This document shows, in pieces, positions 1 to 64,000 of a DNA stretch of 64,000 nucleotides. The notes beneath the pieces are model-generated. The model ran no database searches and was not told where the DNA came from. It worked only from the letters and a program-made list of their open reading frames with translations. The first letter of the stretch is position 1; each line of letters starts with the position of its first letter. Made by a program: the position numbers and the translations under genes. This stretch comes from Ramlibacter pinisoli (lineage in GTDB: Bacteria; Pseudomonadota; Gammaproteobacteria; Burkholderiales; Burkholderiaceae_C): assembly GCF_009758015.1 (NCBI RefSeq), contig NZ_WSEL01000009.1, positions 1,351,501 through 1,415,500 on the forward strand. The letters are read 5' to 3'.

Positions 1-1
1 G

Positions 2-472
2 GCCGACGCGCCGGGCGACGCCCGGCCGGTGGAACTGCAGCAGCTGGCGCGCGAGGCCGTCGCCGAGGTGCTGCCGCAGGCCCACGAGCGCCGCATCGAC
101 GTCGGCCTGGCCACCGAACGCGAGGCGCAGGTGCGCGGCCGCCACGATGCGCTGCTGGTGCTGCTGCGCAACCTGCTGGAGAACGCGGTCAAGTACGCGC
201 CCGAGGGCGGCCGGGTCGACATCGCCATCGAACCCGCGGCCGGCGGCGGCGTCGCGCTGGTGGTCGAGGACAACGGGCCCGGCATCGCCGAGGCGGAGCG
301 CGCCCGCGTGTTCGACCGCTTCTACCGCACCCCCGACGCCACCGGCCCCGGCAGCGGCCTGGGCCTGGCCATCGTGCGGACGGTGGCGGAACGCCACGGC
401 GCCACGGTGGACCTGGGGCGGTCCGAGCGGCTGGGGGGATTACGGGTCGAGGTGCGGTTCCCGGCCGCCTGA
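2..472 (+). CDS. Sensor histidine kinase, C-terminal part (truncated by window edge)
   Basis: The frame is open from the window's first bases, so the true start lies upstream. What remains is the ATP-binding (HATPase_c) half of a two-component sensor kinase. The N box is seen as LLRNLLENAVKYAP, the G1 box as VEDNGPGI, an F box around FDRFYR, and the G2 box as GSGLGLAIV. The sensing and HisKA regions are outside the window, so the signal is unknown. The order of the boxes and the ending soon after G2 are typical of EnvZ/QseC-like kinases, and a response regulator gene may sit just upstream. Confidence 0.9.
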   Translation, partial: ADAPGDARPVELQQLAREAVAEVLPQAHERRIDVGLATEREAQVRGRHDALLVLLRNLLENAVKYAPEGGRVDIAIEPAAGGGVALVVEDNGPGIAEAERARVFDRFYRTPDATGPGSGLGLAIVRTVAERHGATVDLGRSERLGGLRVEVRFPAA

Positions 473-595
473 CGGCCGCCGTCGTCCGGCGCGGCGGCGC
501 ACGCACGATCGACATGTCGGGCGCTCCAGGCGTCACGCCGGTCGCTCCAGGGGTCATGCCGCGTCCCAGGAGTCGTGCCGGGCGTCCCAGGAGTT

Positions 596-690
596 GTCAT
601 GCCGGGCTCGACCCGGCATCCATCTCCTGAACCCGGATCGGACACGGACCGCGAACCGGAAATGGATTGCGGGTCAAGCCCGCAATGACG
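596..690. repeat. Palindromic intergenic repeat (REP-like), copy 1
   Basis: One arm is GTCATGCCGGGCTCGACCCG followed by GCATCCATCTCC. After about 35 variable bases comes the other arm, GGATTGCGGGTCAAGCCCGC and AATGACG. Each arm is itself a hairpin, and the two arms are inverted relatives of one another. The same two-arm layout recurs at about ten other places in this window. Confidence 0.85.
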
Positions 691-764
691 ACGCCCGGAA
701 AGGATTCGCCAACGGCTTCGGCCGCAAGCACGCCCGCCCCACGGGCCGCGGCCTTCACCCCGTG

Positions 765-815
765 AAGCTCCGCCCCCTCTCCCCCTCGGGGGAGAGGGTT
801 GGGGTGAGGGGGTTC
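765..815. repeat. C/G-rich hairpin repeat, copy 1
   Basis: It contains CCCCCTCTCCCCCTCGGGGG then AGAGGGTTGGGGTGAGGGGG, forming a CTCTCCCCC/GGGGGAGAG stem. A copy in the opposite orientation lies at 7526-7575, including the flanking AAGCTCCGCC / GGCGGAGCTT ends. Such hairpins are common dispersed intergenic repeats in proteobacteria. Confidence 0.75.
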
Positions 816-891
816 CCTGCTCGGGTCTTAAGCCCCCCCTAAGCACGAGACACGATATTCCATTTAACCCCAATCCCTCCCAGAGGACCAC

Positions 892-2343
892 ATGAACATC
901 TCCCTCAAAGCCGCCCCGCTCGTCCTCGCCCTGGCCGCCGCCGGTTTCGGTGGCGCCGCGGGCAACGCGCTGCTGCAGCACCACGCCAACGCCGCCGTCC
1001 CGGCCGCCACCGCCCCTGCGGCGCCGGTCGCGCCCGTGGCCGCCGCCAACACCCTGCCCGACTTCGCCCGCATCACCGAGCGCTACGGCCCGGCCGTGGT
1101 CAACATCAGCGTCAGCGGCATGCGCAAGGCCTCGGCCGCCGACCTGGGCGACGACGACGACCCGGCCGACTTCCTGCGCCGCTTCCAGCAGGGACCGCGC
1201 GGCGGCCAGCGCAGCGTGCCGGTGGCCGGCCTGGGCTCGGGCTTCATCGTCAGCGCCGACGGCCTGGTCCTGACCAACGCGCACGTGGTGCAGGACGCCA
1301 GCGAAGTGACCGTCAAGCTCACCGACCGGCGCGAGTTCCGCGCCAAGGTGCTGGGCAGCGACGCCCGCACCGACGTGGCCGTGCTCAAGATCGACGCCAG
1401 CAACCTGCCGGTGGTACAGCTGGGCGACGTGAAGGCGCTGCGCGCCGGCGAGTGGGTGGCTGCCATCGGCTCGCCGTTCGGCTTCGAGAACACCGTCACC
1501 GCCGGCGTGGTGAGCGCCAAGGGCCGCACGCTGCCCAGCGACAGCGCGGTGCCCTTCATCCAGACCGACGTGGCCGTCAACCCCGGCAACTCGGGCGGTC
1601 CGCTGTTCAACTCGCGCGGCGAGGTGGTCGGCATCAACTCGCAGATCTACAGCCGCTCCGGCGGCTACCAGGGCGTGTCGTTCGCGATCCCGATCGATCT
1701 CGCCCAGCGGGTGCAGCAGCAGATCGTGGCGACCGGCAAGGTGCAGCACGCACGGCTGGGCGTGACGGTGCAGGAGGTGAACCAGGCGCTCGCCGACTCG
1801 TTCAAGCTCGACAAGCCCGAAGGCGCGCTGATCGCCGGCGTCGAGAAGGGCGGCCCGGCCGACAAGGCCGGCCTGAAGCCGGGCGACGTGGTGCGCACGG
1901 TCAACGGCCAGCCGGTGGTCGCCTCGGGCGACCTGCCGGCGGCGCTGGGCACCGCCAACCCGGGCGACAAGGTCAAGCTGCAGGTGCTGCGCCAGGGCCA
2001 GCAGGTCGACGTCACGGCGACCCTGGCGGCGGCCAACGAGAAGGTGGCCGCCGCGGCCGAGGCGCAGGGACCGGCGGCGCAGGGCCGCCTCGGCCTGGCG
2101 CTGCGTCCGCTCGACCGTGACGAGCAGCGCGAGGTCGGCCAGGCCGGCCTGCTGGTACAGGACGTGGCGGGCGCCGCCGCGCGCGCCGGTGTCCAGCCCG
2201 GCGACGTGGTGCTGGCCATCAACGGCAGCCCGGCCACCTCGGTCGACCAGGTGCGCTCGGCCGTGGCCAAGTCCGAAAAGTCGGTCGCGCTGCTGATCCA
2301 GCGCGGCGAGGACCGGCTGTTCGTGCCGGTGCGGCTGGGCTGA
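892..2343 (+). CDS. htrA: HtrA/Do-family periplasmic serine protease
   Basis: A 483-residue DegP/DegQ/MucD-type protease and chaperone that would act on misfolded proteins in the periplasm. The N-terminus has a hydrophobic stretch at about residues 8-24, a signal peptide or anchor. The trypsin-like domain carries the full triad: H131 (LTNAHVV), D161 (TDVAVLKID) and S234 (GNSGGPL). Two PDZ domains follow at roughly 285-380 and 390-480. The ATG at 892 has an AGAGGA-type ribosome site just upstream. A strong intrinsic terminator sits 65 bases after the stop, inside the 3' end of the convergent gene. DegP, DegQ and MucD cannot be told apart from sequence alone. Confidence 0.95.
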   Translation: MNISLKAAPLVLALAAAGFGGAAGNALLQHHANAAVPAATAPAAPVAPVAAANTLPDFARITERYGPAVVNISVSGMRKASAADLGDDDDPADFLRRFQQGPRGGQRSVPVAGLGSGFIVSADGLVLTNAHVVQDASEVTVKLTDRREFRAKVLGSDARTDVAVLKIDASNLPVVQLGDVKALRAGEWVAAIGSPFGFENTVTAGVVSAKGRTLPSDSAVPFIQTDVAVNPGNSGGPLFNSRGEVVGINSQIYSRSGGYQGVSFAIPIDLAQRVQQQIVATGKVQHARLGVTVQEVNQALADSFKLDKPEGALIAGVEKGGPADKAGLKPGDVVRTVNGQPVVASGDLPAALGTANPGDKVKLQVLRQGQQVDVTATLAAANEKVAAAAEAQGPAAQGRLGLALRPLDRDEQREVGQAGLLVQDVAGAAARAGVQPGDVVLAINGSPATSVDQVRSAVAKSEKSVALLIQRGEDRLFVPVRLG

Positions 2344-2358
2344 CGCCAGCCGCGCCGC

Positions 2359-3555
2359 TCAGGCCGGAGCCGGCTCGCGCGGGCGGGCGGTCCCGGTCTC
2401 GCGACGAGGGCCGCGCTTGCGGCCCTTTTTCTTTGGGTCCAGGGCGACCAGGCTGCCGGCCAGCTGGCCTTCCAGCGTGCGCTCCAGCCGGCCCTGCAGC
2501 AGCGCCAGCACGGCGGCCTCCTGCAGGCGCAGCGCGCCTTCGTCGGCCAGGGCATCGGCCACCTCGTCGCGGATGTGCAGCAGCAGCTCACCTTCCGCGT
2601 AGGCCTGCAGCACCTCCGGATGCACGTAGCACTTGCGGCAGATCGCCGGCGTGTTGCCCAGCCGTGCCGCGACCTTCTCGATCGCCTCGCGCACGTTTTT
2701 CTTCAGCCCCGCCTGGGTCTCGACCCGCTCGACTTCCTGCAGGGCCAGCGCGGCCATGACGGTGCCGGCCCAGGTGCGGAAGTCCTTGGCCGTGATGTCG
2801 CGGCCGCTGATCTCGCGCAGGTAGGCATTGACGTCGGACGAGGTGACCTCGCGCAGTTCGCCGTCGTCGTCGCGGTACTGGAACAGGCGCTGGCCGGGCA
2901 GTTCCTGGCAGGCCCGCACCACCTTGGCCACGCGCCGATCCCTCAGCTGCAGCCTCCAGGCCTTGCCGCTCTTGCCCTTGAACTCGAAGCGCAGCTGGGC
3001 GCCCTCGACCGCGACGTGCCGGTTGCGCAAGGTCGTCAGGCCGTAGCTCTTGTTCTCGCGGGCGTAGTCGTCGTTGCCCACGCGGATGAGCGTGGTCTCC
3101 AGCAGGTGCACCACCGCGGCCAGCACCTTCTCGCGCGGCAGTCCGCGCAGCGCCATGTGGCGGGCGATCGCCGCGCGCAGCGCGGGCAGGGCCTGCGCGA
3201 ACGCCAGCATGTGCTCGTACTTGGTCTCCTCGCGCACCTCGCGGAAGCGCGGGTGGTAGCGGTACTGCTTGCGGCCGCGGGCGTCGCGGCCGGTGGCCTG
3301 CAGGTGGCCGTTGGCCGAGGTGCAGATCCAGACGTCGGTCCAGGCCGGCGGAATGGCCAGCTTGCGGATGCGCTCCAGCGTGCGCTCGTCCGCCACCGCG
3401 TCGCCGTCCGGCTTGCGATAGGCAAAACCGTCGCCACGCGCGGTGCGGGCGATGCCGGGCTGCTCATCCGTGACGTGGCGCAGGCCCGCGGCCCGCGCCG
3501 TTTCCTCGGGATCATCGGCCGTCGCGTTGCTCGTGTCCTGGTCGGTGGCGCCCAT
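2359..3555 (-). CDS. DNA topoisomerase IB
   Basis: A 398-residue eukaryote/poxvirus-like topoisomerase IB that nicks and relaxes supercoiled DNA. The N-terminal region is followed by the DNA-binding part QYRYHPRFREVREETKYEHM. Catalytic landmarks are R158 (LIRVGN), R260 (KDFRTW) and the tyrosine nucleophile Y310 in the CRKCYVHP motif. The length fits bacterial members (about 340-400). I chose the ATG at 3555 because the upstream part of the frame (to 3738) is low-complexity and runs into the promoter region of the divergent kinase. The C-terminus is basic (DPKKKGRKRGP); its DNA doubles as a terminator for htrA. No partner gene is evident; these usually stand alone. Confidence 0.92.
   Translation of the reverse strand: MGATDQDTSNATADDPEETARAAGLRHVTDEQPGIARTARGDGFAYRKPDGDAVADERTLERIRKLAIPPAWTDVWICTSANGHLQATGRDARGRKQYRYHPRFREVREETKYEHMLAFAQALPALRAAIARHMALRGLPREKVLAAVVHLLETTLIRVGNDDYARENKSYGLTTLRNRHVAVEGAQLRFEFKGKSGKAWRLQLRDRRVAKVVRACQELPGQRLFQYRDDDGELREVTSSDVNAYLREISGRDITAKDFRTWAGTVMAALALQEVERVETQAGLKKNVREAIEKVAARLGNTPAICRKCYVHPEVLQAYAEGELLLHIRDEVADALADEGALRLQEAAVLALLQGRLERTLEGQLAGSLVALDPKKKGRKRGPRRETGTARPREPAPA
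2408..2430 (+). terminator. Rho-independent terminator of htrA, nested in the antisense coding sequence
   Basis: GGGCCGC, a GCTT loop, GCGGCCC, then TTTTT: a perfect 7-bp stem with a tetraloop and a T-run reading on the plus strand, 65 bases past the htrA stop. It lies within the last codons of the convergent topoisomerase gene, where it encodes the lysine/arginine-rich tail. Confidence 0.85.
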
Positions 3556-3743
3556 GGGTTGCCTGCGTGGAGCGCCATGGTGCGGCAGTCCGCCTTGTTG
3601 AGCCGTAGGACGCGGACGGGGATGGCCCGGCGGCGATGCCGACAAGCCACTGTCGTGCTGCACCGCCGCCCGAGCGCGGCCGATAATGTGCATGCGCGCA
3701 CCACGGACTTGCCAGCACCTGCGACCACGACCCGCCACTCGAC

Positions 3744-5243
3744 TTGACCGAACAACGCCCTCCTTCGAAGACGCCCGTCGAGCATCGCCTGCAACTGCTC
3801 ATCGAAGCTGTTGTCGACTACGGCATCTTCCTGCTCGACCTGGACGGCAACGTGGTGTCGTGGAACAGCGGCGCCCAGAAGCTCAAGGGCTACACGCGCG
3901 ACGAGATCGTCGGCCGCCACTTCTCGGTGTTCTACCCGCCCGAGGTCAACGCCACCGGCTGGCCGCAGGAGGAACTGCGCCGGGCCGCACGCGACGGCCG
4001 CTTCGAGGACGAGGGCTGGCGGGTGCGCAAGGACGGCAGCCGCTTCTGGGCCAACATCGTCCTCACCGCGCTGCACGAGCCGTCCACCGGCGAGCTGACC
4101 GGCTTCGCCAAGGTCACCCGCGACCTGACCGAGCGCCGCCAGCACGAGGAGGCCCTGCGCACCAGCGAGGAGCGGTTCCGGCTGCTGGTGGACAGCATCC
4201 GCGACCACGCCATCTTCATCCTCGACCCCACCGGCCTGGTGCGCAGCTGGAACACCGGCGCCGAGGCCATCCTCGGCTATTCGGTCGACGACATCCTGGG
4301 CCGCCACTTCGGCGTGTTCTTCACTGACCCGGATCGCGAGGCCGGCAAGCCGGCCGCCGAACTCGTCGCCGCCCGCGCCCACGGCCGCACCGAGGAGGAA
4401 GGCTGGCGCGTGCGGCAGGACGGCAGCCGCTTCTGGGCCAAGGTGGTGGTGACCGCCGTGTACGGCCGCACGGGCGACCTGGTGGGCTACGCCAAGGTCA
4501 CGCAGGACCTCACCCAGCGGCGCAAGCTCGAGGAACTGGAGCGCTCCACCCAGCGCATGAACGAATTCCTCGCGATGCTGGCGCACGAGCTGCGCAACCC
4601 GCTGGCGCCGATCCGCAACTCGGTCACCCTGCTCCAGCTGGACAAGACGGCCTCGCCCACCGCGGTGCGGGTGCGCGACGTCATCGACCGGCAGCTCACG
4701 CAGCTGACCCGCCTGGTCGACGACCTGCTGGACGTGTCCCGGCTGACCACCGGCAAGATCAAGCTGCGCCTGGAGCGGGTGCGCGTCGCCCAGGTGGTCG
4801 AGCGCAGCATCGAGACCGTGCGGCCGCTGATCGAGCAGCGCCGCCATGCACTGGAGGTGGACCTGCCGCAGGACGACCCGCTCGACGTCGACGGCGACAG
4901 CACCCGGCTGGCGCAGGTGGTGCAGAACCTGCTGGTCAACGCGGCCAAGTACACGCCCGACGGCGGGCGCCTGCGCATCGCGGCGCAGCGCGAGGGCAGG
5001 CACGTGGTGGTGCGGGTGGCCGACAACGGGCGCGGCATCCCGCGCGAGGAGATCGAGCGCATCTTCGACCTGTTCGCCCAGGGCGTGGCGGGCCTGGCCT
5101 CGGCCACCGACAGCGGCCTGGGCGTCGGCCTGGCGCTGGCGCGCGGCATCGTGCAACTGCACGGGGGCACGATGCGGGTGGACAGCGCCGGCGCCGGCCA
5201 GGGCGCCGAGTTCTCATTCCGGCTGCCGGCGCCGCGCGGCTGA
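3744..5243 (+). CDS. PAS-PAS sensor histidine kinase (soluble)
   Basis: A 499-residue cytoplasmic two-component kinase. Two PAS domains, about residues 15-130 and 145-258, share the pattern EEGWRVR(K/Q)DGSRFWA and so probably arose by duplication. HisKA follows with the phospho-acceptor H281 in MLAHELRNPLAP, then HATPase_c with NLLVNAAKYTP, VADNGRGI and GVGLALARGIV. There is no membrane segment and no receiver domain, and no response regulator gene is adjacent, so it is probably an orphan kinase. The start is a TTG at 3744; the first PAS domain begins soon after, leaving little room for another start. It is divergent from the topoisomerase gene. Confidence 0.93.
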   Translation: MTEQRPPSKTPVEHRLQLLIEAVVDYGIFLLDLDGNVVSWNSGAQKLKGYTRDEIVGRHFSVFYPPEVNATGWPQEELRRAARDGRFEDEGWRVRKDGSRFWANIVLTALHEPSTGELTGFAKVTRDLTERRQHEEALRTSEERFRLLVDSIRDHAIFILDPTGLVRSWNTGAEAILGYSVDDILGRHFGVFFTDPDREAGKPAAELVAARAHGRTEEEGWRVRQDGSRFWAKVVVTAVYGRTGDLVGYAKVTQDLTQRRKLEELERSTQRMNEFLAMLAHELRNPLAPIRNSVTLLQLDKTASPTAVRVRDVIDRQLTQLTRLVDDLLDVSRLTTGKIKLRLERVRVAQVVERSIETVRPLIEQRRHALEVDLPQDDPLDVDGDSTRLAQVVQNLLVNAAKYTPDGGRLRIAAQREGRHVVVRVADNGRGIPREEIERIFDLFAQGVAGLASATDSGLGVGLALARGIVQLHGGTMRVDSAGAGQGAEFSFRLPAPRG

Positions 5244-5252
5244 ACCAGCGGC

Positions 5253-5843
5253 TCAGGCGGCGCCCAGCCTGGCCTGCAGCTCGGCCTCGTAGGCGCCGTC
5301 GACCAGGACGAACAGCATGCGGGCGGGCCGCCCCGACCGGTTGGCCCACGCATGGTTGGTGCCGCGCTGCACGACCACGCTGCCGGGCCGCAGCGCCACC
5401 TCGGCGTCGTCCAGCACCAGCGTGATCTCGCCCTCGATCACCACGCCGTAGTCCACCGTCTCGGTGCGGTGCATCAGCGGGTGCGGCGCGCCGGCAGCGG
5501 TGGTCGATGCCTGGGCATCACCGATCTCGGCGAACGCGCGCTTCGCGTGCGCCGCCATCGCGGCCAGCGAGGCCGGCGTCTCGGGCGGGATGTCGACGAA
5601 GCGGATGCGGGTGCCGTGGCGCGGCGGCGGCAACACCAGCGGCCCGAGAGTCGGATCGGCCCCGGCGCGGCCGACCGGGGCCGGGGCGCCGGCCGTGCTC
5701 CAGACCTCGTGGAACACGGTGCCCGGCACGGCGGCCACCTCGACGACGGTGGGCAGCGGGCCCTGCTGCGCGACGACGGCCTTGCCGTCCGCATCGTGGC
5801 CGGTGACGACGCGGTGGATGGGCGGAAACGGGCTGGCAGCCAT
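5253..5843 (-). CDS. Cupin-domain protein
   Basis: A 196-residue protein with a C-terminal cupin barrel: VIEGEITLVLDDAEV, then LRPGSVVVQRGTNHAWANRS. The pattern VIEGE and the proline/glycine-rich GDxVxxxGxxHxW-like segment match small cupins that sit beside oxidoreductase or regulator genes. The cupin 1 motif has few histidines (HRTETVDYGVVIEGE), so metal binding is uncertain. I took the ATG at 5843, which has GGAG nine bases upstream, rather than the longer open frame. It converges with the preceding kinase, leaving only nine bases between stops. Its function is not known. Confidence 0.85.
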   Translation of the reverse strand: MAASPFPPIHRVVTGHDADGKAVVAQQGPLPTVVEVAAVPGTVFHEVWSTAGAPAPVGRAGADPTLGPLVLPPPRHGTRIRFVDIPPETPASLAAMAAHAKRAFAEIGDAQASTTAAGAPHPLMHRTETVDYGVVIEGEITLVLDDAEVALRPGSVVVQRGTNHAWANRSGRPARMLFVLVDGAYEAELQARLGAA

Positions 5844-5923
5844 GTGGGAGCACTCCACGGTCGGGCGCCTGGCGCCCCTGGCAGATCCGCCCAGCATACG
5901 GGGCCCGGCCTACCTTCCAACCC

Positions 5924-6017
5924 GTCATTGCGGGCTCGACCCGCAATCCATCTGCTGTCCGTGGTCCGGGCGTGGCCTCGTTCCGGAGATGGATGCCGGG
6001 TCGAGCCCGGCATGACG
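5924..6017. repeat. Palindromic intergenic repeat, copy 2
   Basis: It begins GTCATTGCGGGCTCGACCCG and ends TGCCGGGTCGAGCCCGGCAT plus GACG. The two arms are hairpins of related sequence, in the opposite orientation to copy 1. Confidence 0.85.
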
Positions 6018-6106
6018 ACTCACAGGGTCGGCCCGGCATGACGACTCACAGGGTCGGCCCGGCATGACGACTCATAGGGTCGGGCCCGGCATGACGACTT
6101 TCAGGG
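6011..6106. repeat. Short tandem array, 26-bp unit
   Basis: The unit CATGACGACTCACAGGGTCG plus GCCCGG occurs at 6011, 6037 and 6063 (the third has one inserted base and one substitution), then a partial unit at 6090. It appears to have grown out of the right arm of the palindromic repeat before it. Confidence 0.85.
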
Positions 6107-6130
6107 AGGAGCACGGCCTCCCCCGACCCC

Positions 6131-6224
6131 GTCATTGCGGGCTCGACCCGCAATCCATCTCCCATCCGTGGGCCGGGTGTGGCCTCGTTCCGGAGGTGGA
6201 TGCCGCGTCGAGCCCGGCATGACG
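6131..6224. repeat. Palindromic intergenic repeat, copy 3
   Basis: Same layout as copy 2: GTCATTGCGGGCTCGACCCG at the left, and CGTCGAGCCCGGCATGACG at the right with one base change in the right stem. Confidence 0.8.
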
Positions 6225-6279
6225 GCTCCGAGGATCCGGCCTCGGCAGCAGCCCCGCAGCCGGGCGTTAGCATCGGCAC

Positions 6280-7476
6280 ATGGCCTTCCGTCCCATCATC
6301 ACGAGCCTGCTCGACAACGACCTGTACAAGTTCACCATGTGGCAGGCGATGCTGCATCGGTTCCCGCAGACCTCGGCCGAGTACGAGTTCATGTGCCGCA
6401 AGAAGCCGGCCTTCCCGCTGGCCCACCTGGTGGACGAGGTGAACGAGCAGCTCGACCACCTGTGCACGCTGCGCTTCCAGGAGGACGAACTGGCCTACCT
6501 GGCGGGCCTGCGCTTCATCAAGTCGGACTTCGTCGATTTCCTGCGCCTGTTCCAGTTCCAGCGCCGCTTCATCCGGGCCTGGGCCGATGGCGAGCACCTG
6601 CGCATCCGGGCGGTCGGGCCGCAGGTCCACGTGATGGACTTCGAGATCCACGTGCTGTCGCTGGTCAACGAGCTGTACTTCCGCCGCGTCGACCAGGAGG
6701 AGGCTGTGCAGGTCGGGCGCGAGCGGCTGGTCGCCAAGATGGCGGCGCTGCAGGCGGTGGCCGACCAGCCGCCGCGCAACTTCCCGCTCGAGGTGTTCGA
6801 CTTCGGCGTGCGCCGGCGTTTCTCCGGCGCCTGGCAGCGCGAGGTGGTGACCATGCTGCGCGACCGGCTGCCGCAGGTGTTCAAGGGCACCTCCAATGTG
6901 CTGCTCGCGCGCGACCTGGGCCTGGTTCCCATCGGCACGATGGCGCACGAGTACATGCAGACCTACCAGGCGCTGGGGGTGCGCCTGCGCGACTTCCAGC
7001 GCGCCGCGCTCGAGGGCTGGGTGCAGGAATACCGCGGCGACCTGGGCACCGCGCTCACCGACGTCGTGGGCATGGACGCCTTCCTGGCCGACTTCGACCT
7101 GTACTTCGCCAAGCTGTTCGACGGCCTGCGGCACGACTCGGGCGATCCCATCGCCTGGGGCGAGAAGGCGCTCGCGCACTACCGCAAGCTGCGCATCGAG
7201 CCGGTGACCAAGCGGCTGGTGTTCTCCGACGGCCTGGACGTGCCGCGCGTGCTGCAGATCTACGACGCCTTCGCCGACCGCGTGCCCACCGGCTTCGGCA
7301 TCGGCACCAACCTCACCAACGACGTCGGCCACGAGCCGATCCAGATCGTGATGAAGCTGGCGGTCGCCAACGGCCAGACCGTGGCCAAGCTGTCCGACGC
7401 GCCCGGCAAGGTGCAGAGCCAGGACGAGACGTTCCTGGCGTACCTCAGGCAGGTGTTCAACGTGCCGACGCCCTGA
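6280..7476 (+). CDS. pncB: Nicotinate phosphoribosyltransferase
   Basis: A 398-residue enzyme that joins nicotinate to phosphoribosyl pyrophosphate, with ATP hydrolysis, in the NAD salvage (Preiss-Handler) pathway. It matches the family throughout: the start [16 protein letters not shown], the segment [10 protein letters not shown] with H223 at the position of the phosphorylated histidine, and the phosphate-binding portion GLRHDSGDP through [12 protein letters not shown]. The length is normal for bacterial PncB. It stands alone between two repeat-bearing gaps. Confidence is high because the whole protein is recognisable. Confidence 0.96.
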
Positions 7477-7525
7477 GCTTTCATGTGGGTGTTGGTGGAG
7501 CACCCGCAGTCATCCCAAGCATGGA

Positions 7526-7575
7526 TCCCCCTCACCCCAACCCTCTCCCCCGGGGGGGAGAGGGGGCGGAGCTTG
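7526..7575. repeat. C/G-rich hairpin repeat, copy 2
   Basis: CCCCCTCACCCCAACCCTCT followed by a CCCCC/GGGGG hairpin and GGCGGAGCTT. It is the inverted counterpart of the element at 765-815 and lies 50 bases past the pncB stop. Confidence 0.75.
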
Positions 7576-7694
7576 AAGGTGCCGTAGCCGCGCCCGGTGG
7601 CCAGCACTGCGCGAGCGGACGCGCAGCGAGGGGCGCACGAATCATGCGCGGGGCCTCTTACAGGTTCAGCCCGCAGTGCGGGGTATGCCCGGCC

Positions 7695-7901
7695 TCAGCC
7701 GTGCTTCAGGTCCGTGAGCTCGTGCTGGAGATTTTCCACCCGCGAGTGGATGCGGCTCACGTCCTGCATGGCGGCGCGGATCTCGGCATAGGAGTCGCTC
7801 ATGGCGCGTAGGTGGTGGGCACGGCGGAGCGCTTCGGCTTCTTCCGCCCGGACGGTCGTCAGCTTCTCCTTGACGGAGTCGATGGTGGCTTGGTTCGGCA
7901 T
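7695..7901 (-). CDS. Small hypothetical coiled-coil protein
   Basis: A 68-residue charged protein, predicted by eye to be mostly helical with heptad-like spacing (VKEKLTTVRAEEAEALRRAH, then SRIHSRVENLQHELTDL). There is no signal peptide, membrane span or cysteine. No strong ribosome site is visible before the ATG at 7901, so reality as a gene is only moderately supported. I do not recognise a family. Confidence 0.5.
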   Translation of the reverse strand: MPNQATIDSVKEKLTTVRAEEAEALRRAHHLRAMSDSYAEIRAAMQDVSRIHSRVENLQHELTDLKHG

Positions 7902-8027
7902 GGCGGCAGTCTGGGCCCAACCGCGTAGTCAAACGTGTTACCGACCTCGGCGCAGACGATTCGGGATGCAAAAGCGTAGCCCGGCACTTGGGGCCACGCT
8001 GAAACATCGGTGGCCGGACAGGGCCGC

Positions 8028-9017
8028 TCAATCGCGCGGCAGCGCCTGCATCGCCAGCTCGTAGGAATGCAGCCGCGCCCGGTGGTCGAACACCTGCGAG
8101 GTGACCATCAGTTCGTCGGCGCCGGTGCGCGCGATGAACGCCTGCAGGCCGCGCCGCACGGTGGCCGGCGAGCCGATGGCGCTGCACGAGAGCACGTCGT
8201 CCAGCATGGCCCGGGCCTGCGGCGGCAGGGTCTGCAGGTAGCCGGGCACCGGGGGCGGCAGCTGGCTCGGGCGGCCGGTGCGCAGGTTGACGAACGCCTG
8301 CTGCATCGACGTAGCGAGCAGTTCAGCCTCCTCGTCGGTCTCGGCGGCGAACACGTTGAAGCCCAGCATCACGTATGGCCGCGCCAGCTGCGGCGACGGC
8401 CGGAAGGTGGTGCGGTAGATGTCGATGGCCTGCAGCATCTGCGCCGGCGCGAAGTGCGACGCGAACGCATAGGGCAAGCCCAGCATGGCGGCAAGCTGGG
8501 CACCGAACAGGCTGGAACCCAGGATCCACACCGGCACCTTCAGCCCCCGCCCCGGCACCGCGCGGATCGTCTGGCGCGGCTGGTCGGACATCAGGTCCAT
8601 CAGTTCCACCACGTCCTGCGGGAAGGCGTCGGGATCGGAGGCCAGGTCGCGGCGCAGCGCGCGGGCCGTGGCCTGGTCCGAGCCCGGCGCACGGCCGAGC
8701 CCGAGGTCGATGCGGCCCGGGTAGAGCGACTCGAGCGTGCCGAACTGCTCGGCGATCACCAGCGGCGAATGGTTGGGCAACATGATCCCGCCGGCGCCGA
8801 CCCGGATCGTGCGGGTGCCGCCGGCCACATGTCCGATCAGCACGGCCGTCGCGGCGCTGGCGATGCCGGGCATGCCGTGGTGCTCGGCCAGCCAGAAGCG
8901 GCGGTACCCCAGCCGTTCGGCGTGCTGCGCGAGCTCGAGCGAACGGCGGAACGAGGCGGCGGCATCGCTGCCCTCGGTGATGGGGGCGAGGTCGAGGACG
9001 GACAGGGCAGTGGGCAT
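8028..9017 (-). CDS. LLM-class flavin-dependent oxidoreductase (luciferase-like)
   Basis: A 329-residue TIM-barrel flavin enzyme of the bacterial luciferase-like superfamily, in the single-component MsnO8 subgroup. Signature segments are the N-terminal SVLDLAPI, then [19 protein letters not shown], then [14 protein letters not shown], and [13 protein letters not shown]. These proteins use reduced flavin to oxidise small organics, but the subgroup's substrates are mostly unknown. It is a single gene with no reductase alongside. The start ATG at 9017 places the first beta strand at residue 5, as usual. Confidence 0.92.
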
Positions 9018-9195
9018 CGGGGTCAGGTGGGGACGCGGGCGCCATTGGCAAGCTGGGGCGGCGCGGGGGGAGCGAGGTAAGAAGGATGGATTAGTCTTGT
9101 CCGCTCGTCATGACGGACTCGACACGCAAGTGCCGTCACGGCGGACTCGGCCCTCCAATGTCGTCAGGGCGGGCTTGCCCTCCAACGTCGTCATG

Positions 9196-9279
9196 CCGGG
9201 CTCGACCCTCAAGTGACGTCCAGCCGGGCTCGACCCTCAAGTGACGTCCAGCCGGGCTCGACCCCAAAGTGTCGTCATG
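9196..9279. repeat. Tandem array of 28-bp half-repeats
   Basis: The unit CCGGGCTCGACCCTCAAGTG plus ACGTCCAG is repeated exactly at 9196 and 9224, and a diverged third unit lies at 9252. The next period begins the left arm of the full palindromic repeat. Confidence 0.85.
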
Positions 9280-9367
9280 CCGGGCTCGACCCGGCATCCA
9301 TCTCCGGAACCAGGCCGCACCTGGACCACGGATGGGAGATGGATTGCGGGTCAAGCCCGCAATGACG
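9274..9367. repeat. Palindromic intergenic repeat, copy 4
   Basis: Left arm GTCATGCCGGGCTCGACCCG, right arm GATTGCGGGTCAAGCCCGCA plus ATGACG. Its orientation matches copy 1. Confidence 0.85.
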
Positions 9368-9566
9368 GGGCGAGTGGGTGTTCGGCTGGCGGATCGAGCC
9401 CGCAATGACGGGAGCGCGGGTCACCCCGCAGTGCCGGGAGCAATGGATGGCCAGGCCGCATCCGGGTTTCCGCGCTAGGTGGCATGCCACGCGGCACCCA
9501 AGATCGCGCCGCGCGCACTGCTCGGCCGGCCGGGGGGCCGGGGCGCGGCGCGAACGAAAGGCATCC

Positions 9567-10154
9567 ATGAAGAAGCAGTCGAGCGCGTTCCAGGCTGGCC
9601 TGGCGATGCGCAAGCAGGTCCTCGGCGCCGACTACGTCGAGAAATCGCTGGCCGAGGCCGACGAGTTCAACCGACCGTTCCAGGAGATCCTGACCGAGTT
9701 CGCCTGGGGCACCGTCTGGACCCGGCCGGGCCTGTCGCTCAAGACCCGCAGCATGCTCACGCTGGCCATGTGCGTCGCGCTGAACCGGCCGCACGAGGTC
9801 AAGCTGCACCTGCGCGGCGCGGTGCGCAACGGCTGCACCGACGAGGAGATCCGCGAGCTGCTGCTGCATGCGTTCATCTACTGCGGCGGCCCCGCGGCGG
9901 TGGACGGCTTCAACAACGTGCGCGCCCTGCTGCCCACCATCCGCGCCGAAGAGAGCGCCAAGGCGGGCCAGGCCGCGGACAGCGGAACGGCCGGCAAGGG
10001 CAGCAAGGGCCCCAAGGCCGACAAGCCCGACAAGGCTGCGAAGAACGGTAAGGCCGGCAAGGGCGGCAAGGCCCGCAAGGCCGCCGGGACCATCGCGCCG
10101 CCCGACCAGGCCCGCGCCGCCGGCAAGCGCGCGCCGCGCAGCAACGCCACCTGA
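9567..10154 (+). CDS. Carboxymuconolactone decarboxylase-like protein with lysine-periodic tail
   Basis: Residues 1-128 form a CMD/AhpD-like domain related to 4-carboxymuconolactone decarboxylase (PcaC): WGTVWTRPGLSLKTRSMLTL, then LHLRGAVRNGCTDEEIRELL and a conserved histidine after LLL (H101). In PcaC this fold decarboxylates a lactone of the protocatechuate pathway. Residues 129-195 are an unrelated disordered tail of K, A, G and P, in which lysines 144 to 171 fall exactly every third residue. The ATG at 9567 has GAAAGG upstream. A Bug receptor follows 25 bases downstream, suggesting one transcript. The tail is not normal for the family. Confidence 0.88.
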   Translation: MKKQSSAFQAGLAMRKQVLGADYVEKSLAEADEFNRPFQEILTEFAWGTVWTRPGLSLKTRSMLTLAMCVALNRPHEVKLHLRGAVRNGCTDEEIRELLLHAFIYCGGPAAVDGFNNVRALLPTIRAEESAKAGQAADSGTAGKGSKGPKADKPDKAAKNGKAGKGGKARKAAGTIAPPDQARAAGKRAPRSNAT

Positions 10155-10179
10155 TCCCATTCCCCGCCCGGAGACGCCC

Positions 10180-11202
10180 ATGCCCGTCGCTTCCACCCCC
10201 ACTCCCGCGGCGCCCGCCGGCGGCCCGAACCGGCGCCAGCTGCTGGCCGCGGGGCTGTCCCTGGCGGCTGCAGGGCCCGCGCTGGCGCAGTCGGCGGCGC
10301 CGGCCGGCTACCCGAACAAGCCGGTCCGGCTGATCGTGCCCTTCCCGCCCGGGGGCGGCAACGACGTCATCGCGCGCGTCGTCGGCCAGAAGCTCGGCGA
10401 GCGGCTCGGGCAGTCGGTGGTCATCGACAACCGCGGCGGCGGCAACGGCACCATCGGGCTGGCGGCGCTGGCCCAGTCGGCGCCCGACGGCTACACGCTG
10501 GCGGTGGGCGCCGCCGGCCCCATGGCGGTGAACCCCAGCCTGTACGAGAAGCTGCCGTACGACCCGCTGCGCGACTTCGCGTCCATCACCAACATGGTGA
10601 ACTTTCCACTGCTGCTGGTCACCCACCCCAGCGTGCCGGCCAGGACCGTGCGCGACCTCGTGGAACTGGCGAAGGCCAGGCCGAACGCGCTGTTCTATGC
10701 CTCGCCGGGCAGCGGCAACTCGGGCCACCTCGCCGGCGAACTCTTCAACAGCATGGCCAAGGTGAGCATCACCCACGTGCCGTACAAGGGCCAGGGGCCG
10801 GCGCTCGCCGACCTGCTGGCCGGCCAGGTGCAGATGCTGTACAGCAGCATCCCGTCGGTCATGCAGCACGTGCAGCAGGGCCGGCTCAACGCCATCGCGG
10901 TGGGCAGCGCGCAGCGCATCGCGTCGCTACCCAACGTGCCCACCATCGCCGAGACCATCCCGGGTTACGAGGCGTACTCGTGGGTGGGCATGGTGGCGCC
11001 GAAAGGGACACCGCGGGAGATCGTCGCCCGCCTGCACCGCGAGATCGTCGACATCCTCAAGCAGAAGGACGTCGAGGACAAGCTGGTGGGCGAAGGCGCC
11101 ATCCCGGTCGGCGACACGCCGGAGCAGTTCGCCGCCTACATCGCCGCCGAGATCACCAAGTGGGGCGCGGTGGTGAAGTCGGCCAACATCAAGGCCGACT
11201 AG
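10180..11202 (+). CDS. Bug/TctC-family periplasmic binding protein 1
   Basis: A 340-residue tripartite-tricarboxylate-type solute receptor. A signal peptide of twin-arginine-like character (NRRQLLAAGLSLAAAGPALAQ) precedes the mature start YPNKPVRLIVPFPPGGGNDV. Family landmarks follow: VIDNRGGGNGTIG, APDGYTL, YDPLRDFASIT, YKGQGPALADLLAGQVQ and NVPTIAETIPGYEAYSW. It should bind a small carboxylate in the periplasm. The ATG at 10180 has a CGGAG ribosome site, and it follows the CMD-like gene closely. No TctA/TctB membrane genes are nearby. Confidence 0.93.
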   Translation: MPVASTPTPAAPAGGPNRRQLLAAGLSLAAAGPALAQSAAPAGYPNKPVRLIVPFPPGGGNDVIARVVGQKLGERLGQSVVIDNRGGGNGTIGLAALAQSAPDGYTLAVGAAGPMAVNPSLYEKLPYDPLRDFASITNMVNFPLLLVTHPSVPARTVRDLVELAKARPNALFYASPGSGNSGHLAGELFNSMAKVSITHVPYKGQGPALADLLAGQVQMLYSSIPSVMQHVQQGRLNAIAVGSAQRIASLPNVPTIAETIPGYEAYSWVGMVAPKGTPREIVARLHREIVDILKQKDVEDKLVGEGAIPVGDTPEQFAAYIAAEITKWGAVVKSANIKAD

Positions 11203-11696
11203 AACGACCGGGATCGTGTCGGTAGCAACCTCAGCTGCGCGGGCAGCGATGCCTGCCGCCCGATCGACGACGCCACCCTGGCGCCGGGACCCTGCGCAGG
11301 ACGACACCGCCCCGGTCGGCGAGGTGGTGAGCGGCATGGCGGGAATCCCGACCAGATCCGGCAACTAATCCCCTGGCGGCGACGCCCGCTGCGTGCGGAA
11401 ACGCCACGCAGGGCAGTCCCCAGAAATGAGGAGGGCGCGCCCCTCCTCCACGCACATCCAGCACGCCTGCCATTGCACGGCGCGCTGGCGGCGGGTCTTG
11501 CCGCATCACGCCTGCCGACGGTTGACCATCGCTGCATCAGGTGGCGGCAAGGTTCGGTGTCCGCGCGTGAAAGGGCAAAGCACGCGTAATGGATCGCCAC
11601 CACGATTCGGCCGCATCGCACACTGCCCCGCGCTTCGGGCGAATGAACCCGGACCACACGAGCCCGCACCGCGGACGTGCACCACGGAGAACCGCC
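11203..11696. other. Intergenic region without supported gene
   Basis: This 494-base gap contains several short open frames on both strands but none with a convincing start, ribosome site or recognisable product. None of the palindromic repeats found in neighbouring gaps is present. It should hold the promoter of the secreted protein that begins at 11697. Confidence 0.5.
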
Positions 11697-13361
11697 ATGC
11701 CACTGACCTTCCCCTCCTTGCCACGGTGCCGAAGGGCGCCGTGGTCCGCCCTGGCCGCGCTGGCCACCTCCCTGACGCTGCTCGCGGCCGCCCCGGCGTC
11801 CGCGCAGGTCATCGACAACCCGCCGTTGCTGCCCAAAGCGATCACGATCTTTCCGCAGCGCGACTTCGTGTCGATCGAGGGGTTCGCGCCCAATGCCGAC
11901 CTGCTCGTGCAGGTGCTGCGCGGCGGCGTGCTGAGCGAGGCGACGGGCCGCACCGACTCCAGCGGCCTGCTCGAGGTCAACCATCCGGGCGGCGTGTGCT
12001 GGAACACGGTGACACCCGACATCGGCCCGGCCGACGTGGTGCAGGCCACCTACCGCGCCACCGCCAACAACCAGGCGATCGTGCCGGCGGTGGTCCTGGG
12101 CTCCGGGGCGGCCGCGGTGACGAAGGACGTGGCGGCCAGCCAGGCCTTCGATGCGGGCAACGGGACGGTGGTGGTCAAGGGAACCGCCAGGCAGCCCGAT
12201 GGCAGCCCCATCCCGCTGGCCAACCTCGAGGTGCGCATCATCAACCCCGATTTCCGCAACCCGCCGGCGAGCCGGATCACCCGGCGCGACATCCGGGCCG
12301 ACAGCACCGGTGGCCGGGTCGACGGCGTTCCCGGCGGCAGCGGCCAGTTGGCCTACGACACCCCCGGCGGCATCAACTTCACGGCCGTGTTCACCGGCCT
12401 GAGCCTCACCGAGCGCCAGCTCGCGGTCAACGGGCAGACGCGCATCATGGGCTGGCAGCAGACCACGGCGGCCGGCGACCGCCTCGGCGTCACGATCTAC
12501 GAGGTCGGCGAGGTCGGCGGGCCCGGCATCGGCGGCTGCCCGCCCGGTCCTGGTGGCGCGGTGCCGCCGGCGGCCCCCGAACCGCCGGTGCATTACGTCC
12601 CGGCCCAGCTGCTCGACGCGACCGCGCCGCAGCCGGCCCTGGTCACCGTGTTCCCGGAGCGCGACTTCGTGTCGATCGAAGGCTTCCCGGCCGGCACCGA
12701 ACTGCAGGTGGTGGTGCGGCGTGGCACGGCGACTGCCCCGCTGGTGGTCGGTACGGCACGCGGCGTCGTGCCGGCCGGCGGCATCTTCGAGGTCAACCAT
12801 CCCGGCGGTGTGTGCTGGTCCGGGCAGACGCCCGACATCGTGGCGGGCGACTGGATCGACGTGTTCTCGATCGTGTCGCTGACGTTCTCCGCCGGGCAGA
12901 AGCAGCAGGTGATCGACACCCGGGTGACCAAGAGCGCCACCATCTCCTCCAACACGGTGCAGGTCGTCGGACGCTCGGTCGACCCGCGCACCGGCCGGGC
13001 GCTGGCCCTGACCCTGATGGAGCAGCGCATCATCAATCCCGCCTTCGTCGACACCCGCATCGGCCGCCGCGACATCCGTGCCGACACCGCCGGCGGACGG
13101 CTGGGCAACGTGCCGAACTCGCGCGGCCTGCTGGTCTCCACGGGCAGCGGCGGCGGCACCGAGTGGCGGGCCACCTACAGCGGCCTGAACGCCACCGAGA
13201 TGGCGCTGGCAGTGGCCGGGCAGAACCGCGCCATGGCCTGGTTCTCCACCAACGCCGCCGGCGACCGCTTCGGCGTGACGATCTCCGAGTTCGGCGAGGT
13301 CGGCGGCCCGGGCTTTGGTGGCTGCCCCGCGACGGGATCGGCGACGATTCCGATTCCCTGA
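11697..13361 (+). CDS. Secreted protein of two tandem homologous halves, unknown function
   Basis: A 554-residue protein with a signal peptide (hydrophobic core near 17-32, cleavage after ASA-Q). It consists of two homologous units, about residues 51-282 and 317-543. Both carry RDFVSIEGF, later EVNHPGGVCW, then INP-F and RRDIRAD, and end with GEVGGPG-GGCP. Each unit has two cysteines (C101/C281 and C373/C543), suggesting one disulfide per unit in the periplasm or outside. The ATG at 11697 has CGGAGA upstream; a longer open frame from 11589 lacks a sensible N-terminus. I do not recognise the family. The beta-rich look suggests a binding or surface role, but this is a guess. Confidence 0.85.
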   Translation: MPLTFPSLPRCRRAPWSALAALATSLTLLAAAPASAQVIDNPPLLPKAITIFPQRDFVSIEGFAPNADLLVQVLRGGVLSEATGRTDSSGLLEVNHPGGVCWNTVTPDIGPADVVQATYRATANNQAIVPAVVLGSGAAAVTKDVAASQAFDAGNGTVVVKGTARQPDGSPIPLANLEVRIINPDFRNPPASRITRRDIRADSTGGRVDGVPGGSGQLAYDTPGGINFTAVFTGLSLTERQLAVNGQTRIMGWQQTTAAGDRLGVTIYEVGEVGGPGIGGCPPGPGGAVPPAAPEPPVHYVPAQLLDATAPQPALVTVFPERDFVSIEGFPAGTELQVVVRRGTATAPLVVGTARGVVPAGGIFEVNHPGGVCWSGQTPDIVAGDWIDVFSIVSLTFSAGQKQQVIDTRVTKSATISSNTVQVVGRSVDPRTGRALALTLMEQRIINPAFVDTRIGRRDIRADTAGGRLGNVPNSRGLLVSTGSGGGTEWRATYSGLNATEMALAVAGQNRAMAWFSTNAAGDRFGVTISEFGEVGGPGFGGCPATGSATIPIP

Positions 13362-13382
13362 GGGCAAGGCCACCAAAGACTC

Positions 13383-13686
13383 GTCATGCCGGGCTCGACC
13401 CGGCATCCATCCCCGGAACCAGGCCGCACCTGAACCTCGATCGGGAGATGGATTCCGGGTCAAGCCCGCAATGACGGGGACGACATCGTCATGCCGGGCT
13501 CGACCCGGCATCCATCGCCGGAACCAGGCCGCCCCCGAACCTCGATCGGGAGATGGATTGCGGGTCAAGCCCGCAATGACGGGGACGACAACGTCATGCC
13601 GGGCTCGACCCGGCATCCATCCCCGGAACCAGGCCGCACCCGAACCTCGATCGGGAGATGGATTGCGGGTCGAGCCCGCAATGACG
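13383..13686. repeat. Tandem array of three 105-bp palindromic repeat units
   Basis: Full palindromic elements start at 13383, 13488 and 13593, a constant 105-base period. Each unit runs from GTCATGCCGGGCTCGACCCG through CCGGAACCAGGCCG and CGAACCTCGATCGGGAGATG to GCCCGCAATGACGGGGACGA. The units are nearly identical even in the normally variable middle, which indicates recent duplication. Confidence 0.9.
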
Positions 13687-13790
13687 GGGGACGCGGGTCG
13701 AGCCCGCAATGACGGGAACGCAGGTCAAGCCCGCACGGGAACGCAGGTCGGGCCCGCAGACGGGAGCGCAGGCCCAGCTCGCGACGAGGG
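13687..13790. repeat. Decaying half-repeats after the array
   Basis: Three further partial right arms follow the array (CGCGGGTCGAGCCCGCAATG, CGCAGGTCAAGCCCGC, CGCAGGTCGGGCCCGCAG), progressively shorter and less perfect. They end about 50 bases before the next gene. Confidence 0.7.
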
Positions 13791-13836
13791 GAGCGGGCAC
13801 GCCGGGCTCGTCGGCCGGCCCCTACACTGCGGGCCC

Positions 13837-14766
13837 ATGCAACAGGTCACCTCCGCCCTCCTGCCCGTGATGCTGTTGACCGCGGTGGGCGTGGTGGCCG
13901 GGCGGCTGCGCTGGATCCGGCCCGAGGCGGTGAAGGACCTGTCGAACCTGGTCTTCCTGGTGCTGACGCCGGCCCTGCTGTTCCGCACCATGGGTGGCGT
14001 GCAGCCCGGGCAGGTCGCACTGGCGCCGGTGGCCACCTACTTCGGGGCCTGCCTCCTGATCTTCCTGGGCACCCTGGCCGTGCGCGGCTGGAACCGCGCG
14101 GCGGCGGTGCAGGGGCTGGCGGCGGTCTTCAGCAACAACTTCATGATCGGCGTGCCGCTGGTGGGGCTGGTGTGGGGCGAGGCCGGCCTTGCGCACCTGT
14201 TCCCGCTGATCTCGCTGCACTCGCTGGTGCTGCTCACGCTGGCCACGCTGGCGCTGGAGCTGGCGCCGGGCACGGCGCCCACCGGCCTGCACCCGGCCCG
14301 CGCGGTGCTGCAGGCGATCCGCAGCGCCATCTGGCATCCGGTGCCGCTGCCCATCCTGGCCGGGCTGGCCTGGGGCCAGACGGGCTGGGCGATCCCGGAG
14401 GTGGTCGACAAGCCGCTGCAACTGCTCGGCCAGGCGCTGGGCCCGGTGGCGCTGCTGATGGTCGGCGTGTCGCTGGCCAACACCCGCCTGGGGCCGCAGT
14501 GGCGCGGTGCCCTGGTGCTCGCCCTGCTCAAGACGGCCGTGCACCCGCTGCTGGTGCTGGGCATCGGGCTGGCACTCGGGCTCTCGGGCCAGGCCTTCGC
14601 CGTGATGGTGCTGGCCGCCTGCCTGCCGATCGGCGCCAACGTGTTCCTGTTCTCGCAGCGCTACGGCGTGGTGCAGGACCAGGTGACCGCGGCCGTCGCC
14701 GTCTCCACCTTCACTGCCGTGGTCTCGATCGCCATCGCCCTGGCTCTGCTGGCACCGGGCCGCTGA
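13837..14766 (+). CDS. AEC-family (auxin efflux carrier-like) transporter
   Basis: A 309-residue inner-membrane permease with about ten hydrophobic segments in the usual two halves of five. It begins QQVTSALLPVMLLTAVGVVA, with the family feature LSNLVFLVLTPALLFRTM near residue 35 and the C-terminal half starting near ILAGLAWGQTG. Bacterial AEC members such as MdcF and MleP move malonate, malate or other small carboxylates. The ATG at 13837 leads directly into the first span; the open frame before it is repeat sequence. Its substrate is not indicated by neighbours. Confidence 0.92.
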   Translation: MQQVTSALLPVMLLTAVGVVAGRLRWIRPEAVKDLSNLVFLVLTPALLFRTMGGVQPGQVALAPVATYFGACLLIFLGTLAVRGWNRAAAVQGLAAVFSNNFMIGVPLVGLVWGEAGLAHLFPLISLHSLVLLTLATLALELAPGTAPTGLHPARAVLQAIRSAIWHPVPLPILAGLAWGQTGWAIPEVVDKPLQLLGQALGPVALLMVGVSLANTRLGPQWRGALVLALLKTAVHPLLVLGIGLALGLSGQAFAVMVLAACLPIGANVFLFSQRYGVVQDQVTAAVAVSTFTAVVSIAIALALLAPGR

Positions 14767-14769
14767 GGC

Positions 14770-15150
14770 TCAGCGGGCGGAAGCTGCCGGCCGGCAATCG
14801 CGTTCCTCGCGCTGCAGCAGGCGGTTGAGCCGCTCCGCCTCGGCGTCGGGCAGCTCGCAGTCGGCATGGCCATCGGTCTGGCCGCTGGATTCCAGCCGGG
14901 CGCAGGCCTCGGCCCATCGCACGTCGTGGGACAGCAGGACCCCTTCGACGCACTGCGCGCGCGCACCCTGCTGGGTTCTGGGGGCGACCTGGGCGAGGAA
15001 CCGTCCAACCGGCGGCTGGCTCGCCAGCTGGAGCATGCCGGCGGCGAGCAACGCGAGGACGACGGCTGCCAGCAGCAGCCCGATGGGTGGGCGTCCGTCC
15101 ACCCACAACGGCTTGTGGAACGGTCCTCGCATCGGTCCATGGTAGGACAC
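14770..15150 (-). CDS. Hypothetical single-span membrane protein
   Basis: A 126-residue protein with one membrane segment near residues 22-43 (PIGLLLAAVVLALLAAGMLQ), then a C-terminal region with four cysteines, including EGVLLSHDVRWAEACARLES and CELPDAEAERLNRLL. The topology would place the cysteine-rich part in the periplasm. An alternative start six codons in (ATG at 15132) is possible. It converges with the AEC transporter three bases from its stop. No family is recognised. Confidence 0.65.
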   Translation of the reverse strand: MSYHGPMRGPFHKPLWVDGRPPIGLLLAAVVLALLAAGMLQLASQPPVGRFLAQVAPRTQQGARAQCVEGVLLSHDVRWAEACARLESSGQTDGHADCELPDAEAERLNRLLQREERDCRPAASAR

Positions 15151-15270
15151 GGGGGGCTCGCGCGCAGGCCGTTTTGCACTGCCCCAGCGGGCAGGAGGCC
15201 GACCGTGGAGAAGCCTCGTGAACCCGGCAGTTGACCGCTGGGGCCATTGCAGCGGTTCGGGTGCGTCTCC

Positions 15271-15367
15271 GTCATTGCGGGCTCGACCCGCAATCCATCT
15301 CCCGATCGTGAGTCAGGTGCGGCGTCGCGTCCCGGAGATGGATGCCGGGTCGAGCCCGGCATGACGG
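15271..15367. repeat. Palindromic intergenic repeat, copy 8
   Basis: GTCATTGCGGGCTCGACCCG at the left and GATGCCGGGTCGAGCCCGGC plus ATGACGG at the right. The copy number counts the three array units at 13383-13686. Confidence 0.85.
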
Positions 15368-15428
15368 TGTCGGGGGTCGAGCCCGGCATGACGAAATCGG
15401 GGGTGAGCCGGGCACAGATGCCGTCCCC

Positions 15429-15523
15429 GTCATTGCGGGCTCGACCCGCAATCCATCTCCCAATCAAGGCTCGGGCGCGGCCGCGTTCCGGAGATGGATG
15501 CCGGGTCAAGCCCGGCGTGACGA
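15429..15523. repeat. Palindromic intergenic repeat, copy 9
   Basis: Same orientation as copy 8, with a right arm altered to CGGGTCAAGCCCGGCGTGAC. Confidence 0.82.
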
Positions 15524-15569
15524 TGTCGGGGATGACGACTTCGAGAGGAGAGCGGGAGCAGCGCGCCCC

Positions 15570-16541
15570 TCAGTCCACCTTCGCGCCCGAGTCCTTCACG
15601 ATCCGGGCCCACTTGCCGGCCTCGGCGCGCTGGAAGGCGCCGAACTGCTCGGGGGTGCCGCCGACGATCTGCATGCCCAGGCCCTGCAGCTTCTCCTGCA
15701 CCTCGGGCAGTTGCAGGGCCTTGGTGACCTCGGCGTTGACGCGCGCCACGATCTCGCGCGGGGTCCCGGCCGGGGCGAGCAGGCCGAACCACTGCAGGGC
15801 CTCGAAGCCGGGCAGGCCCGACGCCGCCACCGTGGGCAGCTGGGGCGCCACCGGCGACGCCTTGGCGTCGGTGACCGCCAGCGCGTGCAGCTTGCCGGCC
15901 TGCACGTAGGGCAGGAAGGCCACCGCGGTACCGAACGCCACCTGCACCCGGCCGGCGACCAGGTCCAGCGTCATCGGCGAGTCGCCCTTGTACGGCACAT
16001 GCTGCAGGTCGACGCCGGCCAGCGACTTGAAGTACTCCGCCGTCAGGTGCGACACGCTGCCGTTGCCGGTGGAGCCGAACATCAGCTGCCCCGGCCTGGC
16101 CTTGGCGAGCGCGATGAATTCGGCCACCGACTTGGCCGGCACCGAGGGGTGCACCACCATCAAGATGGTGGCGGTGCCCAGCAGCGACACCGGCACGAAG
16201 TCGCGCGTGGCGTCGTAGGGCAGCTTGGGGTACAGCGCCGGCGCGATGGCGTGCGTGCTGCTCGTGCCCAGCAGCAGGGTGTAGCCGTCCGGCGGCGCCT
16301 TGGCGGCCACGTCGGAGCCGCTGGTGCCGCCGGCGCCGGCGCGGTTGTCGACCACCACCGCCTGCCCGAGCGACTGCGCCAGCTTGTCGGCCACCAGGCG
16401 GCCCACGATGTCGGTGGAGCCGCCGGCCGGGAACGGGACCACCAGCCGGATCGGCTTGGCAGGCCAGGCCTGCGCGAAGGCGGACCCGGTGGCGAGCGCG
16501 AGGACGGCGACGGCGACGAGGGTGCGGCGGGACAAGGGCAT
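15570..16541 (-). CDS. Bug/TctC-family periplasmic binding protein 2
   Basis: A 323-residue solute receptor with signal peptide SRRTLVAVAVLALATGSAFA and mature start AWPAKPIRLVVPFPAGGSTD. The family landmarks VVDNRAGAGGTSGSD, PPDGYTLLLG, YDATRDFVPVSLLG and VPYKGDSPMTLDLVAGRVQ are all intact. The ATG at 16541 has an AGGAG site six bases upstream. It is the last gene of a minus-strand set with the DadA-like oxidase (28-base gap) and the amidohydrolase, so it probably captures their substrate. Confidence 0.93.
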   Translation of the reverse strand: MPLSRRTLVAVAVLALATGSAFAQAWPAKPIRLVVPFPAGGSTDIVGRLVADKLAQSLGQAVVVDNRAGAGGTSGSDVAAKAPPDGYTLLLGTSSTHAIAPALYPKLPYDATRDFVPVSLLGTATILMVVHPSVPAKSVAEFIALAKARPGQLMFGSTGNGSVSHLTAEYFKSLAGVDLQHVPYKGDSPMTLDLVAGRVQVAFGTAVAFLPYVQAGKLHALAVTDAKASPVAPQLPTVAASGLPGFEALQWFGLLAPAGTPREIVARVNAEVTKALQLPEVQEKLQGLGMQIVGGTPEQFGAFQRAEAGKWARIVKDSGAKVD

Positions 16542-16569
16542 GGGCAACTCCTGCAGAAACGATCGGCGC

Positions 16570-17826
16570 TCAGGCCGCGGCCATTTCCGGACGGGACGCG
16601 GTGTGCGGCGCCGCACCGAGCAGCGCGTCGGCGATGCGCTGCGCCGTGTTCAGGGAATCGGTCAGGCCCAGGTGGCCGTGGCCGGTGGCCAGCCACAGGC
16701 CGGGACGCCCGGCGACGGGGCCGACCACCGGCACCGAGTCGGGCATGCAGGGACGGTGGCCCATCCAGGTGCGGGTGGTCAGGTCGTCCAGGCCGCGGAA
16801 GGTCTCGCGTGCGATGCGGCCGAGCACGGCGGCGCGGCGCGCGTCGGGGGGCGCCTGCAGGCCGCCGATCTCCACCGTGCCACCGACGCGCAGGCCTTCC
16901 TCCATCGGCGTGACGAAGACCTTGCGGTCGGCCAGCACCACGGTGCGCGAGACCACGTCGCGCCCGCCCTCGAACTGCAGGTGGTAGCCACGCTGGCTCT
17001 CCAGCGCCAGCTGGACGCCCAGCGGCGCGACCAGCGTCCGCGACCAGGCACCGGCGGCGACCACGGCGTCGTCGAAGGCCGGCTCGCCAGTGCCCGGCAG
17101 GTGCCAGCGGCCGTCCTGCGCCAGCAGGGCCGCGACGCCGGCGCGCACGATGCGGCCGCCGGCATCGGCATAGGCCTTGGCCATCGCCTGCACGTAGCGG
17201 AACGGGTTGAGGATGGTGGCGTGGTCGGCCAGGTACATGCCGATCTGGTAGCGGGCCGACACGCCGGGCTCCAGCGCCTCGATGCCGCCGCGGTCCAGCC
17301 GCTCGACGCGGTAGCCGTAGGCCTCGCGCAGGCGCCAGCCGCCGGCGTCCTTGGCCAGTGCCCTGGCATCGGGGTACAGGTGCAGGTGGCCGCGGCGCAG
17401 GAACAGCTCGGGCACGCCGAGCTCGCGCGTCATGGCCTCGTGGGCGTCCAGCGCCCCGGCGTGGATGGCGGCCAGCCGGGCCGCCGCAGCCTCGACCGCC
17501 GCCGGCCGCGCCGAGGCGACGAAGCGCAGCAGCCAGGGCAGCGCCTGCGGCAGGTAGCGCAGCGGCAGGTAGAGCGGGCTCTCGTCGTCGAACAGCATGC
17601 CCGGCACCGAGGCCAGCACGCCGGGCATGGCCAGCGGCGCCACCGAGGCCGGGCTCACCGCGCCGGAGTTGCCGTAGCTGCAGCCGCGCCCTGGCTCGTC
17701 GCGGTCGACCAGGGTGACGTCGGCGCCGCGCCGGCGCAGCGCCAGCGCGATGCTGGTGCCGACGATGCCGGCGCCGACGACCGCGATGCGCCGGGTGCCG
17801 GCAGCGCCGGGTGCGGCGGCGGCCAT
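16570..17826 (-). CDS. DadA-like FAD-dependent D-amino acid dehydrogenase/oxidase
   Basis: A 418-residue flavoenzyme. The N-terminal Rossmann motif is VVGAGIVGTSIALAL (G18, G20, G23), followed by CSYGNSGAVSP, typical of DadA, and the C-terminal FAD signature is LWLATGHGHLGLTDS. DadA-type enzymes oxidise D-amino acids to keto acids, passing electrons to the respiratory chain. The ATG at 17826 overlaps the TGA of the upstream amidohydrolase gene by one base, so the two are translationally coupled. The substrate could be a D-amino acid released by the neighbouring hydrolases, which is inference; other amine substrates are possible. Confidence 0.88.
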   Translation of the reverse strand: MAAAAPGAAGTRRIAVVGAGIVGTSIALALRRRGADVTLVDRDEPGRGCSYGNSGAVSPASVAPLAMPGVLASVPGMLFDDESPLYLPLRYLPQALPWLLRFVASARPAAVEAAAARLAAIHAGALDAHEAMTRELGVPELFLRRGHLHLYPDARALAKDAGGWRLREAYGYRVERLDRGGIEALEPGVSARYQIGMYLADHATILNPFRYVQAMAKAYADAGGRIVRAGVAALLAQDGRWHLPGTGEPAFDDAVVAAGAWSRTLVAPLGVQLALESQRGYHLQFEGGRDVVSRTVVLADRKVFVTPMEEGLRVGGTVEIGGLQAPPDARRAAVLGRIARETFRGLDDLTTRTWMGHRPCMPDSVPVVGPVAGRPGLWLATGHGHLGLTDSLNTAQRIADALLGAAPHTASRPEMAAA

Positions 17827-19043
17827 CAGCGCGCCGTCCCGCGCTTGTCGGCCACGATGCGGCCGTCCTTGAGCACCAGCTGCAGCCGGCGCACGTTGTT
17901 GATGTCCTCGAGCGGGTTGGCGCCCACCACGATGAGGTCGGCGATCTTGCCCTTCTCCACCGTGCCCAGCTGCTCGCCCATGCCGCAGATCGCGGCCCCG
18001 TTGCGGGTGGCGGCCACCAGGGCCTGCCAGGGCGTCGCGCCGTCGCGCACCCACAGCCCGAGCTCGAGCAGCGCGGCGTCCTTGAGCGGCCGGATGTCCG
18101 AGCCCAGCGCCATCTTCACGCCCGCCTTCAGGGCCTTGATGAAGCCGTGCTGGTGCACGTCGGACGCCGCGTCGGCACGGCAGCACAGCGACTGCGCCAG
18201 GTTGCGGTTCTTCACCCAGCGCTTTTCCCAGTCGTTGCTGGCCTGGCCAGGCGTGAGGTGGCTGATGGACAGCGTGGGCACGTACCAGGCGTCGTGCTCG
18301 AGGAACAGCTCGATGCACTCGTCGTCGAGGATGTAGCCGTGCTCGATGCTGTGCGCGCCGGCCAGGATGGCGGCCTTGACCGCGGCCGGGTTGGTGGCGT
18401 GCGCCATCACCTTGAACTCGCGCAGCTTGCAGATGTCGAACGCCGCCTTCAGTTCGTCGGGCAGCAGGAACGAGTGCCGGTGCAGGTCCCAGGCCGGGCC
18501 CATGATGCCGCCCGAGAGGTTGAGCTTGATGTGGTCGACGCCGTTCTTGATCTGCTCGCGGATCGCCGTCACCCAGCCGTACGGACCGTCGACTTCCAGC
18601 GCATGGCCCGAGGTGAGGAAGTGGCCGCCGGTGGTGGTGAGGAAGTGGCCGGCCGCGAACAGGCGCGGGCCCAGGTGCTGGCCGGAGTCGAACGCGCGTT
18701 TCCAGGCCACGTCCATGTAGTGGTGCGCGCCGGCGCAGCGCAGGCCGACGATGCCCGACTCGAGCAGCGCCTGCTGCAACCGGTGGCCGAACAGGGTCAC
18801 CTGCTCGGGCAGCGGCATGTCGGTGAGCGACTGGAAGTAGTCGGGGTGGATGTGCACGTCCCACAGGCCGGGTAGCAGGTAGGCGCCCTTCAGGTCGACG
18901 ACCTCGGCATCGCCGACGGCCGGCGCGCTGCCGGCCGGGAAGATGTCGCGGATGCGGCCGTCCTCGAGCAGGACGGCGCAGTCGGGGCGGGCTTGCGGGT
19001 CGACGCAGTCGATCAGCGTCGCATGGGTCAGCAGGGTTCTCAT
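17826..19043 (-). CDS. Metal-dependent amidohydrolase
   Basis: A 405-residue amidohydrolase-superfamily enzyme of the imidazolonepropionase/prolidase-like group. Metal ligands are H64 and H66 in LWDVHIHPDY, a lysine in HIKLNLSGG, histidines in KVMAHATNP and SIEHGYIL, and the aspartate in LGSDIRPLKD. It has the usual small beta domain at both ends (start TLIDCVDPQARPDCAVLLEDGRIRD in fragments; end IADLIVVGANPLEDI). It would hydrolyse a cyclic or acyl amide in the cytoplasm. The ATG at 19043 lies 20 bases after the Bug receptor upstream, and the gene overlaps the oxidase downstream. Confidence 0.9.
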   Translation of the reverse strand: MRTLLTHATLIDCVDPQARPDCAVLLEDGRIRDIFPAGSAPAVGDAEVVDLKGAYLLPGLWDVHIHPDYFQSLTDMPLPEQVTLFGHRLQQALLESGIVGLRCAGAHHYMDVAWKRAFDSGQHLGPRLFAAGHFLTTTGGHFLTSGHALEVDGPYGWVTAIREQIKNGVDHIKLNLSGGIMGPAWDLHRHSFLLPDELKAAFDICKLREFKVMAHATNPAAVKAAILAGAHSIEHGYILDDECIELFLEHDAWYVPTLSISHLTPGQASNDWEKRWVKNRNLAQSLCCRADAASDVHQHGFIKALKAGVKMALGSDIRPLKDAALLELGLWVRDGATPWQALVAATRNGAAICGMGEQLGTVEKGKIADLIVVGANPLEDINNVRRLQLVLKDGRIVADKRGTAR

Positions 19044-19063
19044 GGGGTCTCGTTGCGGCGGGC

Positions 19064-20035
19064 TCACTCGGCGACGATGCCGACCTTGCCTGCCAGGTCC
19101 TTCCACTTGGCCACCTCGGCCTGCACGAAGCGGGCGAACTCCTCGGGCGTCTGCGGCGAGGCGACGATGCCGCGGTCGGCGAACGCCTTGGACAGCTCGG
19201 GCGCGTGCAGCAGGGCCACGCTGTCGGCGTTGATGCGGTCGATGACGGCACGCGGCGTCCTGGCCGGCGCGAACAGCCCGAACCAGGTGCCGCCGGAGAA
19301 CGATGGCAGGCCGGCCTCGGCGAAGGTGGGCACCTGCGGCGCGCTGGCCAGCCGCTGGCGCGTGGCCACCGCCAGCGCGCGCAGCTTGCCGGCCCGCACG
19401 TGCTCCAGCACGGCCGGCGGCGTGTCGAAGGTGTACTGGACCTGGCCGGCGATGAGGTCGACGATGGACGGGCCGCTGCCGCGGTACGGGATGTGGACGC
19501 TGCGGATGCCGGTGAGGGACTTGAACAGTTCGCCGGCCAAGTGGTTGGAGGTGTTGTTGCCGAAGGAGGAGTAGCTCAGCTTGCCGGGGTTGGCCTTGCC
19601 GTAGGCGATGAACTCCTCCAGCGTGTGGGCCGGCACCGCCGGGTTGACCACCAGGAAGAACGGCACCTGGCCGACGCCGGTGATCGGCTGCAGGTCGCGC
19701 ACCGGGTCGTACGGCATGGCCTTCATGGTGATGGGCGCGATCGACACCTCGGGCGACGCGGCCAGCAGCAGCGTGTAGCCGTCGGGCTCGGAGCGCACCA
19801 CGCTGTTGGCACCCAGCGTGCCGCCCGCGCCGGCGCGGTTCTCCACCACGACCTGCTGGCCGAAGCGGTTGCCCAGCTGCTGGGCCAGCAGGCGGCCCGC
19901 CACGTCGGTGCTGCCGCCGGGCGGGTAGGCGATGACGATCTTCACCGGCCGCGCGGGCCAGGGGCCGGCCTGCGCATGGGCCATGCCTTGGACCGCGGCG
20001 GCGGCCGAAGTGAGCAGGAAAGTACGACGTTGCAT
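19064..20035 (-). CDS. Bug/TctC-family periplasmic binding protein 3
   Basis: A 323-residue receptor with signal peptide QRRTFLLTSAAAAVQGMAHA and mature start GPWPARPVKIVIAYPPGGST. It keeps VVENRAGAGGTLGANSV, EPDGYTLLLA, YDPVRDLQPIT and IPYRGSGPSIVDLIAGQVQ. It is the first gene of the minus-strand module (Bug, amidohydrolase, oxidase, Bug) and diverges from the carbon-nitrogen hydrolase across 119 bases that carry palindromes. The ATG at 20035 has GGAGAA upstream. Confidence 0.93.
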   Translation of the reverse strand: MQRRTFLLTSAAAAVQGMAHAQAGPWPARPVKIVIAYPPGGSTDVAGRLLAQQLGNRFGQQVVVENRAGAGGTLGANSVVRSEPDGYTLLLAASPEVSIAPITMKAMPYDPVRDLQPITGVGQVPFFLVVNPAVPAHTLEEFIAYGKANPGKLSYSSFGNNTSNHLAGELFKSLTGIRSVHIPYRGSGPSIVDLIAGQVQYTFDTPPAVLEHVRAGKLRALAVATRQRLASAPQVPTFAEAGLPSFSGGTWFGLFAPARTPRAVIDRINADSVALLHAPELSKAFADRGIVASPQTPEEFARFVQAEVAKWKDLAGKVGIVAE

Positions 20036-20080
20036 GCAGGGTTCTCCAGTCGGGCCGCAGCGGCCGGCGGCGGGACCGAT

Positions 20081-20135
20081 GCACTTTATGTGCCTGCGGT
20101 ATCGGGACGCAATATGAGAGTATCGGCATGCGATA
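20081..20135. promoter_or_regulatory. Divergent regulatory region with two inverted repeats
   Basis: Between the divergent Bug receptor and hydrolase genes lie GCAC-TTTAT-GTGC (20081-20093) and TATCG-GCATG-CGATA (20121-20135), in a stretch markedly richer in A and T than its surroundings. The second palindrome is 19 bases from the hydrolase start. An IclR-type regulator is encoded two genes away, so these are candidate operators. The link is inference. Confidence 0.5.
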
Positions 20136-20154
20136 ACCACCCAGGAGAAATTTC

Positions 20155-21024
20155 ATGGCCCGATCCCTCGTGCTCGCGGCGGCCCAGACCGGCAGCGTCG
20201 ACGACGGCGACCTGCGCGGCATCGAGGCCGCCGCCCAGGCCATGCTCGACGAGGCGGCGCGCCAGCAGGTGCAGCTGCTCACGTTCGGCGAGCTGTTCCT
20301 CACGCCCTTCTTCGCCAACCAGCTGGTGGAGGACTTCGACCGCTGGTTCCTGCACGACGCCCACCCGGTGCTGCTCGGGCTGCGCGAGAAGGCGCGCCGC
20401 CACGGCATCGCGCTGGTGCTGCCGTTCGCCGAGCGCGCCCGCGACGGCTACTACAACAGCGCGTTCGTGTACGACGGCGACGGCCGCGAGGCCGGCCGCT
20501 ACCGCAAGACCCACATCCCGGCCTACTTCCCGACCGAGGGGCCGGGCGGCACCGGCAGCTACGAGAAGTTCTACTTCACGCCCGGCGCCCGGCTGGAGAC
20601 CTACGCCGTCGCCGGCACCCGCATCGGCGTGCAGATCTGCAACGACCGGCTGTATCCCGAGGCCTCGCGCGCCCTCGCGCTGCAGGGAGCCGAGCTGATC
20701 GTGATGCCGATCGCCTTCTCCACCTACGCCGACCCGGCGCAGCGCAGCTCGATCTGGGAAATCCCGTTGCGTGCCCGGGCCTACGAGAACGGCGTCTTCG
20801 TGCTGGCCTGCAACCGCGTGGGCACCGAGGGGCCGCGCCACCACCTGGGCCGCAGCATGGTGGTCGACCCGCGCGGGATGATCGTGACGGAGGCCGGCAC
20901 CGAGGCGCCCGAGCTGCTCACGGTGCAGGTCGACCTCGACGCGGTGCCGGCGGCACGCAAGAAGTTCCCCTGGTGGCGCGACCGCCGCCCCGACCTGTAC
21001 GGCCCGCTGGTCGGCGACGCCTGA
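20155..21024 (+). CDS. Carbon-nitrogen hydrolase (nitrilase superfamily)
   Basis: A 289-residue CN-hydrolase with the full triad: E46 (LLTFGELFLTP), K118 (RYRKTHIP) and C162 (GVQICNDRLYPE). The fold and the C-D/N-R pattern resemble N-carbamoylputrescine amidase and N-carbamoyl-D-amino acid hydrolase rather than true nitrilases. It would split an amide or carbamoyl bond in the cytoplasm. The ATG at 20155 follows AGGAGA. It shares a divergent control region with the receptor/amidohydrolase/DadA-like module and is followed nine bases later by an IclR regulator, which supports a joint pathway. Confidence 0.9.
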   Translation: MARSLVLAAAQTGSVDDGDLRGIEAAAQAMLDEAARQQVQLLTFGELFLTPFFANQLVEDFDRWFLHDAHPVLLGLREKARRHGIALVLPFAERARDGYYNSAFVYDGDGREAGRYRKTHIPAYFPTEGPGGTGSYEKFYFTPGARLETYAVAGTRIGVQICNDRLYPEASRALALQGAELIVMPIAFSTYADPAQRSSIWEIPLRARAYENGVFVLACNRVGTEGPRHHLGRSMVVDPRGMIVTEAGTEAPELLTVQVDLDAVPAARKKFPWWRDRRPDLYGPLVGDA

Positions 21025-21032
21025 CGCTGGCG

Positions 21033-21848
21033 ATGGCCACCGGCTCCGCCCCGGTCCGCCGCCCACGCGGCGCCGCCGCCGCCGACAGCCCGCTGTTCAT
21101 GGGCTCGCTGGCCAAGTGCTTCCAGGTGCTGGAGGCGCTCAACACCGCCGGCCGCGCGGTGGGCCTGACCGAGCTGGCCCAGCTCGCCGCCCTGGACCGC
21201 AGCGGCGTGCAGCGCATCACGCACACGCTGAAGGTGCTGGGCTACCTGCGGCAGGACCCGGCCACCAAGGCCTTCCGGCTGTCCGGCCGCATGCTGGAGT
21301 TCGGCCACACCGTGCTGGCCACCAACGCGGTGCGCGAGCGCGCGCAGCCGCACCTGGAGGCGCTGAACCGGCGCACCTCCGAGACCGTGAACCTGATGGA
21401 GCTGGAGGGCGAGGAGATCGTCTACGTCTCGCGCTTTCCCAGCGTGCACGCCGTCAGCGTCGACCTGCACGTGGGCTCGCGGCTGCCGGCCTACTGCACC
21501 GCCGCCGGCCGCGCCATCCTGTCGCACATGGAGCCGCAGGACGCCCTGGCACGGCTGAAGGCGGCGCGCCGCACGGCCATGACGCGCCACACCGTGACCG
21601 ACCTGCCCGGCCTGCGCAAGGCGCTGCAGGTTGCGCGCGAGCAGGGCTACGCGCTGAACGACCAGGAGGCCTTCATCGGCGACATCTCGGTGGCCGCCCC
21701 GCTGCTCGACCGCGCGGGCCGTCCCCTGGCCGCCGTCAACATCGCAGTGCCGTCGCCGCGCTGGCACCTGGACGAGGTGCTGGCGCGCCTGGTGCCGCCG
21801 CTGCTCAAGACCGCCGCGGCCATCGGCAAGGAGCTGCGCTACTTCTAG
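21033..21848 (+). CDS. IclR-family transcriptional regulator
   Basis: A 271-residue regulator. The N-terminal winged helix starts at about residue 22 (GSLAKCFQVLEALNTAGRAV) with recognition region RSGVQRITHTLKVLGYL. The C-terminal effector domain contains VYVSRFPSVHAVSVDLHVGS and the signature SVAAPLLDRAGRPLAAVNIA. The ATG at 21033 is nine bases past the stop of the carbon-nitrogen hydrolase, so the two probably share an mRNA. It likely controls the divergent region at 20036-20154. Confidence 0.92.
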   Translation: MATGSAPVRRPRGAAAADSPLFMGSLAKCFQVLEALNTAGRAVGLTELAQLAALDRSGVQRITHTLKVLGYLRQDPATKAFRLSGRMLEFGHTVLATNAVRERAQPHLEALNRRTSETVNLMELEGEEIVYVSRFPSVHAVSVDLHVGSRLPAYCTAAGRAILSHMEPQDALARLKAARRTAMTRHTVTDLPGLRKALQVAREQGYALNDQEAFIGDISVAAPLLDRAGRPLAAVNIAVPSPRWHLDEVLARLVPPLLKTAAAIGKELRYF

Positions 21849-21857
21849 CCGGGGCCC

Positions 21858-22784
21858 TCAGGCGCCCCGGTGCACCAGCCCGGCGATGCGCTTGTCGGCC
21901 AGGAAGAACTGCGCCGCGGCCGGGTAGGCAATGGCGTGCAGGGCCAGGAGGGCGAGCTCGGCGCCGTCGAAGCCGCGGCTGATGGCCGCCGCGCCGTACA
22001 GCGCCAGCATGGGCAGCGCGATCAGCGCGCCGTAGCCCCACAGGAAACGCGTGCGCTCCTGCGGGGTGGGAGGACGCCCCACCGACCAGCCGAACCAGAT
22101 CGCCACCAGTGCGGCGGCGCCGATGGCCATCGCGATGGTGACGGGCATGCCGTGCAGTTGCAGCGCCAGCCGGCCCACGATGTTCAGGCCGAACACCAGC
22201 AGGGCGGCGCCGAGCGCGACCGGGTAGGGGCGCACCGGCCGGGATGCACCGGTGGCCCTTGCCGGAGTGGCGGCCACGGCGGTCCTGGGGGCCGCCGGGA
22301 TGGACGTGGCCGGCATGCTGTCGGCGCCCAGGCCGGTCGCCAGCGCGCGGATCCGGCAGGTGTTCATGCGCTCGCACACGGCGGCCAGCGGGACGCCGTA
22401 GACCGGGGCGATGGCCAGGTCGACGCCCAGCAGGGCGCGCAACACGCCGGGCTTGCCGCGGCCGGGCCGCCAGCGGATGCCGATGAAGCGGGCCTTGCCC
22501 AGGTCCACCAGCGCCGGCGGCTGGATGTCGTCCCAGAGGATGCGCCGGTGCGTGTACAGCGAGGCGATCTCCAGGCCCTTGCGCCCCAGGCTCAGCGTCG
22601 TGCCACCGGCCACTTGGGCCGCCAGCGCGGCCAGCCCGCCGGCGACGAACGACACGACCAGGACCCAGCCCAGCAGCGGTTGCTGCTCCAGGACCGCGCC
22701 CCCCAGCACCGCCACCGTGGCGCATGCCGCCACCGCCGCCGCACCCAGGACCTTGCTGCTCCGATACACCTGCACCTGCGCCAT
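21858..22784 (-). CDS. Hypothetical multi-span membrane protein
   Basis: A 308-residue protein with two membrane segments near residues 12-30 and 37-60, a soluble stretch (TTLSLGRKGLEIASLYTHRR then ILWDDIQPPALVD) that looks like a PH-type beta domain, an alanine/proline-rich linker (about 155-185), and three more hydrophobic segments (about 187-207, 216-235 and 245-290). The ATG at 22784 begins MAQVQVYRSSK. It converges with the IclR gene. I do not recognise a named family; the PH-like assignment is tentative. Confidence 0.7.
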   Translation of the reverse strand: MAQVQVYRSSKVLGAAAVAACATVAVLGGAVLEQQPLLGWVLVVSFVAGGLAALAAQVAGGTTLSLGRKGLEIASLYTHRRILWDDIQPPALVDLGKARFIGIRWRPGRGKPGVLRALLGVDLAIAPVYGVPLAAVCERMNTCRIRALATGLGADSMPATSIPAAPRTAVAATPARATGASRPVRPYPVALGAALLVFGLNIVGRLALQLHGMPVTIAMAIGAAALVAIWFGWSVGRPPTPQERTRFLWGYGALIALPMLALYGAAAISRGFDGAELALLALHAIAYPAAAQFFLADKRIAGLVHRGA

Positions 22785-22925
22785 GCGCCCTTTCCTCCTC
22801 TGGTGCAGACCATGCTACCCAAGGCCGGCGGCGGCGCCTGTGACATTGTTGCGGCTGCGCCGCGCGAAGTTGAAGAACTGCACGGGCGCGGTGGGTGGCG
22901 GCTCCGGCGACGGCCGGACGCCCGG

Positions 22926-23894
22926 TCAATCGAACTTGATGTTGGCGGCCTTGACCACCTGTCCCCACTTCGCGACCTCCTGCCGCAGCAGGTCGCCGAA
23001 TTCGCCCGGACTGGATGGGAACGGCTCCATGCCGAGAACCGCCAGCCTGGGCCCCAGGCCCGCTGCCGCGAACGCTTTCAGTGCATCGGCATTGATCTTC
23101 TGCACCAGGCCCGGCGGCATGCCGCCCGGTCCCATGAGGCCGAACCAGACGGACACGTCGAACCCCGGCACACCGGACTCGGCGATCGTCGGCAGCGACG
23201 GCATGGCCGCGGCCCGGCGCGCCGTCGTGGCAGCCACCGGCCGCAACTTGCCCGCCGCGACGTGCTGCCGGATGGCGGCGGGTGTGTCGACGATGAAGTC
23301 CACCTGGCCGGTCAGCGCATCCAGCATGGCGGGGTTGCTGCCACGGTAGGCGACCACCGTCGCCTGCAAGCCGGTGCGCGCCTTCAGCAGCTCGTAGCTC
23401 AGGTGCGCCATGGTCCCGTTGCCGGCGTGGCCGAAATTGAGCTTGCCCGGGTTGGCGCGCCCATAGCGGACGAACTCCTCGAACGTCTGGGCCGGCACGT
23501 TCGGGTTCACCGTCAGGATGAACGGCGACTGCGCGAGCAGCCCGATCGGCGTGAGGTCCTTGAAGACGTCGTACGGCAGCTTGGGGTAAGCCGCGGGCGT
23601 GACGGCGATCGTGCTGGAGATCATCAGCAGCGTGTAGCCGTCGGGCGGTGACTTGGCCACCGCGTCGGTGCCGATCGTGGCGCCGGCGCCGGGCCGGTTC
23701 TCCACCACCACCGGCTGCTGCCACAGGTCGCCCAGCGCCTGCGCGAACATGCGCGTGAACTGGTCACCGCCGCCGCCCGCGGCATACGGCAGGATGATCT
23801 TCACCGGCTTGGTGGGGAACGCGTCCTGCGCGAACGCGCCGGGACCGATCGCGAGAGTCAGCGCCGCGAGCAGCGCGGCCAGCCGTCGTTTCAT
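22926..23894 (-). CDS. Bug/TctC-family periplasmic binding protein 4
   Basis: A 322-residue receptor with signal peptide KRRLAALLAALTLAIGPGAFA and mature start AFPTKPVKIILPYAAGGGGD. It contains VVENRPGAGATIGTDAVA, PPDGYTLLMI, YDVFKDLTPIGLL and the ligand-pocket stretch VAYRGSNPAMLDALTGQVD. It is the last gene of the ten-gene minus-strand run that begins with rraA at 32346, 26 bases after the previous receptor. The ATG at 23894 has a strong GGAGGTG site. Confidence 0.93.
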   Translation of the reverse strand: MKRRLAALLAALTLAIGPGAFAQDAFPTKPVKIILPYAAGGGGDQFTRMFAQALGDLWQQPVVVENRPGAGATIGTDAVAKSPPDGYTLLMISSTIAVTPAAYPKLPYDVFKDLTPIGLLAQSPFILTVNPNVPAQTFEEFVRYGRANPGKLNFGHAGNGTMAHLSYELLKARTGLQATVVAYRGSNPAMLDALTGQVDFIVDTPAAIRQHVAAGKLRPVAATTARRAAAMPSLPTIAESGVPGFDVSVWFGLMGPGGMPPGLVQKINADALKAFAAAGLGPRLAVLGMEPFPSSPGEFGDLLRQEVAKWGQVVKAANIKFD

Positions 23895-23920
23895 GGGAAC
23901 ACCTCCATCGCCCGTCGCAC

Positions 23921-24913
23921 TCACTCGGACCGGATGCCCGCGTCCTTGACCACCCGGGACCATTTCGCCAGTTCCGCCCGGACGTAGGCACCGAATTCCT
24001 CGGGCGAGCTGGCCTGCGCGTCGACTCCGCGCTTCCTGACCGCGTCACGGAACTCGTCGGAAGCCGTGATCCGGCGCGCATCCGCGTTGAGCCGGGCCAC
24101 GACGGCGGCGGGCGTGCCCGCCGGCACGAACAGGCCGTACCAGGACGAGAGTTCGAAGCCCGGCAGGGTCTCGGCGATGGCGGGCAGGTTGGCCAGCGAC
24201 GCGTTGCGCTGCAGGCCGGTCATCCCGATCACGCGCACCTTGCCCGAGTCGACCAGCGGCATCGCGACCAGCGGGCTGGTGAACAGGTACTGCACCTGGC
24301 CGCCGGCCAGGTCGGCCAGCGCCGGCCCGGAGCCCTTGTACGGGACGTGCACCACGTTCAGGTTGCCGAGCAGCTTGAACAATTCGCCGGCGAGGTGGTC
24401 GGGCCCGCCGTTGCCGGACGACGCATAGTTCAGCTTGCCCGGGTTGGCCCGGGCGTAGGCCACCAGGTCCGCGACCCCGCGCACCGGCAGCGCAGGATGG
24501 ACCACCAGCACGTACGGCATGCTGGCCAGCAAGGTGACGGGCACCAGGTCCTTCACGGGATCGAAGCCGGTGGCAGGCCCGTAGACCGCGGGCACGATCG
24601 CGTTCGGACCGGTGGCGCCGAACAGCACCGTGTAGCCGTCCGGCGTGGAGCGGGCCACTTCCGCCGCGGCGATCGCGCCGCCCGCCCCGCCCTTGTTCTC
24701 CACCACGTAGGCCTGGCCGTTCAGGGTGGCGAATTCCTTGGCCAGCAGGCGGGCGAAGATGTCGACGGCGCCGCCGGGCGCATACGGCACGAGGATCTTC
24801 ACCGGCCTGGCCGGGTACTGCTGCGCGGCAGCGTGGAACGCCGGCACGGCGAGCAACGCGGCCCCGCCGGCCGTGGCCAGTGCCGTCCTGCGGCGCATCG
24901 GAACGTCGGCCAC
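23921..24913 (-). CDS. Bug/TctC-family periplasmic binding protein 5
   Basis: A 330-residue receptor with an N-terminal MRRRTALATAGGAALLAVPA signal of twin-arginine-like type and mature start QYPARPVKILVPYAPGGAVD. It keeps VVENKGGAGGAIAAAEVA, TPDGYTVLFG, VPYKGSGPALADLAGGQVQ and NLPAIAETLPGFELSSWYG. The start is either GTG at 24913, one base from the stop of the dioxygenase upstream, or ATG at 24898 five codons later. I favour GTG because of the tight coupling. It is directly adjacent to a second receptor, so two receptors are made in tandem. Confidence 0.92.
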   Translation of the reverse strand: MADVPMRRRTALATAGGAALLAVPAFHAAAQQYPARPVKILVPYAPGGAVDIFARLLAKEFATLNGQAYVVENKGGAGGAIAAAEVARSTPDGYTVLFGATGPNAIVPAVYGPATGFDPVKDLVPVTLLASMPYVLVVHPALPVRGVADLVAYARANPGKLNYASSGNGGPDHLAGELFKLLGNLNVVHVPYKGSGPALADLAGGQVQYLFTSPLVAMPLVDSGKVRVIGMTGLQRNASLANLPAIAETLPGFELSSWYGLFVPAGTPAAVVARLNADARRITASDEFRDAVRKRGVDAQASSPEEFGAYVRAELAKWSRVVKDAGIRSE

Positions 24914-24914
24914 G

Positions 24915-25769
24915 TCAGCCCACCAGCGTCGTGCGGTGCATCAGCCGCCGCTGCGGCAGCTTGTAGTCGAAGGTGGCCTTGTGCTGGGTGGAACAGTTGT
25001 CCCACATCACGAGGTCGTTCAGCTGCCACGAGTGCGTGTAGCAGAACTGGGGCTGGACGATGTGCTGCGTCAGCTCCTCGATCAGCGCCTTGCTCTCGTC
25101 CTCCGGCAGGCCGAGGATGCGCGTGGTGTAGCCGTCGCTCACGAACAGGCACTTGCGGCCGGTGACCGGGTGCACGCGCACGACCGGATGCACCGCCTCC
25201 TGCTCCTGCGCCTTCGAGTGCTTCGTCGCCGCGCTGTCCTGCACGCCGCTGCGCGCCGCGAGTTCGAACCGGCGCAGCATGCTGTTGACGGCCTGCAGGC
25301 CCTCCAGCCGGCGCTTCATCGACTGGGGCAGCGCGTCGTAGGCCGCCGCCGTGCTGGCGAAATGCGTGTCGCCCAGGACGCGCCCGTCCTGCACCGGGAC
25401 CTCGATCGCGTGCAGCGCCGAGGGGCCGTGCGGCTTGGGCAGGAACGGACCGTCGCTGTGCCAGAACATCCCGGCGTCGTGGGCGCCGATGTAGCGTTCG
25501 CCTTCCTTGATGTTCGAGACGACGAAGATCTCGGGCCGGCGGTCGCCGAGGTAGGCGTCGTAGGCCAGCTTCTTGAGCTCGCCGAACCGGCTGCTGAAGC
25601 GGATGTGGTCGTCGTCGCTGAACGGTCCGCCACGCACCACGAGCAGGTCGTGGTCGTAGAACGCCTGCCGGATCTTCGCGAAATCCCCGTCGCCGATGGG
25701 GCCGGTCAGGTCCAGCCCGCGGACCTCGGCGCCGATGCTGGGCCTCAGTGGTGTGATCGTGATGGCCAT
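24915..25769 (-). CDS. TauD/TfdA-family 2-oxoglutarate dioxygenase A
   Basis: A 284-residue Fe(II)/2-oxoglutarate-dependent dioxygenase. The iron triad is present: H104 and D106 in MFWHSDGPF, and the distal histidine H263 in CSTQHKATFDY. The 2-oxoglutarate arginine lies in QRRLMHRTT. The family hydroxylates a carbon next to a sulfonate, ether or ester, releasing an aldehyde or keto product plus CO2 and succinate (taurine for TauD, 2,4-D for TfdA). The ATG at 25769 has GAGAGAGG upstream. It lies between a LysR gene and two receptors. The substrate is unknown. Confidence 0.93.
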   Translation of the reverse strand: MAITITPLRPSIGAEVRGLDLTGPIGDGDFAKIRQAFYDHDLLVVRGGPFSDDDHIRFSSRFGELKKLAYDAYLGDRRPEIFVVSNIKEGERYIGAHDAGMFWHSDGPFLPKPHGPSALHAIEVPVQDGRVLGDTHFASTAAAYDALPQSMKRRLEGLQAVNSMLRRFELAARSGVQDSAATKHSKAQEQEAVHPVVRVHPVTGRKCLFVSDGYTTRILGLPEDESKALIEELTQHIVQPQFCYTHSWQLNDLVMWDNCSTQHKATFDYKLPQRRLMHRTTLVG

Positions 25770-25812
25770 TCGAACCTCTCTCTCGGAATCGGTTGCCTGG
25801 ATGACGACGCAC

Positions 25813-26796
25813 TCAGGCGCGCTTGCGCGTGGCCGGGCGTCCCGCGATCTGGAACTGCTGCACGCAATTGGGCAGCAACTGCTCGACCTGCGGCTGCACG
25901 ACCTCGCGCAAAGCCGCGATCGCGCCGGCGTGGATGCGCGGCAGGAGCTCCTGCGCTTCATTGACCCGCATCGCCACGACCAGCGTGCGCTGGATGACCT
26001 TGCCGGGCACCGGCGCGACGCGCACGGCATTGGGCGCCACCAGTGACTTCAGGTAGATCAGCGGCGTCATGATGGTCCAGCCGAAGCCGGCGGCCACCAT
26101 GCGCAGCGCCGCGTCGGTGGTGTCGAACTGGTAGCGCACCCGGGCGTCGGTGCCCGCGCGCGACAGGTAGCCCTGGATCACCGCGCCCATGTGCGAATCG
26201 CGGCCGTAACGGATGAACGGGACCTCCGCGGCCAGGGCGCCGATGTCGTCGAGCGCACCCTTGTACGACTTCGGCGCGCACAGGACGAACGATTCGGTCA
26301 GCAGCGGCTGCGCCACGATGCCCGGGGCGGCACGCTCCTCGGAGGTGATGATCACGTCGGCCTGGCGGTCGAGCAGGGCCTGCACGCTGGTGCTGCGGAA
26401 GCCCGACGTCACCGTCCACTCGCCCGCCACGTCCTTCAGGTGCAGCAGCATGCTGGCGCCCGCGGTCGACGTGAAGCTGTCCAGCATGCCCAGCCGCAGG
26501 AACGGGACGCGCCCGCTCGCGCCGTGGCGTGCCGCATCCTCCAGCTCGCGCAGGCTGGCCATCACCCCGCGGGCCGACCGCAGCACCGAGTTGCCGACCA
26601 GGGTGAGCGCAGGCGGCCGCACGCTGCGGTCGAACAGCGTGGTGCCGAGGATGTCCTCCAGCTGCGTCACCGCCTGCGACACGGCGGCCTGGCTCATGCC
26701 CAGACGGCTGCCGGCCGCGCTCATGGTGCCGTCCTCGACGACGGCCAGGAAGATCTCCAGCAGGCGCGGGCTGGGCCGGGGAGCAGGTGCTGCCAT
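25813..26796 (-). CDS. LysR-family transcriptional regulator
   Basis: A 327-residue regulator. The helix-turn-helix spans about residues 12-70 (LLEIFLAVVEDGTMSAAGSR, then AAVSQAVTQLEDILGTTLFD). The effector domain follows with IRYGRDSHMGAVIQGYLSRA and the long segment after AAGFGWTIMTPLIYL. The gene lies inside the dioxygenase run, with gaps of 26 and 43 bases, instead of being divergent from it as most LysR genes are, so it is probably co-transcribed with its targets. The ATG at 26796 has GGAGAA upstream. Confidence 0.93.
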   Translation of the reverse strand: MAAPAPRPSPRLLEIFLAVVEDGTMSAAGSRLGMSQAAVSQAVTQLEDILGTTLFDRSVRPPALTLVGNSVLRSARGVMASLRELEDAARHGASGRVPFLRLGMLDSFTSTAGASMLLHLKDVAGEWTVTSGFRSTSVQALLDRQADVIITSEERAAPGIVAQPLLTESFVLCAPKSYKGALDDIGALAAEVPFIRYGRDSHMGAVIQGYLSRAGTDARVRYQFDTTDAALRMVAAGFGWTIMTPLIYLKSLVAPNAVRVAPVPGKVIQRTLVVAMRVNEAQELLPRIHAGAIAALREVVQPQVEQLLPNCVQQFQIAGRPATRKRA

Positions 26797-26822
26797 CGCA
26801 GGGTTCTCCGGGCGGGTGCGCT

Positions 26823-27731
26823 TCAGAACGTGTCCAGGCCCGCCACCGTGGTGCGGTGGAGGAGCCGGCGCTGCGGCAGCGCGTAGTCGCCCACCGCGAG
26901 GTGCTGGCTGGAGCAGTTGTCCCACAGCAGCAGGTCGCCCACCTGCCAGCGGTGCGTGTAGACGTTCTCGTCGCGCACGATCCAGTCGGACAACTCGCCG
27001 ATCAGCGCGTCGCCTTCCTGCGGCTCCATGTCGACGATGCGCCCGGTGGCCGCGCGGCTGACGTACAGGCACTTCTCGCCGGTGAACGGATGCGTGCGCA
27101 CGACCGGATGCACGGCTTCCCGCTTCTGCGCCTCGGTGAGCGGCGGGCGGTTCTTGGCGGCGTTCTCCGCGTGCATGCGGGCATACACGTTGGCCAGCGA
27201 GTTGGCCCCGCGCAGGCCCTGCAGGCGCGCCTTCGTCGAGGCCGGCAGCTGTTCGTAGGCGTGCGCGCTGTTGGCGAACAGCGTGGGACCGAGCGGTGCG
27301 CCGTTGGTGTCGTGCGGGATCTCGATCGCGTACAGCATCGAGTACAGGTTGGGCTGGGGCAGGAAGTGGCCGTCGGTGTGCCACACGCGGCCCGCATCGA
27401 CCAGGCCGATCGGCTTGCCGTGGTCGTCCAGGACGTTCGACACGCGCACCAGGTCGTGGTAGCCCGGCACGAGGTACTCGGGGATCACGTGCCGCTCCAG
27501 CCGGCCGAAGTAGCGGCTGAACGCGATCTGCTGCTCGGGCGTGATGCGCTGGTTGCGCAGCACCACCACCTTCCAGCGGTGCAGCGCGTCGCGGATCCTC
27601 GCCATCACCCCGTCGGCCACGCCGCGCGAGATGTCGACCCCGCGGATCTCGGCGCCCGCGGGCCGGCCGCTCGGGACGACCTCGAAGGCGGCGGCGCCGC
27701 TGCGTTGCTCGATCGTTGCTTCGGTGCTCAC
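26823..27731 (-). CDS. TauD/TfdA-family 2-oxoglutarate dioxygenase B
   Basis: A 302-residue paralogue of dioxygenase A. The iron ligands are H118 and D120 (GRVWHTDGHF) and H277 (CSSQHLAVGDY); the arginine is in QRRLLHRTT. The start is GTG at 27731 after a GGGAGAGG site; the overlapping ATG at 27733 would stop at once, so GTG is forced. It shares the C-terminal pattern ALPQRRLLHRTT with A, so these two are the closest pair of the four. It sits between a Bug receptor and the LysR gene. Confidence 0.93.
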   Translation of the reverse strand: MSTEATIEQRSGAAAFEVVPSGRPAGAEIRGVDISRGVADGVMARIRDALHRWKVVVLRNQRITPEQQIAFSRYFGRLERHVIPEYLVPGYHDLVRVSNVLDDHGKPIGLVDAGRVWHTDGHFLPQPNLYSMLYAIEIPHDTNGAPLGPTLFANSAHAYEQLPASTKARLQGLRGANSLANVYARMHAENAAKNRPPLTEAQKREAVHPVVRTHPFTGEKCLYVSRAATGRIVDMEPQEGDALIGELSDWIVRDENVYTHRWQVGDLLLWDNCSSQHLAVGDYALPQRRLLHRTTVAGLDTF

Positions 27732-27753
27732 ATGCCTCTCCCGGTTGCGCCGC

Positions 27754-28734
27754 TCATTCGGGCTTGACGTTGGCGTCCTTGATGACCTTGGCCCACATCG
27801 CGGTGTTCTGCCGGATGTAGTCGGAGAACTGCTGCGGGGTCCAGGGCGTGGCCTCCAGGTCCATCGCGGTGAACCGCTTCTTCATGTCGTCGGAGCCGAG
27901 GATTTTGTTCACCTCCGCGTTCAGGCGCGCCGCGATCGCGGGCGGAAGGCCCGGGGGGCCGAGCACCCCGTACCAGGACTCCACCTCGAAGCCCGGCAGC
28001 GTCTCGGCGATGGTGGGCACGTTGGGCGCCTTGGCCATGCGCTTCTTCGACGACACGCCCAGCACCTTCAGGCGGCCCTTCTCGGCCTGCGCCAGCGAGC
28101 TGCTGAAGGCGCCGAACATGAACGTGACCTGCCCGGCGATCAGGTCGATTTCCGCCGGGGCGCCGCCCTTGTAGGGCACGTGCGTGGCGCTGAAGCCCGC
28201 CATGCTCTTGAACATCTCGGCCGCGAGGTGGTTGGAGCCGCCGGCGCTCGGCGAGGCGTAGTTCAGGCGGCCGTTCTGCGCCTTGCCGTAGTCGATCAGC
28301 TCCTGGACGTTGCTCACGGGAACCGAGTTGCCGACGACCAGGGCCTGCGGGCCCACGGCCATGTTGGCGATCGGGGTGAAGTCCTTGTAGACCGAGTACG
28401 GCAGCTTGGGCAGCAGCGTCTCCTGGATCGACAGCGGGGTGGACCCGAACAGCAGCGTGTAGCCGTCCGGTGCCGCCTTGGCGACGAAGTCCGATCCGAT
28501 GACGCCGCCGGCGCCGGCGCGGTTGTCGACGACGATCGGCTGGCCGAGCGCGTCGCCCAGCGGCTGGGCCAGCGAGCGCGCCAGCACGTCCAGGGGCCCG
28601 CCCGGCGGGTACGCCACCACCAGCCGGATCGGCTTGGTCGGATACGTCGCCTGCGCGAAGGCTGGCGGGGCGGCCGCGAGCGCCAGGGCGGCAGCCGCGA
28701 GGAGCCGGCGACGGCTGGAATTCACGTGGTTCAT
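27754..28734 (-). CDS. Bug/TctC-family periplasmic binding protein 6
   Basis: A 326-residue receptor with signal peptide SSRRRLLAAAALALAAAPPA and mature start TYPTKPIRLVVAYPPGGPLD. It keeps VVDNRAGAGGVIGSDFVA, APDGYTLLFGSTPL, VPYKGGAPAEIDLIAGQVT and NVPTIAETLPGFEVESWYG. It lies 17 bases after dioxygenase C and 22 bases before dioxygenase B. The one-to-one alternation of receptor and dioxygenase suggests matched pairs acting on related compounds. Confidence 0.93.
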   Translation of the reverse strand: MNHVNSSRRRLLAAAALALAAAPPAFAQATYPTKPIRLVVAYPPGGPLDVLARSLAQPLGDALGQPIVVDNRAGAGGVIGSDFVAKAAPDGYTLLFGSTPLSIQETLLPKLPYSVYKDFTPIANMAVGPQALVVGNSVPVSNVQELIDYGKAQNGRLNYASPSAGGSNHLAAEMFKSMAGFSATHVPYKGGAPAEIDLIAGQVTFMFGAFSSSLAQAEKGRLKVLGVSSKKRMAKAPNVPTIAETLPGFEVESWYGVLGPPGLPPAIAARLNAEVNKILGSDDMKKRFTAMDLEATPWTPQQFSDYIRQNTAMWAKVIKDANVKPE

Positions 28735-28751
28735 GATCGTCTCCCGCGGGT

Positions 28752-29657
28752 TCAGACGGGCACCGGACCGGCAATGCCGGCGCGGTGCAGCCGGCGCGGG
28801 ATCTGCCCGTAGTCGAACACGGCCAGGTGCTGCAGGGCGCAGTTGTCCCAGACCAGCAGGTCACCCTTGCGCCAGCTGTGGCGGTACTGGAACTGCGGCT
28901 TCTTGATGTGCTCGGTGAGGAACGCCAGCAGCTCGGCCGACTCGCCGGGCTCGAGCCCGACGATGTCGCTCGTGTGGCCTTCGGTCACGAAGAGGCACTT
29001 GCGCCCGTTGACAGGATGCGTGCGCACCACCGGGTGGTCGACGTCCGGCAGCGCATTCCTCTGCTCGGCGCTGAGCGGCGCCCGCTTCAGCTGGCCCTTG
29101 GCCTCCTTCTTGGCGATGTGCGCCGTGAAGCTGTGGGTCGCGCGCAGCCCGTCGACGCGCCCTTTCAGGTCGGACGGCAACGCGTCGTAGGCGCTCCAGG
29201 CGCTGGCGAAGACCGTGTCGCCCAGCACGCGGCCGTCCTGCTGCGGGATCTCGATGCCGTACAGCAGCGTGTACATGTCGGGCGTCTTGAGGTACGAACC
29301 GTCGGTGTGCCACAGCATGCCCGCATCGGCGATGCCGATCAGCTCGCCGTCGTCCCGGCGGATGTTGGACACCACCGTGAGGGCGGGCGTGCCGGGCACC
29401 GCATAGCGGTTGTAGAACGAGGTGCGCAGGTCGCCGAACTGCCCGGCGAACGCCTGCTGCTGCGCCGGCGTGATGCCCTGCCCGCGCAGCACGATCACCG
29501 AGTACTCGTGCAACGCATCGCGCAGGAACTCGTAGTCGGCGTCGGTCGCTCCCGCCCCGACGTCGATGCCGACGATCTCCGCGCCGATCGGTGCCTGCAT
29601 CGGGATGGCCGCGGGCGCCTGGCCCGCGGCCGCGCCCCGGCCTGCTGAAGCTTGCAT
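28752..29657 (-). CDS. TauD/TfdA-family 2-oxoglutarate dioxygenase C
   Basis: A 301-residue dioxygenase with H117 and D119 (MLWHTDGSYL), distal H277 (CALQHLAVFDY) and arginine in IPRRLHRAG. The ATG at 29657 follows AGGAG. An alternative start ten codons upstream lacks a site. The N-terminal 22 residues are a low-complexity alanine/glycine stretch not shared with the other three paralogues. It precedes Bug receptor 6. Confidence 0.93.
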   Translation of the reverse strand: MQASAGRGAAAGQAPAAIPMQAPIGAEIVGIDVGAGATDADYEFLRDALHEYSVIVLRGQGITPAQQQAFAGQFGDLRTSFYNRYAVPGTPALTVVSNIRRDDGELIGIADAGMLWHTDGSYLKTPDMYTLLYGIEIPQQDGRVLGDTVFASAWSAYDALPSDLKGRVDGLRATHSFTAHIAKKEAKGQLKRAPLSAEQRNALPDVDHPVVRTHPVNGRKCLFVTEGHTSDIVGLEPGESAELLAFLTEHIKKPQFQYRHSWRKGDLLVWDNCALQHLAVFDYGQIPRRLHRAGIAGPVPV

Positions 29658-29690
29658 GGTGGCTCCTTGAAGAATGGACATGCGCATGCC

Positions 29691-30641
29691 TTACATGGCC
29701 GCCGGTGCGACCGGTTCGCGCGGCGCGCCGGGGACGGCCTCGACGGGCTCGCGCGACCACGGGGTCTTGCGGATGCCGTCCGGCTCCTGGGGGTCGTGGT
29801 AGTGGCCGCTGACCGGCGCGAACAGCGTGCACCGTTGCAGCACGCGCAGTTCGGTGGGGTCGTAGTCCTGCACGGCGTAGTGCAGCAGGCACCGGTTGTC
29901 CCACATCAGCATGTCGCCCGTCGTCCACCGGTGGCGGTAGACGAACTCGGGGCCCGAGGCGAACTCGTTGAAGAAGTCGATGAGGGGCCGGCTCTCGCGT
30001 TCCGTGTAGCCGACGAAGTGCTTCAGGAAGCCGCCGACGAACAGGTGCTGGCGGCCCGACTCCGGGTGCGTGCGCACCACCGGGTGGACGACGGGCGGAT
30101 AGTTGCGCCGGCGCTCGGCCTGCACTTCCGGCGTGTAGCGGTGGAAGTCGGGCGCGCCGCTCACGTCGTGCACGCCCTGCAGTTGCCCGGCCAGCGCCCG
30201 CATCGCCGGCGACAGCGCCTCGTAGGCCCGGTACATGTTGGCGAACATCGTGTCGCCGCCGATGGAGGGCAGCTGCAGCGCATGCAGCCAGCTCGCGGTG
30301 GCCGACCGGTTCGAGAACGACATGTCGGTGTGCCACTTGTCGGCCACCAGCGTCATCAGCTTCTTGCCGCCGATCGTCTGCGGCTTGTTCGAGACGATGT
30401 TCACTTCCGGGAAGTCCGGCCGGTTCCACAGCGGGCGGTTGCGGTGGTCGTCCAGCGTGCCGAAGCGCGAGCAGAAGGCGATCTGCTGCTGCGGCGACAG
30501 CGACTGGCCCGGGAAGCACAGGACGAGATGGTCGATCCAGGCCTGCCGGATGGCGGCGACGGTGGCGTCGTCCAGCGCCTCGCGCAGGTCGATGCCGCGG
30601 ATCTCGGCCCCGAGAGGGTAGGAAAGCTGCCTGATGTCCAT
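29691..30641 (-). CDS. TauD/TfdA-family 2-oxoglutarate dioxygenase D
   Basis: A 316-residue member, the most diverged of the four. Ligands are H104 and D106 (DKWHTDMSFS) and H254 (RCLLHYAVQDY), with R266 or R270 near RVLQRCT for 2-oxoglutarate. KWHTDMSF and the long C-terminal extension (GHYHDPQEPDGIRKTPW) resemble TfdA and alkylsulfatase-type members. The ATG at 30641 has AAGGAG upstream. It is the first dioxygenase in the transcript, after the RraA and Bug genes. Confidence 0.93.
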   Translation of the reverse strand: MDIRQLSYPLGAEIRGIDLREALDDATVAAIRQAWIDHLVLCFPGQSLSPQQQIAFCSRFGTLDDHRNRPLWNRPDFPEVNIVSNKPQTIGGKKLMTLVADKWHTDMSFSNRSATASWLHALQLPSIGGDTMFANMYRAYEALSPAMRALAGQLQGVHDVSGAPDFHRYTPEVQAERRRNYPPVVHPVVRTHPESGRQHLFVGGFLKHFVGYTERESRPLIDFFNEFASGPEFVYRHRWTTGDMLMWDNRCLLHYAVQDYDPTELRVLQRCTLFAPVSGHYHDPQEPDGIRKTPWSREPVEAVPGAPREPVAPAAM

Positions 30642-30661
30642 GGGAACTCCTTGTCGATGCG

Positions 30662-31636
30662 CTACTCGGCCTTCGCGCCCGACACCTTGACGACCTCGGC
30701 CCAGCGGACGCGCTCGCTCGCGAGCTGCAGCCGGAACTGCTCCGGCGTGCCGCCCACGGCCTCGCTGCCGACGCCGGCCAACCGCTGCTGCACGTCCGGC
30801 CGCGCCGCGATCCTGGCGACGGCGGCCTGGAGGCGCTCGACGACATCGCGCGGCAGGCCCGGCGGGCCGACGAGGCCGGCCCAGGTCTCGGCCGCGTAGT
30901 CGCGCACGCCGGCTTCGGCGACGGTCGGGACGTTCGGGAAGGCGGCGGAGCGGCGCGCGGACGTGACGGCCAGCGCCCGCACCTTGCCCTGCTGGATCAG
31001 CGGTGCCGCCGTGCTCAGCGTGTCGAACATCCCCTGGATGTGGCCCGCCATGACATCGGTGGTCGCCAGCGACGTGCCCTTGTAGGCGACGTGCACGATG
31101 TCGACGCCGGCCCGCAGCTTGAGCATCTCCAGCGACAGGTGGGCCAGCGTGCCGTTGCCGCCGCTGCCGAAATTGAGCTTGCCCGGCTGCGCGCGCGCCA
31201 GGTCGACCAGCTCCTGCATGGTGCGCACGGGCAGGCTGGGCGTCACCTGCAGCACCATCGGGCCGGTGGCCACGATCGAGATGTGGGTGAGGTCCTTCTC
31301 CGGGTCGAACGGCATGTTCGCGTACAGCGCGGGATTGATGCCCAGGGTGCCGGCCGACACCATTGCCAGCGAGTAGCCGTCGGCAGCCGATCGCACGATC
31401 TGCTCGGTTCCGGTGTTGCCGTTGGCGCCGGGGCGGTTCTCGATGACGAACGGCTGGCCCAGATCCTCCGTCAGGTGCTGTGCGAATAGCCGCGCCGTGA
31501 CGTCGAGGTTGCCGCCTGCCACGTAGGGCACGACGATGCGCACGACCTTCTGCGGGTAGCGCTGCTGCGCGTAGGCAGGCGCCAGGATGGCGCCGCCCAC
31601 GGCGGCGCACAGGCCGAGGAACTGCTTGCGCCTCAC
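30662..31636 (-). CDS. Bug/TctC-family periplasmic binding protein 7
   Basis: A 324-residue receptor with signal peptide RRKQFLGLCAAVGGAILAPA and mature start RYPQKVVRIVVPYVAGGNLD. It contains VIENRPGANGNTGTEQIV, AADGYSLAMV, VAYKGTSLATTDVMAGHIQ and NVPTVAEAGVRDYAAETWAG. Translation begins with a GTG whose last two bases belong to the TGA of the rraA gene (GTGA overlap), showing coupling to that gene. It is the second gene of the long operon. Confidence 0.92.
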   Translation of the reverse strand: MRRKQFLGLCAAVGGAILAPAYAQQRYPQKVVRIVVPYVAGGNLDVTARLFAQHLTEDLGQPFVIENRPGANGNTGTEQIVRSAADGYSLAMVSAGTLGINPALYANMPFDPEKDLTHISIVATGPMVLQVTPSLPVRTMQELVDLARAQPGKLNFGSGGNGTLAHLSLEMLKLRAGVDIVHVAYKGTSLATTDVMAGHIQGMFDTLSTAAPLIQQGKVRALAVTSARRSAAFPNVPTVAEAGVRDYAAETWAGLVGPPGLPRDVVERLQAAVARIAARPDVQQRLAGVGSEAVGGTPEQFRLQLASERVRWAEVVKVSGAKAE

Positions 31637-32346
31637 GCCGCCTCCCCGTCGTCGAACGCGGCGTCGAACTCGACCGCGACCAGCCGCTGGAACGCGGCGG
31701 ACGACCCGGTGATGTTCCACAGCATCTCGCCGCCGGCGATGCGCGCCGCGACGTCCTCCTCGCGCCGCATCTTGCCTTCCGCCCCGCCGACCACGGCTTC
31801 CGCGTGCCGGCGCTCGACCACGATGACGCCGTCGCCGTCGGCCGCCACGAGGTCGCCCGGCCGGACCACGACGCCGCCGCACACGACCGGGACGTTCACG
31901 CCGCCGAGCTTGCCCTTGTCGGCGTGCGCCGGCGACACCTCGGTGGCCCACACGGGAAAGCCGAGCTGGTCGACGGCATCGACGTCGCGCACGCTGCCCT
32001 GCACGACCACGCCGGCAAGGCCTCGCTTGATGGCAAAGCGCGTCGCGATGTCGCCCCATTGCGCGGCGGATGTCTCCCCCTGGCTCACCACGACGAGCAC
32101 GTCGCCCGGCTCCGCCAGGCTCAGGGCCCGATGCATCATGAGGTTGTCGCCGGCCCGGCACAGCGCGGTGATGGCGGGCCCGACGGCGTTTCCGCGCGTG
32201 ACGCGCCGCATGCGCGGGGACATCAGGCCCGCGTACGCGAGATGGGCGGTGTTCTCGTGCAGGTCCGCGACCGTCACCCGCCGCGCACGCGCACACAGCC
32301 CGGGCGCGACACGGTTGACTCGCAGGTAGATCATCGGCTGGGACAT
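31633..32346 (-). CDS. RraA-family aldolase/decarboxylase-like protein
   Basis: A 237-residue RraA/HMG-aldolase-family protein. Landmarks are RVTRGNAVGPAITAL, the GDN loop, GLAGVVVQGSVRDVDAV (substrate-binding R and metal-binding D) and AADGDGVIVV. Members either cleave 4-hydroxy-4-methyl-2-oxoglutarate to pyruvate, decarboxylate oxaloacetate, or inhibit RNase E. In a catabolic operon the aldolase role is more likely, but this is inference. It is the first gene of the ten-gene run, divergent from a D-2-hydroxyacid dehydrogenase. The ATG at 32346 has GGAGGTCT upstream. Confidence 0.9.
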   Translation of the reverse strand: MSQPMIYLRVNRVAPGLCARARRVTVADLHENTAHLAYAGLMSPRMRRVTRGNAVGPAITALCRAGDNLMMHRALSLAEPGDVLVVVSQGETSAAQWGDIATRFAIKRGLAGVVVQGSVRDVDAVDQLGFPVWATEVSPAHADKGKLGGVNVPVVCGGVVVRPGDLVAADGDGVIVVERRHAEAVVGGAEGKMRREEDVAARIAGGEMLWNITGSSAAFQRLVAVEFDAAFDDGEAA

Positions 32347-32398
32347 CGCGAGAGACCTCCGGGCGGTTGAGCGGCCACCGACCCCGGGGGCCGGTGAA

Positions 32399-32425
32399 TT
32401 TACTTATTCTAAGTATAAGATCCAT
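32399..32425. promoter_or_regulatory. AT-rich palindrome between rraA-type and dehydrogenase genes
   Basis: CTTAT-TCTAAGT-ATAAG (32403-32419), a perfect 5-bp inverted repeat around a 7-base spacer, in an A/T patch that stands out in this GC-rich DNA. It lies midway in the gap between the two divergent genes, so it could be the operator and part of the promoters of both. Whether the embedded LysR or another regulator binds it is not known. Confidence 0.6.
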
Positions 32426-32454
32426 CCGTGTCCGATCGCAATGCCAGGAAAACC

Positions 32455-33489
32455 ATGAGTCGCACACCCGCCCCGTCCCCGCGCCCCCGGGTGGTCCTGA
32501 TGGAGGACTACCTGGACCAGGCGCGCACCATGCCCTGCGTGCAGGAACTCGCGCGGCACACCGACCTGGCCATCTACACGGACAAGGCGCGCAGCAAGGA
32601 CGAGCTCCTGCAGCGGCTGGCCGGGGCGCGCGCCGCCATCACCATCCGCGATCGGGTCCTGTTCGACAGCGATGTCTTCGCGCGGGTGCAGGAACTGGAA
32701 CTGCTGTCGGTCTGCGGTCCGCGCCTGCAGCCGCACGTCGACCTCGACGCGGCCACGCGCGCGGGCGTGCTGGTCTGTTGCGCGCCCCCGAACTCGCTGT
32801 CGAGCGTCCCGCACCATGCGACGGCCGAACTGGCCTGGACGCTCATCCTCGGGCTGGCCCGCAACGTGGTGCACAACCAGGCGGTGCTGCGCGCCGGCGG
32901 CTGGCAGACCGTCGCCGGCGTCGGGCTGGTGGGCAAGACGCTCGGCGTCATCGGCAGCACGGGCAAGGTCGGCTCCATCGTCGCGCGCCTGGGCCTCGCC
33001 TTCGGCATGCGCGTCATCGCCTGGAGTCCCCGCCTCACGGCGGAGAAGGCGGCCGGGCAAGGCATCGAGGCCGTGACGCTGGAGGAACTGCTTGGCTCGT
33101 CGGACGTGGTGAGCCTGCACGCGAACGTCACGGCGCAGAGCCGCTCCATGCTCGGCGATGCGGAGTTCGCCAGGATGAAGCCAGGCGCGATCCTGGTGAA
33201 CACCGCCCGCGCCGCCCTCGTCGACGAGCAGGCGCTGCGGCGCGCACTCGACGCGGGGCCACTGGCGGGCGCCGGCCTGGACGTGTTCTGGGACGAGCCG
33301 CTGCCCCAGGACCACTGGGTGCGCCGGCACGACAAGGTGCTGCTGCAGCCGCACCTCGGCGCGTTCACGCCGGAGGGCTACGAGTGGATCGTGGCGCCGG
33401 GCGTCGAGGCGGCGCTGGCATGGCTGCGGGGCGAGGCGCTGACGTTCGCGAATCCCGAGGCCGCGGCCGTTGCCGGTCGGCCCGCGTGA
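32455..33489 (+). CDS. D-isomer-specific 2-hydroxyacid dehydrogenase
   Basis: A 344-residue NAD(P)-dependent reductase of 2-keto acids. The Rossmann motif is slightly unusual, GVIGSTGKVGSIVARL, in place of GxGxxG with tighter spacing. Catalytic residues are the arginine in VNTARAALVDEQAL, glutamate in DVFWDEPLP and histidine in LLQPHLGAF. The ATG at 32455 has CAGGAAAA upstream; a GTG nine codons earlier is possible. It is transcribed away from the dioxygenase operon and shares its control region, so it may act on a keto acid formed there. Confidence 0.92.
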   Translation: MSRTPAPSPRPRVVLMEDYLDQARTMPCVQELARHTDLAIYTDKARSKDELLQRLAGARAAITIRDRVLFDSDVFARVQELELLSVCGPRLQPHVDLDAATRAGVLVCCAPPNSLSSVPHHATAELAWTLILGLARNVVHNQAVLRAGGWQTVAGVGLVGKTLGVIGSTGKVGSIVARLGLAFGMRVIAWSPRLTAEKAAGQGIEAVTLEELLGSSDVVSLHANVTAQSRSMLGDAEFARMKPGAILVNTARAALVDEQALRRALDAGPLAGAGLDVFWDEPLPQDHWVRRHDKVLLQPHLGAFTPEGYEWIVAPGVEAALAWLRGEALTFANPEAAAVAGRPA

Positions 33490-33514
33490 CGCCGGGCCAG
33501 CGACGCCCCCGTTC

Positions 33515-34861
33515 TCACGCCAGCGACGCCAGCACCCGGTCCACCATCACGCCCGACTGCCCGAGGTAGTTGGACGGGTCGCACAGCCTGGCCAGCGCGT
33601 CGCGGTCGAGGTGCTTGTTGATCTCGGGGTGCTCCGCCAGCAGGTCCAGCAGGGGCCGGCGCTGCTGCACCGCCTGGCGGCAGATGTCGTACACCAGGTC
33701 GTGCGCATACTCGCGGCCGATGTAGGGGCCCAGGCCCATCATCACGGCCTCGCTCATCACCAGCCCGTGCGTGAGGTCGATGTTGCGGCGCATCGCCTGC
33801 GCGTCGACCTCCAGGCCTTCCAGCACGAAGCGTGACTGCCTGAGCGCGCCGGCCAGCAGGCAGAACGCCTCGGGCAGCACGATCCACTCGATTTCCCACG
33901 GGCCGGTGGAGCGCTCGTGGTCGGCCACCATGGCGTCCATCAGCGCCGCCGCATGCTGGCGCAACACCGAGATGGACGCATGGATGTAGCAGCTGGAGAT
34001 GGGATTGCGCTTCTGCGGCATGGTGCTGCTGCTGCCGCGGCCGTGGGCGAACGGCTCGTAGACCTCGCCCACCTCGGTCTGCATCATCAGCTTGACGTCC
34101 ATGCTCAGCTTGCCGAGCGTGCCGCCCACCAGCCCCATGAAGGCGCCGACCTCGGCGATGTTGTCGCGGATGGTGTGCCAGGCGATCAGCGGCTGCTTCA
34201 GGCCCAGCTCGGCGCACAGGCCGGCCTGGGTCTCCATCGCGCCCCGCTCCAGCGAGGCCAGGGTGCCGGCCGCACCGGCGAACTCGCCCACCAGCACCCG
34301 CTCGCGCAGCTGCGCCAGCCGTTCGCGGTGGCGCTCGATGGCGCTGAGCAGGCCGGCCATCTTGTAGCCGAAGGTCAGCGGGATGGCCTGCTGCAGGTTG
34401 CTGCGCCCGATCATCGGCGTGTCGCGGTGCGCCCTGGCATGGCGCGCCATCGCGGCCGAGATCGCAGCCAGCTCCGCGTCGACGATCTCCAGCCCCTCGC
34501 GGATCTGCAGCACGGTGGCGGTGTCGGTGATGTCCTGGGTGGTGGCGCCCCAGTGGCAGTACTCGCCCAGCTTGTCGCGGCACAGCGCGTTGAGCTGCGA
34601 GACCACCCCCAGCACCGGGTAGCCGATGCGCTCGGTCTGCTGGCGCAGCTTGTCCATGTCGATCTGCTCGAGCCGGCAGTGGCTCACGATCTCGTCGGCG
34701 GCCTCCTGCGGGATCAGGCCGAGGCGGCCCTGCACGATGGCCAGCGCGCGTTCGATGTCCAGGTACTTCTGGGTCCGGTTCTCGTCGGACCAGACGCGGC
34801 GCATGGCGTCGGTGGCGAAGATGTTGCCGAAGATGGACGAGTCGATGATGGAAGCGGGCAT
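33515..34861 (-). CDS. Fumarase/aspartase-superfamily lyase (PcaB/adenylosuccinate lyase-like)
   Basis: A 448-residue class-II fumarase superfamily member. The signature loop is GSSSTMPQKRNPI, and other conserved parts are YCHWGATTQDITDTA and MIGRSNLQQAIPLTFGYKMA. These features are shared by 3-carboxy-cis,cis-muconate cycloisomerase and adenylosuccinate lyase; the sequence is closer to the PcaB type, but the substrate is not fixed. It would eliminate or rearrange a dicarboxylate. It lies 95 bases after the hydratase gene upstream and converges with the 2-hydroxyacid dehydrogenase. The ATG is at 34861. Confidence 0.9.
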   Translation of the reverse strand: MPASIIDSSIFGNIFATDAMRRVWSDENRTQKYLDIERALAIVQGRLGLIPQEAADEIVSHCRLEQIDMDKLRQQTERIGYPVLGVVSQLNALCRDKLGEYCHWGATTQDITDTATVLQIREGLEIVDAELAAISAAMARHARAHRDTPMIGRSNLQQAIPLTFGYKMAGLLSAIERHRERLAQLRERVLVGEFAGAAGTLASLERGAMETQAGLCAELGLKQPLIAWHTIRDNIAEVGAFMGLVGGTLGKLSMDVKLMMQTEVGEVYEPFAHGRGSSSTMPQKRNPISSCYIHASISVLRQHAAALMDAMVADHERSTGPWEIEWIVLPEAFCLLAGALRQSRFVLEGLEVDAQAMRRNIDLTHGLVMSEAVMMGLGPYIGREYAHDLVYDICRQAVQQRRPLLDLLAEHPEINKHLDRDALARLCDPSNYLGQSGVMVDRVLASLA

Positions 34862-34956
34862 GGGTTGTCTCTCTGGTGTCTCTTGTTCGATGGATCGGAA
34901 AGGAAGGCCGGGCTCCGGATCGCGCCGGCCGTGGGCCGCGCGTCGTCCGGCGGCCC

Positions 34957-35817
34957 TCAGCGCAGCGCGGCGGTGGCGTCCATGGTCAGCCAGCCGTCGT
35001 GGTCCTGCGCCCAGAGCTGGACGCTGCGGCCGTCGGCGGCGGGGGCACCGCAGACCTGGAACGGATGGCCGTCGAAGGTGGGCCGCACGGCACGGAAGCG
35101 GAAGCTGGCCACGTCGGCCTGCGGCCACTGGCGCCGCAGCAGGTCCATCAGCAGCGTGGCGATCAGCGGCCCGTGCACCACCAGGCCCGGGTAGCCCTCG
35201 ACCTCGGTGACGTAGCGGCGGTCGTAGTGGATGCGGTGGCCGTTGAAGGTGAGCGCCGAGTAGCGGAACAGCAGCACGTCGTCGGGCACGATCTCGCGCC
35301 GCCACTGCGCCTGGCCGTCCGGCCGCCTGGGCGCCAGCTCGGCTTCGCCCGGCTGCTTCAGCGGCCGGTAGACGATGTCGTGGAACTCCACCAGCGCCGG
35401 GTCCGCTACGCCGTTGCAGCGCAGCTCGTGCCGCACCTTGACGAACACCAGCTCGCCGGTGCGGCCCGACTTGGACGTGATGTCCTCGATCGTCGAGGTG
35501 CGCTCGACGGCGTCGCCGATGCGCACCGGCGAGCGGAACTCGAACTGGCTGCCGGCCCACATGCGGCGCGGCAGCGGCACCGGCGGCAGGAAGCCGCCGC
35601 GCCTGGCATGGCCGTCGGGGCCGATCTCCGACTGCCGGTGGCGCGGCAGGAAATACAGCCAGTGCCACAGCGGCGGCAGCGGCATGCCGGGCCGGGCGTC
35701 GACCGGTTCGTGGTCGAGCGTGGCATTGAGCGCCAGCGCGGGGGTGGGCCCCATGGTCTCCGCCACCGTCTCGGTGCGGCCGATCCAGGCGGCCCAGTCG
35801 TCCTTGTCTCCAGTCAT
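34957..35817 (-). CDS. MaoC/HTD2-type hydratase, mesaconyl-CoA hydratase-like
   Basis: A 286-residue double-hotdog protein of the MaoC dehydratase group, resembling itaconyl-CoA/mesaconyl-C4-CoA hydratase. N-terminal half: PPLWHWLYFLPRHRQSEIGP and GFLPPVPLPRRMWAGSQFEF. C-terminal half: FRYSALTFNGHRIHYDRRYV with the catalytic D/H-type pair and the following GYPGLVVHGPLIATLL. It would add water to a CoA thioester of an unsaturated acid. The ATG at 35817 fits the family start; the upstream frame is not coding-like. It precedes the lyase on the same strand, which hints at branched dicarboxylate breakdown. Confidence 0.9.
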   Translation of the reverse strand: MTGDKDDWAAWIGRTETVAETMGPTPALALNATLDHEPVDARPGMPLPPLWHWLYFLPRHRQSEIGPDGHARRGGFLPPVPLPRRMWAGSQFEFRSPVRIGDAVERTSTIEDITSKSGRTGELVFVKVRHELRCNGVADPALVEFHDIVYRPLKQPGEAELAPRRPDGQAQWRREIVPDDVLLFRYSALTFNGHRIHYDRRYVTEVEGYPGLVVHGPLIATLLMDLLRRQWPQADVASFRFRAVRPTFDGHPFQVCGAPAADGRSVQLWAQDHDGWLTMDATAALR

Positions 35818-35934
35818 CGGGGCTCCCGTGGCGCCGGGCGGGGCGCCGTGGGCGAGAGTCTGCCGCATTTGCCGACGGCCCATTTCCAGCCTGAGCGAGG
35901 GATTGTTGCTAGAGGGCTGCAACGCCTTCGGGTG

Positions 35935-36175
35935 CGCGGCAGGTGGTGCCTGGCAGGGCCTCATGGTGGGCCGGTCGCGGCTTTGCTTCGCTCGCCGCGA
36001 CTGCGCTCCGCCTAGCACCGGGCCGGGCTTGCCGGCTCCAACTCACTGCGCGCTACGCGCTCCGTTCAGACAAGGCGCCGGAGCCAGTTCACGATGCGCG
36101 CTGGCGCGCGCTCCGCCCGGCCCGGTCCGTCTCCGCCGTCCCACAAATCGTCCCCGCCAGGCACCACCTGCCGCG
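35935..36175. repeat. 241-bp element with perfect 20-bp terminal inverted repeats
   Basis: The left end CGCGGCAGGTGGTGCCTGGC (35935-35954) is the exact reverse complement of GCCAGGCACCACCTGCCGCG (36156-36175). The inside is GC-rich with shorter palindromic words (TGCGCGCTACGCGCTCCG, ATGCGCGCTGGCGCGCGCTC) and no open frame that looks coding. It could be a non-autonomous mobile element or a long stem-loop. Confidence 0.7.
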
Positions 36176-36238
36176 TGGGCAGGCTCTGCTGGATCAAGGA
36201 GTGCAAGCTCCTGGCCCGCAACCCGCTCACCCTCCCCC

Positions 36239-36333
36239 GTCATTGCGGGCTTGACCCGCAATCCATCTCCCAACTGCGGTTCGGGTGCGGCCTCGTTGCG
36301 GGCATGGATGCCGGGTCGAGCCCGGCATGACGA
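36239..36333. repeat. Palindromic intergenic repeat, copy 10
   Basis: GTCATTGCGGGCTTGACCCG at the left and GGATGCCGGGTCGAGCCCGG plus CATGACG at the right. Confidence 0.85.
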
Positions 36334-36474
36334 GTCTGCAAGGTGCGCCCCGCGTGCCCACGGTCGCCAGCGACACCCGGCGGGTAGGTTCGCGACTACA
36401 GGAATCGGCGCCCCGGGCAGCTTCCGCTTTCGCCCGGCCAGCCTACCGTGGACCTTTGCCCCCAGGAGACCGCC

Positions 36475-36915
36475 ATGGCCCAACAGGACGCAGTGACCCT
36501 GCTCGAGGACGACCACATCCAGGTCGAACGCCTCTTCGCCCAGTACAAGTCCGCAGGCGATGCCACCGCCAAGCGCATGCTGACCCAGCGGATCTGCCAC
36601 GAGCTGTCGGTGCACACCCGGATCGAGGAAGAGATCTTCTACCCCGCCTTCCGCCAGGCGACCGGGAACGACGCCCTACTGCAGGACGCCGAGCGCGAAC
36701 ACCGCGAGGCCCGCGAGCTGATCGCGAAGCTGGAGGCCAAGCAGGTCGACGACCGCGTGATGCTGGAGCTGGAGGGCGCGATCGCGCACCACATCGGCGA
36801 CGAACGCCAGAAGATGTTCCCGCAGGCGCGCAAGACCCGCGGGCTCGACCTGCTGCAGCTGGGCCAGCAGCTGGAACAGCGCAAGTCCGAGCTGCTGGCC
36901 GGGCACCCGGCCTGA
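36475..36915 (+). CDS. Hemerythrin-domain protein
   Basis: A 146-residue four-helix hemerythrin-like protein. Candidate di-iron ligands are H14 (EDDHIQVE), H42 and H47 with E51 (CHELSVHTRIEEE), H76 (EREHREARE) and H105/H106 with E110 (AHHIGDE). Such proteins bind O2, nitric oxide or iron in the cytoplasm, or protect from oxidative stress. The ATG at 36475 has CAGGAGAC upstream. It stands alone, in front of a small unknown gene and the dehydrogenase. Confidence 0.92.
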   Translation: MAQQDAVTLLEDDHIQVERLFAQYKSAGDATAKRMLTQRICHELSVHTRIEEEIFYPAFRQATGNDALLQDAEREHREARELIAKLEAKQVDDRVMLELEGAIAHHIGDERQKMFPQARKTRGLDLLQLGQQLEQRKSELLAGHPA

Positions 36916-37081
36916 GGCACTTGGCCCAGCCGGGCCGGTCGGCCATTTGGCGTAGGACGCGTCCTATTGGCGACGCACCGGTCGCGCCCCACCATGGAGC
37001 GCAGATCAACAAGGGCGGACTCGAAGCGACACCGCGGCCAGGGTGGCCGGGCGGCGCGTGCTCGCCCCCTGCAAGGGCGCC

Positions 37082-37360
37082 ATGAAGAACCCATCACCCG
37101 ACGTCAGCAAGCTTGTCCAGAACCTCGTTCGACTGACCGGACGCGACGCGCACGGCTACGAGGCCTTCGTCCTGGCGGACGCCTCCATTGCCGTTCGCAA
37201 CAGCACCGCTGCCGCGTACTACCCGCTGGAGGGCTGGACCAGCCGGTTCATCCGTCACCTGCACCAGGGCTTCTACGACCCGCCGCACGGCCCGACCCTG
37301 TCGCGCTGCGTCGAGGCCACGCGCCACAACCGGGGGTCGGGACGCCAGGCCGCTGCATGA
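37082..37360 (+). CDS. Small hypothetical protein overlapping the downstream dehydrogenase
   Basis: A 92-residue protein (KNPSPDVSKLVQNLVRLTGR, later YYPLEGWTSRFIRHLHQGFY) with no signal peptide or membrane span. Its TGA overlaps the ATG of the dehydrogenase gene (ATGA), a junction typical of co-translated genes and the main reason to believe in it. An AAGG lies before the ATG at 37082. No family is recognised. Confidence 0.5.
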   Translation: MKNPSPDVSKLVQNLVRLTGRDAHGYEAFVLADASIAVRNSTAAAYYPLEGWTSRFIRHLHQGFYDPPHGPTLSRCVEATRHNRGSGRQAAA

Positions 37361-38601
37361 CCGATCGCCCGCCCGGCCGCGTGTCCTTGCCCAAGGACAG
37401 GATCCGCGTCGTCCTGCTCGAAGGCATCCACCCGTCGGCGCTGGACCTGCTGCGCACCGAGGGCTACACGCAGATCGCCGCCGTGCCGCGGGCGCTGGCC
37501 GGCGCCGACCTGGTGGACGCCATCGCCGATGCGCATTTCGTCGGCATCCGTTCGCGCACGCAGCTCACGGCCGAGGTGCTGGAGCACGCGCCCCGGCTGG
37601 TGGCCGTCGGCGCGTTCTGCATCGGCACCGACCAGGTCGACCTGGCGGCCGCGATGCGGCGCGGCATCCCGGTGTTCAACGCGCCGTTCTCCAACACGCG
37701 CAGCGTGGCCGAGCTCGTGCTGGCCGAGATCGTGATGCTGATGCGCGGCATCCCGTACAAGAACGCGGTGCTGCACCGCGGCGGCTGGGTCAAGAGCGCC
37801 GAGGGGTCGCGCGAGGTGCGCGGCAAGACGCTGGGCATCGTGGGCTACGGCCACATCGGCACCCAGGTCGGCGTGCTGGCCGAGCACCTGGGCATGCAGG
37901 TGGTGTTCGCCGACATCGAGACCCGGCTGCCGCTGGGCAATGCACGGCAGCTGCCCTCGCTGGCGGCAGTGCTGGACGCCGCCGACGTGGTGACGCTGCA
38001 CGTGCCCGACACGGACGCCACGCGCGGCATGGTCGACGCTGCCGCGCTGGCCCGCATGCGGCCGGGCAGCCACCTGATCAATGCCTCGCGCGGCAAGGTG
38101 GTCGACATCGACGCGCTGGCGCAGGCGCTGCGCAGCGGCCACGTCGCCGGCGCCGCCATCGACGTCTTCCCGGCCGAGCCGAAGGGCAACGATGCCCGCT
38201 TCGCCTCGCCGCTGGTCGAATTCGACAACGTGCTGCTCACGCCGCACATCGGCGGCTCGACCCAGGAGGCGCAGGAGAACATCGGCCGCGAGGTGGCCGC
38301 CAAGCTGGTGCGCTACTCCGACAACGGCTCGACGGTGACGGCCGTGAACTTCCCCGAGGTGGCGCTGCCCGAACACACCGGCCGCAGCCGGCTGCTGCAC
38401 ATCCACCGCAACGTGCCCGGCATCCTGGCCCGCATCAACGAGCGCTTCTCGTCGGCCGGCATCAACATCGCTGGCCAGTACCTGCGCACCAACGAGGAGG
38501 TGGGCTACGTCGTGATCGACGTCGACGGCACCGCGCCGCAGGAAGCGCTCGACCACCTGTGCGGCATCCCCGGCACGATCCGTTGCCGGGTCCTGTACTG
38601 A
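37357..38601 (+). CDS. serA: D-3-phosphoglycerate dehydrogenase (SerA-like, with ACT domain)
   Basis: A 414-residue NAD-dependent dehydrogenase starting serine synthesis by oxidising 3-phosphoglycerate. The substrate half includes VGAFCIGTDQVDLAAAMRRG and PFSNTRSVAELVLAEIVMLM. The Rossmann motif is GIVGYGHIGTQVGVLAEHLG. Catalytic R, E and H lie in NASRGKVVDIDAL, DVFPAEPK and LLTPHIGGSTQEAQENIG. The ACT domain, about residues 340-414 (LLHIHRNVPGILARINERFS), would allow serine feedback. The length and layout match E. coli SerA. The start overlaps the small gene upstream. Confidence 0.94.
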   Translation: MTDRPPGRVSLPKDRIRVVLLEGIHPSALDLLRTEGYTQIAAVPRALAGADLVDAIADAHFVGIRSRTQLTAEVLEHAPRLVAVGAFCIGTDQVDLAAAMRRGIPVFNAPFSNTRSVAELVLAEIVMLMRGIPYKNAVLHRGGWVKSAEGSREVRGKTLGIVGYGHIGTQVGVLAEHLGMQVVFADIETRLPLGNARQLPSLAAVLDAADVVTLHVPDTDATRGMVDAAALARMRPGSHLINASRGKVVDIDALAQALRSGHVAGAAIDVFPAEPKGNDARFASPLVEFDNVLLTPHIGGSTQEAQENIGREVAAKLVRYSDNGSTVTAVNFPEVALPEHTGRSRLLHIHRNVPGILARINERFSSAGINIAGQYLRTNEEVGYVVIDVDGTAPQEALDHLCGIPGTIRCRVLY

Positions 38602-38623
38602 AGGTGCCGCGAGGAGACCGGCC

Positions 38624-39286
38624 ATGCATTCCGACCTGCCCTACCGCGACCGGCGCGAAGCCGGCCAGCGGCTCGCCGCCCACCTCGAGTTCCTGCGCGG
38701 TGCGCCGGGGCTGTTGGTGCTGGGGCTGCCACGCGGCGGCGTCCCGGTCGCGGCCGAGGTCGCGCGGGCCCTGGCGGCGCCGCTCGACGTCCTGGTCGTC
38801 CGCAAGCTCGGCTACCCGGGGCACGAAGAGTACGCCATGGGCGCCATCGGGCCCGGCGGCGTGCGCGTGCTGCGGCCGCTGCCCGGCGTGCCGGTGACGG
38901 ACGAGGACGTGGCCCGGGTGGTGCTGCGCGAACAGGACGAGCTGCTGCGGCGCGAGCAGGCGTACCGCGCCGGCCGCCCGGCCCCCGTTCTGGCCAGCCG
39001 CACCGTGGTCCTGGTCGACGACGGCCTGGCCACCGGCTCGACCCTTGAAGCGGCCATCCTGTCCGCGCGCCACGGCACGCCGCAGCGCCTGTGCGTCGCG
39101 GTGCCGGTGGGCGCGCGCAGCAGCTGCGACCACCTGCGCCCGCTGGTCGACGACCTGGTCTGCCCGGCCATGCCCGAGCCCTTCCACGCCGTCAGCCAGT
39201 TCTACCGCGAGTTCCCGCAGACGGCCGACGAGGAAGTGCAGGACCTGCTGCGCGAACTCGCCGCCCCCGTGCAAGCGGGCCGCTGA
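38624..39286 (+). CDS. Phosphoribosyltransferase-domain protein
   Basis: A 220-residue type I phosphoribosyltransferase of the COG1926 kind. The PRPP-binding loop is VVLVDDGLATGSTL (residues 127-140), and a conserved N-terminal LGLPRGGVPVAAEVARAL and LDVLVVRKLGYPGHEEYAMG precede it. The substrate of this group is unknown; some actinobacterial relatives are fused to an erythromycin-esterase domain. The ATG at 38624 has GAGGAGA upstream. It follows serA by 22 bases and may be co-transcribed. Confidence 0.9.
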   Translation: MHSDLPYRDRREAGQRLAAHLEFLRGAPGLLVLGLPRGGVPVAAEVARALAAPLDVLVVRKLGYPGHEEYAMGAIGPGGVRVLRPLPGVPVTDEDVARVVLREQDELLRREQAYRAGRPAPVLASRTVVLVDDGLATGSTLEAAILSARHGTPQRLCVAVPVGARSSCDHLRPLVDDLVCPAMPEPFHAVSQFYREFPQTADEEVQDLLRELAAPVQAGR

Positions 39287-39320
39287 CCCGCATCGCCTCG
39301 CCTCCCTTCCGCGCGCGTCC

Positions 39321-40904
39321 TCAGCGCGCCGCGGCGGGCTGGTGGCGCGCCAGGGTCGACGCCGCGACGAGGGCGCCCAGCATGGCCAGCACGGCGCTGG
39401 CCGACATGATCCAGCGGTAGCCGGCGACGAAGGCCTGCTGCACGGCCGCCTGCACGGCCTGCGCCGCCGGCGCATCCAGGCCGTCCAGCCGCAGCGCGCC
39501 CCAGCGGTCGCGCTGGGCCCAGGCCGCCTCGACCAGCGCCGGCGCCAGTGCGGCGTCGCGCAGGCCCTGCTGCAGGGCCGGCCCGAACACCAGCCCCATC
39601 ACCCAGCCGAACACCGCCACGGCCAGCAGGCCGGCCACGCGCGAGACCGCGTTGTTGACGCCGGACGCGACGCCGGCGGCCTGCGCGTCCACCGCGTTCA
39701 TCACGGTGGTGGTGAGCGGCGCGATGGTGATCGCCATGCCCAGCCCGAGCACGGCCACACCGGGCAGGAAGCCGCTCCAGTAGTCGGCCGCGCGGCCCGG
39801 CAGGGCCAGCAGCGCGAAGCCGCCGGCGGCGATGAGCGGGCCCACCACCAGCGGGCCGCGCGCGCCGTGGCGCTCGACCAGGCCGCCGGCCCAGCGCGAG
39901 AGCACGAACAGGATCAGGATGAAGGGCAGCAGGGCCGCGCCGGCGGCGGTGGCCGAGTAGCCCTGCACCTGCACCAGGTTGAGCGGCAGGAAGAACAGCC
40001 CGCCGCCCAGGCCGGCGTACAGCAGCAGCGTGAGCGCATTGGCGCCGGCGAAGGTGCGGTTGCGCAGCAGGCCCAGCGGCACCATGGGCGCCGGATGGCG
40101 GCGTTCGACGGCGACGAAGGCCGGCAGCGCGGCGACCGCCAGCAGCAGCGCTCCCAGCACTTCGGGCGCGGTCCAGCCGCGGGTGGGCGCCTCGGTGAAC
40201 GCGAAGGCGGCGCCGCCGAGGGCCAGCGTGGCCAGCGCCGCGCCGCCGATGTCCAGTCGCGTGGTGGCGGCTGGCGGCGGACTCTCGGGCACGCGCCACC
40301 AGGCGATCGCGACCACCGCGGCGGCCACCGGCAGGTTGACCGCGAACGCCCAGCGCCAGGAGAACTGGTCGACCAGCCAGCCGCCCAGCAGCGGGCCGAG
40401 GGCGGAGGTCACGCCGCTGATGCCGGTCCACAACCCGAAGGCGCGGCCGCGTTCGGCCTGCGGGAAGTTGGCGCTGATCAGCGCCATGCTGCCGGGCACC
40501 AGCAGCGCCGCACCGGCCCCCTGCAGCGCGCGCGCCGCGATCAGCTGGCCCACGCTGGCGGCGAACGCGCAGGCCGCCGAGCCGGCCGCGAACAGCAGCA
40601 CGCCGGCGATGAACACGCGCCGCCGTCCCAGCCGGTCACTCAGTGCACCGCCCAGCAGCAGCAACGCGGCCAGCAGCAGCGCATAGGACTCGACCACCCA
40701 CTGCGCCTGGTAGGCCGTCGCCGCCAGCGCGCGCTGGATGGCGGGCAGCGCCACGTTGACGACGGTGCCGTCGATGAAGGCCAGGCTGGAGCCCAGGATG
40801 GAGGCCGCCAGCACCCAGCGCTTGCGCGCCGCCGTGCAGTCGGCGGCCGGCCCGCCGCCGCGGACGGACGCCTCGTCGCAGGGCAGGCGCGAGACGACCG
40901 ACAT
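39321..40904 (-). CDS. DHA2-family MFS multidrug exporter
   Basis: A 527-residue major facilitator protein with about fourteen membrane segments (EmrB/QacA type). Landmarks are ILGSSLAFIDGTVVNVALPA at the first span, LGGALSDRLGRRRVFIAGVL for motif A, and the antiporter motif C-like region PGSMALISANFPQAERGRAF. It would pump drugs or other amphipathic compounds out using the proton gradient. The ATG at 40904 was chosen because the upstream frame is shadow of the acetyltransferase gene. Confidence 0.93.
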   Translation of the reverse strand: MSVVSRLPCDEASVRGGGPAADCTAARKRWVLAASILGSSLAFIDGTVVNVALPAIQRALAATAYQAQWVVESYALLLAALLLLGGALSDRLGRRRVFIAGVLLFAAGSAACAFAASVGQLIAARALQGAGAALLVPGSMALISANFPQAERGRAFGLWTGISGVTSALGPLLGGWLVDQFSWRWAFAVNLPVAAAVVAIAWWRVPESPPPAATTRLDIGGAALATLALGGAAFAFTEAPTRGWTAPEVLGALLLAVAALPAFVAVERRHPAPMVPLGLLRNRTFAGANALTLLLYAGLGGGLFFLPLNLVQVQGYSATAAGAALLPFILILFVLSRWAGGLVERHGARGPLVVGPLIAAGGFALLALPGRAADYWSGFLPGVAVLGLGMAITIAPLTTTVMNAVDAQAAGVASGVNNAVSRVAGLLAVAVFGWVMGLVFGPALQQGLRDAALAPALVEAAWAQRDRWGALRLDGLDAPAAQAVQAAVQQAFVAGYRWIMSASAVLAMLGALVAASTLARHQPAAAR

Positions 40905-40914
40905 GGCAGCGGCG

Positions 40915-41232
40915 CTAGACCCGGAACGCCCGCCGGTGGCTCTCGGCCACCAGGTCCAGGTACTCGGGATGGCGGCGGATGTAGCCGGCGATGAACTGGC
41001 AGATGGGAATGACGGCCAGCCCGCGGCTGCGCACGTCATCGAGCGCGAAGCGCGCCAGCTTGGAACCCAGGCCCTGGCCCTCGTACTGCGGCTGCACCTC
41101 GGTGTGCGTGAACAGCACCGCGTCCTTCAGCAGGTTGTATTCCGCATGCGCGGCCACCTCGCCGCCGAGCCGCAGCTCGTAGCGATGTGCCGCCGGGTTG
41201 TCGGCCAGTTCGGGGGTGGTGGTGGGAGCCAT
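40915..41232 (-). CDS. Small GNAT-like N-acetyltransferase (YidJ/Gcn5-like)
   Basis: A 105-residue short acetyltransferase-like domain of the COG2388 group. It contains HTEVQPQYEGQGLGSKLARF, whose QGLGSKL part is the acetyl-CoA phosphate loop, and VIPICQFIAGYIRRHPEYLD, the characteristic C-terminal helix. The partner protein and acceptor are unknown. It is 10 bases from the MFS gene and likely shares its mRNA. Confidence 0.9.
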   Translation of the reverse strand: MAPTTTPELADNPAAHRYELRLGGEVAAHAEYNLLKDAVLFTHTEVQPQYEGQGLGSKLARFALDDVRSRGLAVIPICQFIAGYIRRHPEYLDLVAESHRRAFRV

Positions 41233-41298
41233 GCGATGCGTGGGGTGGCGGAGAAGGCGGCCAGTCTACGTCGGCCGGCGGCGCCGCGCCCTCATCGT

Positions 41299-41393
41299 CG
41301 TCATGGCGGGCTGGACCCGCCAGCCATCCCCGGGACCTTGCGCCACCCGATCAGCGTTCCGGAGATGGATGCCGGATCGCGTCCGGCATGACG
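41299..41393. repeat. Palindromic intergenic repeat, copy 11 (diverged)
   Basis: The arms GTCATGGCGGGCTGGACCCG and GATGCCGGATCGCGTCCGGC plus ATGACG differ by paired (compensating) changes from the other copies. It is the last copy seen in the window. Confidence 0.75.
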
Positions 41394-41470
41394 AAACCAG
41401 ACTTGGGTTTGCTTTCGCGTCCTTCGCGAAACCTTCGCGCCCTTCGCGTACCGGAGTCCGCCTTCGACCA

Positions 41471-42280
41471 TCAGGCGTGCAACTCCGCGAGGAAGGTCTC
41501 GATCGCCTTCACCGTGGCAGCGGGGGCGCTCAGGTGCGGGCAATGGCCCACGTTGTCGATCACCCGCAAGGTGGACCGCGGGATGGCGCGGTGCATGGTC
41601 TCGCCCACGTCGACCGGCGCGATGAGGTCGTCGCTGGACTGCAGGATGAGCGTCGGGCTGCGCAGCTTCGGCAGCTGGGCCCGGTAGTCGCACAGGAAGG
41701 TCGCCCGGGCGAACTGCCTGGCGACCTCGGGGTCGGTGCCGCAGAAACTCCGGGTGAGCTCCCGGGTCAGCTCGGGCTGCCGGGGCGCCCCCATGATCAC
41801 CGGCGCCATGTTGCTCGACCAGCCGATGTAGTTGCTCTCCAGCGTCTCCAGCAGCGACTCGATGTCGGCCCGCGTGAAGCCGCCGACGTAGCCGGCGTCA
41901 TTGATGAAGCAGGGCGACGGTCCCACCATCACCTGGGCCCGGACCGCCGCCGGCGCCGCGAGCTCCACCAGCAGGCCGATCATGGCGCCCGCCGAATGGC
42001 CGACGACCACCAGCGGCCCGAGATCCAGCTCCTGCAGCACCTCCACGACATCGTCCGCATGCCCCTGCAGCGTGGCGTAGCGGTGCGGCCGCCAGGCAGA
42101 CAGGTCCGAGTGGCCGCTGCCCACCAGGTCCAGCAGGACCACCGTGCGGTCCTCGGCGAAGTGCGGCGCCAGGATGCGCCACGTGTCCTTGTCGCAGCCG
42201 TAGCCGTGCACGAACAGCAGGGGCGTCCGTCCGGACGGACGGCGGTGCACGAAGACGTTGTTGCGCTTCAGGACGGTCAT
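41471..42280 (-). CDS. Alpha/beta hydrolase, RsbQ/KAI2-like
   Basis: A 269-residue hydrolase. The N-terminal LLFVHGYGCDKDTWRILAPH is the RsbQ signature. The triad is S96 in VVGHSAGAM, an aspartate near D218 (SSDDLIAP) and a histidine near H246-H249 (NVGHCPHLSAP), in almost the same places as in Bacillus RsbQ. RsbQ supplies a small ligand to the phosphatase RsbP; plant KAI2/D14 are hormone receptors. No RsbP-like gene is nearby, so a plain esterase or lactonase role in the adjoining catabolic block is also possible. The ATG at 42280 has GGAGAAAGG upstream. Confidence 0.9.
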   Translation of the reverse strand: MTVLKRNNVFVHRRPSGRTPLLFVHGYGCDKDTWRILAPHFAEDRTVVLLDLVGSGHSDLSAWRPHRYATLQGHADDVVEVLQELDLGPLVVVGHSAGAMIGLLVELAAPAAVRAQVMVGPSPCFINDAGYVGGFTRADIESLLETLESNYIGWSSNMAPVIMGAPRQPELTRELTRSFCGTDPEVARQFARATFLCDYRAQLPKLRSPTLILQSSDDLIAPVDVGETMHRAIPRSTLRVIDNVGHCPHLSAPAATVKAIETFLAELHA

Positions 42281-42519
42281 GGGAGCCTTTCTCCGGGTTG
42301 TCCCGGATTGTCCCGATCGACCGCCGGATGGGCAGCGCCTGCGCCGGTGAAGTCGGCTTTGTCCTACGCCCCAACATGGTCACCCTGCGCCGCACTGGTG
42401 CAGGCGCATGCGGAAGTTCTCATGCCGCGTTGCATCGATGCCGCGTCCGGCCTGCTGTCCGGTCGATTGTCGATCCGTCCCCGGGATGGGAAAGCTGTGG
42501 GTTCCCTGCGGACGCTGGC

Positions 42520-43335
42520 CTAGATGCCGAGATCGTGGGCCTGCGCCTCCAGCGCGTTCGCCGCCCCCTGCAACTCGCGCCGCAGTTCCTCCACCCGGTG
42601 CTCGCCCAGCAGATCGGGCGTGCCGACCAGGCAGAGGGCGGCGAAGGCTTCGCCGGCCGTGTTGCGCACCGGCATGCCGAACGCGTAGGAGCCGGGCACG
42701 ACGTCGCCGAAATTCACCCCGAAGCCGTACGAATCGGAGCGCTCGCGCATCTTCTGCAGGGCGGCCAGCCGGCCGGTGCCCTGGCGCGCGATTTCATGGG
42801 CCACGTTCTCCAGCAGGATCTGGTGCGCCTCCCCGGGCGGCAGCGTCTGCAGGATGGCGACGCCGCCGGCCGAAGTGAACAGGGGCCGGCGCGTGCCCTC
42901 GTACACCATCAGCCCGGTGAGCTTGAGCGTGCCGGCCCGCACGCTGCAGACGTATTCGCTGCCGCTGCGGAACTGCAGCAGGCAGATGCCGCCCATGCGG
43001 CGGGCGAAAGCGTGCACGAGTGGCTCGGCGCGGCGCTGGAACTCGGCATGGTCGGGCAAGGCGAGCCCGAGTTCGAACATCAGCGGCCCGGGCAGGTAGT
43101 GGCGGTCGCCCGGCCGCTGGACGACGAGGCGCTCGTCGACCAGCCGCGCCAGGATGCGGTGGACGGTGGCCTTCTCCTGCCTGCAGGCCGTGGCCAGGTC
43201 GGAGAGCCGCCAGCCGATCTTCGGCCGGGTCGCCACCACGCGCAGCAGCTGCAGTCCACGGCTGAGGCTCTGGGTGCCCGCGCGGGCGGAGCTGGCAGCG
43301 ACCGGCAGGCCGCGTTCGGCGACGGTATTCGTCAT
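42520..43335 (-). CDS. IclR-family transcriptional regulator, paralogue 1
   Basis: A 271-residue IclR protein. The winged helix covers about residues 20-80 (SRGLQLLRVVATRPKIGWRL, ATVHRILARLVDERLV) and is followed by YLPGPLMFELGLALPDHAEF. The effector part includes GGVAILQTLPPGEAHQILLE and RNTAGEAFAALCLVG. It is clearly related to the regulator at 47453-48259, which carries almost the same PGPLMFELGLALPD and GTGRLAAL segments. The ATG at 43335 has GGAAG upstream; an earlier ATG at 43350 is possible. It lies downstream of the ethD gene. Confidence 0.92.
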   Translation of the reverse strand: MTNTVAERGLPVAASSARAGTQSLSRGLQLLRVVATRPKIGWRLSDLATACRQEKATVHRILARLVDERLVVQRPGDRHYLPGPLMFELGLALPDHAEFQRRAEPLVHAFARRMGGICLLQFRSGSEYVCSVRAGTLKLTGLMVYEGTRRPLFTSAGGVAILQTLPPGEAHQILLENVAHEIARQGTGRLAALQKMRERSDSYGFGVNFGDVVPGSYAFGMPVRNTAGEAFAALCLVGTPDLLGEHRVEELRRELQGAANALEAQAHDLGI

Positions 43336-43489
43336 GATCGTGCTTCCCATGCAAGGGCCTGGCCGGCAGACCGCAGGACCGATTGTCTCCAGCCCGGGAC
43401 GATAGGCCGGCCGGGCGCGCGGGCGCCGCGGCCGGGCGTCGAAAATTCCACCGCTTGAAACTTGCCGTGCCGGGCGGACCGTGGGGCGG

Positions 43490-43801
43490 TCACCCGACCA
43501 CTTCGCTGACCATGCGCACGGGCGCGATGTCCGTGTAGTTGGGGTGGTCGGCCCGGAACGCCGGCCCGTGCGGCAGGAAGGCCTGCTCGAACGCCTCGCG
43601 CGAGTCGAACAGCAGCTCGCAGGTGGCCACGTAGGGGGCGGCCGAGTCCCGCTCCAGGCCCGAGACACCGGCGCACACCACGTAGCCCTTGCAGGCGTCG
43701 CCCAGCCGGGCCTTCAGCAACGCCAGGTGGTGCCGGCGGTAGTAGTCGAGGTCGAACCGCCCCCCGGGGACGTTCGGGTACAGGACCGAGAGCTTGATCA
43801 T
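43490..43801 (-). CDS. EthD-family protein
   Basis: A 103-residue ferredoxin-like-fold dimeric protein. It begins IKLSVLYPNVPGGRFDLDYY with the conserved HHLALLKARLG, and ends with the family's aromatic/acid segment. EthD was named for an ether-degradation cluster in which it is required, and relatives occur in many oxidative pathways without a fixed activity. The ATG at 43801 follows the aldehyde dehydrogenase stop by 41 bases. It is the last gene of the TRAP-lactonase-dehydrogenase operon. Confidence 0.88.
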   Translation of the reverse strand: MIKLSVLYPNVPGGRFDLDYYRRHHLALLKARLGDACKGYVVCAGVSGLERDSAAPYVATCELLFDSREAFEQAFLPHGPAFRADHPNYTDIAPVRMVSEVVG

Positions 43802-43842
43802 GCGCAGGGATCTTTCGTGGATGGGGTGGGGAGCCGCGGCGC

Positions 43843-45327
43843 TCAGACCTTCATGACGAACGGATCCTGGATCTCGTCGCTGGTCTCGCACCACACGCTC
43901 TTGGTCTGCAGGAACTGGTCGACGGCCTCGATGCCGTTCACCCGGCCCAGGCCGCTGTCCTTCTGGCCGCCGAAGGGCGAGTTGAACGCGAGCGCGCGGT
44001 AGGTGTTGATCCAGACCGTGCCGGCCTGCAGGCGCCGGGCCAGGGTGTGCGCGCGGGCGAAGTCGCGCGTCCAGACGCCGGCCGCCAGGCCGAACCGCGT
44101 GCCGTTGGCCAGGGCGACGACCTCGTCGTCGCTGCGGAACGACGTGACGGCCAGCACCGGCCCGAACACCTCCTCCTGCAGCAGGGGGTTGTCCGGTGCC
44201 ATGCCGTGCACGATGGTCGGCTCGAAGAAGAAGCCCTGCTCCAGCCCGGGTACGACGGCGCGCCGGCCGCCGCAGGCCAGCTGGCCGCCGGCTTCAAGCG
44301 CACGCGCCACCATGGCCTCGTTCTTGCGCAGCTGGGCGGTGGTGGCCGCCGGGCCCATCTGGGTGTCCGCCGCCAGCGGATGCCCGAGGCGGATCGAGTT
44401 CGCGCGCTGCACCAGCCGGTCGAGCACCGCGCCGTAGATGCTCTCGTGCACGTAGGCGCGCGAGCCCGCGATGCAGGTCTGGCCCGCGGCGGCGAAGATG
44501 CCCGACAGGATGCCGACGACCGCGTTGTCGACCGGCGCGTCCGCGAACACGATGTTGGGGCTCTTGCCGCCCAGCTCCAGCGTGCAGCTGGCCAGCCGCG
44601 CACCGGCGCGGGCGGCGATCGCGCGCCCGGCCGCATCGCTGCCGGTGAAGCAGACCTTGGCCACCTGCGGGTGGTCGACCAGGGCCGCCCCCGCGGCCGC
44701 CCCGCCCGTCACCACGTTGAGCACGCCGGGCGGAATGCCGGCCTCCTCGGCCAGGCGCACCAGCTCGAAGGCCGAGGCGGACGTCACCTCCGACGGCTTG
44801 ATCACCACCGTGTTGCCGGCCGCCAGGGCCGGCGCGCAGGACATCAGCGTGAGGAAGGTCGGCGAGTTCCACGGCACGATGACGCCGACCACGCCCAGCG
44901 GCTCGCGCAGCGTGTAGTTCAGGACCGAGGCGCGCTCCAGCGGGATGACCCGGCCCTCGATCTTGTCGGCCAGCCCGCCGTAGTAGTGCAGCCAGTCGCG
45001 CGCGGCACGGGCCTGCGCCCGCATTTCGGCCAGCAGCTTGCCGTTCTGCGTCGACTCCATGCGCGCGATCGTCTCGGCGTTCGCGGCGACGAGCTCGCCC
45101 CAGGCGCCGAGCAGGCGGCCGCGCCGGGTGGCGGACAGCTGGGCCCACGCGCCGGCGAACGCACCGGCCGCCGCCCGGACGGCCGCGTCCACGTCGTGCG
45201 CGTCGGAGTCGACGAAGCTGCCCCATGGCTGCCCGCTGCTCGGGTCGGTCGCGGTGAAGCGGCGGCCGGCCGCGCCGGGCACCGACCGGCCGCCGACGTG
45301 GTTGCCGAACGTCGGGTCCTCAGCCAT
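43843..45327 (-). CDS. NAD(P)-dependent aldehyde dehydrogenase
   Basis: A 494-residue ALDH-superfamily enzyme. The general base is E251 in LELGGKSPN and the nucleophile is C285 in AAAGQTCIAGSR; VPWNSP and FTGS are the NAD-binding portions. The cytosolic enzyme oxidises an aldehyde to its acid. The ATG at 45327 lies eight bases inside the 3' end of the esterase gene, so the two are coupled. It probably acts on an aldehyde produced by the neighbouring enzymes; the sequence does not fix the substrate. Confidence 0.94.
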   Translation of the reverse strand: MAEDPTFGNHVGGRSVPGAAGRRFTATDPSSGQPWGSFVDSDAHDVDAAVRAAAGAFAGAWAQLSATRRGRLLGAWGELVAANAETIARMESTQNGKLLAEMRAQARAARDWLHYYGGLADKIEGRVIPLERASVLNYTLREPLGVVGVIVPWNSPTFLTLMSCAPALAAGNTVVIKPSEVTSASAFELVRLAEEAGIPPGVLNVVTGGAAAGAALVDHPQVAKVCFTGSDAAGRAIAARAGARLASCTLELGGKSPNIVFADAPVDNAVVGILSGIFAAAGQTCIAGSRAYVHESIYGAVLDRLVQRANSIRLGHPLAADTQMGPAATTAQLRKNEAMVARALEAGGQLACGGRRAVVPGLEQGFFFEPTIVHGMAPDNPLLQEEVFGPVLAVTSFRSDDEVVALANGTRFGLAAGVWTRDFARAHTLARRLQAGTVWINTYRALAFNSPFGGQKDSGLGRVNGIEAVDQFLQTKSVWCETSDEIQDPFVMKV

Positions 45328-46192
45328 GGCACTGCTCCCGCACGAACGCGACGATGTCGCCGATGGCTGCCGCCGTCGACGGCGCATCGGGCTTGCGGTT
45401 GATGAAGCTCTCCGCCTCGCCCGCGACCAGCCGCAGGCGCAGTTCGCCGCCCGCCCGCCGGTAGGCGGCGACGAAGCGGTCGAGGTGGGCGCGCGGATGG
45501 ACGATGTCGTCCTCGCCCTGGATGTACAGCACCGGGGGCAGCACGGCCGGCTCGCCGCGCTCCAGCGCCATCACCGGGTTGCCCTCCGCCATGGCGGCCT
45601 CGTCGCCCCAGTACTTCTCGTGGTCGGGAATCACCCGGTCGATCACGTCGGGATACGGCTGGCCGCCGGCCTTCAACCCGCGGGCGTAGCGGTAGCGCCC
45701 CAGCGGGTCGATGACGGGCCAGCAGAGCACCGCGAACGCGGCACTGGCGGCGGCTTCGTCCGGCGCCGCCAGCGCCGCGTAGCGTTCGTCGCGCGGCCGC
45801 ATCGCCGCCAGGATCGCCTGGTGTGCGCCGCTCGACAGGCCCAGCACGCCGATCCAGTCGGTGCGGGTGCGCAACTGCCCGGCCCGTGCCTTGAGCCAGC
45901 GCAGGCCGGCATGGATGTCCTGCAGCGAGGCCGGGTAGCCGGCCGCCGGCGGCATGCGGAAGTCGAGCGCCGCCACCGCGATGCCGCTGCGCGCCAGCGC
46001 GCGGTTCAGCCGGTCCTCGTCGAGACGGTCGCCGCGGCACCAGGCGCCGCCGTGGATCTCGGCCACCAGGGGAAACGGCCCGGGGCCCCGGGGCTGGTAC
46101 AGGCGGGCCAGGAGCGGCACGTCGCCATGCCGCAGGTACTCGACGTCCTGGACGTCGATCTCGTCGTGTTGCATCGTTGCGCTGGTCGTCAT
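45320..46192 (-). CDS. Alpha/beta hydrolase, carboxylesterase-like
   Basis: A 290-residue esterase of the hormone-sensitive-lipase/BD-FAE type. The oxyanion motif is VAEIHGGAWCRGD, the nucleophile elbow GLSSGAHQA, the aspartate in YIQGEDDIVHPRAH and a C-terminal acid/histidine region. It has no signal peptide, so it acts in the cytoplasm on an ester or lactone. The gene sits 29 bases after the hydroxyacid oxidase and overlaps the aldehyde dehydrogenase start. Confidence 0.9.
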   Translation of the reverse strand: MTTSATMQHDEIDVQDVEYLRHGDVPLLARLYQPRGPGPFPLVAEIHGGAWCRGDRLDEDRLNRALARSGIAVAALDFRMPPAAGYPASLQDIHAGLRWLKARAGQLRTRTDWIGVLGLSSGAHQAILAAMRPRDERYAALAAPDEAAASAAFAVLCWPVIDPLGRYRYARGLKAGGQPYPDVIDRVIPDHEKYWGDEAAMAEGNPVMALERGEPAVLPPVLYIQGEDDIVHPRAHLDRFVAAYRRAGGELRLRLVAGEAESFINRKPDAPSTAAAIGDIVAFVREQCHG

Positions 46193-46221
46193 GGGGAAGT
46201 CCGAAAAGAGGCAGGGAAGGG

Positions 46222-47436
46222 TCAGGCCACGCGCGCCAGGGACCGCGCGGCGTCGGCGGGCGCTGGTGCGCCGACAGGGTCTTGCAGGCCGGCCACGAGG
46301 TAGCTGCCGTCCAGGTCCGCGAACGACCGGCAGCCGATCTGCGCCAGGACCATGTCGATCTCGCCGCGGATGATCTGGATGGCGCGCGCGGCTCCGGCCG
46401 GCCCGGCCGCCGCGACGCCGTACAGCACCGGGCGACCGAAGATGCAGGCGTCGGCTCCGAGGCAGCGCGCGATCACGACGTCGGAACCGCGCCGCACGCC
46501 GCTGTCGAGGATGAGCGTCATGCCGGGGCCGACCGCGGCGCGGATGCGCGGCAGCATGTCCAGCGGCGACGGCGCGGCGTCGAGCTGCCGGCCGCCGTGG
46601 TTCGACACCACCAGGCCGTCGACGCCCAGGCGCTGCGCCTCCCGCGCGTCCTGCGGGTGCAGGATGCCCTTGAGCAGGAGCGGCCCCTTCCAGGCGGAGC
46701 GGATGTGGCGGATGGTGTCCCAGTTGACCATCGGCGCCGGCGTCAGGGTGCCGAACAGGTCGGCCACCTGGGCGGCGGTGGCGCCCTCCCCCGCATACGG
46801 CTGCCAGTTGCGCATCATCGGGATGCCGCCGGTGCGCAGGTAGCGCAGCACCCAGGCCGGATGCCCCATGGCCTCCAGCACCACGGCGGGCGTCATGCGG
46901 AACGGGCGCGAGAAGCCGTTGCGCCGGTTGCGCTCCCGGTTCGAGTTGACCGGGATGTCGACGGTCACCACCAGCACCGGCACCCTGGCCTCGGTCGAGC
47001 GCCGCACGAAATCGGCGTTGATCCGCTCGTCGCTGGTGCAGTACATCTGGAACCAGGTGTGCTGCGGCGCGGCGGCCACCACCTCCTCCAGCGCGTCGTT
47101 GCTGGAGCTGGACAGCAGGAAGGGCACGTTGGCGTCGCGCGCGGCCTGCGCCTGCATCAGGTCCGCGCCCGGGCGCCACAGGCCGGCCAGCCCGGTGGGC
47201 GAGATGCCGAACGGGCTGGCGTAGCTGCGGCCGAACAGCACGGACGACTGGTCGCGCCGGCTGACGTCGCGCAGGTAGCGCGGCACGAGCTGGTGCCGGG
47301 CGAACGCCTCGCGGTTGCGGGCCAGGCAGCGCTCGTCGTCGGCGCCGCCGTCGATGAAATCGAACGCGATGCGCGGCAGCTTGCGGCGCGCCAGCGTGCG
47401 CAGGTCTTCCAGGTTGATGGCCGATCGGATGTTCAT
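46222..47436 (-). CDS. FMN-dependent alpha-hydroxyacid oxidase/dehydrogenase (LldD/GOX family)
   Basis: A 404-residue FMN enzyme oxidising 2-hydroxy acids to 2-keto acids. The start is INLEDLRTLARRKLPRIAFD. FMN contacts include FGISPTGLAGLWRPGAD and LLLKGILHPQDA; the catalytic histidine and arginine are in VVSNHGGRQLD, and LDSGVRRGSDV closes the flavin site. The tyrosine of the usual QLY-x motif is kept as FQMYCTS. The ATG at 47436 is 16 bases after the upstream IclR gene. It may be membrane-associated like LldD; no span is evident. Confidence 0.94.
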   Translation of the reverse strand: MNIRSAINLEDLRTLARRKLPRIAFDFIDGGADDERCLARNREAFARHQLVPRYLRDVSRRDQSSVLFGRSYASPFGISPTGLAGLWRPGADLMQAQAARDANVPFLLSSSSNDALEEVVAAAPQHTWFQMYCTSDERINADFVRRSTEARVPVLVVTVDIPVNSNRERNRRNGFSRPFRMTPAVVLEAMGHPAWVLRYLRTGGIPMMRNWQPYAGEGATAAQVADLFGTLTPAPMVNWDTIRHIRSAWKGPLLLKGILHPQDAREAQRLGVDGLVVSNHGGRQLDAAPSPLDMLPRIRAAVGPGMTLILDSGVRRGSDVVIARCLGADACIFGRPVLYGVAAAGPAGAARAIQIIRGEIDMVLAQIGCRSFADLDGSYLVAGLQDPVGAPAPADAARSLARVA

Positions 47437-47452
47437 GGTGATGGAAGGGGGG

Positions 47453-48259
47453 TCACATGTGGAACTGCCGGGCCTCGCCGGACAGCAGCGCCGCCACGTG
47501 CTCGAGCTCGGACCGCAGGGGATCGATGCGCTCCAGCGGCAGGCTGGCCGCGGTGCCCACCAGGCAGACGGCGGCGAACGGCTGGCCGCGGGCATCACGC
47601 AGCGCCATGCCGACGCTGTGCACGCCGGGCACCACGTCGCCGGCGTTCACGCCGAAGCCGCAGCGCAGCGACACCTCGCGCATGCGTTCCAGGGCGGCCA
47701 GCCGGCCGGTGCCGCGCCGCGCGACCTCGCGCGCGGTGTTCTCGGCCAGGATGGCGCGCGCCTCGCCGGCCGGCAGGCGCTGCAGGATGGCCACGCCGCC
47801 GGCCGACAGGAACAGCGGCGCCCGGGTGCCGGGCGCGCTGGCCAGCGGCGGCAGCGCAGCCCGCCCTTCGCGGATGCTGCAGACGAAGTCGTTGCCGCTG
47901 CGCAGGACCAGCAGCGCGATGGCGCCGCGCCCGTCCGCGACGGCCCGCAGCACCGCCTCGGCGCGGCGCTGGAAGCGCGCGCTGTCGGGCAGTGCCAGCC
48001 CGAGTTCGAACATCAGGGGCCCGGGCATGTAGCGGCAGGCGTCGGACCGCTGCCGGACCATGCGCGACGCCAGCAGGCAGTCCAGCATGCGGCGGGCCTC
48101 GGGCTCGTCCATGCCGCCGGCCGCGGCGAGCTCGCGCAGGTGCCAGCCGTCGTCCGGCTTCTCGGCCACCAGGCGCAGCAGGTGGATGCCCTTGTCCAGG
48201 CTGCCGGTGCCGCCGCCGTCCCCGCCGCGGGCGACCGGGTGGGCCTGCGAGAGCGCCAT
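47453..48259 (-). CDS. IclR-family transcriptional regulator, paralogue 2
   Basis: A 268-residue IclR protein whose winged helix begins near residue 20 (SLDKGIHLLRLVAEKPDDGW) and whose effector domain carries PLFLSAGGVAILQRLPAGEA. It shares PGPLMFELGLALPD, RRGTGRLAALERMRE and GVNAGDVVPG with the regulator at 42520. It starts one base after the lactonase stop and ends 16 bases before the hydroxyacid oxidase, so it is embedded in the operon that it presumably controls. Confidence 0.92.
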   Translation of the reverse strand: MALSQAHPVARGGDGGGTGSLDKGIHLLRLVAEKPDDGWHLRELAAAGGMDEPEARRMLDCLLASRMVRQRSDACRYMPGPLMFELGLALPDSARFQRRAEAVLRAVADGRGAIALLVLRSGNDFVCSIREGRAALPPLASAPGTRAPLFLSAGGVAILQRLPAGEARAILAENTAREVARRGTGRLAALERMREVSLRCGFGVNAGDVVPGVHSVGMALRDARGQPFAAVCLVGTAASLPLERIDPLRSELEHVAALLSGEARQFHM

Positions 48260-48260
48260 C

Positions 48261-49184
48261 TCAGCCCGCCGCGTGCGAGTACATCGGCCGGCCGGCCACC
48301 GGCACGCGCGCCGTGAAGATGGTGCCGCTGCGCGACTCGATCATGTGGAGCGTCTTGCCGTCCGCGCCGCCGTACGCGCAGTTGGTCGTGGTGAGCCCGC
48401 CGTTCGGGGGTTCGATGCGGTATTGCGGCTCGCCGCGCGGGCTGAAGATCCAGACCGCGCCGAAGCCCACGTGGCACACCGCCAGCCCGCCCTCGGCATC
48501 GAGCGCGATGCCGTCGGGGCCGCCGCCGCCGCTCATGCGGATGTAGGCGCCGACCTTGGTGGCGCGGCCGTCGGCCATCAGCGGCACGCGCCAGATGGCG
48601 TTGTCCCGGGTCGCTGCCAGGTAGACCGCGGTTTCGTCCAGGTTCATCACCAGGCCGTTCGGGCTCGGGATGCCGTCGAGCACGAGGTCCAGCCGGCCGT
48701 CCGGCTTCAGCCGGAACAGGCGCCCGCTGGCGTCCTGCAGCCCGGTCAGCCCCTGGTCGGTGAAGTAGAGGTCGCCGTTCGACGCGAAGAACAGGTCGTT
48801 GCAGCCCTTGAAGCATTCCAGCTGCGCCCGCTCCAGGTACGGTTCCACCCGGCCGGTGCGGGGATCCATCACCATCAGCCCGCGACGGAAGTCGGTGATG
48901 AAGGCCCGGCCGTCCGGGTGGAACTTCAGCCCGTTGGGCTCGCCGTCGTACTCGGCGGCCAGCTCGACGCCGCCGCGCGGATCGATGCGGAAGATGCGGC
49001 CCCAGGGGATGTCGACCACCCACAGGTTGCCGTCGCGGTCGAACGACGGGCCTTCCAGGAACACCGGCGTGTCGGCGCCGTGCAGCTGGGTGCGCGTCCA
49101 GGCGCACTGGCGGCTCTTCATGTGGAAGCGCTCGGGAATGCGCGTGAAGACTTCGGCGCGCAGCTTGTCGGGGGGTGCGAACAT
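48261..49184 (-). CDS. SMP-30/gluconolactonase-family lactonase
   Basis: A 307-residue six-bladed propeller hydrolase that opens sugar-type or other lactones using a divalent metal. Ligands are the glutamate in VFLEGPSFDRDG, the asparagine in IPSPNGLVMNLDE and the aspartate in GGGPDGIALDAEG. It has no signal peptide. It follows the TRAP permease by 15 bases and touches the IclR gene, so it is likely the first enzyme on the imported compound. Confidence 0.93.
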   Translation of the reverse strand: MFAPPDKLRAEVFTRIPERFHMKSRQCAWTRTQLHGADTPVFLEGPSFDRDGNLWVVDIPWGRIFRIDPRGGVELAAEYDGEPNGLKFHPDGRAFITDFRRGLMVMDPRTGRVEPYLERAQLECFKGCNDLFFASNGDLYFTDQGLTGLQDASGRLFRLKPDGRLDLVLDGIPSPNGLVMNLDETAVYLAATRDNAIWRVPLMADGRATKVGAYIRMSGGGGPDGIALDAEGGLAVCHVGFGAVWIFSPRGEPQYRIEPPNGGLTTTNCAYGGADGKTLHMIESRSGTIFTARVPVAGRPMYSHAAG

Positions 49185-49199
49185 GGATTCCTTCCTTCT

Positions 49200-50504
49200 T
49201 CAGCGGCCCGAGACCTGGCCGGGCAGCCACAGCGCGAGTTGCGGCCAGGCGACCAGCATCCCGAGCAGAACGAACATGAGCAGGTGGAACGGGACGGTCC
49301 CGACCACCACGTCGGAGAGCTTGCCGCGCGCAATGCTCTGGATGACGAACAGGTTGATGCCGATGGGCGGCGTGATCTGTCCCATCTCGATGAACAGCAC
49401 CACGATGATCCCGAACCAGACCGGGTCGATGCCGTACTTGGCCAGCAGCGGATAGAGCAGCGGCACGGTGATCACGATCATCCCCAGGCTCTCCACCAGC
49501 GCGCCCAGGACGGTGAACAGCACCAGCAGGGCGAAGAAGAAGCCCAGCTTGCTCAGGTTCAGCCCGATGATGTACTGCGTGACCTCCTCGCCGACGCCGC
49601 CGTAGCTCATCGCGTACGAGAAGATGAAGGCCGCGTACGTGATGAACAGGATGTTGGCCACCGTCAGCGTGCAGCTCTTGAGGCAGTCGAGGAAGGCCCG
49701 CCAGGGCAGGCTGCCGAACGTGAGCGCCAGGGCCAGCGCGAACAGGCAGCCGGCGCCGGCGGCCTCGGTGGGCGTCGCCACGCCGGTGTAGATGGCGCCC
49801 ATGATGCCGCCGATCAGCAGCATGAAGGGCACGATGTCCACCAGCGCGCGCAGCACCATCGCCCGCGTCAGCTCGCCGCGTTCGCGCGGGGCGATCTCCG
49901 GCCGCAGCACGGCCGCCACCGCCAGGTAGGCCATGAACAGCAGCGTGAGCACGATGCCCGGCACGATGCCCGCCATGAACAGCTTGGCCACCGAGGTCTC
50001 GGTGAAGGTGGCGTACACGATCATGGCGATCGAGGGCGGGATCAGGATGCCCAGCGTCCCGCCCGCCGCCAGCGACCCGGTTGCCAGCCGGGGGTCGTAG
50101 TTGCGCGCCTTCAGCTGCGGCAGCGCCACCTGCCCGATCGATGCCGCGGTGGCGATGCTGGAGCCGCTGACGGCGGCAAACACGGCGCAGCCGGCGATGT
50201 TGGTCTGCAGCAGGCCACCGGGCACGCGGCGCACCAGCTGCGACAACCCGCCGTACACCCGCATGCCCAATCCGCTGCGCTGCAGCAGCTCCGCCATCAG
50301 GACGAACAGCGGGATCGACGTCAGCGTGTACGAGTCCATGCTGCCCCAGCTCGTGATGCCCAGGCCGTGCAGGGCCGCGATGCCGCCCTGCAGGTACAGG
50401 TACACCAGCGCCGGCAGCAGGATGGCGAACGGCACCGACATCCCCGCGCCGAGGAGACCGATGAACAGCACGAAGATCAGGACGATCTGGTATTCGCCGA
50501 ACAT
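49200..50504 (-). CDS. TRAP transporter large permease (DctM family)
   Basis: A 434-residue integral membrane protein with about twelve spans, the ion-coupled permease of a TRAP system. Typical segments are AVSGSSIATAASIGQVALPQ, GGTLGILIPPSIAMIVYA and VLFIEMGQITPPIGINLFVI. It moves the solute delivered by the periplasmic DctP protein, usually driven by sodium. Its ATG at 50504 overlaps the TGA of the small permease gene (TGATG), and the lactonase gene follows 15 bases on. Confidence 0.95.
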   Translation of the reverse strand: MFGEYQIVLIFVLFIGLLGAGMSVPFAILLPALVYLYLQGGIAALHGLGITSWGSMDSYTLTSIPLFVLMAELLQRSGLGMRVYGGLSQLVRRVPGGLLQTNIAGCAVFAAVSGSSIATAASIGQVALPQLKARNYDPRLATGSLAAGGTLGILIPPSIAMIVYATFTETSVAKLFMAGIVPGIVLTLLFMAYLAVAAVLRPEIAPRERGELTRAMVLRALVDIVPFMLLIGGIMGAIYTGVATPTEAAGAGCLFALALALTFGSLPWRAFLDCLKSCTLTVANILFITYAAFIFSYAMSYGGVGEEVTQYIIGLNLSKLGFFFALLVLFTVLGALVESLGMIVITVPLLYPLLAKYGIDPVWFGIIVVLFIEMGQITPPIGINLFVIQSIARGKLSDVVVGTVPFHLLMFVLLGMLVAWPQLALWLPGQVSGR

Positions 50505-51082
50505 CACGCCCTCCCGGCGGCCTGCAGCCGCTTCCAGTCGCCCGCCAGCGTGCGCAGCATGGCCCAGGCCAGCACCAGGCAGCCCACGGGCAGGATCAGG
50601 CGTGGCATCCACAGCGGGGTGAGCAGCTCGGTGGCCGCCACGTCGCCGGACTTCCACGTCAGCCACTCGAAGCGCACCATCTCCGCGGCGAGCACGAACG
50701 CGACCAGCGCGGAGGCCAGGTCGAAGGCCAGCCGCAGGGCGGCGCGGCCGCGCGGCGACAGGCGGGCCTCGACGAAATGCACCCGGTGGTAGGCGTGCAG
50801 CAGTTGGCCCGAGGCGAGCGACAGGAAGGTGATGGCGACGAGCGCATAGCCGCCGACCTCGTTGCTGAACTGGATGGACCAGCCGAACAGGGTGCGCGCC
50901 ACCATCTCCACGCCCATCATCACGACCAGCGCGACGACGATCCATTCGCTCACGTGGCGGCAGGCCGCCGCCGCCAGGCCTTCGGTGGGGCTGAAGGCGT
51001 CGGCATCCGCGCTGTCCAGCTCGATCTCCGAGGGCAGGAGGGTGTCCGCCACCGGGGGTGCGCGGTCGACGATGGCCGTCAT
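50504..51082 (-). CDS. TRAP transporter small permease (DctQ family)
   Basis: A 192-residue four-span membrane protein: WIVVALVVMMGVEMVARTLF, then FSNEVGGYALVAITFLSLAS, then LASALVAFVLAAEMVRFEWL and LPVGCLVLAWAMLRTL. The N-terminal 40 residues are acidic and soluble. DctQ is an obligate partner of DctM. The gene is one base from the receptor gene upstream and overlaps dctM downstream. Confidence 0.93.
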   Translation of the reverse strand: MTAIVDRAPPVADTLLPSEIELDSADADAFSPTEGLAAAACRHVSEWIVVALVVMMGVEMVARTLFGWSIQFSNEVGGYALVAITFLSLASGQLLHAYHRVHFVEARLSPRGRAALRLAFDLASALVAFVLAAEMVRFEWLTWKSGDVAATELLTPLWMPRLILPVGCLVLAWAMLRTLAGDWKRLQAAGRA

Positions 51083-51083
51083 C

Positions 51084-52073
51084 TCAACGGCCCACCGAGG
51101 TGCGCACCTTCTGGAGGGCTTCCTTCACGCCGGGGCGCTTGTCGCCCCACTCGGTCCAGTACGGCGTGATGCGGCGCTCGGCCTCGGCGAGGTCGGCGCG
51201 GGTGGGCTCGGTGACCACCATGCCGCCCTCGGCCAGCTTCTTCGTCAGGTCGCTGTCCTCGGCGGCCATGGCGTCGGTGATCCGCTTGGTGTGGTCCTTG
51301 ACGATGCCCTGGATGGAGGCGCGCAGGTCCGGCGACAGCTTCTCCCAGGGCTCCTTGTTCACCAGGATCAGCGAGTCGATGAAGCTGACGTTGAGCCGGT
51401 AGCTGTACTTCAGCAGGTCGCGCCACACGTAGCCGTAGCCGGAGCTCGCCGTCAGGGCGCCGTCGATCACGCCGCGGTCGAGCGCCGCGGCCACCTCGGA
51501 GGTGCCCAGGGTCACCGGCACGCCGCCCAGCAGCTTGATGAACTCGGCCTGCTCGGGCGAGATGACGCGGATCTTCTGGCCCGCGATGTCCGCCAGCGAG
51601 GTCATCTTCTTCTTCGACCAGAACACGTTCTCCGGGAAGATGTAGCGCCCCAGCAGCACGATGTTCTTCTTCGCCAGCTCCGCGCGCAGGTACTCGGCCT
51701 CGATGTCCCAGGCCTTCTCGAAGTCGGCACGGGTGCGCAGGAACATCGGCAGCCGCACCAGGCCGCCCACCGGCAGGTTGCCGACGAACGAGGCGTCGTC
51801 GCCCATCTGCACCACGTTGTCGCTCACCGCCTGCGTGATGTTGGCGGCCGTGATCGGCAGCGTGCCCCCGAGGTGCAGGCGGATCTGCAGCTGGCCCTTG
51901 GCCTCCTTGTGGACGGCGTCCAGCATGGCGTTCAGGCCCTTGACGGACGTGACGGTGGCCACCGCGTTGTAGGTGTAGGCGCGCCACATCTCCGCGGCGG
52001 CCGCGGCCACCGGCAAGGTCAGTGCAAGCGCCAGGAGGCCCGCGCGCCGGGCTCTGTCGAATCGGATGGTCAT
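51084..52073 (-). CDS. TRAP transporter solute receptor (DctP family)
   Basis: A 329-residue periplasmic protein with signal peptide (RRAGLLALALTLPVAAAAA, cleaved before EMWRAY). The binding fold includes LGGTLPITAANITQAVSDNV and the ligand-contact region LADIAGQKIRVISPEQAEFI, LGTSEVAAALDRGVIDGALT; the usual carboxylate-binding arginine is probably R164 or the one in KIRV. It delivers an organic acid to the DctQM permease. The ATG at 52073 begins the tight nine-gene operon running to ethD. Confidence 0.94.
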   Translation of the reverse strand: MTIRFDRARRAGLLALALTLPVAAAAAEMWRAYTYNAVATVTSVKGLNAMLDAVHKEAKGQLQIRLHLGGTLPITAANITQAVSDNVVQMGDDASFVGNLPVGGLVRLPMFLRTRADFEKAWDIEAEYLRAELAKKNIVLLGRYIFPENVFWSKKKMTSLADIAGQKIRVISPEQAEFIKLLGGVPVTLGTSEVAAALDRGVIDGALTASSGYGYVWRDLLKYSYRLNVSFIDSLILVNKEPWEKLSPDLRASIQGIVKDHTKRITDAMAAEDSDLTKKLAEGGMVVTEPTRADLAEAERRITPYWTEWGDKRPGVKEALQKVRTSVGR

Positions 52074-52212
52074 GTTGTCTCCTAGGTTGGGGGCTGGGGG
52101 CCAGTGCTCACCGGATGCACACGGTGCCGTTGACGATAGTGAGGGCCGGTGTCGTGCGAAAGGTCGCGCGCCTCGGTCGTTCCATCCGTTGGACTTGTCG
52201 TGGGCCGCTCGT

Positions 52213-53124
52213 TCAGGCCCCGGCCGGGGTGTCGCGCCCGCGCACCTCGACGCCGGCCCACTGCTCGATCGTCTGCACGATGGTGGTGGAGTTCTCCTCG
52301 GCTCCGACCTGCAGCACGGTCTGCATCCACAGGCGGTCGACGGCCGTTCCCACCCACAGCGGCACCTGCAGCGCCTCCGCCATGTCCATGCACAGGCGCA
52401 CGTCCTTGCGCATGAGGCCGTTGGCGAAGCCGTTGGCGAACTTGCGCGTGAGCACGTGTTCCTGCCAGCGCCCGTCGGTGCAGATGTTGCGGCCCGAGCC
52501 GCGATTGAGCACGCGCAGCATCACGTCCGGGTCGAGCCCGGCCTTCACGCCGAGCACGGTGGCTTCGGCGGTGATGGCCATCGAGGTCGCGACCATCAGG
52601 TTGTTCAGCAGCTTCAGGCTCTGGCCCAGGCCGACCTGGTCGCCCACGATCTCGGTGTGCCCCAGGTTCTTCAGCAGCGGGAGCGCCGCCTCGATGGCGC
52701 CGAGGTCGCCGGACAGCATCATCTGCAGCTTGCCGGTGGCGGCGCCGGCGACCGCACCCGTGACCGGTGCATCGAGGGCATGGACCCCTGCCTGCGCGAA
52801 GGCCGCCCCCACCTTGCGCGCCATCTGCGGGCCGGTGGTCGAGAAGTCGATGTAGGTCTTGAGCGCCGCGCCGCCGCGCAGCCCCTCGGCGCCGAGCGCG
52901 ACCTGCTCGACGATGTCCGGCGTCGGCAGGCTCACCAGCACGGTGGACGCCAGGTCGGCCACCGCCCGCGGCGACGCGCCCACCGTCGCCCCGCGCTGGG
53001 CGAACGGCCGCACCGCTTCCTCGCGCACGTCGAACACGGCCAGCTGGTGGCCCGTCTCGAGCAGCCGCGAGGCAATGCCCCGCCCCATGTTCCCCAGTCC
53101 CACCACGCCCACGATTCCTGCCAT
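52213..53124 (-). CDS. 3-hydroxyisobutyrate dehydrogenase-family NAD(P) oxidoreductase
   Basis: A 303-residue beta-hydroxyacid dehydrogenase. The Rossmann motif is VGVVGLGNMGRGIASRLL, the substrate loop is DAPVTGAVAGAATGKLQMML, and the catalytic lysine lies in VGLGQSLKLLNNLMVATSMA. The family oxidises or reduces 3-hydroxy acids, tartronate semialdehyde or related compounds in the cytoplasm. The ATG at 53124 has GGAGGTGCG upstream. It lies between the acyl-CoA dehydrogenase and TRAP genes, on the same strand. Confidence 0.93.
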   Translation of the reverse strand: MAGIVGVVGLGNMGRGIASRLLETGHQLAVFDVREEAVRPFAQRGATVGASPRAVADLASTVLVSLPTPDIVEQVALGAEGLRGGAALKTYIDFSTTGPQMARKVGAAFAQAGVHALDAPVTGAVAGAATGKLQMMLSGDLGAIEAALPLLKNLGHTEIVGDQVGLGQSLKLLNNLMVATSMAITAEATVLGVKAGLDPDVMLRVLNRGSGRNICTDGRWQEHVLTRKFANGFANGLMRKDVRLCMDMAEALQVPLWVGTAVDRLWMQTVLQVGAEENSTTIVQTIEQWAGVEVRGRDTPAGA

Positions 53125-53249
53125 ACGCACCTCCTGCAACGGTTGAAGGAGGCCGATCGTGTCAGCGGCGCCGGCTGCCGCAAAGGGGCTGGCGAACCGC
53201 CGTTCCACGCGTTGGACCAACGCATGCGCGCCGGCCCGCGCACGGCGGC

Positions 53250-54407
53250 TCAGAACGAGCGCGGCAGGCCCAGCACGTGTTCGGCGACGTGCGACAGGAT
53301 GAGGTTGGTGGAGATCGGCGCCACCTGGTACAGGCGGGTCTCGCGGAACTTGCGTTCCACGTCGTACTCGTGGGCGAAGCCGAAGCCGCCGTGGAACTGC
53401 AGGCACGCATCGGCCGCCTCCCAGCTCGCCTTGGCGGCCAGGTACTTGGCCATGTTGGCCTGCGGGCCGCAGGGCTGCCCGGCGTCGAACAGGCGGCACG
53501 CCTCGTAGCGCATCAGGCTGGCTGCCTGCACCTCGATGTGGGCCTGCGCGATCGGGAACTGCACGCCCTGGTTCTGGCCGATCGGCCGGCCGAACACCAC
53601 CCGCTCGCGCGCGTATTTCGTCACCCGGTCGATGAACCAGTGACCGTCGCCGATGCACTCGGCGGCGATGAGCGTGCGCTCCGCGTTCAGCCCGTCCAGG
53701 ATGTAGCGGAAGCCCTGCCCCTCCTCGCCGATCAGGTGCTCGGCCGGGACCTCCAGGTCCTCGAAGAACAGCTCGTTGGTTTCATGGTTCACCATGTTCG
53801 CGATCGGGCGCACCGTGAGGCCGCGCTGCTGCGCGGTGCGCAGGTCCACCAGGAAGATCGACATGCCCTCGGACTTGCGCTTGACTTCCGCCAGCGGTGT
53901 CGTGCGGGCCAGCAGGATCATCCAGTCGCTGTGCTGCACGCGGGAGATCCAGACCTTCTGGCCGTTGACCACGTAGCGGTCGCCCTTGCGCACGGCCATG
54001 GTCTTGATCTTCGTCGTGTCGGTGCCGGTGGTCGGCTCGGTCACGGCCATGGTCTGCAGGCGCCACTCGCCGCTGGCGATGCGCGGCAGGAACTGCTCCT
54101 TCTGCGCCCGCGAGCCGTGGCGCAACAAGGTGCCCATGTTGTACATCTGGCCGTGGCAGGCACCGGAGTTGCCGCCCGAGCGGTTGATCTCCTCCATGAT
54201 CACGGAGGCCTCGGTCAGCCCCAGCCCGGACCCGCCGTACTCCTGCGGGATCAGCGCGGCCAGCCAGCCCGCGCGGGTCAGCGCGTCGACGAATGCCTCC
54301 GGGTAGGCACGCTGCTCGTCCACCCGGCGGTGGTACTCGTCGGGGAATTCGGCGCACAGCGCGCGCACGGCATCGCGGATGTCCTGGTGGGGATCCTGGG
54401 TCGTCAT
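53250..54407 (-). CDS. Acyl-CoA dehydrogenase, IVD-like active-site arrangement
   Basis: A 385-residue FAD enzyme introducing a double bond into an acyl-CoA. FAD/substrate segments are MAVTEPTTGTDTTKIKTMAV, NGQKVWISRVQHSDWMILL and LQFHGGFGFAHEYDVERKFR. At the position of the MCAD-type catalytic glutamate (YEGT) it has APIS with P364. E243 in LNAERTL aligns with the isovaleryl-CoA dehydrogenase glutamate and is the likely base. The ATG at 54407 fits. It stands between a Bug receptor and the 3-hydroxyacid dehydrogenase, suggesting a short branched acyl chain. Confidence 0.93.
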   Translation of the reverse strand: MTTQDPHQDIRDAVRALCAEFPDEYHRRVDEQRAYPEAFVDALTRAGWLAALIPQEYGGSGLGLTEASVIMEEINRSGGNSGACHGQMYNMGTLLRHGSRAQKEQFLPRIASGEWRLQTMAVTEPTTGTDTTKIKTMAVRKGDRYVVNGQKVWISRVQHSDWMILLARTTPLAEVKRKSEGMSIFLVDLRTAQQRGLTVRPIANMVNHETNELFFEDLEVPAEHLIGEEGQGFRYILDGLNAERTLIAAECIGDGHWFIDRVTKYARERVVFGRPIGQNQGVQFPIAQAHIEVQAASLMRYEACRLFDAGQPCGPQANMAKYLAAKASWEAADACLQFHGGFGFAHEYDVERKFRETRLYQVAPISTNLILSHVAEHVLGLPRSF

Positions 54408-54529
54408 GGTGGAGTCGTCGTGGGTGCGGTCAGGCGGCGGCGCGGCGCCTCGCCTGCGCGATGGCGCCCATGGCTTCGCGGATGGGTCGACAGGACGGCT
54501 GGCGGTGCGTGAAGTCCCGCCCGCGGGCG

Positions 54530-55528
54530 TCAGTCGGGCTGGATGTTGGCGGCCTTCACCAGGTCGCGCCACTTCTGCGTCTCGGCGGCCTGGAAGGCGC
54601 GCAGGGCCTGCGGCGTGCCGCCGCCGGCGACGCCGCCCTGCTGCTCGATCCAGGCCTTCACGTCCGGTTGCGCCAGCGCCGCCGCCACGTCGGCGCTGAT
54701 CTTCGCGACCAGCTCGCCGGGAACGCCTGCGGGGGCGTAGAGGCCCCACCAGGCGTTGACCGCGAAACCCGGCAGCCCGCCGGCCTCGGCCACGGTAGGG
54801 ATGTCGGGTTGCGCGGGATTGCGCTCGGCGCTGGTGATGCCCAGGACCCGCGCCGCGCCGGCGCGCGCGTGCGGCAGCACGACCGAGGTGTTGTGGAACA
54901 GCACCTCGTAGTGACCGCCGAGCAGATCCGTCGTCATCTGCGCGCTGGACTTGTACGGCACGCCCTGCAGCTTCACGCCCACCATCTGCCCGAGCAGTTC
55001 GGCCGACAGGTGCGGCGTCGTGCCCGAGCCGGGATGGCCGTAGCGCAGCTTGCCCGGGTTCTGGCGGGCGTACGCGACGAGCTCGCGCACGTTGGTCGCC
55101 GGGACCGAGGGGTGCACCACCAGCAGGTTCGGCATCGACATCACGAGGCTGACCGGTGCGAGGTCCCGGACCGGGTCGTACGGCATCTTCTCCATCATGC
55201 CGGGCGCCACGGCGATGGCGCCGATGGTGCTCACCACCAGGGTGTGGCCGTCGGCGGGCGCCTTGGCGGCGCGTTCGGTGCCGGTGACGCCGCCCAGGCC
55301 GGCCACGTTCTCGATCAGCACCGGCTGGCCCCAGGCGGCCCCGAGCTTGGTCGCCAGGGTGCGCGCGATGGCGTCGGGGCTGCTGCCGGCGGCCGCCGCG
55401 ACGATGATCTTCACCGGCTTGGCCGGGAACGCGGGCGCCGGCCGCCCTTGGGCCCAGGCCGTGGCGGCAAGGCCGGCGGCCAGCAGGAACGTGCCGATCT
55501 TCTTGTCCAGCTTGCGAAGCATGCGCAT
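54530..55528 (-). CDS. Bug/TctC-family periplasmic binding protein 8
   Basis: A 332-residue receptor with signal peptide (KIGTFLLAAGLAATAWAQ) and mature start AFPAKPVKIIVAAAAGSSPD. It keeps LIENVAGLGGVTGTERAA, PADGHTLVVS, YDPVRDLAPVSLVM and VPYKSSAQMTTDLLGGHYE, with a less usual AAAAGSSPD in place of the PFPPGGxxD loop that contacts ligand carboxylates. It lies 122 bases before the acyl-CoA dehydrogenase gene. A start two codons later (ATG at 55522) is possible. Confidence 0.92.
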   Translation of the reverse strand: MRMLRKLDKKIGTFLLAAGLAATAWAQGRPAPAFPAKPVKIIVAAAAGSSPDAIARTLATKLGAAWGQPVLIENVAGLGGVTGTERAAKAPADGHTLVVSTIGAIAVAPGMMEKMPYDPVRDLAPVSLVMSMPNLLVVHPSVPATNVRELVAYARQNPGKLRYGHPGSGTTPHLSAELLGQMVGVKLQGVPYKSSAQMTTDLLGGHYEVLFHNTSVVLPHARAGAARVLGITSAERNPAQPDIPTVAEAGGLPGFAVNAWWGLYAPAGVPGELVAKISADVAAALAQPDVKAWIEQQGGVAGGGTPQALRAFQAAETQKWRDLVKAANIQPD

Positions 55529-55723
55529 CTCCGGTGCGCTGCGCGGCCCGGCACTCGGGTGGCCGGGGCGTTGCAGCGGGTCAATCGTCGTGATCGCCGC
55601 AACGATAGACCGGCCGCCGCCCGCTCACGCAGGGGGACGCACCGGCTGTTCCACGCCTTGGACTTCCGGTGGCCGCTGCCGGCCGGTGGCGCACCGGGTG
55701 GTGCCGGTCCGTGGCGATGGCCG

Positions 55724-56548
55724 TCAGGCCACGGCCCGCAACGCCGGCTGGGTGCGGTGGTCACGCGGATCGATCGCCATCGTGGGCAGCTGGTAGGCGC
55801 GGTCGTCGAACAGGTCCACGCCGCACATCAGGCTCTCGATCCAGTCGATGAAGTCGGCGATCGCCCGGCGGCCCTCGATGGGGGCGCCGTGCTGCGGCAC
55901 GATCATGCGGATGTCCAGCTGGCGGGCCATGCGGGCCCACAGGCGCAGGATCTTGTTGGACACCATGTAGCGCCGATGGAAGCCCTCCATCGCCGGCAGG
56001 TGCGGCGCCAGTTCGCGCACCGGCTTCGCTGCCTCGGCCCCGCTGACCAGCGACGCGCCGAGGTCGCCGGTGAAGAGGATGCGGCTCACCGGGTCCCAGA
56101 AGTGGAAATTGCCTTCCGAATGCATGAAGTGCGCGGGCAGCAGCCACAGGTGGCCGCGCCCGAGCGGCAGGCGGCCGCCGGCGTCGGGCACGCCGATCAC
56201 CCGGTCCTCGGTCTTGCCGACCTTGGCGAAATGGGGCGCGAAGCGCTCCCAGATGCGCGAGATCACCAGCTTGGACCGGGTCGACGTCATCCAGCGGTCC
56301 AGCGACGCGATGATGTCCGGGTCGGCGTGCGAGGCGACGATGTACTGCAGGTTCTGCGGCGGAAAGAACCGCGACAGCGACAGGAACAGCTCGTTGAACG
56401 CCCGGTTGCCGCCCGGGTCGATGATCGCGCCCGCGCCGTGGTCGATGACGAGGAACTGGTTGCTCTGCACCGCGTGGCCGTCCTCTTCGCCGAGGTCGGT
56501 GAACATCAGGCACGCGTGGTGCTCGTCTCGATACAGCTCGATCGACAT
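55724..56548 (-). CDS. Metallo-beta-lactamase-fold protein, ODP/FprA-like di-iron domain
   Basis: A 274-residue protein resembling the diiron oxygen/nitric-oxide-reducing domain of flavodiiron proteins, without the flavodoxin part. Metal ligands are in VASHADPDI (H74, D76, D78), the histidines near PAHFMHSE, D161 in ILFTGDLGAS, and the late histidine in MIVPQHGAPIEG. HADPD replaces the usual HxExD. The role could be O2/NO reduction or sensing; it is not known here. The ATG at 56548 has GGAGAGAGAGG upstream. It is a single gene in front of the Bug receptor. Confidence 0.88.
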   Translation of the reverse strand: MSIELYRDEHHACLMFTDLGEEDGHAVQSNQFLVIDHGAGAIIDPGGNRAFNELFLSLSRFFPPQNLQYIVASHADPDIIASLDRWMTSTRSKLVISRIWERFAPHFAKVGKTEDRVIGVPDAGGRLPLGRGHLWLLPAHFMHSEGNFHFWDPVSRILFTGDLGASLVSGAEAAKPVRELAPHLPAMEGFHRRYMVSNKILRLWARMARQLDIRMIVPQHGAPIEGRRAIADFIDWIESLMCGVDLFDDRAYQLPTMAIDPRDHRTQPALRAVA

Positions 56549-56684
56549 GGGCCCTCTCTCTCCTTGGAATCGGCCCACTCTAGGCGGACGGCCGACGCCG
56601 GGGATTGATGCAGATCAAGGCGGGCCGGCACCAGCGCTCGCGCTCGCGCTCGCGCGCACGGCGGCCGCTGCAAGGGCCACGGGG

Positions 56685-58028
56685 TCAGACGCCCGAGGGA
56701 TAGGTCTCGGCGGCCTCGCCCGCGGTGCGGACGCCGCCGGCATCGAGCGCCTCCAGCGCCTCGGTCTCGTCGATGTGGACCATCGCGTCGAACTGGTCGG
56801 CCAGGCGGGTGTGGAAGTAGTGGCTCATGCGCTCCGTCTCCGGCCGGTAGATCACCCCGATCGCCCGCTGCAGGCGGCGCTCGCGGACGGCGGCCGGCAG
56901 CCCCTCGTTGCCGCGCAGCGGCAGCACGAAGCGCTCCTCGCCCACCTGGTGGAAGACGTCTTCCCAGCTGCCGGCCAGGCCGTCGCGCACGCGCATGCGC
57001 TGCGCCGGCTCGTCCCAGTCGTCGGCTGCGGTGACCCAGCCCCGGTGCGTGCTGAACCCCACCAGTACCGCATCGGCGCCATGGCGGTCGCGCATCAGCT
57101 GGCCCACGTTCCATTCGCCGATGTCGCCCATCTCGGTGGCGCTGGCATCGCCCAGGTGCGAGTTGTGGGCCCAGATGGCCATGCGGGCCGGGGTGCCGAC
57201 GGCGCCCAGGTGGCGCTCCAGCGCCTGCACGGTCTCCACCATGTGGTTGTCGCGCAGGTTCCAGGACGACACCCGGCCGCGGAACATGCTGCGGTAGTAC
57301 TCCTCGGCGTTGCGCACCAGCCGGGCGTTCTGCTGCGCGAAGAACAGCTCGTCGCGGTCGTGGCCGGTGCCCGGCGGCGCCGTCGCGGCCAGCCGGTTCA
57401 TGTCGCGTAGCTGCTGGATGACCTCGTCCTCGCAGCTCGGGCTCAGCCCGTGGCTGGCCCCGTAGCCGTAGGCCTGGCTGTCGCCGCCCGCATGGTCGAA
57501 GCAGCCATAGCGGGCCCGGGCCCGGCGGGCCTCCTGCGGGTCGACCTGGTCGAGGTACCGCAGCACCACCTGGATCGAGCCGAACAGGCTGTACAGGTCC
57601 ATGCCGTAGAAGCCCACCTGCTGGCCGCCCGGCCGGCCGCGGTTGAACTCGCGCAGCCACTCGACGAAGTCGCGCACCTCGGCATTGCGCCACATCCAGG
57701 CGGGAAAGCGCCGGAAGCCGTCGAGCGCGGCCACCGCATCGCGGTCGTCGGAGCGCCCGCGCACGTAGCGGTTGACTCGCCAGGCGTCCGGCCAGTCGGC
57801 CTCCACCACCACGGCGGTGACCGCGCGCTCGGCGACCAGCCGCTGGGTGATGCGGCTGCGCTCTCGGTAGAACTCGCGCGTGCCATGCGACGCCTCGCCC
57901 AGCAGGACGAAGCGCGCGTTGCCGATGACCGCCAGCAGGGCATCGTGGTCCGCCGCGGCGCCGGCCATGGGGACCAGGTGCGGCCGGATGTCGTCGGCCA
58001 GGGTCCGGGAGTCGAGCAAACGTGCCAT
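56685..58028 (-). CDS. Erythromycin esterase-family protein
   Basis: A 447-residue member of the Ere family. E45 and H48 in LLGEASHGTREFY correspond to the catalytic E43 and H46 of EreB, and VVVEADWPDAW, SSWNLRDNHM and IWAHNSHLGDAS are the other conserved parts. True macrolide esterases are a minority; most relatives are of unknown function and several are fused or linked to phosphoribosyltransferases. The ATG at 58028 (MARLLDS) is favoured because the upstream frame is low-complexity. It diverges from arsR. Confidence 0.9.
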   Translation of the reverse strand: MARLLDSRTLADDIRPHLVPMAGAAADHDALLAVIGNARFVLLGEASHGTREFYRERSRITQRLVAERAVTAVVVEADWPDAWRVNRYVRGRSDDRDAVAALDGFRRFPAWMWRNAEVRDFVEWLREFNRGRPGGQQVGFYGMDLYSLFGSIQVVLRYLDQVDPQEARRARARYGCFDHAGGDSQAYGYGASHGLSPSCEDEVIQQLRDMNRLAATAPPGTGHDRDELFFAQQNARLVRNAEEYYRSMFRGRVSSWNLRDNHMVETVQALERHLGAVGTPARMAIWAHNSHLGDASATEMGDIGEWNVGQLMRDRHGADAVLVGFSTHRGWVTAADDWDEPAQRMRVRDGLAGSWEDVFHQVGEERFVLPLRGNEGLPAAVRERRLQRAIGVIYRPETERMSHYFHTRLADQFDAMVHIDETEALEALDAGGVRTAGEAAETYPSGV

Positions 58029-58174
58029 GCCCGGGACCGTACGCGAAGCCCTTGGGCCGGTCTGTCTGCGGCGGGGCTGGCGCCTTGTAGGAGCCGTCGA
58101 CGGCCCAGCTCCCTGCCCTGCATCCGGCCGCAACCGGCCGCCGATGGGGCCATCAACGGTTCCAGTAAACTCGA

Positions 58175-58513
58175 ATGATCATGCAAGAGAACCAGGCCGT
58201 CCAGGCGCTGGCCGCCCTGGCCCACCCCCTGCGACTGCAGGTCTTCCGGGCGCTCGTGGTCGTCGGTCCCGCAGGGCTGACCCCCGGCGCGATCGTGGCC
58301 GGCATCGGCGTTCCCCCCGCGACGCTGTCCTTCCACCTCAGGGAACTGGCGACCGCGGGCCTGGTCACGCAGGAGCGCAGCGGCCGCAACCTCGTCTACC
58401 GCGCGGCCTACGACCGGATGAACGCCCTGCTGGGTTACCTCACCGACAACTGCTGCCAGGGTGCGGCGTGCGCCGTGGAGCCCGGGGCCGTTGCCATGGA
58501 CTGCGGCTGCTGA
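58175..58513 (+). CDS. arsR: ArsR-family metalloregulator
   Basis: A 112-residue winged-helix repressor. The helix-turn-helix is GVPPATLSFHLRELATAGLV, preceded by ALAHPLRLQVFRAL. The usual arsenic-binding CVC motif in the third helix is absent. Instead the C-terminus carries C93, C94, C99 and C110, C112 (DNCCQGAAC and DCGC), a layout like that of ArsR proteins that bind As(III) with C-terminal cysteines. It would repress the gene that follows one base later until arsenite is bound. The first ATG (58175) is used. Confidence 0.93.
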   Translation: MIMQENQAVQALAALAHPLRLQVFRALVVVGPAGLTPGAIVAGIGVPPATLSFHLRELATAGLVTQERSGRNLVYRAAYDRMNALLGYLTDNCCQGAACAVEPGAVAMDCGC

Positions 58514-58514
58514 C

Positions 58515-59186
58515 ATGGGCACCCCGCGGAAACTGCTGTCCGAGCTGCTGGGCACCGCGCTGCTGCTGGCCATCGTCATCGGCTCGGGCATCATGGGCGA
58601 ACGCCTGGCGGGCGGCAATGCCGCCCTCGCCCTCGTCGTGAACACGCTGAGCACGGTCGGCGGGCTCTATGTCCTCATCGAGGTGTTCGGACCGGTCAGC
58701 GGTGCGCACTTCAATCCGGCGGTCTCGGTGGCGATGGCGTACAAGGGGCTGCTGTCGCGTTCCTTGCTGGCGGGCTACGTCGTCGCGCAGCTGGCCGGCG
58801 CGGTGCTCGGCGCATGGATGGCCCACGCGATGTTCGACGCCGGCCTCCTGCAGGTGTCCACCAAGGTCCGCAGCGGCCCCGGGCAGTGGTTCGCCGAGGT
58901 CGTGGCCACCGCAGGCCTGCTCCTGGTCATCCTGCGCGCGCCCGCGGCACGCGTCGCAGCCATGGTGGCGGCCTACATCGGCAGCGCCTACTTCTTCACC
59001 GCGTCGACCTCGTTCGCCAACCCCGCAGCCGCGTTCGGGCGGATGTTCACCGAGAGCTTCGCCGGCATCGCCCCGGCCAGCGTGCCGGGGTTCGTCGCGG
59101 CCCAACTGGTCGGCGCCGCCCTGGGCGTGGCCGTGTCTGACCTTCTTGCCGGTGCCGCGGTGGCGCCTGGCGCGCAGGACCGCTAG
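58515..59186 (+). CDS. AqpS-like aquaglyceroporin
   Basis: A 223-residue six-span MIP-family channel with the NPA motifs HFNPAVS and FANPAAAF. Its nearness to arsR (one base between stop and start) matches AqpS of rhizobial arsenic operons, a channel that lets arsenite out of the cell; passage of glycerol or methylated arsenic is also possible. arsC or arsH, common partners, are absent here. Its stop region overlaps the end of the convergent cusF by four bases. Confidence 0.92.
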   Translation: MGTPRKLLSELLGTALLLAIVIGSGIMGERLAGGNAALALVVNTLSTVGGLYVLIEVFGPVSGAHFNPAVSVAMAYKGLLSRSLLAGYVVAQLAGAVLGAWMAHAMFDAGLLQVSTKVRSGPGQWFAEVVATAGLLLVILRAPAARVAAMVAAYIGSAYFFTASTSFANPAAAFGRMFTESFAGIAPASVPGFVAAQLVGAALGVAVSDLLAGAAVAPGAQDR

Positions 59187-59530
59187 CGCTTCGGCTTGAG
59201 CTCCGTGACGATGGCTTTCCCGCCGACCATCTCGGCCTGGAACTGCACCTTGTCTCCCGCCTTGACGGCCTTGAGCATCTGCCGGTCGGCGACATCGAAG
59301 CCCATCGTCATGGCCGGCATGCCGAGGTTGGGGATGTCGCCGTGCTTCAGCACGATGAGGCCCTTGCCCATGTCCACCTTCCTCACTTCGCCGTCGACGA
59401 GGGGCATCACCGACCTGGAAGCCGACGCCGACGCCGACGGCTGCATGGGCATGGAATTGGACGCGCCCTGCGCCTGCGCGCCAGAGGCGGCGAGGAGCAA
59501 CAGGGCGGAAAGGAGATGGCGGAATGTCAT
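59183..59530 (-). CDS. cusF: Periplasmic copper/silver chaperone, CusF-like, with Met in place of Trp
   Basis: A 115-residue protein with signal peptide (RHLLSALLLLAASGAQA), a serine/alanine linker and a C-terminal CusF OB-fold. The metal site in this copy is H63, M74 and M76 (KHGDIPNLGMPAMTMGF). The tryptophan that caps Cu(I) in E. coli CusF is replaced by M71. It is the last gene of the cusBA operon, 17 bases after cusA, and overlaps the end of the aquaporin gene. Confidence 0.92.
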   Translation of the reverse strand: MTFRHLLSALLLLAASGAQAQGASNSMPMQPSASASASRSVMPLVDGEVRKVDMGKGLIVLKHGDIPNLGMPAMTMGFDVADRQMLKAVKAGDKVQFQAEMVGGKAIVTELKPKR

Positions 59531-59547
59531 CGAAAAGCTCCTTGGAG

Positions 59548-62500
59548 TCAGGGATTGGAGGGCTGGGGCAGCGCGGCGCCCTGGGGCGCACGCACAGGAG
59601 TGGATGCAGTCCGGCGCCTGCGATGGAGCAGGTACCAGGCGGCCGGAATGACCAGCATGCTCAGGAGGGGCGCGGTGACCATGCCGCCCACCATGGGCGC
59701 GGCGATGCGGGTCATGACCTCCGAACCGGTCCCGCTTCCCACCAGGATGGGAAGCAGGCCCGCCATCACGACGGCGACCGTCATGGCCTTCGGGCGCACG
59801 CGCAGCACGGCGCCTTCCCGGATGGCCGCGAGCAGGGTCTCGTCGGTCTCCGGCTCACCGGCGGCCAGCCGCCTCGCGTACGCATTCTTCAGGTACACCA
59901 GCATGACGACGCCGAACTCCGCCGCCACGCCGGCCAGGGCGATGAAGCCCACGGCCGTGGCCACCGAGAGGTTGTGTCCGAGCGCCCACACCAGCCAGAA
60001 GCCGCCCACCAGCGAGAACGGCACCGCCGCCAGGACGAGCGCGGCGTCCCTGAACGAGCGGAACAGCAGGTACAGCAGCACGAAGATGACCGCCAGCGTG
60101 GCAGGCACGACCACCTTCAGCCGCTGCGTTGCCCGCTCCAGGTACTCGAACTGCCCGGACCAGGACACCGAGTAGCTCGCGGGCAGCCGGACCTCCCGGG
60201 CCACGGCTGCCTGCATGTCGTTCACCACGGAGCGCAGGTCCCTACCCCGGACGTCGACGTACACCCACCCGGACAGCCGCGCGTTCTCGCTGCGCAGCAT
60301 GGGCGGGCCGTCCTGGATGGTCACGCGGGCAACGTCCTGCAGCAGCAGCCGGGCTCCCTTGTCGGTCGCGAACGGGAGTTCGCGCAGGCGCTGCAGCGAG
60401 TCGCGGATCTCGCGCGGATACCGGACGTTGATGGGGAAGCGCTCGCGGCCCTGGATGACTTCACCGACGTTGTCGCCGCCGATGGCCGTGGACACGATGC
60501 CCTGCACGTCCGCCACCGACAGGCCGTACCGGGCGGCAGCGGCCCGGTCGACGTCCACGTCGATGTAGCGCCCGCCGGTGAGGCGCTCGGCGAGGGCCGA
60601 GGACACCCCGGGCACTTTCCTGACGGCCGCCTCGACCTGCCCGGTGAGCCGGTCGATGGTGGCCAGGTCGCCGCCGGCGATCTTCACGCCCACCGGGCTC
60701 TTGATGCCGGTGGCCAGCATGTCGATGCGGTTGCGGATCGGCGGGACCCAGACGTTCGACAGGCCCGGCACCTTCACGATCCGGTCGAGTTCCTCCACCA
60801 GCCGGTCCGGCGTCATCCCGGGTCGCCACTGGGAGCGCGGCTTGAACTGGATGGTGGTCTCGAACATCTCCAGCGGCGCGGGGTCGGTTGCCGTGTCGGC
60901 CCGCCCGGCCTTGCCGAAGACACGCTCCACCTCCGGCACGGTCTTGATGAGGCGGTCGGTCTGCTGCAGCAGCTGCGACGCCTTGGAGGTCGAGAGCCCG
61001 GGCAGCGCAGACGGCATGTACAGCAGGTCGCCTTCGTCCAGCGGCGGCAGGAACTCCCCGCCAAGCCGCATCGCCGGGACGACGGCGAGCGCCAGGAGGA
61101 CCACCGCGACCGCCAGGGTTGCCTTCGGCAGCCGAAGGACGGCCTCCAGCGCCGGCCGGTAGACGGCGGTGAGCAACCGGTTCAGCGGGTTCGCCGTTTC
61201 CGCCGGGATGCGGCCGCGCACCAGGTAGCCCATGAGGACGGGCACCAGCGTGACCGACAGGCCGGCTGCGGCCGCCATGGCGTAGGTCTTCGTGAACGCC
61301 AGCGGCGAGAACAGCCGGCCCTCCTGCGCCTCCAGGGTGAACACCGGGACGAACGACAGGGTGATGACCAGGAGGGAGAAGAACAGCGCCGGTCCGACCT
61401 CGACGGACGCTTCGGTCACCAGCTCCCAGCGCTCTGCCAGGGTCGGTTCCCGCTGGTGCTGGTGCCCGAAGGATTCGAGGTGCTTGTGTGCGTTCTCGAT
61501 CAGCACGATGGACGCGTCGACCATGGCCCCCAGGGCAATGGCGATGCCACCCAGCGAGAGGATGTTCGCGCTGACGCCCTGCCACTGCATGACGATGAAG
61601 GCCGCGAGCACGCCCACCGGAAGCGTCACGACGGCCACGAAGGCCGAGCGCAGGTGGAACAGGAACGCCACGCAGACCAGCGCGACGACGACGAACTCCT
61701 CGACCAGCTTCCAGCTGAGGTTCTCGACCGCGCGGTCGATGAGCCGCGAGCGGTCGTAGGTGGGCACCACCTCCACGCCGGGCGGCAGGCTGGCCTTGAG
61801 CGTGTCGAGCTTCGCCTTGACCGCCTGGATGGTGGTGCGGGCGTTCTTGCCGGAGCGCATGACCACCACGCCGCCCGTGACCTCTCCCTGGCCGTCCAGC
61901 TCCGCGATGCCGCGGCGCATCTCCGGCCCGATCTGGACGAAGGCGACGTCCCGCAGCAGCACCGGCGTCGCCCCGGAGAGGCCGACGGGGATGGAGCGGA
62001 AGTCCTCGAGGGTGCGCAGGAACCCACGCGAGCGCACCATGTACTCGGCCTCCGCGAGCTCCACCACCGAACCGCCCGCGGCCTGGTTCGCCTTCTGGAG
62101 CGCCTGGGTCACCATCGACTGGGTGACGCCCGCACTGCGCATGCGGTCCGGGTCCAGCACCACCTGGTACTGGCGCACCATGCCGCCGATGCTGGCCACC
62201 TCCGCCACGTCGGGAACCGTCTTGAGCTCGAACTTCAGGAACCAGTCGTTCAGCGCCCGCAACTGCGAGATGTCATGCTGTCCCGTGCGGTCGACCAGCG
62301 CGTATTCGTAGACCCAGCCGACGCCGGTGGCGTCCGGCCCCAGCGCGGCGTTGGCACCTGCCGGCAGGCGGCTCTGCACCTGGTTCAAGTACTCCACGAC
62401 GCGCGAGCGGGCCCAGTAGGGGTCGGTCCTGTCGTCGAAGAGGACGTAGACGAACGAGTCGCCGAAGAAGGAATACCCGCGCACGACCTTTGCCCCGGGC

Positions 62501-62727
62501 ACGCTCAGCATCGTCGTCGTCAGCGGATAGGTCACCAGGTCCTCGACCACTTGCGGCGCCTTGCCGGGATAGGGCGTGCGCACGATCACCTGGGTGTCCG
62601 AGAGATCGGGCAGCGCATCGAGCGCCATGCGGGGCACGGACCAGACGCCGGCCAGCAGGATGAACGCCGTCGCCATCAGGACCAGGAACCGGTTGCGGAT
62701 GGACCAGCGGATGAGCGCCGCGATCAC
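59548..62727 (-). CDS. cusA: Heavy-metal RND efflux pump, CusA-type
   Basis: A 1059-residue HME-family inner-membrane pump with twelve spans. The fourth-span motif is [20 protein letters not shown], typical of Cu(I)/Ag(I) pumps (CzcA has DGAVV-type), and [18 protein letters not shown] lies in the porter domain. With CusB and an outer-membrane CusC (not in the window) it expels Cu(I)/Ag(I) from the periplasm. The start is GTG at 62727, whose last bases overlap the TGA of cusB (GTGA). Confidence 0.95.
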
Positions 62728-64000
62728 TTGCCGGCTCCCGTGGGCTGCACTGTCACGAGCTCCCAGCCCATCGGGCCCCCCTTCCTGAACTCGAACCGGA
62801 TGCTGTCGCCGGCCTTCAGGCCCGGGAACGCCTTCGGTCCGGGCTTGCTGAACCCCATGGTCATGGCCGGCCACTTGAGCTCGGGCACGGGGCCATGCGA
62901 GATGGTGATGCCATCCGGATCCACACTCTCGACCGTCCCCTGGGCGCTGAAGGTGCCCGGCGCCGCAGGTGCCTGCGCCTGCGCCTGCGAGGCGGGCGCG
63001 CCGGCCGCAGGCACGGCCTGGCCGGCGGCTGCCATGCCCCCCAGGACGGACTTCAGGCGCGCCTCCGAATCCACCAGGAACTGCCCGCTGGCCACGACCT
63101 GGTCGCCTTCGCCCAGTCCCTGGACGACTTCGAGCTGGTCCCCCAGGTCGGCGCCCAGGCCGACTTCGCGCGGCTCGAACGTCCCGTTCGCGTTGCGCAC
63201 GATGGCCACCGCACGGGTCCCGGTCCGGATGACGGCTTCGGCGGGCACCACCAGGCGGGAGCGGACCGGACCGGCGACCTGCAGGCGCAACAGCATCCCC
63301 GGCGTGAGGCGGCCGGCCTTGTTGGCCACCTGGAACCGGGCCTGCACGGTCCGCGTGCTCGCGCTGACCTGCGGAAGGATTTCCTTGAGCTCGCCCTCGA
63401 AGGCCTGCGACGCGTCGGCCTGCAGCGCCGCCTTCACCTTCTGGCCCCGCTGCAGGTGCACCGCCTGCCCTTCCGGCACCTCCGCCACCGCCCAGACGCG
63501 CTCCAGGCCGGCGATCCGGAAGAGGGTCATGCCCGGATTCACCGCGACGCCATCGCGCACGCCGAGCTCCGCCACCACACCGCTCACCGGTGCCGTCACC
63601 GTGAAGCGTGCCTGGGCGGTGCCGGCCTGCTCGCTCTGCCGCAGCAAGGCGTCGGGGATGGACATCGCGCGCATCCGGTCCCGGGCCGCCGCCAGCAGGT
63701 CGTCGGCAACGCCGGCCCGCTTCAGGGCCAGGTACTCGTTCTGCGGCCCCAGCCAGCCGGGGGCGTAGATGGTCGCCAGGGGCTGCCCGCGGCGGACGGA
63801 CTCCATGGGAGCGCGGACCAGCAGACGCTCGACGTAGCCGTCGACCCGGGTCTGCACCGCCTCCGTCAGCCGCTCGTCGAACTGGACGGTCCCGACGGCA
63901 TCGAACGAGCTGGCCGCCCGGGTGCGCGTCACCGTTGCCGTGCGGATGCCCAGGTTCTGCTGCACGCCGGGGCTGACCTTCACCGCGGTGTCGTTCTGCT
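62724..64000 (-). CDS. cusB: RND periplasmic adaptor CusB with fused C-terminal CusF domain (partial)
   Basis: The N-terminus lies beyond the window edge. The visible part has the membrane-fusion layout: [20 protein letters not shown] with the barrel-sandwich hybrid [20 protein letters not shown], and a beta-barrel with [13 protein letters not shown]. The last ~75 residues form a complete CusF-type copper-binding domain: [20 protein letters not shown], with H, W, M and M all present. Fusion of CusF to CusB lets the adaptor hand metal to CusA. It is translationally coupled to cusA. Confidence 0.93.

Follow-up and report, generated by a model that had tools for sequence, protein, structure and literature searches.

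A conserved set of TauD/TfdA dioxygenase, Bug receptor and aldolase-like genes in Ramlibacter pinisoli, putatively a LysR-controlled operon for the breakdown of organic acids

In a 64,000-nucleotide stretch of the Ramlibacter pinisoli genome (contig NZ_WSEL01000009.1, positions 1,351,501 to 1,415,500; hereafter the window), ten minus-strand genes stand in a row from 32346 to 22926, in the order rraA, Bug7, D, C, Bug6, B, LysR, A, Bug5, Bug4. Gaps between them range from -4 bases (rraA/Bug7) to 43 (LysR/A). Our gene models and alignment thus bear out what the first-pass annotation had reported, including an intact HxD...H triad in all four dioxygenases. The products of the four TauD genes, the four TctC genes, LysR and rraA exceed their Pfam cut-offs. 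The features are as follows.

22926 to 23924, minus strand: Bug4 (Pfam TctC), starting at GTG 23924 or, more likely, ATG 23894
23921 to 24913, minus strand: Bug5 (Pfam TctC), GTG start
24915 to 25769, minus strand: dioxygenase A, TauD/TfdA (Pfam, tree)
25813 to 26796, minus strand: LysR-type regulator (Pfam), with relatives of 58% identity in L020 and 45% in L022
26823 to 27731, minus strand: dioxygenase B, TauD/TfdA (Pfam, tree)
27754 to 28734, minus strand: Bug6 (Pfam TctC), with an 87% relative in L019
28752 to 29687, minus strand: dioxygenase C, TauD/TfdA, alternative start 29657; 301 aa in the database copy P0001
29691 to 30641, minus strand: dioxygenase D, TauD/TfdA, on a separate branch (Pfam, tree)
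30662 to 31636, minus strand: Bug7, TctC-type solute receptor and conserved core receptor (Pfam), GTG start
31633 to 32346, minus strand: rraA, RraA fold, class II pyruvate aldolase / oxaloacetate decarboxylase-like (profile and alignment)
32403 to 32419, no strand: palindrome CTTATTCTAAGTATAAG (reverse CTTATACTTAGAATAAG), candidate LysR-type operator, with no second exact match in the 5.5 Mb genome
32406 to 32441, minus strand: promoter-like hexamer pairs, two in number, which overlap each other and the palindrome; no others were found in 21800-33600
32455 to 33489, plus strand: divergent D-2-hydroxyacid dehydrogenase (PF02826/PF00389)

With the ATG at 23894, which lies ahead of the signal peptide, the Bug4 gap becomes +26 instead of -4. 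The dehydrogenase more probably starts at ATG 32455, preceded by AGGAAAACC, than at GTG 32428.

The four dioxygenases

A-D score 190-236 bits against PF02668 (TauD/TfdA; cut-off 27) and keep, besides the HxD...H triad, the 2-oxoglutarate Thr and both C-terminal Arg, residues whose roles we take to concern 2-oxoglutarate and the substrate. In the alignment, TauD positions 99, 101, 255, 126, 266 and 270 are kept in all four and in 20/20 A/B/C-type sequences, which also have the motif G-x2-D-A-G-x2-W-H-x-D in common. At the positions aligned with TauD 158 and 206 the types part: Arg/Tyr in 5/5 A and A-like sequences, Val/Ala in 5/5 B and His/His in 9/9 C. Because these residues are clade-specific, the dioxygenases appear to be differently tuned. 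This agrees with one half of an earlier proposal, that each receptor and dioxygenase form a pair tuned to a substrate variant; the one-to-one pairing itself is not upheld, as the stretches examined in relatives hold a single Bug for two (L020) or three (L034) dioxygenases.

The tree joins the A, B and C types in one superclade (95/83); the genome's eight other TauD proteins all lie outside it, and D branches apart from it. Judged by this phylogeny, A, B and C each represent an old clade, and the three clades are sisters. A, B and C are 42-47% identical to one another, and identity to counterparts of B and C elsewhere reaches 60-71% (80% in L019, 53% in G113). Recent tandem duplication is rejected because these counterparts exceed the mutual identity of A, B and C and the tree splits the clades. 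A search at E 1e-40 also places relatives of C on plasmids, in 25 records, none of which reaches 60% identity, and on a Thalassobaculum plasmid a TctB-TctA-TctC set adjoins a relative of D (44.7%).

Conserved neighbourhoods and a candidate operator

Parts of the set recur elsewhere. L019, from another MAG, carries rraA-Bug7-D-C-Bug6 in identical order at 80-87% identity, C and D being the sole dioxygenases visible in its 4.1 kb. L034, from another genus, has co-directional A-like(50%)-C-B-HpcH-Bug7, that is, three dioxygenases, one Bug and one aldolase in the stretch examined; L020 has B-HpcH-Bug7-C with a divergent LysR, and here the stretch examined holds two dioxygenases and one Bug. B, LysR and C lie together in L022 (a record titled Alphaproteobacteria), B stands with HpcH and Bug7 and no adjoining C in L030, and G024 has a TauD/Bug array with RraA that ends in a dehydrogenase. 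Two or three of the A, B and C clades therefore recur together in other genomes, including that of an alphaproteobacterium, and LysR accompanies B and C there. At E 1e-95, with the window included, A was found in 1/399 and C in 3/399 family genomes and B in 1/399 order genomes; these are samples that miss G024 (C at 1.4e-134), and so the figures are not counts of absence.

Bug4-7 score 225-248 bits against PF03401 (TctC; cut-off 27). Among the fetched loci, Bug7 is the only receptor of the four with close relatives in several (66-85% in L019, L020, L034 and L030); Bug4 has a 62% relative in L030, and genes tagged Bug5 reach at most 41%. In all five loci with a Bug7 of at least 66%, an oxo-acid aldolase lies directly beside it, RraA in the window and L019 and HpcH/HpaI in L020, L034 and L030. 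The latter have Lys in place of the catalytic His45 of HpaI (3/3), so that aldol cleavage by them is not assured.

In an alignment with the solved aldolase 3NOJ, RraA retains the Asp, Arg-Asp, GDN and Lys positions, its Asp lying 21 residues before Arg-Asp, where we take members of the class to have it. It scores below the NCBIfam equivalog cut-offs (155 vs 179 for NF006731, 133 vs 304.5 for TIGR02798). Roles for Arg-123 and Asp-124 in the HMG/CHA class II pyruvate aldolase have been described (PMC5065237). The divergent dehydrogenase has a 64% relative that closes the G024 array, the only one of this type tagged among the fetched loci. Both RraA and this 2-hydroxyacid dehydrogenase are likely to be parts of the operon's pathway.

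The palindrome in the rraA-dehydrogenase intergenic region has the pattern TTATW-N5-WATAA; LysR-type operators take the form of a T-N11-A palindrome. It has equivalents in L020 and L022. An exact match occurs once in each of G000, G453 and G454, 56, 49 and 59 bases ahead of a start codon; these are the genomes with the closest LysR, and each site precedes a gene of the set. Three of these loci supplied the pattern, which leaves its uniqueness as the sole independent evidence. In L022 the copy precedes C, and the divergent region between LysR and B has no palindrome of this type. A search for exact matches found none at the clusters of G379, G113, G452 and G024, nor was one found beside the LysR relative of G024 (42%, L059); the contigs of L034 and L019 end close to the expected site or at it, and none was seen in the 66 bases upstream of rraA present in L019.

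The two promoter-like sites in 21800-33600 compare with a shuffle mean of 0.6, in a consensus scan that is weak in DNA of 71% G+C, and they may be a by-product of the AT-rich palindrome that they overlap. The finding of 0 terminators vs 3.3 expected in shuffles says little. The first-pass view of a single catabolic operon with LysR inside, here probably in control of it, is supported by the position of the palindrome and of the sole promoter-like sites, all in the gap that separates rraA from the dehydrogenase gene, and by the recurrence of this dehydrogenase in G024.

A proposed acid-degrading pathway

We consider it probable that the ten genes form one LysR-controlled transcription unit catabolising a family of small organic acids towards a 2-oxo acid. 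A real breakdown pathway seems likely because parts of the set and a matching candidate operator recur in other bacteria. We infer the uptake route, the direction of the chemistry, the 2-oxo-acid product and control by LysR as follows. The Bug receptors, with Bug7 as the core, would capture the acid in the periplasm and pass it to a TctA-type carrier whose gene lies at another locus; none of the genome's eight TctA hits falls in the window. In the cytoplasm, A, B, C and D would hydroxylate the acid with Fe(II), O2 and 2-oxoglutarate, and the product would fall apart or be processed to a 2-oxo acid, which RraA may cleave or decarboxylate in the direction of pyruvate, with the dehydrogenase balancing oxo against hydroxy acid. 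LysR, encoded within the operon, would act at the single palindrome. Our leading guess at the substrates is O-substituted 2-hydroxy acids, following what we assume to be the ether logic of TfdA and RdpA.

A broader version, which we put forward tentatively, is a previously undescribed aerobic pathway of beta- and alphaproteobacteria in which three ancient sister TauD/TfdA subfamilies with complementary pockets would produce 2-oxo acids by oxidising a class of natural compounds, carboxylated ethers or hydroxy acids, RraA and HpcH/HpaI, of unrelated folds, would be interchangeable in the next step, and one LysR would act at a single genomic operator.

The dioxygenases might instead work in series on one polyfunctional acid, at several ether or C-H positions, and not in parallel on variants. 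This is a rather unlikely arrangement in our estimation, despite the single Bug and single aldolase that serve A-like, C and B in L034 and the company that B and C keep in L020 and L022. L030, with B and no adjoining C, and L019, with C and D only in its 4.1 kb, speak against it, and the differing residues at 158 and 206 in enzymes that have a motif in common, which would suit successive steps, are equally compatible with parallel use.

Sulfur scavenging, with sulfite or sulfate freed from sulfonates or sulfate esters as by TauD and AtsK, is improbable. Taurine dioxygenase is the closest solved structure for A and C and the second best for B, and the His aligned with TauD His70 is kept in B and D; the closest structure for D is (R)-phenoxypropionate dioxygenase. 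Scores against the taurine dioxygenase equivalog NF007104 (A 214, B 186, C 216, D 207) fall far below its cut-off of 313 bits, and at positions 73, 94, 95 and 158, which we take to be further taurine contacts, none of A-D has the TauD residue in an alignment that is gappy there. On these scores, and with most taurine contacts changed, taurine dioxygenase function is unsupported. The ten genes include no ABC transporter, and the TauB-like neighbour in this genome belongs to a TauD gene elsewhere (L070).

The main reading also has to be set against the genome's own habits. A same-strand Bug gene adjoins 4/8 of the other TauD genes, so that the two families are commonly neighbours in this genome, which has at least 150 TctC genes (150 scored of 246 first-look candidates) vs 8 TctA. 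Finding at least four Bug genes in ten has p ~ 1e-4 to 8e-4 (simple binomial, 5300 genes assumed), and given their abundance this cluster is less surprising than that of the dioxygenases: four of 12 random positions, 12 being the number of TauD hits, fell within 5727 bp in 4/2,000,000 simulations. That abundant Bug genes gathered by chance around duplicated dioxygenases, to no common function, is very improbable, for all the Bug abundance and the low identity of the Bug5-tagged genes, and appears largely refuted by the conserved neighbourhoods. The LysR and palindrome that accompany dioxygenases in three genomes, the old clades recurring together and a TauD clustering far beyond random placement also speak against it, and we do not put the ten-gene arrangement down to chance.

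Searches of the open literature found no operon of this kind. RdpA, SdpA and TfdA are of the same TauD/TfdA family and include paralogues each suited to a different variant within a single class of compounds, RdpA and SdpA dividing enantiomers between them and ether cleavage giving a 2-oxo acid or glyoxylate; the RdpA and TfdA loci, however, have no Bug gene in 4 kb and 2 kb flanks, and A, B and C fall in another clade of the tree. E. coli tauABCD likewise joins a receptor and a TauD enzyme in one operon, but with an ABC transporter, a single dioxygenase and a sulfonate substrate. In the parts of PMC8556258 that concern them, orphan receptors are usual for Bug, and the Comamonas tph operon combines the TphR regulator, the Bug-type receptor TphC and terephthalate dioxygenase, with TpiBA encoded elsewhere: a catabolic operon, like ours, whose orphan TctC-type receptor uses a carrier from another locus. 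Unlike ours, it has, as outlined there, a three-component ring dioxygenase, one oxygenase with one receptor and an aromatic substrate, without an aldolase. The 3-mercaptopropionate cluster of Advenella mimigardefordensis, in the relevant portion of PMC5373536, comprises LysR, CoA transferase, desulfinase, the Mdo dioxygenase, an AhpD-like protein, TctC and TctC, and is alike in being catabolic, with a LysR and a dioxygenase adjoining two TctC receptors. As portrayed there it differs in its single thiol dioxygenase, which is not TauD/TfdA. Mdo is presumably a cupin.

The component families are known; their combination is a conserved, apparently separately regulated module. Since G024 has 63 TauD hits, some such bacteria may have in the TauD/TfdA class a large toolkit for degrading acids. 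With one core receptor, three or four oxygenases, one aldolase and one candidate operator, the module could reveal the true roles of some orphan Bug receptors and of genes annotated as 'taurine dioxygenase'.

The ten-gene set and its neighbours

All ten genes named in the first-pass annotation were found in the window (C9:1351501-1415500 of the 5.5 Mb genome G000); they lie on the minus strand, separated by -4 to 43 bases, and Pfam confirmed the family of each. The divergent 2-hydroxyacid dehydrogenase gene most likely starts at 32455, which leaves 108 bases to rraA. The genome holds 12 TauD matches, and when 12 positions were drawn at random, any four fell inside 5727 bp in 4 of 2,000,000 simulated runs. 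Taken alone, the Bug genes (at least 150 TctC/Bug matches genome-wide, 150 being scored out of 246 candidates) are weaker evidence against chance than this TauD clustering. A same-strand Bug gene directly adjoins four of the eight other TauD genes (L073, L075, L076, L077); at a fifth (L071), one gene lies between the two. Placing TauD next to Bug is thus common across this genome and not peculiar to the operon. Searches of open-access papers that link TauD to TTT/Bug, to LysR or to an expansion of paralogues, with passages of PMC5373536 and PMC2864759, turned up no such operon, which is weak evidence of absence as subscription papers fell mostly outside the search.

Two flanking regions were also observed:

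21858-22784, minus strand: 308 aa hydrophobic protein, 141 bases past Bug4 on the same strand, without a match in Pfam or NCBIfam; it might be an eleventh gene of the set
33515-36018, minus strand: PcaB-like lyase, slightly below two 3-carboxy-cis,cis-muconate cycloisomerase cut-offs, and MaoC-like protein, convergent to the dehydrogenase gene

Related loci in other genomes

The neighbourhood is conserved elsewhere, in the following arrangements.

Loci related to the ten-gene set (percentages are identities to the window's proteins)
L019, 4140 bp contig: rraA-Bug7-D-C-Bug6 (82, 85, 83, 80, 87%) in the window's order, cut by both contig ends
L034 (G379, different genus): A-like (50%)-C (64%)-B (65%)-HpcH-Bug7 (66%), all co-directional, A cut at the contig end
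L020 (G453): LysR (58%) divergent from B (68%)-HpcH-Bug7 (70%)-C (71%)
L022 (G454, a record labelled Alphaproteobacteria): B (65%) on the edge of the contig, LysR (45%), C (62%), amidase
L030 (G024): B (62%)-HpcH-Bug7 (72%), with a Bug4-like gene (62%) alongside on the opposite strand
L021/L027 (G024, contig C31), one strand: TauD-Bug-Bug-Bug-TauD-Bug-D (70%)-RraA-PEP-mutase-like-C (67%)-A-like (42%); then a Bug on the opposite strand, followed by Bug and dehydrogenase (64%)
L035 (G113): neighbourhood with C (53%), RraA, Bug, CoA transferases and a CitE/Ccl-like HpcH

No B or LysR was found elsewhere in the genome of L019 (2.9 Mb, completeness not stated). The genes of L028, L029, L031-L033, L036-L038 and L063 were labelled only according to which protein of the window, or of a small reference set, they matched best. 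G024, from the same large genus as G000 (4.9 Mb, 94% complete, 2% contamination), has 63 TauD/TfdA matches, eight of them on the 54 kb contig C31, against 12 in G000 and 11, 11 and 18 in three other genomes. Separately, plasmid 3 of Variovorax sp. SRS16, a strain from linuron-contaminated soil, carries a TauD-SDR-Bug cluster (L066) in which two thiamine-diphosphate enzymes, subunits of ring-hydroxylating dioxygenase and a member of the PEP-mutase family also occur.

Dioxygenase types and their aldolase partner

A tree of 40 dioxygenases unites types A, B and C in a single superclade (95/83, 20 rows) that contains none of the genome's eight other TauD genes. Within it, B (100/100, five rows) and C (100/99, nine rows) both include L022, and A (100/100) holds three rows from the window and G024; the A-like rows of L034 and L027 pair at 100/100 with a weak link to A (85/52), and L032 joins the A/A-like group at 91/79. 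D lies outside, in a group with proteins from L019 and G024 and one from a Thalassobaculum plasmid; the tree's outer branching order is unsure because of long branches (two own TauD, TfdA, RdpA). The motif G-x2-D-A-G-x2-W-H-x-D is common to all 20 members of the superclade, as is an additional glycine at a point where the alignment is gapped in TauD, TfdA, RdpA and D. At aligned TauD positions 70, 158 and 206, which we take to be pocket positions, the types differ: 158/206 are Arg/Tyr in 5/5 A and A-like, Val/Ala in 5/5 B and His/His in 9/9 C sequences, and 70 is Leu in 3/3 A, Ile in 2/2 A-like, His in 5/5 B and Ser in 7/9 C; L032 matches none of these types. The four enzymes may be used in parallel on variants, or serially on one acid.

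An oxo-acid aldolase gene adjoins the Bug7 type in all five loci that have a close Bug7 relative. RraA fills this place in the window and in L019, and HpcH/HpaI does so in L020, L034 and L030. The HpcH of L030 and L034 takes the position of RraA with an unrelated fold and presumably the same kind of chemistry. This association is our best functional clue, and suggests a 2-oxo acid as the product of the dioxygenases. The three HpcH proteins retain Arg, Glu and Asp positions that we assume to be catalytic, and fall far below the HpaI cut-off (91-108 against 369). In all three (L020:8189-8920, L034:2449-3321, L030:8476-9171), Lys replaces the catalytic His45 of HpaI, a residue noted as important, with Arg70, in PMC8560999; they may therefore be decarboxylases or altered aldolases, and are possibly a distinct subfamily. 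The window's RraA is below the NCBIfam cut-offs for the HMG/CHA aldolase; it aligns to 3NOJ over query residues 23-210 and retains the Arg-Asp pair, the preceding Asp, GDN and a Lys. In the solved aldolase, according to PMC5065237, Arg-123 is essential, Asp-124 is a metal ligand and oxaloacetate decarboxylation is a second reaction.

Candidate regulation and uptake

The only promoter-like sites in a consensus scan of 21800-33600 were two at 32441-32406, minus strand, immediately 5' of rraA; the scan gave no terminator-like sites (3.3 expected from shuffles). At the same spot lies the palindrome CTTATTCTAAGTATAAG (32403-32419), the only match in the window to CTTATA-N5-TATAAG at two or fewer mismatches (0.02 expected). 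Counterparts occur between LysR and B in L020 (CTTATAGTGACTATAAC) and between LysR and C in L022 (CTTATATTTAGTATAAG), and the distances to the start codons of rraA, B and C are 56, 49 and 59 bases, respectively. Among seven genomes searched, TTATW-N5-WATAA occurs once each in G000, G453 and G454, always at the related cluster, and away from it in G024 (2), G379 (1) and G452 (1), with none in G113; the backwards control gave 0-4 per genome. The three genomes with the palindrome at the cluster are those with the closest LysR (100, 58, 45%), G024 being next at 42%. The LysR gene itself lies inside the operon in the window; in L020 it diverges from B, and in L022 it is flanked by B and C. We infer that LysR controls the operon, and thereby itself, through this candidate palindrome.

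No TctA was found in the window, so the operon's Bugs are orphan receptors; the whole genome has eight TctA membrane subunits against at least 150 Bug/TctC receptors. TphC is similar in that its TpiBA partners are likewise encoded elsewhere, according to PMC8556258. On the Thalassobaculum plasmid (L067), a D-type relative (44.7%) is followed by TctB, TctA and TctC, an arrangement that connects enzymes of this type with uptake by the TTT route. For this gene set, with its key residues, conserved neighbourhood and unique palindrome, our working proposal is that the receptors would take up the acid and the dioxygenases would oxidize it to an oxo acid, under autoregulated LysR control.
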